From positions 8,706,683 to 8,770,682 of the forward strand of contig NC_054741.1 of the NCBI RefSeq assembly GCF_018143015.1: a stretch of 64,000 bases of DNA, written 5' to 3'. Shown here piece by piece: positions 1-64,000 of this stretch (its first letter is position 1; every line of letters starts with the position of its first letter). The DNA is from Lytechinus variegatus. Its lineage: Eukaryota > Echinodermata > Echinoidea > Temnopleuroida > Toxopneustidae. The notes under the pieces are model-generated. The model saw only the letters and a list, made by a program, of their open reading frames with translations. It did no database searches and was not told where the DNA came from. A program made the position numbers and the translations under genes.

Positions 1-1198
1 TATGAGTCGATCGGAGGGGTTGATAAAATGAAGACAATAACATTAATTAAAGGCCCGATTTGTATAAACACCATCATGACTGGAAGAAGATAGATAGAAG
101 ATAGACCTTTCATAATACGCAGCACAATTGTTATTGCATTCTATACCATGATAATATACACGTATCTTCCCGGTTATCTATTTGTTTATATTTCAGAGAA
201 ATTCCATACTTAAGGTATGTTACGATTAAGGGGGACTTTTTTTCATTTCATTGCTATACATTTCAATCCTGCATATGTTATGCTTTTTTTCATTGTAAAC
301 ATGATTTATTACGAAATGTACCTTCATGATTGTAGAATATGAATATATCAATATATAAACGATTTGTAAAGAGTTTACTATAGGACTAGAATATAAAGAC
401 CCTGCATTTTGATTGTTAATTGTTATATATAGCCAAAGTTAAAAGCGATTATAAAAAAAATTATCTCGTTATTTCTAAAGCCTATTTATTCAAGCACAAT
501 ATCTAACTGACTCAATAATAACTGATGATATAACCCTGTGATATAATTATGAATCTATGATAACAGTTCATGAGTAATTTTTCACTTAGTATCCTCTGAT
601 GTATAACAGTGTACAATAATTATTGATATTCATAAATACACATGTGAATATCATGAGGAACAATGCAAATGATTAATTATATCATCCAATGTGTAGTTGA
701 TTTGGGTTAAAAGGGGGGGGGGGGGTCCCGTTGGAAGCAAGCATGAGTCCATACTCTCATGAGTGAGGATGAGTCTTTGCAAGGGCCCAAGAGGTGGCAG
801 GATTTGACCAGTAGAATCAATGATTGATACTGATCTTTGTCAAATGAAAATTCTAAGTTCATTCATATGGGGGATATATATCAAACGAGATAAGACACGG
901 CGACTGGATAGGCTAATAGGCTAAGTCAGCAAGGCGTTCGCTGATCAAGGACAAGGTCTACCTTTAATATATTCACTCATTTCATAAATATTGACTGGTA
1001 GTGATAGATGGTGATAGTTCGTGTATACCTTGGTTTGTATACACGATGCTTCAATCAGAAAATCACATCTTATCATACGGAGTGTGAATTATTGATCTTG
1101 TAACTGTAGCAACTTCTTGTGAAATCCAAATATTCTGAAGTGAGACCAGTCAGTCAGGTCTATTGGAAAGTAACTGATCTCGCAAAGCTGGTAGGAAG
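1..1198. other. Upstream flank of copy A
   Basis: No gene seen. The flank aligns with 19365-22001 and about 55780-58417 (upstream of B and C), for example the block around 886-966 with CGAGATAAGACACGG. It lacks the SINE, the 70-bp MITE and the roughly 1-kb satellite-bearing element present upstream of B and C, so it is closest to the ancestral promoter region. A G run is at about 713-725. No TATA box can be assigned. Confidence 0.6.
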
Positions 1199-1451
1199 AT
1201 GGAGGTCGGAGACAAGAACCGGCATCGGACTGGTACGATTCTCAGTGTATTATCGGCTAAACTGAAGAGGAAGAACAGTGGCCAAGTCACGTTGTCCAGG
1301 AGATTAGGACTTGGTAGCACTGTATCCCTTCTCATTGGTATAATGATCGGTACGGGAATCTTTGTGGCACCACGAGGTGTCCTGAGCTACACCGGAAGCT
1401 TTGGCGCTAGTCTCTTAGTATGGTTTCTCTGCGGTCTCATTGCTATGATAG
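1199..1451 (+). CDS. SLC7A9-like: Copy A coding exon 1
   Basis: Encodes residues 1-84 plus one base of codon 85. A basic cytosolic N terminus (KLKRK) leads into TM1 with IMIGTGIFVAP and the first half of TM2. It ends at ATAG before GTAAGC (phase 1). The same exon appears at 22002 and 58418. Confidence 0.93.
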
Positions 1452-4400
1452 GTAAGCCAACCAATTTCAATCCGCGCACATGACGCTCGATCGCTTCGTC
1501 ATCTTAATCTTTCAATCTAATGGTATCTAAGAAAAAGATCAAGAGCATTCATAGTTTGACATTGTAGATTAGACAGATGTTCTAATTTATTTCCTGAAGA
1601 AAAAAAAGATGATTATTAACATATTTAAACTAAGTTCTTGCACACAATAAGGGCGATAGAGATTCCGTGATAATGATAGTGAATAAAATGTTTCGATGTA
1701 TATACGATCGATATGACAAACATTTTTTTTGTTCAATACCTGATGAGAATTAGTAAACTTCAATCTCCTATACCTGCACGGTGTAAAATGCAAGCATGCA
1801 TGTGATGCGAATTTAATTTCTGCGTTTCATTATTGTATTGCTAGGTCAAGCGTACCTAACAGATAATTTTGCTCCTCAAAGATTAGAATATAATCTATAA
1901 CCGACTATTTTAAGAACAATAGTGTGACATCCATCAGACAACAATTGATACATATTTGAGGCTGATGTTGAAGGAACCCATTTTATTCAATGTGATACCG
2001 AAAGAAACTGTAAATTCTGAATTCTGATTCCAAAATGTATGTCTTAATCACTGGCTTACAGATGGGAGGTGCTGTAGAGGCAGCCCCCCCCCCACGTTAC
2101 ACAAACAAGGAAAACGAGAAAAAAAAGGAAAGGGAGTGAAGTGTTACTATTTTTTCTGAATATTATGGTCAAAATGTTGTTCGCTTGCTTAGCTCGCATC
2201 TTCTTTTAGAACTTTCGCTCTATCAGTCATACCTGACCCATATTCTTTCTGGGGGGGGGGGGGGGGCTATTTAACCTACTGGTCTTAATCATCTTTCCTC
2301 TAATGTTAAGTCTTTTTCTCTGTTTTCGTTAGGTGCCCTTATTTTCTCAGAGCTTGCTTTGATGTTCCCCAAGTCCGGCGGGGACCACACTTATCTCCAG
2401 GAGACCTACGGCGATGTATTAGCCTTCCTGCATGGGTGGGGTGCCGTGCTGGTTGTCCGACCTATGATGTTAGCAATCGTTAGTATAGTGTTGGGTGAAT
2501 ATATCATCTATCCATACTTCGATGACATGTGCTATCGGGATGAAAAGATGGTCAAACTACACGCGGCTACATTCATTAGTAAGTACAGTTTTTTTCCGGG
2601 GGAGGACAGGTGGACGGCGAAAGAAAATGTGTCAGCGGGGGGGGGGGGGGGGTGGCATAGGTTTGTCAATTTTCAAAGAGGGAAAGATTGTATTTTGAAT
2701 TACTTAAGGCTTGAACATGATGTCTATAACAGCATATAGGAATAAATTCTATAGAAAAATAATTTCTCTACATTTTTATTTTTTTCTAAATTTCTGGGGG
2801 TGGGGGCAAGTGCCCCCATGCCCTCCTTGGTGTCGTCACCGGCCAGTCGAATCTTCATCAGTAAACATTATCAGTTAAATTATTGTCCGATCCTATTTTA
2901 GCGGGCCTTCATAAAAACACAAGCATCATTTTATAGATTACTCCTGACTGTACATGCATGATTATCAGCATTACAATGATTTCATACATATATTATTTTG
3001 AAGTGGCCTCCATTTCTTCTGATAATAATTAAGTGAATGCTCTCTTCTTTCCTTGGTAACTGCAGTTTTCATGATGCTAGTGCATGGTTCTGGATTAAAG
3101 CTCATATCAAAACTTCAAGTAGTATTCACCAGCATCAAGGTCGTTACACTCTTGCTCATCATCATCAACGGCATGATCAACATCTCAATGGGTTCGTATA
3201 CATTCGTTAGGGGATCGTTTTGCTTCAGCTATAATGGTTCGTTAATTCGTTGGGGAGATAGGTCCATGGTATCACAGACTGTTCACCAACTATTGGTTCA
3301 AAGACGATAACCCGTGGGATATTCGCAGCGTTTTCATAGGACTATGTCAACATCATCATCATCATCATCATCATCACCACCATCATCACCATCATCATCA
3401 TCATCATCATCATCGTCACCATCATCATCATCATCATCATCATTATCGTCATCATCGTCATCATCATCATCATCCTCCACATCATCATCATCGTCGTCAT
3501 CATCACCATCATCATCACCACCATCATCATCATCATCATCACCATCATATGCCCGAATGTGTGTGTATTTTTTAACGCACTATACAGTTGTTTTTTTCTT
3601 AACCATGTACATTCATTATTCGGTTTCGAAATTTTCATAAACATTATTCGTGTGCTAGTATAACTTCCGTTATGGATCTGTTTTCATTAGTTATGGTACT
3701 GTTACTCCGTTATGGATTCGTTTTCTTCACTAGAAAGAATATATTTACCTCGAAATTACAAAATGAACGGACCGCTGTCCTTTTATTTCCCACAACAAAG
3801 AAAGAAAAGGAGAGAACGGAAATTATCTTCCTTTCAGTAATAGAGTGATGTTTTATTCATTTCAGGGTACACGGATTACTTGGATGTGAATACGTCATTT
3901 GAGGGGACAAATAAGAATGCCTTTGCTTTCGGGATGGCCTTTTATCAAGGAATGTTTGCTTATGAAGGATGGTAAGTTCACTTGTAATTGTCATTTTGTT
4001 GCTCCCATAATCACATATCATAATTGAAAATCGCAAATCAAGAGAAATTCCAATTTATGTCATTCATCTTTTGTCCCATAGAATTTTTCAATCTCATCTC
4101 TTTCCCCCTTTGTTTTATTTTATTGGCTGGTCCTTATTAAGGTCTATATCCGTTTATCACAATTTTTTTATCACAATCTATTAACTTTAGGCCAACAACA
4201 ATTCTAAGCTTGCTATCATGCAGATTCCATACATAATTAATACTCTGAATTGATTAAGTAAACTTATACCACATTTTAAAAGAGAACGATTTGTATAGTC
4301 ATTCCCTAGGTATAAATCGTATTTGTCATAGTTGAAAATATTGATGAGTGTAGCATTACGACAAAAATAGTATTCGCTTGTATGAATTTCAATTTATTAT

Positions 4401-7400
4401 TTGGTAAATGTACATTGTTTGCCGTCCATTATCCATGCAGTAGCTCAGTGGTCAATTGCGCCTGACTAGCTAACATGTAAAAAACGGTTTGGGGTTCAAT
4501 CCCGGCCACGGGACTTATGCCCGTGAGCAAGACATTTAATCAACAATGCACTTATATCGTATACAATCAATGAAAATGCTATACGTATTCTTGGTATGAC
4601 TTGTGTGCGCTTGTGTTTAAAACTATTATTGGCGTGTGTAATAAAATTACTGTTCATGAAGCCTGAAAACTCTTGGTTTGGGTATAAGATTGCCAACGTT
4701 AGTATTTTAAGGAATTATATTCATTTCTTATCCCCATATTTCCTTGGTCTATCATCATAATGACATTTAAACATTAAATTCATTAAATTAATAGCACAAA
4801 AAGGTAAATATCAACTTCAAAATCGATTACTGTAAGTAGTCATTATACGGCACCATAAATAGAAAACCCAGCTGACACTTCACGTATGAATAATTTACAT
4901 CTTGATAATTTCTCAGTGATAAACTGATAACATATTTGTTTTCAAATTACCTGACGATGGGTTGAAATAATTGACCTTTGATAGCCAAGACGGTTTATTT
5001 TTATAAAACAATACATGTATAAACAAGGTCATCGGACCATTATCTTCCCCACTCAGAGTATGGACCATGCTCAGAGCTATATTAATCGTTGTATCATATT
5101 AACTTAACTGAAAAAAAATATATACCCATTCTGCTTTATAAATGTATTAATCAATTTAATTAGTCATTTTTTTCAAGCAATCTGCTTATGATGACAATCC
5201 TTCTCCTGCAAATTGTGAATATCATATAATAATTTGGTAGTTAATCATTTTTGTCAGGAATTATTCTTTTTCTTAGTACACTTTATTTATGATTCATGCC
5301 AAAAATGCCAACATATTATGTTTATTATGTTATGGAAAATGTATTATACGAATGTTATGGATGCAGAAGAAAACAATAAATCAAATCAAATCAAAATATA
5401 TAAGTTTGAGGGGAGAAAAAAGGACGAGCTTGCACTAGGTAAAATGATTTAGTAAAATGTAATTATTTTTTTCCTTCTTTTCCCTTTTTACAGGAACTCT
5501 TTAACTTACACAATGGAAGAAATGAAAGACCCTGCTAAGTAAGTCAATTAAATTTTATTAAATTATCTTGGCAACTTAACTTAACTTACTATTACTTATT
5601 AAAACAAACGATCGTCAACATTAGTAAAATTACTATTTCTTATTAAAACAAACGATCACCAACATTAGTTAAGTGCAAGAATATAAAAAACATAGTCATC
5701 GTCATATAAATACGTGACAAATATATACAAAAAAATAAACATTTTATTTGGTTTGATTTGATTTGATATCCACATTTCAATAACAAAGTATATAAAAGCA
5801 TAATCATGTTTCAACATTTCATAACAATAAATATAATAGCATAATGATTACGTTAGTAGTATTGTTCTAAGTCAGATATAAATTATACATGGAAAACAAA
5901 ATTTGTTGACATACTTGTATGTATAAAAACTATTAAAAATATAATATCGTTTAAAAATGAAATATAGGAGACTGCCATTTTAAGCTTATAAGTGATATTG
6001 GAGGTTGTAAGTGAATAGATGAGCTAGGAAGAAGTCTAGTCCTTATGTCATCTACGTTAGACGTTGGCCCCTTTTATCAAATAAATGTTGTAAATAATCA
6101 TTGAAAGTATGAAAACCAAAAGGTGGGTGAAAGGCTTCATTGAGACTGATGAATTATTGCACGTTATATTGTACATTAAGTTTTTAACATTTAAAAAGTA
6201 AACAATAAAATAACCACAAAAACCAATCACAAAAATCTGACATAGCAGTCTCGTCTATGGGTTACCCTATGAAAATAAGTGTCGTTTTAATTATACTTCA
6301 TTAATGAATATTTTGTTAAGAATAAAAATTGTGCCCTGTGCTTTGTCAATATATTCGATGGATTTTACAAGATTTTTTTTTCAATATCTAACAGAACTTT
6401 ACCAAGAGCCATAATGATTGCCATGCCGACAATTACAGTTCTCTACATATTGGTTAATATTTCTTATTACACCGTACTAAGTCCGCAACAAGTCCTTATG
6501 GACGAAGCAATCGCCACGGTAAGACATCATTTATTCCATCACACACTTTGGAGAAATTTAACATGATTAACCCTCTCTGTAATTATTTGTATTATTATAT
6601 TTTTTCTTCATAGTTCACAGTAAAAAAAAAGCGCGTTGTTTAAGCCCGTCACGCTAACAGCAAGTTATTTTAAAAATGTAACTGATAAAACATTTTAAAC
6701 AATTTGTTTAAAAAGTTTACACAGTTGTTTAAGGTGAGGTGGTCTTGCACAATTTCCTGAGAACATTTCTTTCCTTTCTTTCTTTTACTTTTCAAACTGA
6801 CATAATTTGAACAAAGAAATTATCATATTTTGAAAAAAAAGAGAAGCATATTTATAAGGCAACAATAGTCAAAACTGACTAGTTTGTCTATTCAAAATAA
6901 CAACGACAACAACAACAACTTAAAATGTTTAAACAGTTTAAAAGGTTTAAACAATAGTTGTTAGAGTGACGGGCTTAAACAACGTGCTTAGAATTTCAAA
7001 CAGCGTTTTTACAATGTGTAAGTAATAGATACATCTCCCTTGTAATGTAATAATTCATCGTAATAAATATTTCGTAAATTCATACCGTGTTGAACACTCG
7101 AAAAGAAATATCTAACTTTTTATCGAATTGAAATGAAAATTTTGTAATTTCACATCTATGAAAATAAATACAATTCTTTAAGAATCCAATTAAGTATGAA
7201 TTTCATAGAAGAAAAGACAATGTTACTTAATTAAACAATTTGAATCTTCTTATGGAATTTTTATGTATCATAAAAAATGCCCTTTATCTGATATAGATGA
7301 AATTTCACTTTTATAATTTTTATTTGGCTTAAACAATTTTCAACACATTAAAAACGTGTAATTTTATTGTTCGTATGAGTTTGGAATGATTTCAATATGT

Positions 7401-10400
7401 CATCATTATCTCTTTCTATAGGTATAATACTCCTTTATCCTACTCTGTTTATTATTTCTCATAAGGGAATCACTGTTTCCACGAAGACTACCATCATTTA
7501 ATTTTTAAATTTCCTCAGACATTCTCATCATTCACACTGTATGGGAAAGGCATTTTACAAAGGTCTTTACCATTTCTTGTTTGCTGTGCTGCATTTGGGA
7601 CAGCTAATGGTCTTTGTTATACATATTCTAGGTAAGTATATTACGAGTACCTTAATAATTCTTATGGTCATTATTTCGTATCCAAACATAAGACTGGAGA
7701 ATGAATCTCATAATCGTATGGTTTACTAAAGTGCCATAAATATTATAATCATGTGACAATATCACCATTCTAGGTAGATAATAGTGTGATTATTTCCTCC
7801 AGTTTTATGCATTAAAAATAAAGACCTCGTCTTACAAAGACTTACGATTGATCGGATCAACTATATAGAAAGCTAGCAACGTCAACATCTAAAATTGCTG
7901 TTTGTTTAAAATATTTCCTAGATGATGCGTAATCATACATTCATAATTTTCTTGAAAATATTGTGTGCTTCTTTTTGCTTACAAAGGACATAATGCAAAT
8001 TTCACATTCTGGTAAGAAAATTTATGACGATGATGGATTGTCATAGTTGAGGTTGATTGGATCAATCACAACTCTTTGTAAGACTGGACCCAGAGTACCC
8101 CTTTCTTTAATCAGATTACCATATGCAAAAATTTGCAGTTGCCAAATTATTTACCCCTAATCATCAAGGATTAATTTCACAATATTTCAATAGCGCAATC
8201 TGTTCGACTATCATTCATTTTATGTGATGCCTGATCGACAACTTGAAAACTTGTCAATGTCCTGACAAGATGGGGGAAATGAAACTACTGTTGTTCAAGA
8301 TATCTAGAAAGCATTTGAGACTCATGGAAAGTACACTTGAAGTTACGCATGGTAAAATAACATTCCTGACTCGAACACCTATTGAAGTACTTACATCGCA
8401 TCTATTACGCTTGTATGAGATGCCTCCATCAATAATTTCATTTCATTTGTAAAGTGATTATGATTCTAATGTTTTTCAGTTGTCTTTTTTGAATGATTTA
8501 ACAGAATGGCTGTTGCTCTTGGTAGAGAAGGTCACATGCCTCAGATTGTAGGCATGGTAAACCCTGATACCATGTCACCTAACTTTGCTCTATTCCTCAT
8601 GGTAAGTTTGGAACCCGTTTGAAAATATTTACTTGAATATTTAAATTTTCATTGAATAGGATCTATCTGTTGAGTATACAATCGTACCGATGGAGGGGGG
8701 GGGGGGTTCGTGTATCCTGGTAAATGTTTTGTGACTTATTATTCATAATTTAGTTAACAGAATTTTGCTGCCCATCCTTTTCATACTTGAATAGTATATC
8801 GTTCGGGAGGGGGATTGTTTACCCTCATAGAAGCTTTGTAACTTATTATTTACATTCAAAAAGTTGTTGCCCATTTCGTCGAGGTACTGGACTGCATGGC
8901 CCCGTCTTGCAAAGAAATCCATAAGTGTCATAATTTTAATTTTAATAACACACCAAATTGTCAAGAAATCAATGAATTATGGATATACATTCATATCTAG
9001 AAAACATTCTGAGCAAACATGCATTTTATATGTTGACTTTGATGGCTTTCCATAGTTGCGATTGATTGATTGATCGATCGTAACTCTTTGTAAGACGGGG
9101 CCCTGGACACGTTTCATAAAACGTGTTATAATGAAAAAAAAAGTTAAAAGCTTTTGCATTAACTATACAAGTCTTTATGAAATGTCCCCCATTTTTATTG
9201 CAACTACACTCTGAGAATTAAAAAGTTTTTTTTAAAATGAATATAATGATGATAATGGATGCACCTATTATCGCATATCGCATCCTTTATTTTATTTTGT
9301 ATGCTCAAATGCGACTAGAAAATAATAAAATGACTAAAATATTAGCTGCATACAGCTAGGCCTAATCCCGGACCCATTCATTTATAGCCATTTTTATTGA
9401 TATCTTTCAGCACGTAAAAAACGATGATTGTAATATTGATGATGGCATGACTATTGTCAGATATTGTCCATTCAAATAAAAATTTAGCATTCAGGGATCA
9501 AGGTAATTTGATCCGATTTTTACATAAGTGCAAACAGGAGAATTTAATCTTGTTAAATGATGATTCCTGTAATTTTTGACTTTAATGACCTATTTTATAT
9601 AATTATGAACATAATACAAAAACAATGTAACATCTGAAGAAATAACATCGTATAAACGATATATAAACGAACGCTCACAAAGCGACCCCATTGATATCTA
9701 CCCCCCATACAAAATTTCTGAGCGACCGTTGTCACGCATTTAATGTGTTCTGAATTTACATATATTTTTTTTCTTCTTCTAGGGCCTTATCTCAACCATC
9801 ACTCTTCTCCTTCCGATCAGCTTAGAACATCTAATCGAGTTTTTCAGCTTTGCTATCTGGCTATCATACTTCTTTATATCCATCGCTGTCCTTATCTTAC
9901 GATACACAAAACCAGACCTCAATCGTCCTTTCAAGGTTAGTGTTTAAGAACGCGTACATGGTGGCTCAGTGGTATAGCGCCCACCTCATAGACGTGAGGT
10001 CGTGGGTTCGATCCCCGGTCGAGTCATACCAAAGACTTTAAAAATAGGACCTTTGCCTTCTTGTCAGGCGCTCGACGCATGAAAACGGAAAAAGGTATAG
10101 TAATAACATGAATAACATATTATATTATGCGGGGCCCGCTGGAAGAATAGCTTAGAGTGGCTACCTTGGGTAATTAAATGTTATTATTATTATTTTTGAA
10201 TAGTGAATCAGAATACGTTTCCTTATTTCCATCTCAATAATTATCTTAAGGTACCTCAAACTAGACCTCAATCACCCTATAAAGGTTATAGTTTCAAGAA
10301 TGCATTTGACATTCTTGATAAAGAATGCGTTCACCGTGCTCGTCTAAATACTCACCTTAAGGTTCATAAAACCAGTCATCAATCGTCCTCTCAGGGTAAG

Positions 10401-13400
10401 TGTTTCCTGAACATGTTTACCTCTTGGAATATTGAATGTGTTCATCTTTTTCAACTCAATATTCATGTTAGGGTACATCAAACTAAATCTCAATCACACT
10501 TTAAAGGGTTAAGAAGGCGTCTCCATTTTTGAACAGTGAATGCGTTTCCTTGTCTTATCTCAATACTTATCTTAAGGTACTCCATAATATACCAAAACCA
10601 TGAACTTCCTGTCAATGTTACTTCCCAGAAAATATATTTTTTACGGTGAATGCGTTTTCTGATTTCAACTTCTGTGCTTATTTAAGTTGCATCAAACCAG
10701 ACTTTCCAAGGATTATTTTCAGATCGCCCCACCCCCTTCATCAGGCTTTCGCTAATCATTTACCTGTACGTGCAAATTAATCATCATTTTCAGGAGCGGA
10801 TCCGAGATTTTTCTGTTGGATTAGGACTTAGGAGGGATGGCACAGTGTGTTTGATATTTTTTTTTCTTCACCAGCAAACTAAAGTTATAGGATGTATTCC
10901 CTACAAAAATCAAAAGTTTGTGATAAATTTTGACATAACATTTGACAAATTATAGGCATATATTTCACTTATCCCTTTCCTTTTCTCCCCATTTTCTTGG
11001 CCGTGATGTCATTTTTTAAAGCTTTATTCTTATAAAATAACATAAAAATGTAATAATCTCATCAGCACTATAGTGCGAGCTGAAAATGTTTGGAATATCA
11101 TGTATTTTGTCCTGAAAAATTTAATATTTTGGGCAATGTTTGTGAACCTGGACAAGATGCGTATGTAACTAGATAATTACTGCGAGCACGAAGCGCGAGC
11201 AGAAAATTTTAATATTAGTTCTGGCTTGATCGAAAAGGGACCTGTTAAGACCGATTTGCAATTAACCATTAAGACGAAACATATTTCAACCTTTAGATGA
11301 TGCGAGCGCGAAGCGCGAGCTGAAAATGCTTTGGCATTCCGACCTAAAAAATGACATTCTAAGCACTTTTTTAAATAAACGGTATAGGTGTAAAACTAAA
11401 CAATTGATGCGAGCGCGAAGCGCGAGCTGAAATAAATTGAGATTTCAGACCTGAAAATGGGACACTCTATTTATTTTTTCTAAATCATGAAAAAAGAAGT
11501 TCCTACATTAATAATGGGAGCGCGAACTGGATAATTTTATCACGTTTTGAATCAAGCTGCATATCTCAATACACATCTGTGCGCGTGTTTTAGAGTTAGA
11601 CAGAATCTTGGCATTCTGAATACATTTCATTTTTATCATGAAAATCAATAATGCGATCGCGAAGCGCGAGCGAAAAATATTTGATATTCTGGTATATAAA
11701 AAGGGCCCGTTGCATAAAACTTTTTACCTGAGAAAACTCAGGTTGTTTTTACCGGAGTTTTTGCCCTGTGTTAAAGTCAATGGCAGAAATCAGACTAACC
11801 TTAGTTTTCAGTTTTTACCAGAGTTTTCTCAGGTAAAAAGTTTTATGCAACAGGCCCCTGGTATATAAAAAGGGTGAATTTAAGCACTATCTAAATCACT
11901 GTGTAGGGAAATTGTGAAGTGTATGTGGATAACTGATGATGCGAGTGCGAAGCGCTAGGTGATGTGTTTTATTATTATTCTGACCTAGTACCTGGATATT
12001 CTAGGCCTACGGACATTTTGTCATCATATGAAAATGATGACTATCTCCTATTCCTATTCCTGTTCCAAGCGTGATATGTTACTTGTCGAAATTCCTTTCT
12101 GGAAAAGGGGACAATTTAGTTATTAGGAATTCATTAAAATTTTATCATCATATGCGAGCGCAAAGCGCGAGACGATCTTTTTTTAATAATGTCGTAAAAG
12201 GGTGATTATAAGTAGTTTGTTATAGAATTAATATATACAGTATCTTATGGAATAAACAAAGACAATATGTAGGCCTACTTAGCAAAGCAAATAATGCGAG
12301 CGCACAGCGCAAAAAGCTGCAAATGATAATTACACCGTAAAAAGGACATACAGAGCAATAAAAAAAATCAATTTGTAAATCAAACAAAATAATAAAAGCT
12401 CGATGTCTGAGCTGAAAGAGCGAAGTTGGCTCAGTAAAGCGTCTGCCCGTTGAACCAAAGATCGTGGGTTCGAGTCCACCCCGGGCTGATGACTGAAGCC
12501 AGTGCGTTAATTGTGAGTAAACGTCTCTCCCCTGTTTCATAGATGCAGGCTATGTTACAGTGGAAAACACTCCGTCCCTCGGATAGGACGTTAAATGGAG
12601 GTCCCTTGTAGAGGAGAATAACCACCTTTGCACGTTAAGAACCCACTGCACTATTCGAATAAGAGTAGGGGGAAACCCCGGTGTCGTGGTCCATCTGCAT
12701 TCCCCAACCTGTTATCGGGAGGAGAGATCTGGGGCCTGTTGCATAATTTTTTTTACCTGAGAAAACTGAGGTTGTTTTTACTGGAGTTTTTGCCCTGTGT
12801 TAAAGTGAATGGCAGAAATAAGACTAACCTAAGTTTTCAGTTTTTACCAGAGTTTTCTTAGGTAAAAATTTTTATGCAACAGGCCCCTGCAAGTCACAGT
12901 TCTGTGTGCGCGCCCTTGTACACTGTTAGAAAATTTATCCTTAAACTAAAAGAAGTTCCTGCAGCAGAGTCTCGAGAACACCTGTAATCTTACCAGATTG
13001 CGTAATCTTACAGGAAATTGGTATTTGGTGTGTGTAATCTTACAAATTTCCGAAAATAAAACACTCTTTTCCCCTTTTTCTAACAGACCTGTTCTGTTAA
13101 ATTGCAGAAAAATTCCTGTTTCATGAATTTAAAGAATGATTCTGGTATTGCTTTCTGCAAAATCTTCTTTTATTTTTCTGTAAAATCAGGGTTTTTTTAA
13201 CAGTGTAGGCGACCCACGGCAGATTGGCTGGCTCTTCCAATGCGCCTTTGAATGTCTTTGACAGATATATGGCGCTATACAAATGCTGTGCATTAGCTAC
13301 ATATCAGCGCGAAGCGCGAGCGAAAATTTATCAAGTGACATGAAATATATATTTCGAAAATCATTTTCCAAGTCTTCCCCTGACCTTATTTTATTCACTC

Positions 13401-15230
13401 GACACCCTCCTCTTATTTTTCCTCTTCGTTTGTCCTCCTTTCTTTCCCCTTCTTTTTTTCTTTCTTTCCCCTTTTCCCCCCTTTTTTTTGCTCCGCCAAT
13501 AGGGGGTCCGGGCCCCTCGCCCCCTGGATCTGCCTATGTTATGGCAACTGTCGCATAAAACAGGACTTGACGGATAAAACTTCCGACAATGCCTTCCGTA
13601 AACACTCCCTGGATTTTAAAAATAATAATTTTCCATTTTATTTTTTTCACTTCAAACCATGCAGGTCCATTGGTCGCTACCAGTCTTGATGGCTATTCTC
13701 TCTGTTTTCTTCATAATTGCGCCATTCTTCGAATCTCATGGTGGAAATGAGATCATTGCTGCGACAGTGATTATCGTGGCTGGATTAATTGTCTACGTGC
13801 CTTTCATCTATTACAAATATCAGCCGCCGTTTATGGGTAACAATAAATCTTCATCTGTTTTGTCATATTTTTCTTTTAATATGACCCTGTATAGGTATTC
13901 AATATTTTATGTTAGGTTATGTAATGTTATGTCATGTTGTGTTATGTCATGCTGTGTTATGTAATGTTATGTTCCATTCTAATACACACTCTCCTGCAGA
14001 TGAGTCTAGATCGTGTGAGTCAAGAAAAACTTGACACTCACATATCCCAATTTAAGGAAAAATATGTCATTAACACATAATTATTATATATAGCCTGAAA
14101 GAGTATGTTTTCCCAAATAATTTGATACAATGTTTATGTGGTTTGTGTTAACGTTTGGATGATCAGATATTTTTTGCAGTAAAGTAAATTTTGGTTGGCG
14201 CCAAATTGAGGTATGACTGCAATGAATGAATCCAGATGTCAATGATAATCCAACAAGGGTTGCATCAAAATCAATTTCAAAACGCCTTTTCAATAATTAA
14301 CATTATATTCGTTTAATAAACACTTTTAGTATCTATTCTCTAGTTAATTTCATTGAAAAGGGATTTGCAAATACCAACTCATGTAGGATTGTGACATCAT
14401 TAGCATGTGGGGTTCATTTACAATCATGCCTTACTTTGGCGCAAATCAAAATTTACATCACTGCAAAGAATACCTACTGATTTTCCAAGCGTGAAGACAT
14501 ACCCCATAAATATGGTATCAAATTATTTTTGAGAAAATACTCTTTCCAGCCATATGTACTCCTGACTTTGCGTTCATGGCATACCTTTTTTCCTTAAATT
14601 TGGGATTTATGAGGTGTCATTTTTTTTTACTCACACGGTATAGAGCTACTGTCATTTAGCGGTGGTACCAAAAAGGGACGGGGTGACTACACACCCTATA
14701 AACAATTTCCATGTAGTGAAGAACTATTAAAAAAGAAGAGAAAAGAAAAAAAGTGGAAGAAAAGAAGGAAAGAATGCAGAAGATCAATCAGAAAGAGAGA
14801 TCGGGGAGGGGTCAGATCATTTTAAAGTCTCACTTTCAGATTTCAGTCTACAAGTTTGAAAGTGTGGATTATACTGACAATAAAAGTTGTCCCTGTGTGA
14901 TCAAATGCCTTAATTAGTGGGCGTTCTATGAAGGACCTAAAGAATATTGATTTCGGTGATTTACCACGATCACGACGAGATGGCGTTTATTCAGGAGTAT
15001 TAGCTCATAAACCCATAACGTGTTTACAAGTTGTCATTAAAATCCAAATCTACCATGACGTATTATATGCCATTATTACGAGTTGGTCTTTAATTCTTTT
15101 TTTTTCAGATAAAATCACCATCTTCGTTCAGCTCTTTTTATGCATCGTCAACACGGAATATAAACCTCCTGAAGACTTCCCAATTAATGAAGATGATCAT
15201 CATAACTCCAAGAGCCACAACCACAATTAA
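1199..15230 (+). CDS. SLC7A9-like: b(0,+)-type amino acid transporter light chain (SLC7A9-like), copy A, 11 coding exons
   Basis: The spliced exons 1199-1451, 2333-2578, 3066-3191, 3866-3971, 5494-5538, 6395-6518, 7519-7631, 8505-8601, 9783-9935, 13665-13836 and 15109-15230 total 1557 nt, an open frame of 518 residues ending in TAA. All junctions are GT-AG and keep frame. The protein has the 12-helix APC/SLC7 pattern: TM1 carries GIMIGTGIF (res 47-55), the unwound substrate-binding motif; TM6 carries FYQGMFAYEGW (234-244); EGH follows TM8 (345-347 region). Cys151, just before TM4, sits where light chains form the disulfide to an SLC3 heavy chain, so a plasma-membrane heterodimeric exchanger is expected. 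SFEG after TM5, GTANG in TM8 and YYKY near the C terminus resemble b(0,+)AT more than LAT or y+LAT types. Substrate is inferred, not shown. The start is the only in-frame ATG before TM1. The 518-residue length is normal for the family. Subfamily confidence about 0.7; family near certain. Confidence 0.93.
1452..2332 (+). other. Copy A intron 1 (short, TE-free)
   Basis: 881 bp with a C run near 2084 and a G run near 2252; nothing else recognised. It corresponds to both ends of the much longer intron 1 of copy B and gives the empty site for the LINE at 25160-30017 (around 1750-1765). Confidence 0.8.
2333..2578 (+). CDS. SLC7A9-like: Copy A coding exon 2
   Basis: Starts after TTTTCGTTAG and ends before GTAAGT (phase 1 in, phase 1 out). 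Encodes residues 85-167: the rest of TM2, the conserved FPKSGG loop motif (96-101), TM3 and the extracellular loop with Cys151, the predicted heavy-chain disulfide residue. Confidence 0.93.
2579..3065 (+). other. Copy A intron 2
   Basis: 487 bp with a G run at about 2637-2652. It is the empty site for the 1.65-kb element in copy B intron 2 (around 2728). No gene content. Confidence 0.75.
3066..3191 (+). CDS. SLC7A9-like: Copy A coding exon 3
   Basis: Starts after GGTAACTGCAG. Encodes residues 167-209, TM4 and TM5 (KLQVVFTSIKVVTLLLIII). The frame requires the donor GTTCGT at 3192, a weak match to consensus; the next candidate GTATAC would shift the frame relative to exon 4. Copy B uses the same donor. 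Confidence 0.9.
3350..3549. repeat. (ATC)n trinucleotide microsatellite in copy A intron 3
   Basis: About 200 bp of nearly pure CAT/ATC repeats with interruptions, 160 bp past the exon 3 donor. It produces spurious Ser-rich and Met-rich open frames. Copy B has a shorter, more interrupted version at 33224-33401. Confidence 0.95.
3866..3971 (+). CDS. SLC7A9-like: Copy A coding exon 4
   Basis: Starts after ATTTCAG and ends before GTAAGT (phase 1 in, phase 2 out). Encodes residues 209-244, including NTSFEG and the TM6 motif FYQGMFAYEGW. Glu242 is at the position where mammalian b(0,+)AT has an acidic residue implicated in cationic substrate binding (family knowledge). Confidence 0.92.
4436..4545 (+). 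mobile_element. tRNA-derived SINE, copy A intron 4
   Basis: Has a tRNA-like A box (TAGCTCAGTGGT, 4441) and B box (GGTTCAATCCC, 4493), followed by CCCGTGAGCAAGACATTTAA. A copy at the same intron position in B (34541) shows it inserted before the A/B duplication. The 3' limit is unclear. Confidence 0.7.
5120..5397 (+). mobile_element. Retroposon 3' end with (CAAAT)n tail, copy A only
   Basis: An AT-rich segment ending in AATAAATCAAATCAAATCAA (5376-5397), the type of short-repeat tail seen on RTE/CR1-like retroposons. The equivalent position in copy B intron 4 (near 35262) lacks it. The 5' limit comes from comparison with copy B. No coding capacity. Confidence 0.45.
5494..5538 (+). CDS. SLC7A9-like: Copy A coding exon 5 (45 nt)
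   Basis: A 15-codon exon between TTTTTACAG and GTAAGT, phase 2 to phase 2. Encodes NSLTYTMEEMKDPAK (245-259), the conserved intracellular segment after TM6 seen as NYxTEExxxP in SLC7 proteins. Its homology and exact frame fit support it despite its size. Confidence 0.9.
   Translation, partial: ELFNLHNGRNERPC
5539..6394 (+). other. Copy A intron 5
   Basis: AT-rich. Contains a (GATTT)n tract at about 5747-5769, probably the tail of an old minus-strand retroposon and also present in copy B near 35575. Otherwise only alignable intron sequence shared with B (35397-36224). Confidence 0.55.
6395..6518 (+). CDS. SLC7A9-like: Copy A coding exon 6
   Basis: Starts after ATCTAACAG and ends before GTAAGA (phase 0 out). 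Encodes residues 259-300: LPRAI and TM7 (TITVLYILVNISYYTVLS), then the extracellular loop DEAIAT, equivalent to the NAVAVTF region of other SLC7 light chains. Confidence 0.92.
6632..6988. mobile_element. TIR MITE in copy A intron 6
   Basis: Ends CGCGTTGTTTAAGCCCGTCA and its inverse TGACGGGCTTAAACAACGTG enclose about 360 bp of AT-rich DNA without coding capacity. Absent from copy B intron 6 (36349-36953), so it inserted after the A/B split or was lost from B. Confidence 0.75.
7519..7631 (+). CDS. SLC7A9-like: Copy A coding exon 7
   Basis: Starts after TTCCTCAG and ends before GTAAGT (phase 2 out). Encodes residues 301-338, TM8 with CCAAFGTANGLCYTYSR, matching the FGxxNG motif of SLC7 light chains. 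Confidence 0.92.
7822..8092. mobile_element. Degenerate TIR MITE in copy A intron 7
   Basis: GACCTCGTCTTACAAAGA at the left end and the inverse TCTTTGTAAGACTGGACC at the right end, with inner GATTGATCGGATCAA and TTGATTGGATCAATC. Same family as 8898-9103. Confidence 0.6.
8505..8601 (+). CDS. SLC7A9-like: Copy A coding exon 8
   Basis: Starts after TTTAACAG and ends before GTAAGT. Encodes residues 338-370 with ALGREGHMP, the family signature loop after TM8, and the start of TM9. The protein sequence is identical in copy B. Confidence 0.93.
8898..9103. mobile_element. TIR MITE in copy A intron 8
   Basis: GGCCCCGTCTTGCAAAGA at the left and TCTTTGTAAGACGGGGCCC at the right form near-perfect inverted ends around about 200 bp. 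A second, older copy is at 7822-8092. Confidence 0.75.
9783..9935 (+). CDS. SLC7A9-like: Copy A coding exon 9
   Basis: A 51-codon phase 0/0 exon after TTCTTCTTCTAG, ending before GTTAGT. Encodes residues 371-421: TM9 end, TM10 (IEFFSFAIWLSYFF) and RYTKPDLNRPFK, the conserved loop before TM11. Its last 70 or so bases and its donor are repeated in tandem in the following intron. Confidence 0.92.
9865..10715 (+). repeat. Tandem repeat seeded by exon 9 3' end, copy A intron 9
   Basis: Degenerate units of about 105-113 bp start near 10218, 10331, 10441, 10545 and 10654. Each contains a version of CTTATCTTAAGGTACATCAA, CAGACCTCAATC and TCAAGGTTAGTGTTT, then a GAATAGTGAATGCGTTTCC spacer. The first unit is the last 70 or so bases of coding exon 9 with its splice donor (9865-9950). 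A SINE (9957-10196) interrupts that unit. Some units keep GT donors, e.g. GGTAAGT near 10396. Confidence 0.75.
9957..10196 (+). mobile_element. tRNA-derived SINE, copy A intron 9
   Basis: A box TGGCTCAGTGGT (9962), B box GGTTCGATCCC (10005), a body with CCCGCTGGAAG and GTGGCTACC, and an (ATT)n tail. Same family as the minus-strand copies at 20333 and 56746. Absent from copy B intron 9. Confidence 0.85.
11040..12320 (+). repeat. Dispersed-unit satellite with GCGAGCGCGAAGCGCGAGC cores
   Basis: Degenerate units of roughly 105-290 bp spacing, each with a core like GCGAGCGCGAAGCGCGAGC followed by TGAAAAT and CAGACCTGAAAA-like sequence. Cores at about 11076, 11181, 11302, 11408, 11652, 11940, 12153 and 12296. 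A related array is at 21058-21410 and 57465-57815. Confidence 0.8.
11703..11858. mobile_element. Palindromic MITE, GGGCCYGTTGCATAAAA ends
   Basis: A 156-bp element with ends GGGCCCGTTGCATAAAAC and GTTTTATGCAACAGGCCC and an inner inverted pair around ACCTGAGAAAACTC. It is flanked by a long direct repeat, CTGGTATATAAAAAG, on both sides. A second copy is at 12731-12887. Confidence 0.85.
12731..12887. mobile_element. Palindromic MITE nested in SINE
   Basis: Ends GGGGCCTGTTGCATAA and TTATGCAACAGGCCCC with the same internal sequence as 11703-11858, including ACCTGAGAAAACTGAGG. No long flanking duplication seen here. Confidence 0.85.
12919..13207. mobile_element. TIR MITE nested in SINE
   Basis: Left TACACTGTTAGAAAATTTAT and right TTTTTTTAACAGTGTA are inverted ends; the interior has repeated TGTAATCTTAC motifs. 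The SINE body resumes directly after it with GGCGACCCACGG. Confidence 0.65.
13665..13836 (+). CDS. SLC7A9-like: Copy A coding exon 10
   Basis: Starts after CCATGCAG and ends ATGG before GTAACA (phase 1 out). Encodes residues 422-478: TM11 (PVLMAILSVFFIIAP), a short outside loop, TM12 (AATVIIVAGLIVYVPFIY) and YYKYQPPF. Confidence 0.92.
13908..13976 (+). repeat. TTATGT-type short tandem repeat in intron 10
   Basis: Runs of TTATGTNATGT-like pentamers and hexamers; a diverged version is at about 43160-43215 in copy B. Confidence 0.6.
14001..14641. mobile_element. Foldback element in copy A intron 10
   Basis: Left-arm sequences (GTGTGAGTCAAGAAAAA; AATTTAAGGAAAAATATG; AATAATTTGATACAATGTTT; TTGGCGCCAAATTGAGG) recur in inverse order and orientation to 14641. 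Arms are about 250 bp each with no coding capacity. Absent from copy B intron 10 (43068-43500), which gives the empty site near 43248. Confidence 0.8.
15109..15230 (+). CDS. SLC7A9-like: Copy A coding exon 11 with stop
   Basis: Starts after a T-rich tract and TTTCAG. Encodes residues 479-518 ending DDHHNSKSHNHN-stop (TAA 15228-15230). The segment up to EYKPPED parallels the cytosolic tail of b(0,+)AT with its VVPPEED ending; the His/Asn-rich tip is an extra feature. An AATAAA at 15818-15823 could be the polyadenylation signal. Confidence 0.9.
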
Positions 15231-15331
15231 CTCATTACCTATATGTAGGGAAAGTGACATAAATCGAATGAGTATCGAAGCTCTATTTTGTGCTATCAGC
15301 GATGGTTCAAAATTATGAAGTCTTGCGACAG

Positions 15332-15514
15332 GCACTCTTAAAAAACTTAACCCAATATTGGGTAAAATTGGAACATGAATGTTGGTTGGGTAAAAAGATA
15401 TTTTAAAATGATTATTTAAATTAAATTAAAAAATACCTAGCAAACATGCATGTTCCCTTGAGTAAAATTCTACCCAGTTTGGGGTAAAATTTAACTCAGT
15501 GTTTTTAGAGTGCA
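15332..15514. mobile_element. MITE in 3' UTR/downstream of copy A
   Basis: Left GCACTCTTAAAAAACTTAAC and right TTTAACTCAGTGTTTTTAGA are imperfect inverted ends around about 180 bp. The same element follows copy B at 43723-43905. Confidence 0.6.
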
Positions 15515-15600
15515 CTCACTTTGGAACTTCTGTCTCGCCTGTATTATTCGCAGTCAAGTTGCTCGAAACATGTATAGCCAGCTTACAGTTTAATGAGAGG

Positions 15601-16055
15601 TGATTTTACAAACTGCATAAAATGACTATACATCTATTATGTCTATGCATATATTTATTTATGTACTTTACTAAATCTTTTTGAATAACACAATTTTTTT
15701 TAAATAATGATTTCCCATTTTAAGATTATCGATTACATGCATGACATATATGTATATATGTATATATATATTTTTTTCTAGATGCATTCAATGCTTCTAA
15801 TAATGTTTCCTCTTTTCAATAAACCTACGCCGAAGAGATCAGCGATCAAGTCAAAAAGGAAAACGCTATACAAATCAAAACGTAGAAGGGGGGGGGGGGC
15901 TGAGTTTTATCATGCATGTAATCGATAATTTAAAAATGGGAAATCATTATTAAAAAAAACAATTGTGTTATTCAAAAAGATTTAGTAAAGTACATAAATA
16001 AATTTATGCATAGACATAATAGATGTATAGTCATTTTATGCAGTTTGTAAAATCA
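15601..16055. repeat. Near-perfect long inverted repeat downstream of copy A
   Basis: The arm at 15601-15747 (starting TGATTTTACAAACTGCATAA) is repeated inverted at 15909-16055, with a 160-bp loop containing AATAAA (15818) and a G run. DNA or RNA could form a hairpin of about 145 bp. In copy B the left arm is split by an insertion. Confidence 0.85.
15818..15823 (+). promoter_or_regulatory. Candidate polyadenylation signal of copy A
   Basis: The first AATAAA seen after the stop codon, about 590 nt downstream, in the loop of the inverted repeat. The matching site in copy B reads AATATAAA. Use as a poly(A) signal is inference. Confidence 0.35.
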
Positions 16056-16089
16056 TTCAATTTTTTAAGCTTGTGATCTATACAATCAT

Positions 16090-16302
16090 TAGCGTACCTA
16101 CGGGGGGGGGGGAGAAGAGGGGGCAAACTGCCCCCCTGACGAGTCACAACTGATCCCTGGCCCGCTCCTTTGAACTTGAAGACCCTTTTTTTCTTGTCAA
16201 TTGCCTTTATTTGTGGTTGAAGACCTTTTTCTTTGGGGGGTGTCAAATTTTTTGGCAGACGAATTTGCCCCCCCCTTGTGGAAAATCCTAGGTACGCCAC
16301 TG
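16090..16302. mobile_element. Short MITE with GCGTACCTACGGGG ends
   Basis: Left TAGCGTACCTACGGGGGGG and right CCTAGGTACGCCACTG are inverted ends, with inner CCCCCC/GGGGGG pairs. Copy in the B-C spacer at 45869-46095. Confidence 0.7.
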
Positions 16303-16321
16303 GGTACAATAATGATATAGG

Positions 16322-16776
16322 CCGTGTTTATGCTTCCACTTTTCAGGCCAGAATCAGCGTTTCCAAACGTGATTAGTCCAAAACACGGTTGCGTCCATGC
16401 TTACTTTCATTTAAACGCTGTTTCAAAACGCCGATCGTAAACTCACAAAAAGGTGCGTTTGTAAACGTCGTTTAACCACGATCGTAAACGTGTTTAAATG
16501 ACGTCATTTCGTACATGCTTCCGGTGAGATGAAAATCCGCGGGCAAATACAGTCGTATTGCTCCATGTTATCTCTACGTAATAACAATAATCGGAAAAAA
16601 AAACTTTCGAAAAAAAGCGCGCCCAATTTGACCTCGCTTTACGATACAGCTGGAGATCATGATTTGCTCTGAAAAGTTAAGCATAAACAGCACTCCCAGA
16701 ACCACGTTTACGATCGGCGTTTTGAATCGACGTTTGAAATCGCTGATTCTGTCCTCGCAATGGAAGCATGAACACA
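16322..16776. mobile_element. TIR MITE (intact) in A-B spacer
   Basis: Left GTGTTTATGCTTCCACTTTT with CAGAATCAGCGTTTCCAAAC; right end is the inverse, TGGAAGCATGAACACAC. About 450 bp. The B-C spacer copy (46115-51224) has been split by a LINE and another transposon. Confidence 0.75.
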
Positions 16777-17139
16777 CCCAAAGATACTACAAGGCAAGGG
16801 AGAGATCAGACACTCCGTTCTTCCCCTCAACACTTCCAGCACAATCATCATTGCCCTCTTCATCCCCATCACAACCATGACGATGGTAGTGGTTACATTT
16901 TTTCTGCCATTTGTTTAATAGAACTTTATGGAATACATGTAGACAATAGGAACTTGGCAAATCAAACAATGTGACCAAGCAGCGTGAGCTTAAATGCTGA
17001 TATGTAGACCATAAAATGAACATTTTACACAGCACTTAAATTTGTAAATGAAAAAGAAATGAAAGCTCGATGTCCGAGCTAAAATGTATTGTGTATATTT
17101 ACTTCAAAACTTGCTCCATGATCAGCCTATTGAGCAAGA

Positions 17140-17330
17140 TTTTTTTGTTTTGTAATAATATTTATTAATCATTCAGTTCAAAATCAAAGTGATGGTACAT
17201 TGTAAAATATTACAATTCAATATTAACAAAACGCTGTTCACAAAAGACAAATAATTATCCATAATACAAATAATCGTACAAAATGTCATGGTATTAACGT
17301 ATTCATTTGAATACCACATTAGTATTATTC
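17140..17330 (-). mobile_element. LINE 3'-end fragment, minus strand
   Basis: The reverse complement ends TGAATGATTAATAAATATTA plus an A-rich tail, closely matching the 3' end of the LINE at 25160-30017. A severely 5'-truncated relative; the far limit is uncertain. Repeated at 51589-51780. Confidence 0.55.
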
Positions 17331-17566
17331 ATATTGATCGATATTATAGGAGTAACAGGGTCTCCCCGCACCGGGGGGGGGGGGGGGGATAAATATGCAT
17401 GAATCAGATGAAATGCGGTGTGTATTTTTTTATTTTTCTTCCTGTAAATTCCACTTTGTGAGGTTTGTCACCAAATATGCAACCTTCTTCTTTTTCTTCC
17501 TTTTTTAGAAATGACTATTTTGCCACTTCTTTTTGGAGTTTATTTTCTTTTCCCCCTTAAAAAAGG

Positions 17567-17790
17567 GAGGAATAACCTCTTTTTAATTTCCTCCTTTCTT
17601 TTCTATTTTTTCCTCTTTTTTGTTCCCTTTTTCTTTTTTCTCTTCTTTCTTTCATCTTCTTTTTTTATTTACTTTTATTTTCTCTCTTTTTTCTTTGTTT
17701 TCTTTTTCCCTTTTGTTCTGTTTTTTTTTCTTCCTTTTTTCTTTTCTGTTCTCTTCTTTTCTTTTTTCCCCTTTGTTTTTTAAAATATTT
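17567..17790 (+). repeat. Pyrimidine tract
   Basis: About 220 bp almost entirely T and C on this strand. It creates Phe-rich spurious frames. Repeated at 52012-52225, where the DR1-bearing element has inserted at its end. Confidence 0.85.
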
Positions 17791-17879
17791 TTCCTGTGTA
17801 AATAGCCTGTGTAAATACATATTTTTTCCTCTCTCACGAGTCAAATCACATGATCTAGTTTTGTGTCACATTAAAAAAA

Positions 17880-18467
17880 ATTGATTTGAAGATATCTTTT
17901 CCTTTTTAATGTTGTTTCCTTGCCCAAAACACTTCGAAGAGTGCCATTGCAAGAAGCAAGTATTAAATGAAAAATGAAATGTAAACCCACTTCAATTGAT
18001 AAAAACTTAGTGAAAAAATGATGGAGATGTCTGATATAAGCTTTTGTTTACATTTAGTCATGTCCTCAAAACCAGCTGGCACAAAAAGGGTAAAGGTTGT
18101 GCGTACTAAGTGATAAAATTTCAATTTTGGTGCCAAATTGTTACAAAATGCTTGCATGTATCCGTTTTATTTCAATTGACTAAAAGTGCAAGGGAAATGT
18201 ATGAGAAATGATTCCCAGGGTAAGTTGATTTCGCCCTTTCCCCTTGACACCGCTTGAAAAACGAGCTTTTCTGCGCAAACAGATTTCTGCGAGCTTTACA
18301 AAAATGGACAGTGCTCACTCAAGTATAACATTCTGTCAAAACTTTTAATTTCATTTGATAGATGAGACCCACACCCAAGAATATATGTAAAAAAATTACC
18401 CAAATGTTGTATATTTTTTAATTCCCAGAGCTTTTTCAAAGTGTAAACTTTTTTTTGATACGCACTG
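17880..18467. mobile_element. CAGTGCG-family MITE, left-truncated
   Basis: The right end is TTTTTTTTGATACGCACTG (to 18467) followed by TA. The left TIR is missing because 53427-54290 of the B-C spacer has no counterpart here. Full copy at 54023-54877. Confidence 0.7.
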
Positions 18468-18487
18468 TATATGCGAAAGCTAGACTA

Positions 18488-18619
18488 GGGCCCGGTGACA
18501 TTAAGCATAGCAACTGATCGTTGTGTTGATTTTTACAATTGATCGCAAACAATAATCAATGTAATCAATCATATAAATCAGTCCAATGATCAGTTTCTAA
18601 GTTTCATGCAACTGGTCCC
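18488..18619. mobile_element. Small TIR MITE
   Basis: GGGCCCGGTGACATTAAGCA at the left and the imperfect inverse TTTCATGCAACTGGTCCC at the right, with inner AACTGATCG and TGATCAGTT. Repeated at 54898-55029. Confidence 0.6.
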
Positions 18620-20332
18620 AGATTTTTAGGGCAGTGCAAACCAAGAAATCTGTTTCAGCTTCTCGACACATTTCTTTATTCCTGTAAACGGGAAAGTTTG
18701 TCAGTTAGAGAAAATTTTTGTTTGTTTTGTGATTATACTGTATACTATACGACATTCAATAAAAACAACTTCTCAGAAAAGTTACTTGAGTAAAATCTGG
18801 TTGATTAGTGTGGTCCATTGTGAAAAAAAAATTGTAAACGAAAAAAAAAACAAATCAAGTATGTTTTATTCAGCGCCATTTTGAGATATTTCTTCAATGT
18901 GACAAAAATGATGATCGAATTACAAATAATTTGAACTTTTAAACTGAAAAAAAATCAATGTAAAAAGGAAAGTGAATTCAAAATTATTTAACTAATACAA
19001 TTAAACAACGAATGAAGATAACTTTTATGTTTCTGAATGCTTGTTAATATGATTTAGGTTCTCTTTGGTCGAATTCGGCCATGGTAATATAATTTCAGAG
19101 AAATTATATTAATGTGATTTTTGAAATACCATTTAACAAAAAATGTATTATGAAAATATTGCCTCTTTCTAATCAAAGGATATTGTTTAGTTTGTTCAAC
19201 CCGAAGACATAATTGCAATGTAATTGTTTACATACCGTACCTGAATACTATTAAAAGTTCGGAACTCGCGCACTCGTTATCATATTGCAAATACTCCACA
19301 AGTAATGTTGTATACTCTATAACGACATAATAATATGATTCGATTATTTATACAAGGCGTCAAAGAGGGGTTGATAAAAGTGAAGATAATGACATGAATT
19401 TAAAGACTCAAGCTGTATAAAAACCTTTATCATAATGACGAGAAAAAGATGGACCTTTCACGATTCCCATCACAACTTCACTATTATTAGCTGCAAGTGG
19501 AACCGTAATAAGCCAAACTATTATTTTTATTATTGCACTCTACATAAACACATGATAATTAACACGGATCTTCTCTGTTATTCATTTGTTTATATTTCAG
19601 AGAAATTCGATGATATTTTAGGCATGTCAAGATTCGTAGATAGTTTATTAAGGACTAGAATAAAATGAGTCTGCATTAAGATTTAAAATGTTGTCACGTG
19701 TATTATTATTAATTAGTTATATCAAAAGTAATGTATAAAAAATGGAACCTTATCTACATTCTGCTTCTAAGGTTTCCTCCACTTTTCCATTTTATGTACT
19801 TTAACATGTATTAATATGTATTGATTAAGAATGCTTGCTATTTATATATAGTCTACGTGTGAAATGGTTGCTCAGCTTAGTTATGTAAGTTATCAAAGTT
19901 TTGTAACATAACGGATTTGTGGAAATAAAACCTAAATGAAATGAAAATTGTAAATTTTATACATAGCCAGCGTTAACAGCATAGCGACGATAAAATAATC
20001 TCGTTATCTCTAAAGCCTAAAGCCTATTTATTCAAGCACAATATCTAACCGGCAAACCAAAATAACCGATGATTTGATAAAATTATGAATTTATGATAAC
20101 AGTTTATGAGCAATTTTTTCACCTAGTATCCTCTGCTGTATAACAGTTTATAATTATTTATATTCATGAATGCAAATGTAAATATTATGAGGAAAACATT
20201 TCAAACAATTTGATTTGGGTTAACAGCTGGGGGGGGGACTTGTTGGAAGTAAGCATGAGTCCATACTTTCATGAGTGATCTAGGAGTCTATACAAGGGTC
20301 CAAGGGGTGGCAGGACATAAAATAATATAATA
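18620..20332. other. Spacer without recognised genes
   Basis: AT-rich. No exon, element end or long open frame that I can support. Almost identical to 55030-56745. From about 19365 it aligns with the left edge of the window, marking where copy B upstream DNA begins. Confidence 0.6.
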
Positions 20333-20557
20333 ATGTTTTATTTACCCAGGGTAGCCACTTCAGTTAGGAAACTGCCCTACCAGCGGGCCCTCCATAACAT
20401 AATAATGCTATTATTACCATTTTCCAATCTAAATGATGAGCGCCTAGCAAGAAGGCAGAAGGTCTCATCTTTTGTAAATCTTTGGTATGGCTCGGCCGAG
20501 GATCGAACCCACGACCTCCCGTTCATGAGGCAGACGCTCTACCACTGAGCCACCATG
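20333..20557 (-). mobile_element. tRNA-derived SINE upstream of copy B
   Basis: The reverse complement begins GGTGGCTCAGTGGTAGAGCG, has B box GGTTCGATCC (20500-20510), a body with GCCCGCTGGTAGGGC and GTGGCTACCCTGGG, and an A/T-rich tail. It looks like a tRNA gene but lacks a tRNA 3' half that folds, and is repeated. Present upstream of C (56746), absent upstream of A. Confidence 0.87.
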
Positions 20558-20580
20558 ACTTATTATGACCAGTAGAATCA

Positions 20581-20650
20581 GGGGCGGATCCAAGATTTTC
20601 CAAGGGGGGGGGGGCACTGGCCGGTTGTACCCCCCCACATCCGCCAGTGA
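20581..20650. mobile_element. 70-bp MITE with 9-bp target duplication
   Basis: GGCGGATCCAAGATTTTCC at the left and ATCCGCC at the right, with G and C runs inside, flanked by GTAGAATCA at 20572-20580 and 20651-20659. The copy A upstream region has a single GTAGAATCA, the empty site. Repeated at 56994-57062. Confidence 0.75.
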
Positions 20651-20913
20651 GTAGAATCAATTATTGATATCTATTTTTCCAAATGAAAATTCTAAATTCA
20701 TTCACATGGGGGATTTTATCATACGAGATAAGACACGGCGACTGGATAGGCTAAGTCAGCAAGGCGTTCGCTGATCAAGGACAAGGTCTACCTTCAAAAT
20801 ATTCACTCATTTTATAAACATTGGCTGGTAGTGATAGGTGGTGATAGGTGGTGAGAGCTCTTGTAAACCTTGCTTTGTATACACAATTTTTCAATCAGAA
20901 AATCTCATCTTAT

Positions 20914-21879
20914 CAGTGGCGTACCATGGCGTACATTGGGGGCATCAGCAAAAATTTTGAGTCAGTGAAGCGCGCTCAATTGCCAGGTATACTGACCTAA
21001 TAGAGACATTTGATAGGGACTGTGCCATTAGATATGTATCTCACTGATCAAATAATTGAGCGCGAAGCGCGAGCTAAAAAATTGATATTCAGACCTAAAA
21101 GGGATATTTCAAGAACTATTTTTAAGAATCCAGTAAGAGTTTAAATATCTAACCATATAGTCATTTAATGCTAGTACCAAGCGCTTGCTTGATTACTTCT
21201 AAACACAATCATGAAACACTTTTTTTTGAGTTATTGTAATCAAGATTAACATAAGCATATCACAAATCAAATATTGCGAGTGCGAAGCCCGAACTAAATA
21301 TTTAGGAAATTCAGACCTGATGACGGACATTTAAAGGCTTGTTTGTAGAAATTCACGAAGACCATACGTATTTTACAAACCAAATGCGCGAAGCGCGAGC
21401 TAAAATTTTTTGATAATCAGATCAGAAAAGGGGACATTACAGGGACTTATTTAAGGAATTCATGAAGAGCAGACATATCTCACCAATCCACTAATGCGAA
21501 AGTAAGCACGGACTGGAAGTATTTTATATTTAGACTTTAAAAGAGGGCAATCACTTTAAGGAAATGATAAATCGAAGTGAGAGGAAATATATTTGGTGTA
21601 TAGTGACTTGAAAATGTGATGTTTTAGTACGGCAGCATTATGTATCTCGTTAAAAAGACAATGCGAGCACCAGGAACATTGAAAACATAGGCCCTGAGCA
21701 AATTTTGTTTCATAATGATATGAAAAAATATTTCTTATGTAATATAGCATAATGTACAATAATTTCTTCTTTTCTTTCTTTTCCTTTCTCCCTCTTTTTC
21801 TCCTTTCCCCGTCTATTCTTTTTGCCAGCCGATGGGGGTGGGGCACGTGCCCCCTATTCCCCCGCAGTTACGCCATTCG
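20914..21879. mobile_element. Element with TGGCGTA ends and GCGAAGCGCG satellite, 5' of copy B
   Basis: Inserted between CTTATCA and TGTGAATTATT, which are nearly adjacent upstream of copy A (around 1075-1088). Ends CAGTGGCGTACC and AGTTACGCCATT are inverted. The interior has GCGAAGC cores (21062, 21282, 21388) with CAGACCTAAAAGGGATATT-like unit sequence. It ends about 120 bp before the start codon. Confidence 0.75.
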
Positions 21880-22001
21880 TGTGAATTATTAATCCTGTAT
21901 CCGGAAGCAACTCCTTGTGAAATCCAAATATTCCGAAGTGAGACCAGTCAATCAAGTCTATTGGAAAGTAATTGATCTCACTTGCAAAGCTGGTAGGGAA
22001 G

Positions 22002-22254
22002 ATGGAGGTCGGAGACAAGAACCGGCATCGGACTGGTACGATTCTCAGTGTATTATCGGCTAAACTAAAGAGGAAGAATAGAGGTCAAGTCACGTTGTCC
22101 AGGAGATTAGGACTTGGTAGCAATGTATCCCTTCTCATTGGTATAATGATCGGTACGGGAATCTTCGTGGCACCCCGAGGTGTCCTGAGATACACCGGGA
22201 GCTTTGGCGCTAGTCTCTTAGTATGGTTCCTCTGCGGTCTCATTGCTATGATAG
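22002..22254 (+). CDS. SLC7A9-like: Copy B coding exon 1
   Basis: Residues 1-84 plus one base. Relative to copy A: S27R, T41N, S63R (10 of 253 bases). Relative to copy C only one silent base differs. Start ATG at 22002; the TTG 30 bases upstream is open in frame but not a likely start. Confidence 0.93.
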
Positions 22255-25200
22255 GTAAGCCAACCAATTTCAATCCGCGCACATGACGCTCGATCGCTTT
22301 GTTATCTAACCTTTCATCTAATACTCGGAAAGGTAATCAAGTTGTCTTGCCCAAACCTAATACTGAAAAATGCAAACGTTCATTTCAGTATCGTTGTGGA
22401 AAATTATCTAACAATTTACCTCTATACAGTGCGTCCCAGAAAAAAACGAAACGAAACCGAGATTCAGTGTAATATTTTGCTATCATGATTATATATTTGC
22501 TTTATGAAATATGCATGAAAGAAAATATATTTTTCTCTTCTTTCATTTAAAGCCCATGTCAACTTTCATTATGCATGCTTGACCGAGTTAGAACAATGGA
22601 AAGTGGTGTTACCAAATTCATTTGAACGAGCAAGTTGCGAGTTGAGTTAGTTTTTCTGGCTTTTTATGCTGTCTTTTCGGAAAACAAAGATCATGACTGA
22701 AATATTCATTTTTTTTCTCTCTTCTTTCATATGAGACATCATTCGTTTAAATATGATTGACGCATATTCGAGATAAAGTCGCCTGAAAACACGCTCGATT
22801 ACTACCTTTTTTGACGGATATCGTTGAAAAAGAAGCATTTAGTTTTCCCAACAAAGCATCAGACGATGGTCTAACGGTGAATGATTTCGGGCCGGGGAAG
22901 GAAAGTCCTTTATTGTTGTTATTTATTTGAAATAAGCTATGACACTGATTGGAGATTGGAGGTTAACGGCGTAGATTTTTTTTTTTTTTTTTTTTGGGGG
23001 GGGGGGCTGGATTCTATGTCAATGGTAATTCAATATTACTAATTTTGATAATTTTGTATCTCAAACCTCTTTCGGTCGTTTATTCATCGATACATTTCAC
23101 AGGGGTTTGGCGAAGAAGAAAAGAGGTGCATCACGTTTTGCAAGTGCAGAGAGGAAAGCCGCTTTTTGGCTCGGAAGGTTGTTCTTTTTTACTGGGTCAC
23201 CCAATCCAACTTTCCGCTGACCCTAGTCTTATCCAATAATTTTAAGTAACTTTTTAAAAATTTGAAAGAATCCTAAAATCGTATTCAAGTCAACTGTAAG
23301 ATCGCACTCACCGTGTATTGTCTTCCGCTTTATTGGGAAAACGGATGCTTGTTTTCAACGATCCGTCGATTAGGTAGAAATTTAGCATGTTTTCAAGTAA
23401 TTATCAAAATTATTGCTATTGCAACAATAAAAGGGCTTTCCTTCCCCGGCCCGAATAGTTCGCCCATTCACTGTTATAGCCCTGACAAAGTGATAGCGAA
23501 CGAACTGAAGTTAGATCAAATGGAACATTGACAAAATGAGAGCAGACCAAGTGCTTATTAGACCAATTGGCTATTAGATCTAAAGGTAATAGACGTAATG
23601 ATGTTGGACAATGTGGCTATTGGACCAATTGAAAAAATGCAATTAGACTAAATGATAATAAACAAAATGGTTATTAGACCAACTGGCTATTAGACGAGAT
23701 GGTAATTAGACGAAATGGTAATTGGACTATGTTGATGGTTGACTAACTAATTGGAGACGATATGATATTAGACCATGCGATAGTGGGGAAAAGGGCAGTA
23801 GATGAAATGACAATAAACCGATAAATATCCATACAAAGAGTTATCCGGATTTCCAAATCACTTTATTTTCTTTCTCGTGTTTCAAAATACTTAGTGAAAG
23901 CATATTTTATATCTTATCTGTAGCTCGAGTCCTGAAGAAACTACCGCTGCGACATTATGCGTTGCGACATGTGACATTATGCGTTAGAAAAACTACGACA
24001 TTATGCGTTGATTGCGACATTATGCGTCGGACGCTCTTGGCATAATGTCGCAACCTGCGACATTATCGGTTGTAATAAGCCCATTGTCTGTTGCTTTGTA
24101 GGGAAAACGAAATGCTTGTTTTTCAACGATCCGTCGAATAGGTAGCAATCTAGCGTGTTTATAGGCAACTTTTTCTCAACCATGCGTTACGCATGATGTG
24201 ACACATGAAAGAAGAAAAGATTTCAGCCATGATTTTGGTTTTCCGAAAAGACAGCATTAAAAGCAAGAAACATTAACTCAAAATCGCAATTTGCTCGTTC
24301 AATGAAAATTTGATTACACCACTTTCCATTGTTCTAACTCAGTCATGCGTGCATTATGACCATTGAGATTGGCTTAATGAAAGAAGAGCCTGAGAAGCAT
24401 ATTTTTCCGTTCATGTACATTTTATGAAGCAAATTGATCATGATAGCAAAAAAATCAAACCGAATCTCGGTTTCATTTTTTCTGGGACGCACAGTACATT
24501 AAAAAACTTAACAACTTTTGTACATATAAAACAAAACTAAAAATACCTGTTAAATGGCATGATGGTTTTGAGTTAATTAATGTTTCTGGTTTCGGAAATT
24601 AAAGATCATGGCTGATGAAATATCCATATTTTCTTCTTTCATGTGAGACATCATGCGTAAAGTGATTTTGCACCACAACTTCATTAATTAATTCTCTTAC
24701 ATTTTTATATCAATTTTGTTCTATATGTATTTATTAGTAATTTATCATATATATTGTAATGTTGATTTAATCAATTTATCTTTAGGAACCCAGGTTGGCT
24801 GTTTATAGCCAATCTGAAACGGGTCTATCCCTATATTGTACACAATTTCTTTGTTATCATGTAATGTTTATTTTATTCATATTTATGTATTTTTTAAATC
24901 GTAAATAAAACCAAACCAAACCAATGGTATCTAAGAATAAGATAAAGGACATTCGTACTTTGACTTGGTGGATTAGACAAATGTTCTAGTTTATTTTCTT
25001 CAGAAAAAACCATGATGATTATTAATTTTGTTTAAAGTGATTGCCAAAATAAGGACTATAGTGATTACGTGATTATGATAGTTTGAATAAATTATTCGAT
25101 GCACCATACACGAATGATATGACAAACATTTTTCCCGATACCTGATGAGAATTAATAACATTAATTATTTTTTTTTATTTATTTATTTTTTTTTGCCCTT

Positions 25201-28200
25201 TTTCTGAAAAAAAGAAAAGGAATTTTGCGCATTCAAGATTACGTAAAACAAAAAAATATTGCGCCTTGATGGTCTGCGCAGGAGCCTTATTGATAGTTAA
25301 TCTCTCTTTTCCTTTGTTGTTCAACAGCTTAAGTTAGTTTAGGTGCTATTTTCGTCTTCCTCTTGTTGATTTGTGGATCTTTTTGAATGGTTTGGCTGCG
25401 GTGAAGTCATTTTTTTTCCCAGAAAATAATCTATTTCCTTCATATCAGATTATGCTTTTTTATTAGGCTGATAAGAATAAGTATTAACGAAAAATAACCA
25501 AGAGCATCGGGTGTTAAGGTATAGGGAGGGGAGGGCGTTACACAATTTAGAGTGTCCTATGTTTGAGTTAGGTACGTCTTTTCGTGGTCAGTTTTCGTTT
25601 GTGTCGTTTGTCTTTTTTGTTGCTTGTTTCTTTTCTTTCTCTTTCTTCTTATGGTCAGTTTGCAGTGACACTTTGATCATGATCGACTTCGGGTGGGGTA
25701 GGCCGTGGAGGGAGCCATCCATTTCTCATCCTGTGTAGTATCTTTTCAACATATCCTTAAATGAATAAGTTTGTTTGTAATTTTATTTCTTTAAATGTGA
25801 GGGGGATTCGAGAGAAAAATAAGCGACAAAGTATTTTCAAATGGTGTAAGGACAAAAATGGGCATATAATCTTTTTACAGGAAACTTTTAGTACTCAAGG
25901 AATAGTTAGGAACTGGAGCTCATCGTGGGAGGGAAATTGCATTCATAGCCATGGTACAAATCATGGTAAAGGAGTCATGATACTTATTGCTAGAGGGGTC
26001 AACATAAAGATAAAACATACAATTATTGACCCAAATGGCAGATATATTTTCATAATCGGTCTATTGCAGAATCAGCAGGTTGTACTGGGAAATGTTTATT
26101 TTCCTGTAGGAAGTAAAGAACAGGAGCAACTAGATTTTTTGCAAAATATTTCCCAGATTTTGAAGGAGAAAGAATTTTAAAATAAACCTTTTATTATAGG
26201 AGGGGATTTTAATATGATGAGGAATGTACTTTTAGATTACAAAGGAAGTAGCATTAATAAAAGACAATCTAGGCTTAGTATTGATTTTGAAAGTTTTTTG
26301 AATAATCATAAGGCAATAGATATATGGCGATTTAGAAATATCGATAAGATGCAGTACACTTATCATCAACAAAATCCTTACATGCAGAGCAGATTAGATT
26401 ATTGGGTGATATCAGACATTTTTGTTGAAAAGGTATCAAAATGTGAAATAATACGGGCTTTGTCGCCTGATCATTCTGCAATAGAATTAAATGTTAATTT
26501 TGCCGTTACTCATCCTGTTATAAAGACAGGATACTGGAAATTCAACAATAGCCTATGTTACGATGCAGAATATGTTAAAAGAATGAAAGAGGAAATAACA
26601 CGTCTAAAACTTCGGTTGTCTGAAGAAATTATGGATAATAGAATACTGTGGGATTATGTTAAAATGGAAATTCGAAATTTCACAAGAAAATATTCTAAGA
26701 AAAAAGCTAAAAAAAAAAAGAGAAGGTTGATAAGTTAGAAAAGGAAATTATGAAATTGGAAGAGGAGGTTCAATTACAGCAAACACCATCGAACACAAAT
26801 GATATTTTGATTGATCTTTTGGCAAGAAAAAGAAGTGAGCTAAAAACAATTTATGCGTACTTAAATGAAGGTATAAAAATCAGATCTCGAGCCCCATGGT
26901 TTGAAAGTGGAGAACGAGAAACTGCATATTTTAAACAACTGGTAGATTATAATGGTCGGAAGGGTTTTATTAAAGAACTTAAAGTTAATGGAAATGTAAT
27001 TAAGGACGAAACTAGTATTTTAAAAGAAATCAAAGAATTTTATTCTTCTTTATATTCTAAAGGAGAGGTAGAACCAGGTGATTATTTTTTTCCTAGTAAC
27101 TTACCAAAATTAAGCGAAAACCAAAAGAATCATTGCGAAGTGAAAATAAACCAGGGGGATTGTATTGAAATTTTAAAAGAAATGCAACTAAATAAATCAC
27201 CAGGAAATGACGGTTTAAATGTCGAGTTTTATATTACATTTTGGCAGGTAATAGGTGACCTAGTCTTAAAAGCTTTTAAGGATGCTATGAAATATAAAGA
27301 ATTGTCACCGTCACAAAAACAAGCAATAATTACAATTATACATAAGGAAGGTAAAGATCCGATGTTTATTAGCAATTATAGACCAATTTCCTTGCTGAAT
27401 GTAGATTATAAAATCCTAAACCAAAATACTTTCGAAAAGAATTAAGACCATTTTGGATAATATTGTGTCTGGCGACCAAGTAGGTTACTTAAATAATAGG
27501 AATATTGGCGATGCTGTAAGAATAATAAACGATATGATTTTTCATACATCAAATTTTAATAAACCAGGATACTTAGTTGCAATCGATTTTGAAAAGGCGT
27601 TCGACTCAATTTCACATTCCTTCCTCCAAAGGTTGCTTAAATCGTTTGGTTTTGGGCCGATTTTTAGTAACTGGGTTAACGTTCTTTACACCAACTCGCT
27701 GAGTTGTGTCTTTAATGGGGGGAATCGACCGGTTATTTTGCAATCGAGAGGGGGCTAAGACAAGGGATTCCCTCTCCCCTTACCTTTTTATACTTTGTAT
27801 AGAATGTTTAACGCACTGTATTCGTAATGATAATCAAGTAAAGGGTATTCGATTTGGTGAAACGGAAATTAAACAAATACTCTATGCTGATGATATGACT
27901 ATATTCGTAGAAGACTTAGATTCAGTATATAGATTAGAATTAATTCTTGAAAAATTTAGGAAGACATCTGGACTTAGGATGAACAAAAATAAAACGTTTA
28001 TTTTGCCTCTAGGACCCTCTGTTAGCCTTACTCACCCTTTCCCTTTTGGGAGACAAGTTGATATGGTTAAAATTCTAGGTATTGTCTTTTCATTAAATCC
28101 TGACGTTGCTGAAGAAATGAATTATAAAGAAATATTAAGCAAAATTAAAAAGTTATTAAATTGGTGGAAACAGAGAGATCTAACTTTGTTTGGAAAGATT

Positions 28201-31200
28201 CATCTGCTTAAAACTTATGCATTTTCTAAATTGATTTATGTACGTTCTTTAACGCCTATGCCGGAATGGGTTTTTTAAAGAAATTGAAGAAATTTGTTTC
28301 GACTTTTTATGGCGAGGAAAAGATAAAATTAAAAGAAACACATTGTATCTGGGATATAAACAAGGGGGAATAAAAATGCTCAATTTTAAACTCTTTGTAA
28401 TGGTACAGAGAGTGATGTAATGGGAGAGAGTGATGTGCATGGGTCAAAAGACTGGTAAACGGTGATCAGAAAGTGAAATGGAAAAAATATTTCAAATTTC
28501 TGCTAAGACCATTAGGTGGTAATTTAATATTTTACACCTGACATGATCAATATGAAAATTCCAAAGTACTACCGGGAAGTGTTGAGTATTTGGTTTGATA
28601 TAACTGTATTCATCAAAAAGGACATAAGTAATAAAAGAAATGAATTTTTTTTCAATAACAGGTATATTAAAAATGCAGGAAAAGCGTATTTTCATGAAAA
28701 TATTTTCTTAAAAAAACACATACAAATTACACCATATTGTAAATGAACATGGTGATCTTAAATCAAATACTTACTTTAGATCTATGGGCTTAAATGACGA
28801 CGAAATAGTAACAATTAATGAAATATTTGCACATGTTCCTGTGGAATGGAAAGACGATTTAAAAAATAAGTTAGTTGATGGTTTGAAGATTGAATTTATT
28901 TTCTCTAAAAATGTTTTCCAGTTTGAGTCAGTTTGTTCAAAACAGCTGTGTAGATGCTGTATAAGCAAAATTGCCGACACTCCTGTCAGTTTTTACAATC
29001 TCGAATCATCATATAACATGTCTGAAAAAGAAATCGAGAAAGTATTTTATCGTCCAAGATTTTGCACATTAGATAATAAGCTAAGAGAGTTTCAATATAA
29101 ATTATTATACAGTATTGTCTTTGTTAACCACCATTTATATAGGTTTCGTTTTACATCGAGTAATGAATGTTCTTTTTGCGGTAAAGATGAAGAAACTTAT
29201 AGACATATTTTTTATGAATGTGAAATGGTTAAAGTATTATGGAGATTGTGTAGCAATATATTAAAATTTCCGATTCTTAAAAGCTTACAGTGGAAGGATA
29301 TCCATGTTGGATTAGACGAGACAACAGAAAATAGACAATTATTAAATCATATCATTTTACTTATCAAATTTTTAATATATCACGGAAGGGGGAATCATAA
29401 ACTACCAACTGCTGAAGAGATTCAAGTAAAGCTTTTTAAAAGTAAAGAAGAAGAAAAGAAAATTGCTATAGAGAGAAAAACATTAACACAGCATTATAAA
29501 AAGTGGGAACACCTAAAAAACAATTAAGAAGGATGAGAGAGGGATAGTTTTGCCCGGTTTCCACACGTGCGGGGTTGGCTGGTCTTTCTGTCACTGTAGA
29601 CTGTCCTCTTTTTATTACTTTGCTTGTTACTTCTTTCCTTTCTTTCTTTCTTTCTTTTCTTTTTCTTTTTTTCTCTCTTTATTTTCCTTCCTTCTGCTTT
29701 TCTTAATTTGTTTTTGTATTTTTTTTGTTGTTGTACTGTCTAATTGTTTTATGTCTCTTCTGTGTGTGTCTGTGGGGGGGGGGTGCACTCGAACCCTTTT
29801 CCATTTTTTTTATTGTAAATTTCATTCAGTTTAATCAATGTTGAGTAATAAATTTTCTACATAACTATTGTATGATTTTGTGAATTTATATTGGTTATAA
29901 GTGGTTAATTTTTGTTACTGAATTTATCCATTGTATATGATTATGTTAATACCATGAGTATTTGTACGATGATTTGTATTGAACTGAATGATTAATAAAT
30001 ACTATTACAAAAAAAAAAATAACCTTCATTCTCCTATAACTGCACGGTGTAAAAATGCAAGCATGCCTATGATGTAAATTTATTTTCAGCGTTCCATTAT
30101 TTGTTTCCGGATTGCCAGTTCAAGAGAACATCTTTAAACGTCGGCTTATCACAATATAATACAAATTTATATGACAGCCTTCAGACAACTTTTTTTGAAA
30201 TTGATGTTGTTGATGTTGAAAAAACCCATTTTAAATATGATGTTCAATGCCCAATTAACATTATAATCAAAAGATGCCAGAAGTTACTGTAAATTCTGAT
30301 TTCAAATTGCGTGTATTAATCACTGGCTTACAGATGGGAGGTGCCTGGGGAGGCAACCCCCCATGTTTCACGAATAAATAGGGGAGGGCAGAACAGAAGA
30401 GAAAAGGAAAGGAAAATAGTGAAATTTTATCATATTCCAGGAATACTGTGTCAAACTCTACCCAAAAAATTTTGAATAAAAATGGTAAAATTTTATTCGC
30501 TCGCTTATAGCTCTTTTTAGAACTTTCGCTCTATCCGTCATGCCCGACTCCTCCATTTTCTTTTTGCTATTTAAGCTTCTTGTCTTAATCATCTTTCTTC
30601 TAATGTTAAGTGTTTCTCTCTATTTTCGTTAGGTTCCCTTATTTTCTCAGAGCTTGCTTTGATGTTCCCTAAGTCCGGCGGGGACCACACTTATCTCCAG
30701 GAGACCTACGGCGATGTATTAGCCTTCCTGCATGGGTGGGGTGCCGTGCTGGTTGTCCGACCTATAACGTTAGCCATCGTTAGCATAGTGTTGGGTGAAT
30801 ATATCATCTATCCATACTTCGATGACCTGTGTTATCGGGATGAAACGATGGTCAAACTACATGCGGCTACATTTATTAGTAAGTACAGTTTTTTGTGAGG
30901 GGACAGATGGACGGCGAAAGAAAATGTGTTTGGGCACAAGACAAATTTTTTACAGGTTTTTCAATTCTTTAAGAAGGGAAGGTGATATTTTGGATCACTA
31001 AATGCTTGAATATGACGCTTGTAAAAACACTGGCATAAATCCGGTCCGAGAAGAGGGGGGGATTTATGAAATATACTGACCTAAAAAAAAAAAAATTGGA
31101 CACCCCACACCAAGGGGCCATGCACACGGAGATATATAACCATGCATGTACATAATACCATCGTTCAGTTAAGGGCCTATGATTATTCTTTTTGATGGCT

Positions 31201-34200
31201 ATAAAGTATTGAATTGCAGTTAATATCAATATTCGAGCGAGCGAAGCGAGACAAAATGGTGTCCAAAACCTCTTTCAAGTGCATGGTGTATAATTATCAT
31301 ATCACGGGCAATGTATACGTTTATACTGTAAAGGTGAATATTGCCATATTTCGGTTAAAGGCCTATCATGCTTTTTTATAATTTTGATGGCTTTATTGTA
31401 CTGGAATTGTTAGGATATAAAGTAATAAATTACAGTAAATATCAATATGCGAGCAAGCGAAGTGAGGGAGCAAATTTTTGTAATAGTTAGAAGACAGAAT
31501 GATGACCAAAATCGTATTTCAAGGGATGTGTAATAATTGTGGGAGAGATGCAGGAGTGAGCGTAGTACAGTATATGGTGAACAGTCCAGCATGTAGCACT
31601 GTTCCATTCTGTATTGTTTGTTTATACCATCTATAATGTCATCTATGTTTGTATCATAATTTGGTCAAATAAATAAATAAATGAATGAATAAATAAATAA
31701 ATAAATAAATAAATGAATAAATAAATAAATAAAAAATAATAATAATAATATTTTGTTCAATAAAAACTCATTTGCTCACTGGTTAAAGATGAGAATGAAA
31801 AGAAGGGATCATGAACCGGGAATAAGGGTGTTTTATGATTGATTATAGGTATCTCAGGAAACAATATATACTTCCAAAAAGGTGGAAATACTAAAATCGT
31901 GAAAATTAAAAGAAACATATTGCAGGAATGAAAGATTTTGAAGTCTTCAAGATTATTGGAAGATGATGCAGCATTCAAAATTTGTAATGAAATTAATATT
32001 TGAAATATTCATTAGATTGTTATGGATTTTAAGTGATTCTTCTTCTTTACATATTTATATTCTTATAACAAACTGATTTTGTATAAATTTATGTTTGCCA
32101 AAATTTGAGAAATTTGTGAAATGGAAGAAAATAAATGTTTATTTGAATTGTGTATGCCTATATTTTTTGTACAAATTATCCCCCGCTTCCAAAAACGATG
32201 CTAGGATAGTATGACCCCTAAAACATACACGCCAGTGTATTCAAAGGATGTCTTGATTGGTTTATGATCAGTTATAACCATATTTAAAAATCGTTTGTAT
32301 CTGATTCATAGATGGATGTATGAATACCGATGCAGGGGATATAACATTTGTAATATGCTAAACGTATTTATAGGGATTCGTCAAGGCGAAAATCCTTTAA
32401 GATTAGATTGAGGGCGGCAGAGGAACGACCGCGTGAGAAATTTGGCATTATTAGAAGGCAAAAACTGGGTAAATTTAAGCACTCTGGTCCCATCTAAAGA
32501 TGAATCCATACATTAACAGTAGAATTGTCGTTTGATGATTGAAAATGAATATACTTTCTGTCTTGAAAAGTGTGTGTGTGTGTGTGTCGGGGGGGGGTGA
32601 TTGTACATGCCATCCCCCTCTCTGAAAAGCGGGGATGGATGTATCCCCCATCCCCGGGATTTACGCCCGTGTGTAACAGCATATTATAGCCCTAAATTCT
32701 GTTACAAAGATGGGCAAATGCCCCATGCCCTCCTTTGTGCCGCCACCGGTCAGTCAAATCTTCATCAGTAAACATCATCAGTTAAATTATTGTCCGATCC
32801 TATTTCAGCGGGCCTTTACAAAAAACACAAGCTTCAATTCATAGATTACTCCTGACTTCACATGGTTATCAGCAATACAATGAGTTCATACTTCCGTTAT
32901 TTTGAATCAATTGAATGTTCTCTTTTTTCCTTGGTAACTGCAGTTGTCATGATGCTAGTGCATGGTTCTGGATTAAAGCTCATATCAAAACTTCAAGTAG
33001 TATTCACCAGCATCAAGGTCGTTACACTCTTGCTCATCATCATCGACGGCATGATCAACATCTCAATGGGTTCGTATACATTCGTTAGGGGATCGTTTTG
33101 CTTCTGCTAATGGTTTGTTAATTTGTTGAGGGGAGTATCACAAATGAATGTTTACTAACTACTATAGTATTGGTTCAAAGACGATACCCCGTGGGATGTT
33201 CGCACGGTTTTAATAGGCCTATGTCATCATCATCGTCGTCGTCATCATCACCATCATAATCATCATCACCACCACAATCATAATTATCATCATCGTCATC
33301 ATCATTATCACATCGCTATCGTTATCACCCTCCTTCTACTTGTCCTACTCATCATCATCATCAGCAGCAGCAGCAGCATCATCATCATCATCATCACCAT
33401 CTTATTCCCGAATGTGTGTGTATTTATTTAAAAAACTAAAAATAAAGTTGTTGAGTTTTCGAAATCAGGTGATACATACATTCATCATACGGGTTCGTAT
33501 TTTCATTTATAAACATTATTCGTATGCTCGTATAACTTCCGTACGGTTATGGATCTGTTTACATTATGGTACTGTAATTCTGAAACCCCGTTCTGGATTC
33601 GTTTTCTCCACTAGAGTAGAATGTATTTATTTCGCGATTGCAAAGTGAACGGACTGCTGTCCTTTTATTTTACACTATATAGAGAGAAAAGGAGAGAACA
33701 GAAATTATCTTAATTCAGTAATAGAGTGATGTTTTATTTATTTCAGGGTACACGGATTACTTGGATGTGAATACGTCATTTGAGGGGACAAATAAGAACG
33801 CCTTTGCTTTCGGGATGGCCTTTTATCAAGGAATGTTTGCTTATGAAGGATGGTAAGTTTTAGTCTGTTATTATTGCGTTTTTGTTCTATAATTACATAT
33901 CAAAAAAAATCTCGGGAAATTCTACTTTATTTTATTTATTCTATATTAACGAAGGTGTATGCGCGTTTTAACAAGCCCTTTTAAAAGGCATTTTTTGTGC
34001 AAGCTCCATTTCCATTCATTATTTCGTTCATTCATTATGTTCATAATTATTGTGCCAGCTATTATTTCATCAGAACCACTATTTGTTCCAGCTGTGATAC
34101 CGTTCATTTTGTTTTTGCTGATATTTACATTTTGTGTATGTATAATTTTGTTCTCATTGTGTTCTTTTTAATGAATTTGGAAATGAATACTGAATTGAAT

Positions 34201-37200
34201 TTATTTTTTGTCCTACAGAATTTGCCTATCTCCTCCCCCACCATTTGTTTTATTTTAGAGGCTGGTCCTTGTTAAGGTCTATGTCTGTTATCCTTGCTTT
34301 CATGTAGATTTCATACATGATTAATACTCTGGATTTATGAAATTAACTTATACCACATTTTAAAAGAGTACGATTAGTATAGTCATTCACCGAGGACAAA
34401 TCGTATTTATCATAGTTGAAAATTGATGAGTACAGCATGAGACGACCAACATAGTATAAGCTTGCAATGAATTTCAATTTATTATTTGGTAAATGTACAT
34501 TTGTTTTTCATCATTATGGAATAATTAAGGAAGACACCCATGCAGTTGCTGAGTGGTCAAAGGCGTCTGACTAAATACATGTCCAAAAATGGTTCGGGGC
34601 TTAATCCCGGCCACAGTACTTAATGCCCGTGAGCAAGACATTTAATCAACAATGCTCTTTTATCGTACATTCAAATAAATGAAAATGCTATGGGGAAGGC
34701 GGGGTAAATTTGGCCTATAAGGCCAATGATGAACGAGAAATCGATCCACCCTCGCTGTTTTGGCAGAATCGACAGAAAAGGCCTTGCAGTAGACTACCAT
34801 GCAAAAAAAAAAGAAATCAAAAATATCAAAATGGCCGCCAACCTGTCTATAGTGGTCACTTTCTGTATTTAAAGAATTATATTAATTCCTTATCCCATAT
34901 TTCCTTGATCCATCATCATAATGACGTATAATTTAATTCATGAAAGGAATAGCACGAAAAGGCAAATGTCAACTTAAAAATCAATAAGTATACTATTCAG
35001 TTTTATACAAACATTACGACACCAAAAATAGAAAACCAAACTGACACATCACGTATAATTTACATCTTGATAATTTCTTAGTGATAACCCATTCTGTCAA
35101 CATGTCTGTTTTCAAATTATCTAACGATGGGTTTAAATAATTGATCTTTGATAGCCAAGAAAGTTTATTTTTAAACAAACATTACAACTACATCCAAGGT
35201 CATCCAACCATTATCTTCCTCACCCAAAGCTTTATCAATTGTTGTATCGTAAGTTAAGTGAAAAAAAATAACAAGCTTGAGAGGAGAAAAAAGAACAAGC
35301 TTGCACTAGGTAAAATGATTTAATAAAATGTCATTTTTCTTTTTTTTACAGGAACTCTTTAACATTCACAATGGAAGAAATGAAAGACCCTGCTAAGTAA
35401 GTCATTAAATCGTAGTTAAGGAACGACAAGATTATAACTTGGCAACTTAACTTAAATTACTATTACTTATTAAAGTAAACGATCACCAACATTTTTGAGT
35501 GCAAGAATACAGAAACAGAATCATCGGTCATAATGATAAATACGTGACAAATACATACAAAATATCATACATAAACATTTTGATTTGGTTTTGATTTGAT
35601 TTTATATCTACATTTCACTAACAAAGTATACAAATGTATAATCACTATTCAGCATTTCATAACAATAAACATAATGATAGCATAATGATTACGATAGCAA
35701 TCATTATCATGATTATGCTATATGAGATATAAAAGCCAGATATAAATTGCACATGGAAAATTTTATCTTAAAAAATATGTTGACATATGTATATAAACTA
35801 TTAAAGATATAATATAATATAATATCGTGTTAAAAATGAAATGTGGGAGACCGCCATTTTAAGCTCAAAAATTATATTGGAGAATGAAAGTGAATAGATG
35901 AGCTGGAAAGAAGAATAGTCCTTATGTCATGTACGTTAGACGTTGGCCCCTTTTATCAAATAAATGTTGTAAATAATCATTGAAAGTATGAAAACCAAAA
36001 GGTGGGTGTTAGGCTTTAATAAGGCTGATACATTATGGCAGGTATAATATTGTACTTTAAGTTTTAAACATTTTAAAATTAAACAACAAATAATCAACGC
36101 CGGTCTAATTATACTTCATCAATGAATACTTTGTTAAGAATTGTGCTTTCTTAAATACATTCGATGGATTTTACAAGATTTTTTGTTTCAATATACAATT
36201 AATATGATATTTCTTACTTAACAGAACTTTACCAAGAGCCATAATGATTGCCATGCCAACAATTACAGTTCTCTACGTATTGGTTAACATTTCTTATTAC
36301 ACCGTACTAAGTCCGCAACAAGTCCTTATGGACGAAGCAATCGCTACGGTAAGACATCGTTTATTCCATCACACACTTTGGTAAAATCTAACATGATTTA
36401 AACTCTCTGTAATCATTTTTAATAGTTAATCTTTCTTTATAATTTGTTTAAAAAATAATGAAAACCTCTCCCTTGTAATGTAATGATATTTCGTGAAGAT
36501 CAAACCACGTTTGACCCTACTGAACACTGGAAAAGAAATATTTGACTTTTTTCGAATTGAAATTAAAATTCAGTCGTTTCACTTCTAAGAAAATAAAATA
36601 CAATACTTTAGGAATTCAATTAAGTATAAATTTCATAGACAAAAAGACATTGTTACTTCATTAAACGTTTTAATTTTCTTATTTATTGGGATTTTTATGT
36701 TTTATAGAAAATGCCCTTTATCTGATATAGATGAAATTTCAATTTAACATTTTTATTTGGCTTAAACAAGTATTCAATAAATTTAAAAATGTGTAATTTC
36801 ATTGTTCGTATGAGTTTGGCATGATTTCAATATGTCATCATTATCTCGTTGGAAAGGTATAATACTTCTTTATCCTACTCTTTTTAATATTCCTCATAAG
36901 GGAATCACTGTTTCCATGAAGACTACCATCATTTTATTTTTAAATTTCCTCAGACATTCTCATCATTCACACTGCATGGGAAAGGCATTTTACAAAGGTG
37001 TTTACCATTTCTTGTTTGCTGTGCTGCAGTTGGGACAGCTAATGGTCTTTGTTATACATATTCTAGGTGAGTATCTACGGATATCTTAATTATTATGATC
37101 ATTATTTCGTTTGAGAGTGACAGTTCCACCGCCAATGTGAGAAGGGTCTGAACTATCGTCAACAGGGGCGTTAAAGGTCAAGTCCACCTCAGAAAAATTT

Positions 37201-40200
37201 TGATTTGAATCAATGGAGAAAAATCAGACAAGCACAATGCTGAAAATTTCATCAAAATCGGAGGTAAAATAAGAAAGTTATGACATTTCAAACTTTCGCT
37301 TATTCTCAACAAAATAGTTATATGAGCCAGTTACATCCAAATGAGAGAGTCGATGATGTCACTCACTCACTATTTCTTTTGTTTTTTATTGTTTGAATTA
37401 TACAATATTTCAATTTTTACGAATTTGACGATTAGGACCTCCTTGCCTGAAGCACAAAATGTTCAAGTTAAAATAATGGAATTCCATGTGTTCAGGGAGG
37501 AATGAAACTTCATTTCACATGACAATGACGAGAAAATACAAATGTTTCATATTTCATATAATAAAATACAAAAGAAATAGTGAGTGAGTGATGTCATCAA
37601 CTCTCTCATTTGCATGTAACTGGCTCGTTCATATAACTCTTTTGTTGAAAATAAGCGAAACTTTAAAATGCCATAACTTTCTTATTTTACATCCGATTTT
37701 AATGAAATTTTCAGTGTTATGCTTGTTGAATTTTTCTCTTTTTATTCAAATCAAGTTTTTGTTGGGGTGGACTTGTCCTTTAGCGTACGCAGAACTCTCT
37801 CAAAAGGGTGATCATAGGCTTAGGAGGCTACGTCATAATGTTTGTCTCTCATTGCCAGACCTTTTACCAGGGGAGCATTAATTGGTGCATTTTGAAATTG
37901 TTTTGTCCAAGTTCAAAATTTCTGCTGAAAGATCCATTCTCGATTAAAAGTTTACCACTTGCAAACCTAACGATTAAGACCTCATATACATGTATATATA
38001 TATCATAGCATTATATTATATCTAGCATTCGTCAATAAGGGGGGGGGGGGGATAAAATTCATCCCCCTCGGAATAACGACCCTTATTTTGTTTTCGGATT
38101 AACGAGCATTCGGAATTAAGAATCTTCGGAATTACGAACCTTCGGAATATTTGAACTTTCGGAATAACGTACCTTCGTAATTACCCCCTAATCGTCAAGG
38201 ATTAATTTCGCAATATTTCAATAGCGCCATCTATTCGAGTATCATTATATGTTGCCTAGTTGACAACTGAGCAAACTAACATATCAATGCCCTGAACGAA
38301 AGAGGAAATGAAGCTACTGGTGTTCAATATTTGAATATCTTGAAAAAATTTGAGACTTATGAAAAGTAAACTTATGGTCACACACAGAAAAGCAACATTC
38401 AGCTATTGAAGTACTTACATCACATCTATTACGCTGATATGGGATACCTCCAACAATCTAATTTTAACATTTCATTTGTCATGTTTGTAAAGAGATTATG
38501 ATTCTGATGTATTTCAGTTAATTTTTATTATTAATTTCATTAGAATGGCTGTTGCTCTTGGTCGAGAAGGTCACATGCCTCAGATTGTAGGCATGGTAAA
38601 CCCAGACACCATGTCACCCAACTTTGCTCTATTCCTCATGGTAAGTTTGGAACCCGTTTGAAACTTGAATATATAAATTTCCACTGAATAGGATCTATCC
38701 GTCCAGTTTACTATCGTAACGGGGGGGGGGGGGGGGGTTACCATGATAGAAGCTTTCTGACTTATTGTTAGTTGTCAGAAATTTCTTGCCCATCCTGACG
38801 AGGTACAAATACTTGAATACATGTCACTGAATAGGATCCAATCGTCCTTTACTATCGTACAGGGGTGGGGTAGTTTACCCTGATAGAAGCTTTGTGACTC
38901 ATTATTATTTTTGTAAGTTGTTGTCCATTTTGACGAAATACCCCAATACGATTTGATGGTCTGGAGTCCGTTTCATAAAACTTTTAATAAAAGTTAAAAG
39001 CTACTGAGATCCTGCAGTCTGAATGACTGATTTACTGAGTAAATAATAATAATAATATGTCCATTTATATAGCGCAGTTACTATGTGCATATACTCAACT
39101 GCGCTTTGATACTTGGTATCATATCTGCTAAAGAAATTCTGCATTTGTTATCATAAAAAAAATCTTCCCCTGTTTTTATTGCAACTACACTCTGAGAATT
39201 TAAAAGTTTTTAAAAATGACTGTATGATAATAGATGCAACTATTGTCGCATATCGCATTATAATTATTTTGTATGCTCAAATGCGACTAGAAAATAATTA
39301 ATACGAAATGACTAAAATAATAATTGTATACACCTAGGCCTAGTTCCTGACCCGTTCATTTAGCCATTGTAATTGATATCTTTTACCACGTAAAAAAAGA
39401 ACGATGATTGTAATATGACAATGGCATGACCATGTCAGATATTGTCCATTCAAAATCAAATTTAGCCTTCGGGGATCAAGGTCATCAAAATATTTGATCC
39501 GATTTTTACATAAGTGCAAACAGGAGAATTTGATATTGTATGATGATGATTTTTTTTTGCTGAACAACCCCTTTTCAGGCAATTACAAGTACACTTTGAC
39601 GCATTGAAAACTAAGACCAAGATAAAACATAACCCAAGTACTAGATCAAGCTATGTTCTGAATGTACAATTTTCTATTTCTATTTTTTTTTCTTCCTCCA
39701 GGGCCTTATGTCTATCATCACTCTTCTCATTCCGGTCAGCTTAGAACATTTAATTGAGTTTTTCAGCTTTGCTATCTGGCTATCATACTTTTTTATCTCC
39801 ATCGCTGTACTTATCTTAAGATACACAAAGCCAGACCTTCATCGTCCTTTCAAGGTTAGTAGAACGCGTTTCCCTTTTTGAAGAGTGAATGCGTTTATCG
39901 TTTTTCTTCTCAGTACTTATCTCAAGGTTCGTAAACCCAGACCCCAATCGTCCTTTGAAATATTAGTGTTCCTAGAACATATTCACCTTTTTGAATAGTA
40001 AATTGGTCCTTTTCAGGACCAACACTTGCCCAAGAAAGATGGTGTACCGTGAAACCTACTACACTATTCTTCTTCGCCATGGAAACCTTCAGAATTTATA
40101 GATTCATCGTTTTAATCTCAATACTTGTTTATCTTAAAGTACAACAAACTAGACCCCAATCCTTAAAGATCGCGAATCCAGTTTTGAGCAGTGAGTGCGT

Positions 40201-43200
40201 TTCATTGTTTATCTCAGTATATCTTAAAGGTAAATGCTAGTTTTGGTAACGATATCAAAATGAGTTCGTACAGAATCCAATGAAATGACTACCAAAGTGT
40301 CTGTTTGTATAAATAAAACGCATGTGCGAAAGGATTCTGGAAGAAATTGTGTAATTGCTGAGAAATCAGCAAATAAGCACAGGATTCGGGTAGAGCGTCG
40401 GGCCCGACGCTCTGAGCAATAATTATACATTGTCCCACGTGCGCTTATCTGTGTTGGGGATCTTCGGTGTGAACATTTTTCAGCGTAGACATGGTAGATT
40501 TCAAGATTTCACAAAGTTCAGTTAATGTAACTGTGCAGATCTAGATCCTCAATGATATACTGACAATTAAGCCTTGTTTTACAGACTTTCTCATGAAATC
40601 AGTGTTTTCTGCAACTACTGGAATTTCTCTTTATTAACTGCAGGCGCGTAGCCAGGGGGGGCGGTCGCCCCCCAAAAAAAGAAAAAAAAGAAGGGAAAAA
40701 AGAGAGGAGAAAAGGAAAAGGGAAGGGAAGAAAGGTAGCTTTGTGTTTTTTCTTTTTATTCTTTATTTTTTTCTCAAAAGAGAAACTCCTTCACTCTTCT
40801 TGCTCTAAATTCATATATGAATTTTGCTTCCGCGCTACGCGCGGTTAAATGACAATATTGAAGTTCTCCATTGTTCCCCCACCTTTTCTCTAACCCTGTT
40901 TTTCCACCTCAGCTATGTGCTTCTTGCCAGTTAAAGTTAAAATTGTATACATTAGGGCATGAATTTGAGTAAGGTTAGGCCGAAGTAAAGGCGGGTAAAA
41001 TCTTTATATCAGTTTCTGCCGTCACCTCCATAAAGTCAGCTTCTCCCGCTTTTCAGCTCATTACTATAAACAACCATAATTTGGGGGCAAACAGGTTCCT
41101 AATTTAAAAAGAGGAAGGTATGGAATTCGTGTCGTATTAAATAAAAAAGTACAATATTTTTTTTATCAAATTGTATTAAACTTCATGTCATTTCCCTGTA
41201 TACATTCATCTCCTGTCCTGTTTTGCGCCCTCAGTTTGAAATTTTGAATGACACTTAAGTTTCTTTATATTCAAAATGAAGCACTTCAGGATAAGTCAAA
41301 AAAATTAATCATCCTTTATTATATAGATAGATAATTTCAATAAATCACAGAAGTTTCAACTTTATGCGCACTATTTTCCTTGTAATGAAGTTCAATAATC
41401 TTAGAAAATCAATTGAATTAGAGACGATTGGGTATTAGAGATATCTAAATTTGATGAAACGTCCGCCCTTTGAAATTTCAGAGTTTCATTTTTCTGCGCG
41501 GGGAGGAATATCTTCCTCTACCAATCTTCTCCTCTGTTTTGCGAGTTAAAAATATTCACTGATGCTAAATTGTTTGTCATCAAATCTGATCTTTCCAAAG
41601 AAAGTTTCAATATATCTTTGAGAATACCCTTTTCTCGGGACCATTTTTATGGCAAGAAAAATTGATAAAACACTTTAGCTTCCGCGCTTCGCGCGGAATT
41701 ATTATCATTTTAATTTCCTCCATTGTATACCTCTTTTGTGCGTTCACAATCACTTTTGAAAACAAGGTTCAAAATCGCAATATAGTCAACCGAATTGAAG
41801 GTACTAGAGACAAGAGAAACGGCTCCTTTTCATTTTAATTTATGAAACAGTAAAAGCTTCGCGCTTCGCGCGGGAAAACTCCCCCTCCCTGCACCCACCC
41901 CTAGGGAGCGCGCTTCGCGCGCTCTGTAAGTGTTGGCACGCTTTGCGTGCATTTACCGCCCCCTCCAAAATGAAATCCTGGCTACGCGGTTGTTATTAAG
42001 GTACACCGACTAGAACTAACATGGCTGTCAAGTTTAGTTTCCAGAACGTATTTCTCTTTTTTTTAATGGTAAATGTATTCCCTGTCAAGTTGGGTGTCTA
42101 TTGCTTATTTTAAGTTACCTCAAACCGGACCTTAATACACTGTTTAAGGTTTGTTTCCACTCCCCCTCCATCATGCTATGTCAATCATTTGCAATCATTA
42201 TTAGTAAGCATCGTTTTCAAGAGAGGATTCAGAATTTTCTTATTTGGATTAGGACCTAGGAGGGGGTATAGATATTTTTTATGATAATGATGAGGAGGAG
42301 AAGGATGATGATGATAATGATGATGATGATAATAATAATAATAATAATAAGCTGGATTTATAGAGCGCATTTTGCCTGTGGATGCAAAGTGCGGCTTTAA
42401 TTACCATTTAATATTATAGGCGCTCAATATTTCTTCCGACCGGATACCTATCCACCTCACCTGGGTTGAGCGCAGTACAATGTGGGTGAAATTCTCGCTG
42501 GAGGAAAACAGGCCATGGCCAAGAATCGAGCCCACGTCTCTCATATTGAAAGACGATATAGTCATAACCACTAGACCACGACTACTCCACAATAGTAAAG
42601 TTTGTTTAACTAATTTTACCAGCAAACTAAAACTATTGGGCGTATTTACTACCAAATAAGTGTTGAACAAAAGGACATTGTTCCAAGAATGAATGTAATT
42701 GCATTATTATTTCAAGCGGTAGGGGCACCAAAGTAGATACCTCTATTCACAGGGTAGTAAATTACAAAAATTGTGTATCACTTCGAGTCAAGGAGGGAGG
42801 GGTGCAGATTACATGCTCCTTTACTGCTCCTGATCGAATGACCACCATCTTTATCAGATCTTTAAAAAAATCATTTTCTTCTCACTTCAAACCAGGTACA
42901 CTGGTCGCTACCCGTCTTAATGGCTATTCTCTCTGTTTTCTTGATAATTGCGCCATTCTTCGAAGCTCACGGAGTAAATGAGGTTATTGCTGCGACAGTG
43001 ATTATCGTTGCTGGATTAATTGTCTACGTACCTTTCATCTATTACAAATATCAGCCGCCGTTTATGGGTAACAATAAATCTTCATCTGTTTTGTCATATT
43101 TCTTCTAAAATTACCTTACTTGCATATTATGAAATTATTATTATTAAGTATTCAATATGATATGTTAGGATATGTAATATAACGTTATGTTATGTTAAGT

Positions 43201-43622
43201 TATGTCATGTTATGTTCCACTCTAGTATTCACTCTCCTGCAGAATAGTCCATATAGAGAGCTACTGTCATTTAGGGGGGCTGGTGACTTCAGCCCCCCTT
43301 ACTTTTTCCAATACCGCGGTACAAAAACGTGACCATAGAATTGTGATTTTTGCATGGTCAGCCCCCCCACTTTGGAAACCATTCCGCGGCCCTTGTAAAC
43401 CCATCACGTGTTTTGAAGTTGTTGTCATTAAAATCCTCACCTACCATGACGTATTATATGCCATTATTACGAGTCGGTCTTTAATTCTTTTTTTTTTCAG
43501 ATAAAATCACCATCTTCGTTCAGCTCTTTTTATGCATCGTCAACACGGAATACAAACCTCCTGAAGACTTCCCAATAGATGAAGATGATCATCATAACTC
43601 CAAGAGCCACAACCACAATTAA
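22002..43622 (+). CDS. SLC7A9-like: b(0,+)-type amino acid transporter light chain (SLC7A9-like), copy B, 11 coding exons
   Basis: Exons 22002-22254, 30633-30878, 32944-33069, 33747-33852, 35352-35396, 36225-36348, 36954-37066, 38544-38640, 39702-39854, 42896-43067 and 43501-43622 have the same eleven lengths and phases as copy A and give an intact 518-residue protein. By hand count it differs from copy A at 25 residues (about 95 percent identical). The TM1 GTG motif, Cys (res 151) for heavy-chain linkage, the TM6 motif with Glu242 and the GREGH loop are all kept, so it should be functional. Substitutions are concentrated in exon 2 (A86S, M129I, M130T, M150L, K156T), exon 9 and exon 10; exons 4 and 8 are unchanged. 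Intron 1 is enlarged to about 8.4 kb by a MITE and a LINE. Exon 11 and the downstream DNA are much closer to copy A than the preceding exons are, suggesting exchange. Confidence 0.93.
22427..24494. mobile_element. Tc1/mariner-like long-TIR MITE in copy B intron 1
   Basis: Left CAGTGCGTCCCAGAAAAAAA and right TTTTTTCTGGGACGCACAG, flanked by TA on both sides. The inverted arms extend several hundred bases (for example GTTAGAACAATGGAAAGTGG in both). No transposase frame. Internally interrupted at 23483-24079; the uninterrupted version is in copy C. Confidence 0.82.
23483..24079. repeat. 597-bp insert with 16-bp iterated motif and GCGACATTATGCG repeats
   Basis: Absent from the copy C element, where GTTATAGCCC joins ATTGTCTGTTGC directly (near 59882). 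Positions 23528-23777 hold about ten degenerate 16-bp units like TAATTAGACGAAATGG. Positions 23948-24065 hold four or five GCGACATTATGCGTT motifs, one inverted. Class unknown. Confidence 0.7.
24680..24927 (+). mobile_element. Retroposon 3' end with (CAAAC)n-like tail
   Basis: Ends AAATAAAACCAAACCAAACC just before sequence aligning with copy A intron 1 (AATGGTATCTAAGAA). Partly deleted in copy C (after 60640). No coding sequence; the 5' limit is uncertain. Confidence 0.5.
25160..30017 (+). mobile_element. Tx1/L1-type LINE in copy B intron 1
   Basis: About 4.86 kb, limits set by comparison with the uninterrupted intron of copy A (about 1750-1765). Flanked by AATAAC, ends in an A-rich tail after GATTAATAAATACTATTAC. 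It encodes endonuclease, reverse transcriptase and a C-terminal CCHC-like knuckle, but no recognisable ORF1 in the 600 bp before the endonuclease, so it is either 5'-truncated or of a single-ORF type. It has the same orientation as the host gene. A copy sits at the same place in copy C, so one insertion was duplicated with the gene. Confidence 0.88.
25761..29527 (+). pseudogene. LINE ORF2 remnant: endonuclease-reverse transcriptase (copy B intron)
   Basis: The APE-type endonuclease starts at 25761 (SLNVRGIREKNKRQ, then FLQET) and continues through GGDFN (after 26190) to SPDHSA. The RT domain follows, with NKSPGNDGL (about 27190), YRPISLLNVDYKIL, AIDFEKAFDS (about 27580), SPYLFILC and YADDM (27887-27901), the catalytic box. 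At the C terminus C-X2-C-X8-H-X4-C (29168-29220) is the knuckle typical of L1/Tx1 proteins. The frame is broken near 26180 (stop), 26735, 27440, 27760 and 28278, plus further lesions to 28784, so no functional protein is made. The 27760 and 28278 lesions are shared with the copy C LINE; the 26735 and 27440 breaks are unique here. Confidence 0.85.
30633..30878 (+). CDS. SLC7A9-like: Copy B coding exon 2
   Basis: Same 246-nt length and junction phases as in copy A. Changes: A86S, M129I, M130T, M150L, K156T. Cys151 is kept. It lies about 8.4 kb from exon 1 because of intron insertions. Confidence 0.92.
31027..32674. mobile_element. TIR element in copy B intron 2
   Basis: ACACTGGCATAAATCCGG at the left and CCGGGATTTACGCCCGTGTGT at the right are inverted ends. 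The interior has GCGAGCGAAGCGAG-like motifs (31236, 31439), a TAAA tract and a CA/TG run. Missing from copy A intron 2. No transposase frame. Confidence 0.7.
31667..31750. repeat. (AAAT)n microsatellite
   Basis: About 85 bp of AAAT repeats with GAAT variants, then AAT repeats, following GGTCAAATAAATAAAT; probably a grown retroposon tail. Confidence 0.85.
32944..33069 (+). CDS. SLC7A9-like: Copy B coding exon 3
   Basis: TM4-TM5 exon. Changes: F168V and N201D. It has the same weak GTTCGT donor as copy A. Confidence 0.9.
33224..33401. repeat. (ATC)n-rich microsatellite, copy B intron 3
   Basis: Counterpart of 3350-3549, more degenerate, with a CAG run at 33362-33376. Confidence 0.85.
33747..33852 (+). 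CDS. SLC7A9-like: Copy B coding exon 4
   Basis: TM6 exon with FYQGMFAYEGW; protein identical to copy A (one silent change seen). Confidence 0.92.
34541..34650 (+). mobile_element. tRNA-derived SINE, copy B intron 4
   Basis: Degenerate A box (TTGCTGAGTGGTCAA) and B box (GGGGCTTAATCCC) followed by GCCCGTGAGCAAGACATTTA; orthologous to 4436-4545. Confidence 0.65.
35352..35396 (+). CDS. SLC7A9-like: Copy B coding exon 5 (45 nt)
   Basis: Fifteen codons as in copy A, with Y249F. Confidence 0.9.
   Translation, partial: ELFNIHNGRNERPC
35397..36953 (+). other. Copy B introns 5 and 6 apart from exon 6
   Basis: AT-rich intron sequence alignable with copy A, with a (GATTT)n-like tract at about 35580-35606. 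Intron 6 (36349-36953) lacks the MITE found in A. Exon 6 occupies 36225-36348. Confidence 0.6.
36225..36348 (+). CDS. SLC7A9-like: Copy B coding exon 6
   Basis: TM7 exon. One conservative change, I277V. Confidence 0.92.
36954..37066 (+). CDS. SLC7A9-like: Copy B coding exon 7
   Basis: TM8 exon. Changes Y308H, S316C and F326V; the last is one residue before the conserved GTANG motif, so it is a candidate for altered substrate fit. Donor GTGAGT. Confidence 0.92.
37171..37783. mobile_element. Foldback MITE in copy B intron 7
   Basis: TTAAAGGTCAAGTCCACCTC at the left and the inverse GGGTGGACTTGTCCTTTA at the right; arms of about 220 bp repeat TTATGACATTTCAAACTTTC, GTGAGTGAGTGATGTCATC and similar in inverse. 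A TTAA-like edge suggests a piggyBac or Kolobok-type target, not proven. Absent from copy A. Confidence 0.8.
38070..38185 (+). repeat. Degenerate 16-bp tandem repeat TTCGGAATTACGAACC
   Basis: About seven imperfect units in copy B intron 7, preceded by a G run at 38039-38051 and CATCCCCC. Absent from copy A. Confidence 0.8.
38544..38640 (+). CDS. SLC7A9-like: Copy B coding exon 8
   Basis: GREGHMP loop exon; protein identical to copy A. The acceptor is TTCATTAG. Confidence 0.92.
38641..39701 (+). other. Copy B intron 8
   Basis: Contains a G run (about 38718-38736), and at 39045-39115 an AATAATAAT tract followed by TTTATATAGCGCAGTTACTA, the 3' end of a minus-strand SINE. It lacks the 8898-9103 MITE of copy A. 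Confidence 0.6.
39702..39854 (+). CDS. SLC7A9-like: Copy B coding exon 9
   Basis: TM9-TM10 exon. Changes I373M, T375I, L380I, I382V, N417H. Its 3' end is again echoed by repeat units at the start of intron 9. Confidence 0.92.
39785..40240 (+). repeat. Exon-9-seeded tandem repeat, copy B intron 9
   Basis: Units near 39895, 40097 and 40201 repeat the exon 9 3' end and donor region (CTTATCTCAAGGTTCGTAAA; CAGACCCCAATCGTCCTTT; GAGTGAGTGCGTTTC). Further units follow at about 42000-42155 after transposon insertions. Parallel to 9865-10715 in copy A. Confidence 0.7.
40392..40413. repeat. 22-bp perfect palindrome
   Basis: AGAGCGTCGGG followed directly by its exact reverse complement. It lies in a repeat-like block (40240-40640) of copy B intron 9 that has no counterpart in copy A. 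Confidence 0.9.
40641..41992. mobile_element. TIR element with GCGTAGCCAGG ends in copy B intron 9
   Basis: CAGGCGCGTAGCCAGG at the left, CCTGGCTACGCGGTTG at the right, flanked by TTATTAA-like repeats. The interior carries CGCGCTTCGCGCG cores (41683, 41858, 41911). No transposase frame seen. Confidence 0.72.
42300..42592 (-). mobile_element. tRNA-derived SINE, minus strand, copy B intron 9
   Basis: The reverse complement has A box GTGGTCTAGTGGTTATGAC and B box GGGCTCGATTC, a body ending GCGCTCTATAAATCCAGC, and an (ATT)n/(ATC)n tail at the left (42300-42350). A different family from 20333. Confidence 0.8.
42896..43067 (+). CDS. SLC7A9-like: Copy B coding exon 10
   Basis: TM11-TM12 exon. About 14 of 172 bases differ from copy A (F437L, S445A, G448V, I451V): the most diverged exon, directly followed by the least diverged 3' end. 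Confidence 0.92.
43501..43622 (+). CDS. SLC7A9-like: Copy B coding exon 11 with stop
   Basis: Only 3 of 122 bases differ from copy A (N505D plus one silent). It ends with the same His/Asn-rich tail; TAA at 43620-43622. Confidence 0.91.
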
Positions 43623-43722
43623 CTCATTACCTATATGTAGGGAAAGTGACATAAATCGAATGAGTATCGAAGCTCTATTTTGTGCTATCAGCGATGGTTC
43701 AAAATTATGAAGTCTTGCGACA

Positions 43723-43905
43723 GGCACTCTTAAAAACTTAACCTAATATTGGGTAAAATTGGAACATGAATGTTGGTTGGGTAAAAAGATATTTTAAAAT
43801 GATTATTTAAATTAAATTAAAAAATACCTAGCAAATATGCATGTTCCCTTGAGTGAAATTCTACCCAATTTGGGGTAAAATTTAACTCAGTGTTTTTAGA
43901 ATGCA
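43723..43905. mobile_element. MITE downstream of copy B
   Basis: The same element as 15332-15514, about 2 percent different by eye. Confidence 0.6.
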
Positions 43906-44028
43906 CTCACTTTGGAACTTCTGTCTCGCCTGTATTATTCGCAGTCAATTATAACATGGGCTGCTCGAAACATGTATAGCCAGCTTACAGTTTGATGAGG
44001 TGATTTTACAAACTGCATAAAATGACTA

Positions 44029-45400
44029 CAGTGCGTATCAAAAAAAAACGGGACAGATTTGAAAAGTCTATAAAATTTTAGTTTCAAATTATTATGTCTA
44101 TATTTTGGTGTTAATAGGTGCTCTAAGGTCTGGTCTTTCAAATGCTATTAAAAAAAAATAGTTTCGTTCATGCTTGAGCGAACACGGGACGTTTTTGTTG
44201 GGGGTTCAAAAAGAGGCTTGCGCCAGAATGGCAGAATATGAGTAATATGATGATCGGACTTCTTGCTTATTAGCAGACTTCCTCTTAACCTTTTCATTAT
44301 CTTTGCCATAATTTTCAAATCATGCGGTCAAAATTCATTTTCAGATTATTTATTTGCTTGAATTATTCTGTTATTTCTTTTTAATATGCTCTCTAACTGT
44401 TAGCTTTGAATATTCCTTCTTCAAGCTAAAATTATTTTTTTTCAACCGAATTATGGGAGAGCATGGATTTTTTTATTCAAATCCTTTCATTATGTGCTAC
44501 AAAGATTATGGTGCCTTTTGAACAAAGCCACACAGATGGGTGGGCGCTCGGGCTGCTCCCCAAAAAAATTAAAAAAATCTTGACCAAGAAAATAAGTGGA
44601 CAGGAAATAAAAGGAAAAATAGAAAGTAAAATATATTATTTTCTGAATATTATGTCAAAAACTATCACAAAATTTGATATTGTAATTAAAAAAAGGTGGG
44701 AATATTTGCATGCTCACTTCGCTCGCTCACAACTATTTAATACATTTCACCCGATCTGCCATATCAGCTCCTTCAAAATTGACTCAATACACCATTGTCA
44801 TTGAAAGACATGAATCCCTTCCTGTGTTTCCTGTCAAGCAATTAAACTTGGTCAAGGAATTAATGACCCATTGAAAAATAGATTCATGTCTTTTAAAGGT
44901 ACATAATATTATTTGTTTCACATAATAAAACGATTTTGATAATCACAAGTTTTCCCAATTAATCATTCAAATCTTCTTGCTTGGGTTGACAAAAAATCTT
45001 CTTTTCTCAGTTACTTATGAAGGAAAATTAAAAGGTAAGAGAAGATTAAATGAAAAAACGAAATAATTCAATTGAATAAATAACTTTGTAAATGAAATTT
45101 GAGAGCATAATTCGAAAATTGCGGCACAGATAATGAAAAGGTCAAGAGGAAGTCTCCTGATTAGCAAGAAGTCTGATCATTGTATTACACATATTCTGCA
45201 ATTCTGGCGCAATCCTCTTTTTGAACCCCCAACTAAAACGTCCCTTGTTCGCTCAAGCATGAATAAAATTTATTTCTTTAAATTGCATTTCAAAGATAAG
45301 ACCTTAGAGCATCTATTAACACCAAAATATAGACATCATTATTTGAAACAAAAATTTTATAGACTTTTCAAATCTGTCCCGTTTTTTTTGATACGCACTG
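44029..45400. mobile_element. Tc1/mariner-like element with about 400-bp TIRs
   Basis: CAGTGCGTATCAAAAAAAAA to TTTTTTTTGATACGCACTG, flanked by TA (44027, 45401). The arms match for about 400 bp (for example CATGCTTGAGCGAACA and GGGGGTTCAAAAAGAGG with inverses). It splits the left arm of the inverted repeat matching 15601-16055. No transposase frame. Confidence 0.85.
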
Positions 45401-45868
45401 TAGTCATCTATTATGTCAATGCATATGTTTATTTATGTACTTTACTAAATCTTTTGAATAACACAATTTTTTTTTAAATAATGATTTCCCATTTTAAGAT
45501 TATCGATTACATGCATGACATATATGTATATATGTATATATATATATTTTTCTAGATGCATTCAATGCTTCTAATAATGTTTCCTCTTTTCAATATAAAC
45601 CTACGCCGAAGAGATCAGCGATCAAGTCAAAAAGGAAAACGCTATACAAATTAAAACGTAGAAGGGGGGGGGGGGGGGCTGAGTTTTATCATGCATGTAA
45701 TCGATAATCTAAAAATGGGAAATCATTATTATAAAAAACGATTGTGTTATTCAAAAAGATTTAGTAAAGTACATAAATAAATTTATGCATAGACATAATA
45801 GACGTATAGTCATTTTATGCAGTTTGTAAAATCATTCAATTTTTCAAGCTTGTGATCTATACAATCAT

Positions 45869-46095
45869 TAGCGTACCTACGGGGGGGGGGGGCAGAGGGG
45901 GCAAACTGCCCCCCCCCCCTGACGAGTCACAACTGATCCCTGGTCCGCTCCTTTGAACTTGAAGACCCTTTTTTTTCTTGCCAATTGCCTTTATTTGTGG
46001 TTGAAGACCTTTTTATTTGGGGGGGGGGGGTGTTGTCAAAATTTTTGGCAGACGAATTTGCCCCCCCCTTGTGGAAAATCCTAGGTACGCCACTG
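45869..46095. mobile_element. Short MITE with GCGTACCTACGGGG ends, B-C spacer
   Basis: Second copy of 16090-16302, with longer G and C runs. Confidence 0.7.
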
Positions 46096-46257
46096 TGTAC
46101 AATATAATATAGGCCGTGTTTATGCTTTAACTTTTCAGGCCAGAATCAGCGTTTCCAAACGTGATTAGTCCAAAACACGGTTGCGTCCATGCTTACTTTC
46201 ATTTAACGCTGTTTCAAAACGCCGATCGTAAACTCACAAAAAGGTGCGTTTGTAAAC

Positions 46258-49200
46258 TTTTTTTTTTAGTAATCTTTTATTGTCTTCTCTCATAAAACAA
46301 AATTGAACATAGTAAAATGTAACATTCATTACAAAGTTTGATTTGAACTTACAAATATTATGGTTACATTTGACAATTCTTAACAAAAATGAATTTAAAC
46401 AATGTCTTAAATAGATTCTAAATCAATTCAATTTGTTGTAAGTGTCTGATGTACATTCTTTTCTCTTACATTTTTATATATACATAATACATATGTTCAA
46501 TGAAGAAAAAAAGTGTAGCCTAAAATCAAATTATTCACCATTTATCACAAAGAAAACTCTGTAAAGAAACCTGTAAGTTTATTAAAATAATATGGGATTT
46601 ATGAGAGAAGATTTACTATTGATAATCTTCGGACCTTCGCGCACACTCACATCCCACCCCATCACACTCAAAACAGATTCACGCACAAACACCCCCTGCC
46701 CACACACCCTTACACACACACACACCCACCCTCACCCGCACACATACCCTCACACACACATATCTCCACCCTAGGTCTTAAAAGTATTGTATCAGTATCT
46801 TTTTCGGAAAAGTCAAATATTCTTTCAATGTTTTTAATAGCGCATGACCTCTCAGATTTCATGTTTAACAAAGCTTTATAGATTTTCTTTCATGTAACAT
46901 TAGCTATTGTGTTCACATTTCCATGAAACATAAATTCGAAATTTAAAGCTGTGTCCCTGCATGTGTCTGTTTTCTTCAAGAGACATTTCCACGTTGCTGG
47001 AATATTTTCATATACTGTGTGGAGATATTCTATCTCATCTTCTTTTAATCCCATCGTCTGGAAGGCTCTAGATGATTTAAAATTACCCCTGTCATCAACT
47101 AAATGATGTATTTTATAAATATTTCTAAGAAATAAGCTTTCTTCAAATGGCTTATTTCCGTCCTAACGTATAAATTTATTATTGAAGAATATCTCATTTC
47201 TTTTTGACGTTTCATTTTTAAGCAATATTTCCAACATGTTTATGTAAAAGCTTGGTAGGGACAATCTGCACAAATTTAAAGATATGTTACTAAAAAGTAT
47301 TAGTAAACCTCCAAAATTACGTGTCCTATTTATAAAAAATCGTTTCCATCCTATTTTCGAATCTCCGAGTATGAGTCTCTTTAACCACATAATCCTTTGT
47401 GCAAATACAAATAAGTGAAAATCTATCATTCTAAGCCCTCCTTTTTCGTAATCCATGCACATAATGTTCCTTTTTATTTTGTCTTTCCCATTCCATAAAA
47501 ATTTAAACATTAACGTTTCAATAACATGAAAAACCCAAGGTGGTACTGGGGTGAGTGACGATACAAAAATTATTTTCGAGAGTGCAAATGTTTTCAACAA
47601 TTGAATTTTTCCCATTAGAGTGAGATCTCTCTGTTTCCACCAATTCAACAAATTTTTAATTTTGCTTAAGTTCTCTTTATAATTTATCCTTTCCTGTACC
47701 TCCACATCCAATGAAAAAGTTATACCCAAAATTTTAATGACTTCTACTATTTTACCAAAAGGCATTCTAACGTTTTCTTCGGAGAGGGGGCCTAACAGCA
47801 AAATAAAGGTTTTGTCTTTATTTATTCTCAAACCTGATATTTTTCAAATTTTTCAAAGGTTTTTTCTATGTTATCTATTGATAATGGATCTTTTATGAAA
47901 AGGGTCATATCATCTGCATAAAGTATTTGTTTAACTTCAAAATCACTGAAGTGAATTCCACGTATATCGGAATTTTTACGAATCGAATGAGCTAAGACCT
48001 CGATACATAAAATAAATAAATAGGGAGAGAGCGGGTCCCCTGCCTTACCCCCCTTTTCAACGCAGAAATACCCTGTAGATATGCCTCCATTAAAAACACA
48101 GCTTGAGGCTTTATTATATAATGTTTTAATCCACCTACACCAAGATGCTCCAAAACCGAAATGACGTAAAACATTTTGTAAAAATAAGTGGGACACAGAG
48201 TCGAATGCTTTTTCAAAGTCTATTGCCATTAAATAGCCAGGAATATTATTTTGTTTCGTATAAAAAATCATGTCGTCTATTAACCTTACTGCCTCTCCTA
48301 TATTTCTGTCCTTTATATATCCAACCTGATCAATATAAATAATTTCATGCAATACTTTTTTACTTCTTATTGAGAGAGCTTTTGCTAAAATCTTATAGTC
48401 GACATTCAGTAATGAAATTGGCCTATAATTCTGAGTAAACAAAGGGTCTTTTCCGTCTTTCGCAAACGTAATAATAACTGCTTGTTTTTGATGTGCCGAA
48501 AGTTCCCCCTTAGAAAAAGATTCATTTAAAGCGTCTACTATCAAATCTCCTATTATAGACCAAAATACTAAATAGAATTCAACACTAAGCCCATCGTTTC
48601 CCGGTGTTTTATTAAGTTTCATTTGTTTTAAAGCTTCCAAACATTCACCTTGAGTAACTTTTCCTTCACAAATGTCTCTTGAAGCCCGTTCTAATTCCGG
48701 TATATCTTGAAAAAGGTATCTTCCATAATCTCGTGTTTTTCGCCTTCCTGTTGCGAGTATAATTTACTGTAAAATCTATGTATTTCTTGAATTATTTCAT
48801 TTTGATTTAAAATGATTTTTCCTTCTATCATTAGTTACTGTTTTTCTTTTATTAGATTCCATCAGTTGAGTAAAATACCTTGTATCTCTTTCACCACTTT
48901 CATAATATGATGCTCTAGATCTTACCTTCACTCCTTCATTCACGTAATTATAAATTGCTTTTAATTCATTTTGTTTACCTTCTAATAATTCTATTTTTTG
49001 CCTGTCTACCTTTCCTAAAAGATCGCTTTCTAAAACCAATATTTCTTTCTCCAAAATCTTATTTTTTTCTTCCGTATCTTAGCCTTTTCTTTAGAATATT
49101 TTCTTGTAAAACTGCCAATTTTCATTTTTAGAAAATCCCAGAGAACTCTCTTATCTGCAATTTCTTCTTTAAATTCTTCTTTCAATCTTAAAATTTCTTC

Positions 49201-49303
49201 TTTCATCTTTTTCTTAAAATCTTCATCGTTGCATAAACTATTACTGAATTTCCAGTAAGAACTTTTAAATTTTAAATCAGATGGCAGATTATAGCAATGC
49301 AAC
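46258..49303 (-). mobile_element. 5'-truncated Tx1/L1-type LINE, minus strand
   Basis: The T run at 46258 is the poly(A) side and the body reads leftward from 49303. Flanked by TAAAC, and the A-B spacer shows the empty site near 16470. It lacks the endonuclease. Its 3' UTR holds a CA/CCCA microsatellite (46676-46770). A different subfamily from 25160-30017. Confidence 0.85.
47163..49302 (-). pseudogene. LINE reverse transcriptase remnant
   Basis: Read on the minus strand, pieces from 49302 and 49054 give the post-endonuclease linker. From 48640 to 47828 comes the RT with NKTPGNDGLS, YRPISLLNVDYKIL, AIDFEKAFDS, GDPLSPYLFILC and YADDM. From 47831 to 47163 comes the thumb region with LNWWKQRDLT and FLWNGKDK. 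Breaks near 49040, 48800, 47830 and 47163 make it non-functional. It shares long blocks with the copy B LINE protein, so the two are the same clade. Confidence 0.83.
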
Positions 49304-49389
49304 TAAACGTCGTTCAACCACGATCGTAAACGTGTTTAAATGACGTCATTTGGTACATGCTTCCGGTGAGAATACGCGGGCAAATACAG

Positions 49390-49794
49390 GCGCGTTTCCG
49401 TTTTACACCCTGGCGAAGGCATTTTCCGGAAAAGAAGCCAAAAAGCGACTAGTGAAGAGTCTACACACGTCGCTGGGTTGCATGCAGCGTGCGACACAGG
49501 CGAGTCCACCACCGCATGCAATTTGCACAGTTACTGATCAGAGTTCCTCGGCACTTAGAGAGAGCGGCAGTCAGGAGTGAAATCCGAACATGCTTTTGCA
49601 GTCGCGTTGTTTATGATTTTTTTTTTCTAAAAATAAATTATTAACTAAATAGAATGACAGACAAAATCAAAATAAACAGATACTTATAATGGAAAGACAA
49701 ATTTAAGTTTGATGGATTGATACACTTAGAAGCTGCCGAAAGATAGATATAGAAGACTGATAAATAGATAGAGACAAGATAGACAGACAGACAG

Positions 49795-49832
<38 letters not shown>

Positions 49833-50982
49833 GTGGATAGATAGAAAGAGAGAGAAAGAGGGAGAGATGGATTGATAGATAGAGAGAGGGGGAGAGACAG
49901 AGAGGTCGAAATATAGAGGGAGAGGGGGAGAGAGAGAAAGAGAGAGAGAAGGATAGATAGAGGGAGAGAGAGAGAGAGATGTTGTAGATAGAAATATGGA
50001 CGGACAAAGAGAAAGAGAGAAAAAAGACAGACAGATGCTAGAGAAGGAGAGAGAGAATTTGAGAGACAGATAGATAGATGTTAGATAGATAGAAAGATAA
50101 AGAATGAGAGAGACAGAGAATATAGACAAATTAACAGATAGATACATAGATAGATATATAGATAGAGAGAAATAGAGAAAGACAGACAGATGGATAGATA
50201 GAGATAGATAGATGAGAGATAGATAGATGTTAGATAGATAAAGAGGGAGAGAGACAAAGAATATTACCATATAGATAAGTTAAAAAATAGATAGATAAAT
50301 AGATAGAGAGAATAAGAGAAAGACAGACAGATGGATAGATAGATAGAGAGAGATATTAAATAGATAATTAAAGAATGAGAGAGACAGAGAAGATTATTAA
50401 CAAATTAACAGATAGATAGATACTCTAGTTAAAAAAATAGATAAATAGATAGAGAGAAATAGAGAAAGACAGACAGATGGATAGATAGATGGATAGAGAG
50501 ATAGATAGAGAATTTGAGAGATAGATAGATGTCAGATAGATCAAGAATGAGAGAGTAGAGCGACAAATTAACAGATAGATACTGTAGTTACATAGGTAGG
50601 TAGAGAGAGAGAAATAGAGAAAGACAGACAGATGGATGGATAGAGGGAGAGAGAATTTGAGATAGATAGATGTTAGATAAAGAATGAGAGAGACAGAGAA
50701 GATTATTAGATAGATAGATACTGCAGTTACATAGATAGAGATAGATATATAGACAGATAGAGAGAAAGACAGACATCAGCAAATCGGCAAGGCAAATGAT
50801 CAAGGCAAACATTCGTATTGAACCTGGAAAGTATAAGCTCAGCTGCGGATAACTTCGGTGCGGACTTTGGATCGCGCGCCCAGCTGATAATGTAAACAAA
50901 CGTAGACGTAGACTCTTCACTAGTCGCTTTTTGGCTACTTTTCCGGAAAATGCCTTCGCCAGGGTGTAAAACGGAAACGCGC
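49390..50982. mobile_element. TIR element with 15-16 bp direct flanking repeats and microsatellite core
   Basis: GCGCGTTTCCGTTTTACACC at the left and GGTGTAAAACGGAAACGCGC at the right are part of about 75-bp inverted ends. The flanks ACGCGGGCAAATACAG are at 49374-49389 and 50983-50998; the A-B spacer has one copy (near 16538). The core is mostly GATA/GACA/GAGA repeats. No transposase seen. The long duplication is atypical; a Mutator-like type is possible. Confidence 0.82.
49735..50775. repeat. GATA/GACA/GAGA microsatellite block
   Basis: About 1 kb of purine-rich GATA, GACAGACA and GAGAGA runs with higher-order repetition of blocks such as GAAAGACAGACAGATGGATA. It yields Ser/Leu/Tyr-rich spurious frames on the minus strand. 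Confidence 0.93.
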
Positions 50983-51588
50983 ACGCGGGCAAATACAGTC
51001 GTATTGCTCCGTGTTATCTCTACGTAATAACAACAATCGGAAAAAAAAACTTTCGAAAAAAAAGCGCGCCCAATTTGACCTCGCTTTACGATACAGCTGG
51101 AGATCATGATTTGCTCTGAAAAGTTAAGCATAAACAGCACTCCCAGAACCACGTTTACGATCGGCGTTTTGAATCGACGGTTGAAATCGCTGATTCTGTC
51201 CTCGCAATGGAAGCATAAACACACCCAAAGATACTACAAGGCAAGGGAGAGATCAGACACTCCGCTCTTCCCCTCAACACTTCCAGCACAATCATCATTG
51301 CCCTCTTCATCCCCATCACAACCATGACGATGGTAGTGGTTACATTTTTTTTCTGCCATTTGTTTAATAGAACTTTATGGAATACATGTAGACAATAGGA
51401 ACTTGGCAAATCAAACAATGTGACCAAGCAGCGTGAGCTTAAATGCTGATATGTAGACCATAAAATGGACATTTTACACAGCACTTAAATTTGTAAATGA
51501 AAAAAAAATGAAAGCTCGATGTCCGAGCTAAAATATATTGTGTATATTGACTTCAAAACTTGCTCCATGATCAGCCTATTGAGCAAGA

Positions 51589-51780
51589 TTTTTTTGTTTT
51601 GTAATGATATTTATTAATCATTCAGTTCAAAATCAAAGTAATGGTACATTGTAAAATATTACAATTCAATATTAACAAAACACTGTTCACAAAAGACAAA
51701 TAATTATCCATAATACAAATAATCGTACAAAATGTCATGGTATTAACGTATTCATTTGAATACCACATTAGTATTATTCA
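51589..51780 (-). mobile_element. LINE 3'-end fragment, B-C spacer
   Basis: Second copy of 17140-17330. Confidence 0.5.
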
Positions 51781-52011
51781 TATTGATCGATATTATAGGA
51801 GTAACAGGGTCTCCCCCGCACCGGGGGGGGGGATAAATATGCATGAATCAGATGAAATGCGGTGTGTATTTTTTTATTTTTCTTCCTGTAAATTCCACTT
51901 TGTGAGGTTTGTCACCAAATATGCAACCTTCTTCTTTTTCTTCTTTTTTTAGAAATGACTATTTTGCCACTTCTTTTTGGAGTTTATTTTCTTTTCCCCC
52001 CTTAAAAAAGG

Positions 52012-52225
52012 GAGGAATAACCTCTTTTTAATTTTCTCCTTTCTTTTCTATTTTTTCCTCTTTTTTGTTCCCTTTTTCTTTTTTCTCTTCTTTCTTTCAT
52101 CTTCTTTTTTTATTTACTTTTATTTTCTCTCTTTTTTCTTTGTTTTCTTTTTCCCTTTTGTTCTTTTTTTTTTTCTTCCTTTTTTCTTTTCTGTTCTCGT
52201 CTTTTCTTTTTTCCCCTTTGTTTTT
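52012..52225 (+). repeat. Pyrimidine tract, B-C spacer
   Basis: Counterpart of 17567-17790; its right end is the insertion point of the DR1-bearing element. Confidence 0.85.
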
Positions 52226-53327
52226 GTCTCACCTGCGAAGCAAAGTGAGACTATACGCGCCGCTTTTCCGACGGCGGCGGCGGCGTCAACATCAAATCTT
52301 AACCTGAGGTTAAGTTTTTGAAATGATGTCATAACTTAGAAAGTATATGGACCTAGTTAATAAAACTTGGCCATAAGGTTAATCAAGTATTACTGAACAT
52401 CCTATCAGAGTTTCATGTCACATGACCAAGGTCAAAGGTCATTTAGGGTCAATGAACTTAGACCATGTTGGAGGAATCAACATCGAAATCTTAACATGAG
52501 GTTAAGTTTTTGAAATGTCATCATAACTTAGAAAATATATGGACCTAGTTCATGAAACTTGGACATAAGGTTAATCAAGTATCACTGAACATCCTGCATG
52601 AGTTTCACGTCACATGACCAAGGTCAAAGGTCCTTTATTGTCAATGAACTTTGGCCGAATTGGGGTTATCTGTTGAATTCCCATCATAACTTTGAAAGTT
52701 TATGAATCTGATTCATGAAACTTGGACATAATAGTAATCAAGCATCACTGAAAATTTTGTGCAAGTTTCAGGTCTCATGATTAAGGTCAAAGGTCATTTC
52801 GGGTCAATGAACTTTGGCCGAATCGGGGGTATCTGTTGAATTACCATCATAACTTTGAAAGTTTATTGGTCTAGTTCATTAAACTTGGACATTAGAGTAA
52901 TCAAGTATCACTGAACATCCTGTGCGCGTTTCAGGTCACATGACCAAGGTCAAAGGTCAATGAACTTTGGCCGAATTGGGTGTATCTGTTGAATTACCAT
53001 CATAACTTTGAAAGTTTATGGATCTGATTCATGAAACTTGTACATAAGAGTAATCAAGTATCACTGAACATCCTGTGCGAGTTTCAGGTCACATGATCAA
53101 GGTCAAAGGTCATGTAAGGTCAATGAACTTTGGCCATGTTGGGGTTTTTCGTTGAATAACCATCATATCTCTGTAAGTTTATTGGTCTAGTTCATAAAAA
53201 AGGGAAATAAGAGTAACCATGTATCACTGAACATCTTGTGCGAGTTAGAGTAGTATTCAAAGTCAGCACTGCTGCTATATTGAACCGCGTGATGCAGGTG
53301 AGACGGCCAGAGGCACTCCACTTGTTT
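52226..53327. mobile_element. Inserted element with five DR1-like units
   Basis: About 1.1 kb absent from the A-B spacer (empty site near 17780). It begins with hairpin GTCTCAC...GTGAGAC around CTGCGAAGCAAA, then a GGCGGCGGCGGCG tract, then five units of 153-192 bp, each with AAGGTCAAAGGTC (52428, 52620, 52783, 52946, 53099). The right end has GCAGGTGAGAC, the inverse of the left hairpin, then CACTCCACTTG. Class unknown. Confidence 0.8.
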
Positions 53328-53427
53328 AAAATATTTTTCCTGTGTAAATAGCCTGTGTAAATACATATTTTATCCTCTCTCACGAGTCAAATCACATGAT
53401 CTGGTTTTGTGTCACATTAAAAAAAAC

Positions 53428-54022
53428 AGATATGAAAAATTTTGAAATATGGGTTTGATCGACCAATTTCCTTGTCTTTTAATACAAATCAGTGTATGCT
53501 GGAAAGATTGTTACATTATCTGTAAAATGGTACCCTAATGTGTTAAGGCTTTGACTAACAGGCAGGGTTGTCGCTAAAGGGGGATGTGGGGGGGGGGGTG
53601 CGACATCCTCGTTTGAATAAATCTGCGCAGCCGACAAAAGGTGGTACATTGCTACATTGCTATGAAATGTTGGTTGTGGTCGAACTTTAAATGTAATGAC
53701 ACATACGATGGGTAGAGTAACTCAATCGCTTACCCGCTGAGAAGAAAAGATGTATACTTTTATCGACTTGTAAGTAACTCCAAAATTGACGCTATCCTTT
53801 ATTTCGAACACCTCCCATTGTTTACATGGCACAATCAACATGTCCGGTATCATTTAAAGAAGATAGTCTTTCTGATGGTATCAAGCATGCATTGATTATT
53901 GCTAAGAAAAGAGAATAATTACCGGTCATTAGGTTCTAAACCCCTTTGTTTTGGGCAGTTTACATGGTGTATTTTACTGAACGTTGGCAATAACATGCAG
54001 TATAGATGCTGTCCCTGCTATA
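53428..54022. other. Spacer segment missing from the A-B spacer
   Basis: No gene seen; contains a G run at 53587-53597. The A-B spacer jumps from the equivalent of 53427 to 54290, a deletion that also removed the left end of the adjoining MITE. Confidence 0.6.
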
Positions 54023-54877
54023 CAGTGCGCATCAAAAAAAAGTTTACACTTAGAAAAAGTCCTGAAAAATTATACATTTGTAGTATCCTGAAGATTTTTC
54101 ACCATTTTAACATTGATACAGATCCATTAGAGCAACTGACGATATAACTGTCGAGAAATATTTCCGCTTGAGTGAGCACCACTTACTTTTGAAAAGTTAG
54201 TGAAATATGATTTGCGCAGAACTTTGAAATAGTTTTGCGAATAAAAGTAGACCTTTATCATGAAGAACATATTGAAGTTAGCTATTAAAATTGATTTGAA
54301 GATATCTTTTCCTTTTTAAATGTTGTTTCCTTGCCCAACACACTTCGAAGAGTGCCATTGCAAGAAGCAAGTATTAAATGAAAAATGAAATGTAAACCCA
54401 CTTCAATTGATAAAAACTTAGTGAAAAAATGATGGAGATGTCTGATATAAGCTTTTGTTTACATTTAGTTATGTCCTCAAAACCAGCTGGCACAAAAAGG
54501 GTAAAGGTTGTGCGTACTAAGTGATAAAATTTCAATTTTGGTGCCAAATTGTTACAAAATGCTTGCATGTATCCGTTTTATTTCAATTGACTAAAAGTGC
54601 AAGGGAAATGTATGAGAAATGATTCCCAGGGTAAGTTTGATTTCGCCCTTTCCCCTGCACCGCTTGAAAAACGAGCTTTTCTGCGCAAACAGATTTCTGC
54701 GAGCTTTACAAAAATGGACAGTGCTCACTCAAGTATAACATTCTGTCAAAACTTTTAATTTCATTTGATAGATGAGACCCACACCCAAGAATATATGTAA
54801 AAAAATTACCCAAATGTTGTATATTTTTTAATTCCCAGAGCTTTTTCAAAGTGTAAACTTTTTTTTGATACGCACTG
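54023..54877. mobile_element. CAGTGCG-family MITE, full copy
   Basis: CAGTGCGCATCAAAAAAAAG to TTTTTTTTGATACGCACTG, TA on both sides, inverted inner blocks GTTTACACTT/AAGTGTAAAC and CTTGAGTGAGCAC/GTGCTCACTCAAG. 855 bp, no coding frame. Confidence 0.8.
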
Positions 54878-54897
54878 TATATGCGAAAGCTAGACTA

Positions 54898-55029
54898 GGG
54901 CCCGGTGACATTAAGCATAGCAACTGATCGTTGTGTTGATTTTTACAATTGATCGCAAACAATAATCAATGTAATCAATCATATAAATCAGTCCAATGAT
55001 CAGTTTCTAAGTTTCATGCAACTGGTCCC
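54898..55029. mobile_element. Small TIR MITE, B-C spacer
   Basis: Second copy of 18488-18619. Confidence 0.55.
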
Positions 55030-56745
55030 AGATTTTTAGGGCAGTGCAAACCAAGAAATCTGTTTCAGCTTCTCGACACATTTCTTTATTCCTGTAAACG
55101 GGAAAGTTTGTCAGTTAGAGAAAATTTTTGTTTGTTTTGTGATTATACTGTATACTATACGACATTCAATAAAAACAACTTCTCAGAAAAGTTACTTGAG
55201 TAAAATCTGGTTGATTAGTGTGGTCCATTTTGAAAAAAAAATTGTAAACGAAAAAAAAAACAAATCAAGTATGTTTTATTCAGCGCCATTTTGAGATATT
55301 TCTTTAATGTGAAAAAAATGATGATCGAATTACAAATAATTTGAACTTTTATACTGAAAAAAAAATCAATGTAAAAAGGAAAGTGAATTCAAAATTATTT
55401 AACTAATACAATTAAACAACGAATGAAGATAACTTTTATGTTTCTGAATGCTTGTTAATATGATTTAGGTTCTCTTTGGTCGAATTCGGCCATGGTAATA
55501 TAATTTCAGAGAAATTATATTAATGTGATTTTTGAAATACCATTTAACAAAAAATGTAGTATGAAAATATTGCCTCTTTCTAATCAAAGGATATTGTTTA
55601 GTTTGTTCAACCCGAAGACATAATTGCAATATAATTGTTTACATACCGTATACCTGAATACTATTAAAAGTTCGGAACTCGCGCACTCGTGATCATATTG
55701 CAAATACTCCACAAGTAATGTTGTATACTCTATAACGACATAATAATAGGATTCGATTATTGATACAAGGCGTCAAAGAGGGGTTGATAAAATTGAAGAT
55801 AATGACATGAATTTAAAGACTCAAGCTGTATAAAAACCTTTATCATAATGACGAGAAAAAGATGGACCTTTCACGATTCCCATCACAACTTCACTATTAT
55901 TAGCTGCAAGTAGAACCGTAATAAGCCAAACTATTATTTTTATTATTGCACTCTACATAAACACATGATAATTAACACGGATCTTCTATGTTATTCATTT
56001 ATTTATATTTCAGATAAATTCGATGATATTTTAGGCATGTCAAGATTCGTAGATAGTTTACTAAGGACTAGAATAAAATGAGTCTGCATTAAGATTTAAA
56101 ATGTTGTCACGTGTATTACTATTAAGTAGTTATATCAAAAGTAATGTATAAAAAAAGGGAACCTTATCTACATTCTGCTTCAATCTAAGGTTTCCTCCAC
56201 TTTTCCATTTTATGTACTTTAACATATATTAATATGTATTGATTAATAATGCTTGCTATTTATATATAGTCTACGTGTGTAATGGTTGCTCAGCTTAGTT
56301 ATGTAAGTTATCAAAGTTTTGTAACATAACGGATTTGTGGAAATGAAATGAAAATTGTAAATTTTATACATAGCCAGCGTTAACAGCATAGCGACGATAA
56401 AATAATCTCGTTATCTCTAAAGCCTAAAGCCTATTTATTCAAGCACAATATCTAACCGGCAAACCAAAATAACCGATGATTTGATAAAATTATGAATTTA
56501 TGATAACAGTTTATGAGCAATTTTTTCACCTAGTATCCTCTGCTGTATAACAGTTTATAATTATTTATATTCATGAATACAAATGTAGATATTATGAGGA
56601 AAACATTTCAAACAATTAATCATTTGATTTGGGTTAATAGCTGGGGGGGGGGGACTTGTTGGAAGTAAGCATGAGTCCATACTTTCATGAGTGATCTAGG
56701 AGTCTATACAAGGGTCCAAGGGGTGGCAGGACATACAATAATATA
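55030..56745. other. Spacer without recognised genes (B-C)
   Basis: Nearly identical to 18620-20332; nothing further seen. Confidence 0.6.
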
Positions 56746-56971
56746 ATGTTTTATTTACCCAGGGTAGCCACTTCAGTTAGGAAACTGCCCTACCAGCGGG
56801 CCCTCCATAACATAATAATGCTATTATTACCATTTTCCAATCTAAATGATGAGCGCCTAGCAAGAAGGCAGAAGGTCTCATCTTTTGTAAATCTTTGGTA
56901 TGGCTCGGCCGAGGATCGAACCCACGACCTCCCGTTCATGAGGCAGACGCTCTACCACTGAGCCACCATGA
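56746..56971 (-). mobile_element. tRNA-derived SINE upstream of copy C
   Basis: Same insertion as 20333-20557 carried by duplication; almost identical. Confidence 0.86.
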
Positions 56972-56993
56972 CTTATTATGACCAGTAGAATCA

Positions 56994-57062
56994 GGGGCGG
57001 ATCCAAGATTTTCCAAGGGGGGGCACTGGCCGGTTGTACCCCCCCCCCACATCCGCCAGTGA
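56994..57062. mobile_element. 69-bp MITE upstream of copy C
   Basis: Same insertion as 20581-20650, differing in G/C run lengths; flanked by GTAGAATCA. Confidence 0.72.
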
Positions 57063-57325
57063 GTAGAATCAATTATTGATATCTATTTTTCCAAATGAAA
57101 ATTCTAAATTCATTCACATGGAGGATTTTATCATACGAGATAAGACACGGTGACTGGATAGGTTAAGTCAGCAAGGCGTTCGCTGATCTAGGACAAGGTC
57201 TACCTTCAAAATATTCACTCATTTTATAAACATTGGCTGGTAGTGATAGGTGGTGATAGGTGGTGAGAGCTCTTGTAAACCTTGCTTTGTATACACAATT
57301 TTTCAATCAGAAAATCTCATCTTAT

Positions 57326-58295
57326 CAGTGGCGTACCATGGCGTACATTGGGGGCATCAGCAAAAATTTTGAGTCAGTGAAGCGCGCTCATTTGCCAGGT
57401 ATACTGACCTAATAGAGACATTTGATAGGGACTGTGCCATATATGTATCTCACTGATCAAATAATTGAGCGCGAAGCGCGAGCTAAAAAATTGGTATTCA
57501 GACCTAAAAGGAATATTTCAAGAACTATTTTTTAAGAATCCAGTAAGAGTTCAAATATCTAACCATATAGTCATTTAATGCTAGTACCAAGCGCTTGCTT
57601 GATTACTTCTAAACACAATCATGAAACACTTTTTTTGGAGTTATTGTAATCAAGATTAACATAAGCATATCACAAATCAAATATTGCGAGTGCGAAGCCC
57701 GAACTAAATATTTAGGAAATTCAGACCTGATGACGGACATTTAAAGGTTTGTTTGTAGAAATTCACGAAGACCATACGTATTTTACAAACCAAATGATGC
57801 GAGCGCGAAGCGCGAGCTAAAATTTTTTGATAATCAGATCAGAAAAGGGGACGTTACAGGGACTTATTTAAGGAATTCATGAAGAGCAGACATATCTCAC
57901 CAATCCACTAATGCAAAAGTAAGCACGGACTGGAAGTATTTTATATTTAGACTTTAAAAGAGGGCAATCACTTTAAGGAAATGATAAATCGAAGTGAGAG
58001 GAAATATATTTGGTGTATAGTGACTTGAAAATGGGATGTTTTAGTACGGCAGCATTATGTATCTCGTTAAAAAGACAATGCGAGCACCAGGAACATTGAA
58101 AACATAGGCCCTGAGCAAATTTTGTTTCATAATGATATGAAAAAATATTTCTTATGTAATATAGCATAATGTACAATAATTTCTTCTTTTCTTTCTTTTC
58201 CTTTCTCCCTCTTTTCTCCTTTCCCCGTCTATTCTTTTTGCCAGCCGATGGGGGTGGGGCACGTGCCCCCTATTCCCCCGCAGTTACGCCATTCG
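57326..58295. mobile_element. Element with TGGCGTA ends, 5' of copy C
   Basis: Same insertion as 20914-21879, with GCGAAGC cores near 57471, 57694 and 57803. It ends about 120 bp before the copy C start codon. Confidence 0.74.
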
Positions 58296-58417
58296 TGTGA
58301 ATTATTAATCCTGTATCCGGAAGCAACTCCTTGTGAAATCCAAATATTCCGAAGTGAGACCAGTGAATCAAGTCTATTGGAAAGTAATTGATCTCACTTG
58401 CAAAGCTGGTAGGGAAG

Positions 58418-58670
58418 ATGGAAGTCGGAGACAAGAACCGGCATCGGACTGGTACGATTCTCAGTGTATTATCGGCTAAACTAAAGAGGAAGAATAGAGG
58501 TCAAGTCACGTTGTCCAGGAGATTAGGACTTGGTAGCAATGTATCCCTTCTCATTGGTATAATGATCGGTACGGGAATCTTCGTGGCACCCCGAGGTGTC
58601 CTGAGATACACCGGGAGCTTTGGCGCTAGTCTCTTAGTATGGTTCCTCTGCGGTCTCATTGCTATGATAG
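58418..58670 (+). CDS. SLC7A9-like: SLC7A9-like transporter, copy C, coding exon 1 only (gene runs off window)
   Basis: 253-nt exon 1 identical in protein to copy B (N-terminal 84 residues, TM1 GIMIGTGIF, start of TM2), with one silent base change at codon 3. The donor GTAAGC is intact. The following intron carries the same MITE (58843-60291) and LINE (60818 on) as copy B, so exon 2 should lie a few kb past position 64000. Whether copy C is complete cannot be seen here. It could also be the second allele of copy B if the assembly kept both haplotypes. Confidence 0.88.
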
Positions 58671-58842
58671 GTAAGCCAACCAATTTCAATCCGCGCACAT
58701 GACGCTCGATCGCTTTGTTATCTAACCTTTCATCTAATACTCGGAAAGGTAATCAAGTTGTCTTGCCCAAACCTAATACTGGAAAATACAAACGTTCATT
58801 TCAGTATCGTTGTGGAAAATTATATAACAATTTACCTCTATA

Positions 58843-60291
58843 CAGTGCGTCCCAGAAAAAAACGAAACGAAACCGAGATTCAGTGTAATATTTTGCTATC
58901 ATGATTATATATTTGCTTTATGAAATATGCATGAAAGAAAAGATATTTTTCTCTTCTTTCATTTAAAGCCCATGTCAACTTTCATTATGCATGCTTGACC
59001 GAGTTAGAACAATGGAAAGTGATGTTACCAAATTTTCATTTGCACGAGCAAGTTGCGAGTTGAGTTAGTTTTTCTGGCTTTTTATGCTGTCTTTTCGGAA
59101 AACAAAGATCATGACTGAAATATTCATTTTTTTTCTCTTCTTTCATATGAGACATCATTCGTTTAGATATGATTGACGCATTCGAGAAAAAGTCGCCTGA
59201 AAACACGCTCGATTACTACCTTTTCGACGGATATCGTTGAAAAAGAAGCATTTAGTTTTCCCAACCAAGCATCAGAAGACGATGGTCTAATGGGGAATGA
59301 TTTCGGGCCGGGGAAGGAAAGCCCTTTATTGTTGTTATTTATTTGGAATAAGCTATGACACTGATTGGAGGTTAACGGCGTAGATTTTTTTTTTTTTTTT
59401 GGGGGGGGCTGGATTCTATGTCAATGGTAATTCAATATTACTAATTTTGATAATTTTGTATCTCAAACCTCTTTCAGTCGTTTATTCGTCGATACATTTC
59501 ACAGGGGTTGGGCGAAGAAGAAAAGGGGTGCATCACGTTTTGCAAGTGCAGAGAGGAAAGCCGCTTTTTGGCTCGGAAGGTTGTTCTTTTTTACTGGGTC
59601 ACCCAATCCAACTTTCCGCTGACCCTAGCCTTATCCAATAATTTTAAGTAACTTTTTAAAAATTTGAAAGAATCCTAAAATCATATTCAAGCCAACTGTA
59701 AGATCGCACTCACCGTGTATTGTCTTCCGCTTTATTGGGAAAACAAATGCTTGTTTTCAACGATCCGCCGATTAGGTAGAAATTTAGCATGTTTTCAAGT
59801 AATTATCAAAATCATTACTATTGCAACAATAAAAGGGCTTTCCTTTCCCGGCCCGAATAGTTAGCCCATTCACCGTTATAGCCCATTGTCTGTTGCTTTA
59901 TTGGGAAAACGAAATGCTTGTTTTTTCAACTTTCCGTCGAATAGCGTGTTTAAAGGCAACTTTTTCTCGAACATGCGTTACGCATGATGTGACACATGAA
60001 AGAAGAAAAGATGGATATTTCAGCCATGATTTTGGTTTTCCGAAAGACAGCATTAAAAGCAAGAAACATTAACTCAAAATCGCAATTTGCTCGTTCAAAT
60101 GAAAATTTGATTACACCACTTTCCATTGTTCTAACTCAGTCATGCGTGCATTATGACCATTGAGATTGGCTTAATGAAAGAAGAGCCTGAGAAGCATATT
60201 TTTCCGTTCATGTACATTTTATGAAGCAAATTGATCATGATAGCAAAAAAATCTAACCGAATCTCGGTTTCATTTTTTCTGGGACGCACAG
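58843..60291. mobile_element. Tc1/mariner-like long-TIR MITE in copy C intron 1
   Basis: TA-flanked CAGTGCGTCCCAGAAAAAAA to TTTTTTCTGGGACGCAC-AG; 1449 bp, the uninterrupted counterpart of 22427-24494. Confidence 0.82.
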
Positions 60292-60817
60292 TACATTAAA
60301 AAAACTTAACAACTTTTGTACATATAAAACAAAACTAAAAATACCGGTTAAATGTTATGATGGTTTTGAGTTAATGTTTCTGGTTTCGGAAAATAAAGAT
60401 CATGGCTGAAATATCCATACTTTCTTCTTTCATGTGAGACATCATGCGTAAAATTTTGCACCACAACTTCATTCATATACATTTTTATATTAATTTGGTT
60501 CTATATGCATTTATTAGTAATTATTCATATATATTGTAATGTTGATTTAATCAATTTATCTTTAGGAACCCAGGTTGGCTGTTTATAGCCAATCTGAAAC
60601 GGGTCTATCCCTATATTGTACACAATTTCTTTTTTATCATGTTCTAGTTTATTTTCTTCAGAAAAAAACATGATGATTATTAATTTTGTTTAAAGTGATT
60701 GCCAAAATAAGGACTATAGTGATTACGTGATTATGATAGTTTGAATGAATTATTCGATGCACCATACACGAATGATATGACAAACATTTTTCCCGATACC
60801 TGATGAGAATTAATAAC

Positions 60818-63800
60818 ATTAATTATTTTTTTTTTATTTATTTTTTTTTTGCCCTTTTTTCTGAACAAAAAGAAAAGGAATTTTGCGCATTCAAGATTAC
60901 GTAAAACAACAAAATATTGCGCCTTGATGGTCTGCGCAGGAGCCTTATTGATAGTTAATCTCTCTTTTCCTTTGTTGTTCAACAGCTTAAGTTAGTTTAG
61001 GTGCTATTTTTCGTCTTCCTCTTGTTGATTTGTGGATCTTTTTGAATGGTTTGGCTGCGGTGAAGTCGTTTTTTTTTCCAGAAAATAATCTATTTCCTTT
61101 TCATATCAGATTATGCCTTTTTATTAGGCTGATAAGAATGAATCTGGTGTATTTTAAGTATTAACGAAAAATAACCAAGAGCATCGGGTGTTAAGGTATA
61201 GGGAGGGGAGGGCGTTACACAATTTAGAGTGTCCTATGTTTGAGTTAGGTACGTCTTTTCGTGGTCAGTTTTCGTTTGTGTCGTTTGTCTTTTTTGTTGC
61301 TTGTTTCTTTTCTTTCTCTTTCTTCTTATGGTCAGTTTGCAGTGACACTTTGATCATGATCGACTTCGGGTGGGGTAGGCCGTGGAGGGAGCCATCCATT
61401 TCTCATCCTGTGTAGTATCTTTTCAACATATCCTTAAATGAATAAGTTTGTTTGTAATTTTATTTCTTTAAATGTGAGGGGGATTCGAGAGAAAAATAAG
61501 CGACAAAGTATTTTCAAATGGTGTAAGGACAAAAATGGGCATATAATCTTTTTACAGGAAACTTTTAGTACTCAAGGAATAGTTAGGAACTGGAGCTCAT
61601 CGTGGGAGGGAAATTGCATTTATAGCCATGGTACAAATCATGGTAAAGGAGTCATGATACTTATTGCTAGAGGGGTCAACATAAAGATAAAACATACAAT
61701 TATTGACCCAAATGGCAGATATATTTTCATAATCGGTCTATTGCAGAATCAGCAGGTTGTACTGGGAAATGTTTATTTTCCTGTAGGAAGTAAAGAACAG
61801 GAGCAACTAGATTTTTTGCAAAAATATTTCCCAGATTTTGAAGGAGAAAGAATTTTAAAATAAACCTTTTATTATAGGAGGGGATTTTAATATGATGAGG
61901 AATGTACTTTTAGATTACAAAGGAAGTAGCATTAATAAAAGACAATCTAGGCTTAGTATTGATTTTGAAAGTTTTTTGAATAATCATAAGGCAATAGATA
62001 TATGGCGATTTAAAAATATCGATAAGATGCAGTACACTTATCATCAACAAAATCCTTACATGCAGAGCAGATTAGATTATTGGGTGATATCAGACATTTT
62101 TGTTGAAAAGGTATCAAAATGTGAAATAATACGGGCTTTGTCGCCTGATCATTCTGCAATAGAATTAAATGTTAATTTTGCCGTTACTCATCCTGTTATA
62201 AAGACAGGATACTGGAAATTCAACAATAGCCTATGTTACGATGCAGAATATGTTAAAAGAATGAAAGAGGAAATAACACGTCTAAAACTTCGGTTGTCTG
62301 AAGAAATTATGGATAATAGAATACTGTGGGATTATGTTAAAATGGAAATTCGAAATTTCACAAGAAAATATTCTAAGAAAAAAGCTAAAGAAAGAAAAGA
62401 GAAGGTTGATAAGTTAGAAAAGGAAATTATGAAATTGGAAGAGGAGGTTCAATTACAGCAAACACCATCGAACACAAATTATATTTTGATTGATCTTTTG
62501 GCAAGAAAAAGAAGTGAGCTAAAAACAATTTATGCGTACTTAAATGAAGGTATAAAAATCAGATCTCGAGCCCCATGGTTTGAAAGTGGAGAACGAGAAA
62601 CTGCATATTTTAAACAACTGGTAGATTATAATGGTCGGAAGGGTTTTATTAAAGAACTTAAAGTTAATGGAAATGTAATTAAGGACGAAACTAGTATTTT
62701 AAAAGAAATCAAAGAATTTTATTCTTCTTTATATTCTAAAGGAGAGGTAGAACCAGGTGATTATTTTTTTCCTAGTAACTTACCAAAATTAAGCGAAAAC
62801 CAAAAGAATCATTGCGAAGTGAAAATAAACCAGGGGGATTGTATTGAAATTTTAAAAGAAATGCAACTAAATAAATCACCAGGAAATGACGGTTTAAATG
62901 TCGAGTTTTATATTACATTTTGGCAGGTAATAGGTGACCTAGTCTTAAAAGCTTTTAATGATGCTATGAAATATAAAGAATTGTCACCGTCACAAAAACA
63001 AGCAATAATTACAATTATACATAAGGAAGGTAAAGATCCGATGTTTATTAGCAATTATAGACCAATTTCCTTGCTGAATGTAGATTATAAAATCCTAACC
63101 AAAATACTTTCGAAAAGAATTAAGACCATTTTGGATAATATTGTGTCTGGCGACCAAGTAGGTTACTTAAATAATAGGAATATTGGCGATGCTGTAAGAA
63201 TAATAAACGATATGATTTTTCATACATCAAATTTTAATAAACCAGGATACTTAGTTGCAATCGATTTTGAAAAGGCGTTCGACTCAATTTCACATTCCTT
63301 CCTCCAAAGGTTGCTTAAATTTTGGTTTTGGGCCGATTTTTAGTAACTGGGTTAACGTTCTTTACACCAACTCGCTGAGTTGTGTCTTTAATGTTTAATG
63401 GGGGGGGAATCGACCGGTTATTTTGCAATCGAGAGGGGGCTAAGACAAGGGATCCCCTCTCCCCTTACCTTTTTATACTTTGTATAGAATGTTTAACGCA
63501 CTGTATTCGTAATGATAATCAAGTAAAGGGTATTCGATTTGGTGAAACGGAAATTAAACAAATACTCTATGCTGATGATAATGACTATATTCGTAGAAGA
63601 CTTAGATTCAGTATATAGATTAGAATTAATTCTCGAAAAATTTAGGAAGACATCTGGATTTAGGATGAACAAAAATAAAACGTTTATTTTGCCTCTAGGA
63701 CCCTCTGTTAGCCTTACTCACCCTTTCCCTTTTGGGAGACAAGTTGATATGGTTAAAATTCTAGGTATTGTCTTTTCATTAAATCCTGACGTTGCTGAAG

Positions 63801-64000
63801 AAATGAATTATAAAGAAATATTAAGCAAAATTAAAAAGTTATTAAATTGGTGGAAACAGAGAGATCTAACTTTGTTTGGAAAGATTCATCTGCTTAAAAC
63901 TTATGCATTTTCTAAATTGATTTATGTACGTTCTTTAACGCCTATGCCGGAATGGGTTTTTTAAAGAAATTGAAGAAATTTGTTTCGACTTTTTATGGCG
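60818..64000 (+). mobile_element. Tx1/L1-type LINE in copy C intron 1 (runs off window)
   Basis: Same insertion point and sequence as 25160-30017; the window cuts it after the RT thumb region. Confidence 0.87.
61438..64000 (+). pseudogene. LINE ORF2 remnant, copy C intron
   Basis: Endonuclease from 61438 (SLNVRGIREKNKRQ, FLQET), frameshifted near 61820-61890. A long open stretch 61892-63343 then covers the endonuclease end (SPDHSA) and the RT through NKSPGNDGL, YRPISLLNVDYKIL and AIDFEKAFDS. Breaks follow near 63325, 63400, 63450 and 63580, the last just at the YADD box. It is longer-open than the copy B version in the linker, while the 63450 break (near RQG/DPLSPYL) and the break after WVF at 63964 are shared with copy B. 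Confidence 0.83.

Follow-up and report, generated by a model that had tools for sequence, protein, structure and literature searches.

A hybrid copy of a tandem SLC7-type transporter gene in Lytechinus variegatus points to unequal crossing-over at the last exon

In a 64,000-nucleotide stretch of Lytechinus variegatus DNA (the window, C2:8706683-8770682 in its own genome, of which the 869.6 Mb assembly was searched), the middle one of three transporter gene copies, A, B and C, was confirmed by sequence comparison to be a hybrid, C-like through exon 10 and intron 10, and A-like from just before the stop codon. The origin that we favor, with a probability of roughly 0.85, is an unequal crossover between ancestral A and B/C-type genes, which would have made both the hybrid B and the repeated spacer behind it. 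Specifically, an ancestral A - spacer - B/C pair would have recombined out of register: A and the B-type gene, located on different chromosomes or chromatids, would have paired by their last exons, and the exchange would have fallen where the terminal part of exon 11 is nearly identical between them over a short distance. What resulted would consist of A, spacer 1, a B-type gene furnished with the last codons, stop and 3' flank of A, spacer 2, and the original B-type gene, now copy C. Besides the window, the sequences compared were 30 kb upstream and 60 kb downstream of it, and 110 kb of a second locus on C2, designated X, that was extended by a further 12 kb on its left. The features are collected in Table 1.

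Table 1. Features of the three-copy region, in window numbering
Feature	Position	Strand	Remarks
Copy A, SLC7-type amino-acid transporter gene	1199-15230	+	530-residue open frame, GT/AG splice sites
Copy A, exons 1-6	1199-1451, 2333-2578, 3066-3205, 3844-3971, 5494-5538, 6395-6518	+	
Copy A, exons 7-11	7519-7631, 8505-8601, 9783-9935, 13665-13836, 15109-15230	+	
Inverted-repeat element (~635 bp), intron 10 of A	14007-14641		Also in X-A; absent from B, C, X-B
Stretch of ~345 bp, intron 10 of A	14663-15007		Also in X-A; 118 bp in its place in B, C, X-B
Duplicated unit 1 (last bases of A, spacer 1, B to the switch)	15187-43578		28.4 kb
Spacer 1, A to B	15231-22001		Limits from exon ends
Copy B, recombinant gene	22002-43622	+	Open frame; C-like before the switch, A-like after
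Copy B, exons 1-6	22002-22254, 30633-30878, 32944-33083, 33725-33852, 35352-35396, 36225-36348	+	
Copy B, exons 7-11	36954-37066, 38544-38640, 39702-39854, 42896-43067, 43501-43622	+	
Repeat-like stretch (118 bp), intron 10 of B	43278-43395		Also in C, X-B; not found in A, X-A
Longest patch of A=C identity in aligned 42876-44030	43494-43616	+	Perfect runs of 83 and 38 bp, 2 bases between
Most economical exchange interval, exon 11 just before stop codon	43579-43617	+	Diagnostic sites, alignment; in A ~15187-15225
Duplicated unit 2	43579 to ~77530		
Spacer 2, B to C	43623-58417		Second copy of spacer 1 plus three insertions
Insertion (173 bp) after stop	43730-43902		Flanked by repeated GCACTC; in A, B, X-A; absent from C, X-B
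Extra insertions of spacer 2	44029-45404, ~46257-50984, ~52225-54287		1.38, ~4.7 and ~2.1 kb
Copy C, first part	58418-64000	+	Exon 1 58418-58670; gene runs past the window to 77574

The three copies, as well as the two genes of X (X-A and X-B), can each be read as an 11-exon gene with GT/AG introns and an open frame of 530 residues, copy C being read to its end from the DNA beyond the window. Exon limits were predicted, transcript-free, from the frame, the splice signals and the conservation between A and B. The amino-acid permease family PF13520 matched residues 36-472 of the 530-residue product with 198.1 bits (cut-off 27), and the best matches among solved structures were the xc-, b(0,+) and LAT light chains, with E down to ~1e-98; A, B and C are read as intact SLC7-type transporter genes, putatively of the SLC7 light-chain class. 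The proteins of A and B differ in 25 of the 530 residues (dS 0.130), those of B and C in only 2 (dS 0.028), while the counterparts at X are similarly close, with 2 residues of 530 separating A from X-A (dS 0.008) and 3 separating C from X-B (dS 0.022).

The mosaic nature of copy B is evident from the base differences. Over exons 1-10 taken together, B and C differ at 10 of 1471 bases, as against 65 of 1471 for A and B, so that copy C is indeed closer to B than A is, as had been expected. The counts of the initial annotation were reproduced closely: for A and B, 13/172 bases differ in exon 10 (about 14 claimed), 3/122 in exon 11 (the same), and 5/326 after the stop, plus five gap columns (about 6/330 claimed), whereas the single difference in 253 bases of exon 1 between B and C was recovered unchanged. 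Exon 10 of B and C, with 6/172 differences, stands above exons 1-9. In the 108 bases 3' of the stop codon, A and B do not differ at all, whereas B and C differ at 17 of 103 positions and in 8 further gap columns; extension of the contig and comparison of the last exons of C confirmed that its 3' end is of a different, non-A kind. Over the longer stretch of 330 bases after the stop, the B-C and A-C counts are distorted by the 173-bp insertion and were not used as divergence. A site was called diagnostic when both A-type copies agreed against both C-type copies, and columns beyond 43729, made unreliable by the same insertion, were left out. Upstream (42898-43578), copy B is C-type at 40 of 43 such sites, and downstream (43618-43720), it is A-type at all 19. 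The exceptions, 43018, 43060 and 43430, are isolated A-type sites within the C-type part of B; for these, and for the B-C excess in exon 10, some conversion or older polymorphism is needed. At the protein level, the exchanged end of B differs from that of C only in the last residue (N versus R); we infer that the event had little effect on the protein, and mainly changed the 3' flank and the gene dosage.

Insertion differences on the two sides of the exchange are independent of the single bases and thus provide separate documentation that B is C-type to the left and A-type to the right. On the left, in intron 10, B carries the 118-bp stretch and has neither of the longer sequences of A. These were at first sight one 1-kb insertion in A, a description that was rejected, as the extra sequence resolves into the ~635-bp element, 21 bp common to A and B, and the ~345-bp stretch; the A-B alignment across the intron was made without the extra sequence. 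No likeness between the ~345 bp of A and the B-type 118 bp could be detected (best score 17, versus up to 22 in 200 shuffles). On the right, the 173-bp insertion occupies the same site in A, B and X-A, and beyond it the homology to C resumes, with an alignment score of 106 against 28 or less in 200 shuffles of the B stretch. The sequences that adjoin the exchange, 43274-43397 and 43725-43905, appear to be short dispersed repeats, having ~22 and 13 other genomic matches, respectively, at 69-84% among the 40 candidates scored.

Within this frame, the simplest placement of the switch is 43579-43617. The interval 43397-43429 is nearly as economical, because 43430 is A-type while 43577-43578 are C-type, and the widest, safe interval is 43396-43618. 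An identity step near exon 11 had been anticipated, and a sharp A-B step does exist at ~43396; however, A and C are also alike from there on (4 of 101 bases differ in 43396-43500). Since the step is not specific to B, it does not mark the exchange point, and a breakpoint drawn from the A-B comparison alone was rejected. The preferred switch lies at the end of the longest patch of A=C identity, and leaves the reading frame open; in the corresponding patch of X-A and X-B, the second perfect run is 23 bp. The A-C homology block at the junction measures ~330 bp at 89.8% identity, and the junction lies inside this extended homology; the alignment shows no extra bases there.

Beyond the switch, the A-type sequence of B never reverts, but continues through the whole second spacer into copy C, and the repeat of the spacer starts at the same point as the change from C-type to A-type. 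In the self-alignment, 15008-28314 matches 43396-64000 in BLAST blocks of 94.5-98.4% identity and one 0.8-kb block of 92%, insertions excluded, in agreement with the original description of the A-B and B-C spacers as nearly identical outside insertions; B (24981-43729) likewise aligns to C (60639-77676). Going by the exon 11 positions, the unit measures 28.4 kb in the window as against 28.5 kb at X. Thus, a hybrid gene with one switch, a switch located in extended homology, and exchange of the flank together with duplication of a segment, which are the hallmarks of NAHR, were all found here. Exchange of flanking sequence argues for a crossover-type event rather than conversion of the end alone, and the unequal crossover proposed in the initial annotation is supported by the C-like 5' part and A-like 3' part of B, by a repetition of spacer 1 in spacer 2 that sets in where B changes type, by the non-A 3' end of C, and by the existence of the two-copy locus X. 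The exchange was probably homologous, and because the two units differ about as much as alleles do, it probably took place between homologues carrying different alleles.

Other routes through the homology in exon 11, either break-induced replication or template switching, may tentatively be considered for the same product; the odds of such a route overlap with those of the crossover reading, since its products would match those of a reciprocal crossover and could not be told from them by sequence. A study of corals (PMC12314368) gives break-induced replication as an alternative. The location of the junction inside extended homology, with no bases added, speaks rather for crossover, although it is compatible with replication all the same.

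Locus X offers a view of the region with one gene fewer. A genome search with 43068-43905 matched, apart from A and B, the 3' end of C (C2:8783695; 93%, query 1-662 only), X-A at C2:5988156 (97%, A-like, query 329-838) and X-B at C2:6016347 (92%, C-like, query 1-662), the remaining matches among the 40 candidates scored being short dispersed repeats. X, situated 2.7 Mb from the window locus on the same chromosome and in the same orientation, comprises an A gene and a single B/C gene that has a C-type 3' end, separated by one spacer. It is collinear with the window region over 110 kb plus ~10 kb leftward (~120 kb aligned), and at three informative probes the collinearity spans 1.36 Mb. The probe pairs are 5.2426/8.000 Mb (two pieces separated by a gap, 682 bases at 98% and 383 bases at 94%), 6.100/8.8865 Mb (99%), and 6.600/9.3945 Mb (98%; a dispersed repeat, with other copies at 87-94% and short pieces up to 96%). 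A further probe (C2:5900001-5901200) is a young dispersed repeat and uninformative for collinearity; of the 40 candidates scored, 38 other places carry its bases 1-1128 with 96-99% identity, and another one carries a part.

The location of X on the same chromosome and in the same orientation would suit a genuine segmental duplication, 1.36 Mb or more in length, but we regard this as unlikely. Substitutions between X and the window region amount to 0.4-6.5% in 26 listed BLAST blocks (at least 1 kb, above 86% identity), a range that brackets the ~3% heterozygosity given for L. variegatus in PMC11310861, and assemblies of echinoderms are described in PMC8361234 as suffering from retained alleles, termed 'pseudoduplicates'. 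Therefore, X probably represents the second haplotype, which the assembly retained, and C2 ~5.24-6.60 and 8.00-9.39 Mb are probably both haplotypes of one region. If X is allelic, the locus is polymorphic in copy number, and the animal carried a two-copy and a three-copy haplotype. The two-copy state of X fits the ancestral one, although it could alternatively stem from a later deletion. On balance, it is rather probable that a single animal had a two-gene and a three-gene SLC7 haplotype, that the latter arose by inter-homologue crossover at the last exon, and that the assembly placed both on a single chromosome of the reference, where they mimic a duplication on the megabase scale.

Comparison of the two units with X bears on both the exchange and the integrity of the assembly. 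Over 25,611 three-way columns, unit 1 and unit 2 differ by 1.31% substitutions (up to 4.5% in one 1.5-kb bin), unit 1 and X by 0.79%, and unit 2 and X by 1.25%. The relationship is a patchwork: at 18.0-24.8 kb, unit 1 is almost the same as X (7/5601) and unit 2 is 1.5% off, while over 1500 columns at 37.1-38.6 kb it is unit 2 that is identical to X. Such a pattern fits with an exchange between homologues that carried different alleles, and with normal recombination thereafter, but an assembly that switches between haplotypes could give the same picture. In the ~3 kb from 15008 (2645 clean columns, with ~180 bases lying ahead of the switch), X and the two units are all different from one another. 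Here, unit 1 and X diverge by 1.3-2.3% (7/307, 16/1003 and 17/1335), and unit 2 diverges from either by 2.3-4.1% (7/307, 31/1003 and 55/1335 from X; 8/307, 23/1003 and 54/1335 from unit 1). If the DNA came from one diploid animal and X is allelic, three distinct versions are more than a pair of haplotypes lacking the duplication can account for.

This last result weighs against an assembly artefact, in which two alleles of a two-copy locus would have been joined head to tail (A-spacer-B into A's end-spacer-C), and which we consider quite improbable. It is true that a second version of the region, with allele-like divergence, sits 2.7 Mb away in the assembly, that X is nearly identical to unit 1 in some tracts and to unit 2 in others, and that retention of alleles is a known trait of assemblies of echinoderms (PMC8361234). 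Nonetheless, the join would have to fall on the homologous base of paralogues that share just ~330 bp at 89.8%, which is too short for long-read overlap. The assembly of the window was presumably built with PacBio reads, and there is no N in 276 kb around both loci, window included. Lastly, gene conversion of the 3' end of B by A, combined with an unrelated duplication of the spacer, is highly unlikely: the three isolated A-type sites in the exon 10/intron 10 tail of B do suggest conversion-like patches, and A and C are also similar in the intron 10 tail and exon 11, but the A-type sequence runs unbroken through the spacer to the next gene, the repeat starts at the switch, and a single event covers both, while conversion alone was rejected on the exchanged flanks, as it had been in the initial annotation on the duplicated spacer.

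The mechanism of unequal crossing-over is well known, and the locus is a well resolved, ordinary example of gene-copy gain. Our literature search, which did not cover every wording, turned up no earlier description of the locus. For corals, unequal crossing-over between tandem paralogues (NAHR) has been proposed to account for gene clusters that vary from haplotype to haplotype (PMC12314368); as in those clusters, a tandem unit was gained here at homologous sequence, and the copy number differs between versions of the region. Unlike the coral case, which in the text consulted is inferred from cluster comparisons and a model, the present one would be a single event whose breakpoint, at a coding exon, is narrowed to ~220 bp at most. 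The SpTransformer (Sp185/333) loci of the purple sea urchin similarly show tandem segmental duplications, and alleles with unequal gene numbers; however, according to PMC8634487, those are immune genes with duplications edged by short tandem repeats, whereas the boundary here is an exon of a transporter gene. The echinoderm 'pseudoduplicates' (PMC8361234) would explain X as a retained haplotype, but leave the three distinct units and the hybrid end of B unexplained. With the three-copy product and the two-copy arrangement in one assembly, and the breakpoint at a coding exon, a textbook mechanism is unusually clear. Gene counts as well as mapping are affected by C2 ~5.2-6.6 and 8.0-9.4 Mb, which are probably two versions of a single region. 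If the two-gene and three-gene haplotypes are real, the locus would be a natural system for transporter copy-number polymorphism in a wild sea urchin, and a large uncollapsed block would be flagged in the reference chromosome.

Several stretches of putative mobile or variable sequence were also seen in the duplicated region. About 1.8 kb of intron 9 of B (~40232-41996) is missing from C and X-B. The 1.38-kb insertion at 44029-45404, found in spacer 2 only, has long inverted ends and lies apparently at a TA; we take it to resemble a mariner-type DNA transposon. In intron 1 of B and C, open frames that by eye resemble those of a non-LTR retrotransposon occupy 25761-29527 and 61438-64000. The alignment of X-B covers them as well, and they are missing from A; thus, their insertion would postdate the A-B split and predate the duplication. 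Finally, the 4.7-kb insertion of spacer 2 contains, on the minus strand at 47163-48763, a stretch that looks by eye like reverse transcriptase, and is 65% alike to the intron 1 element.
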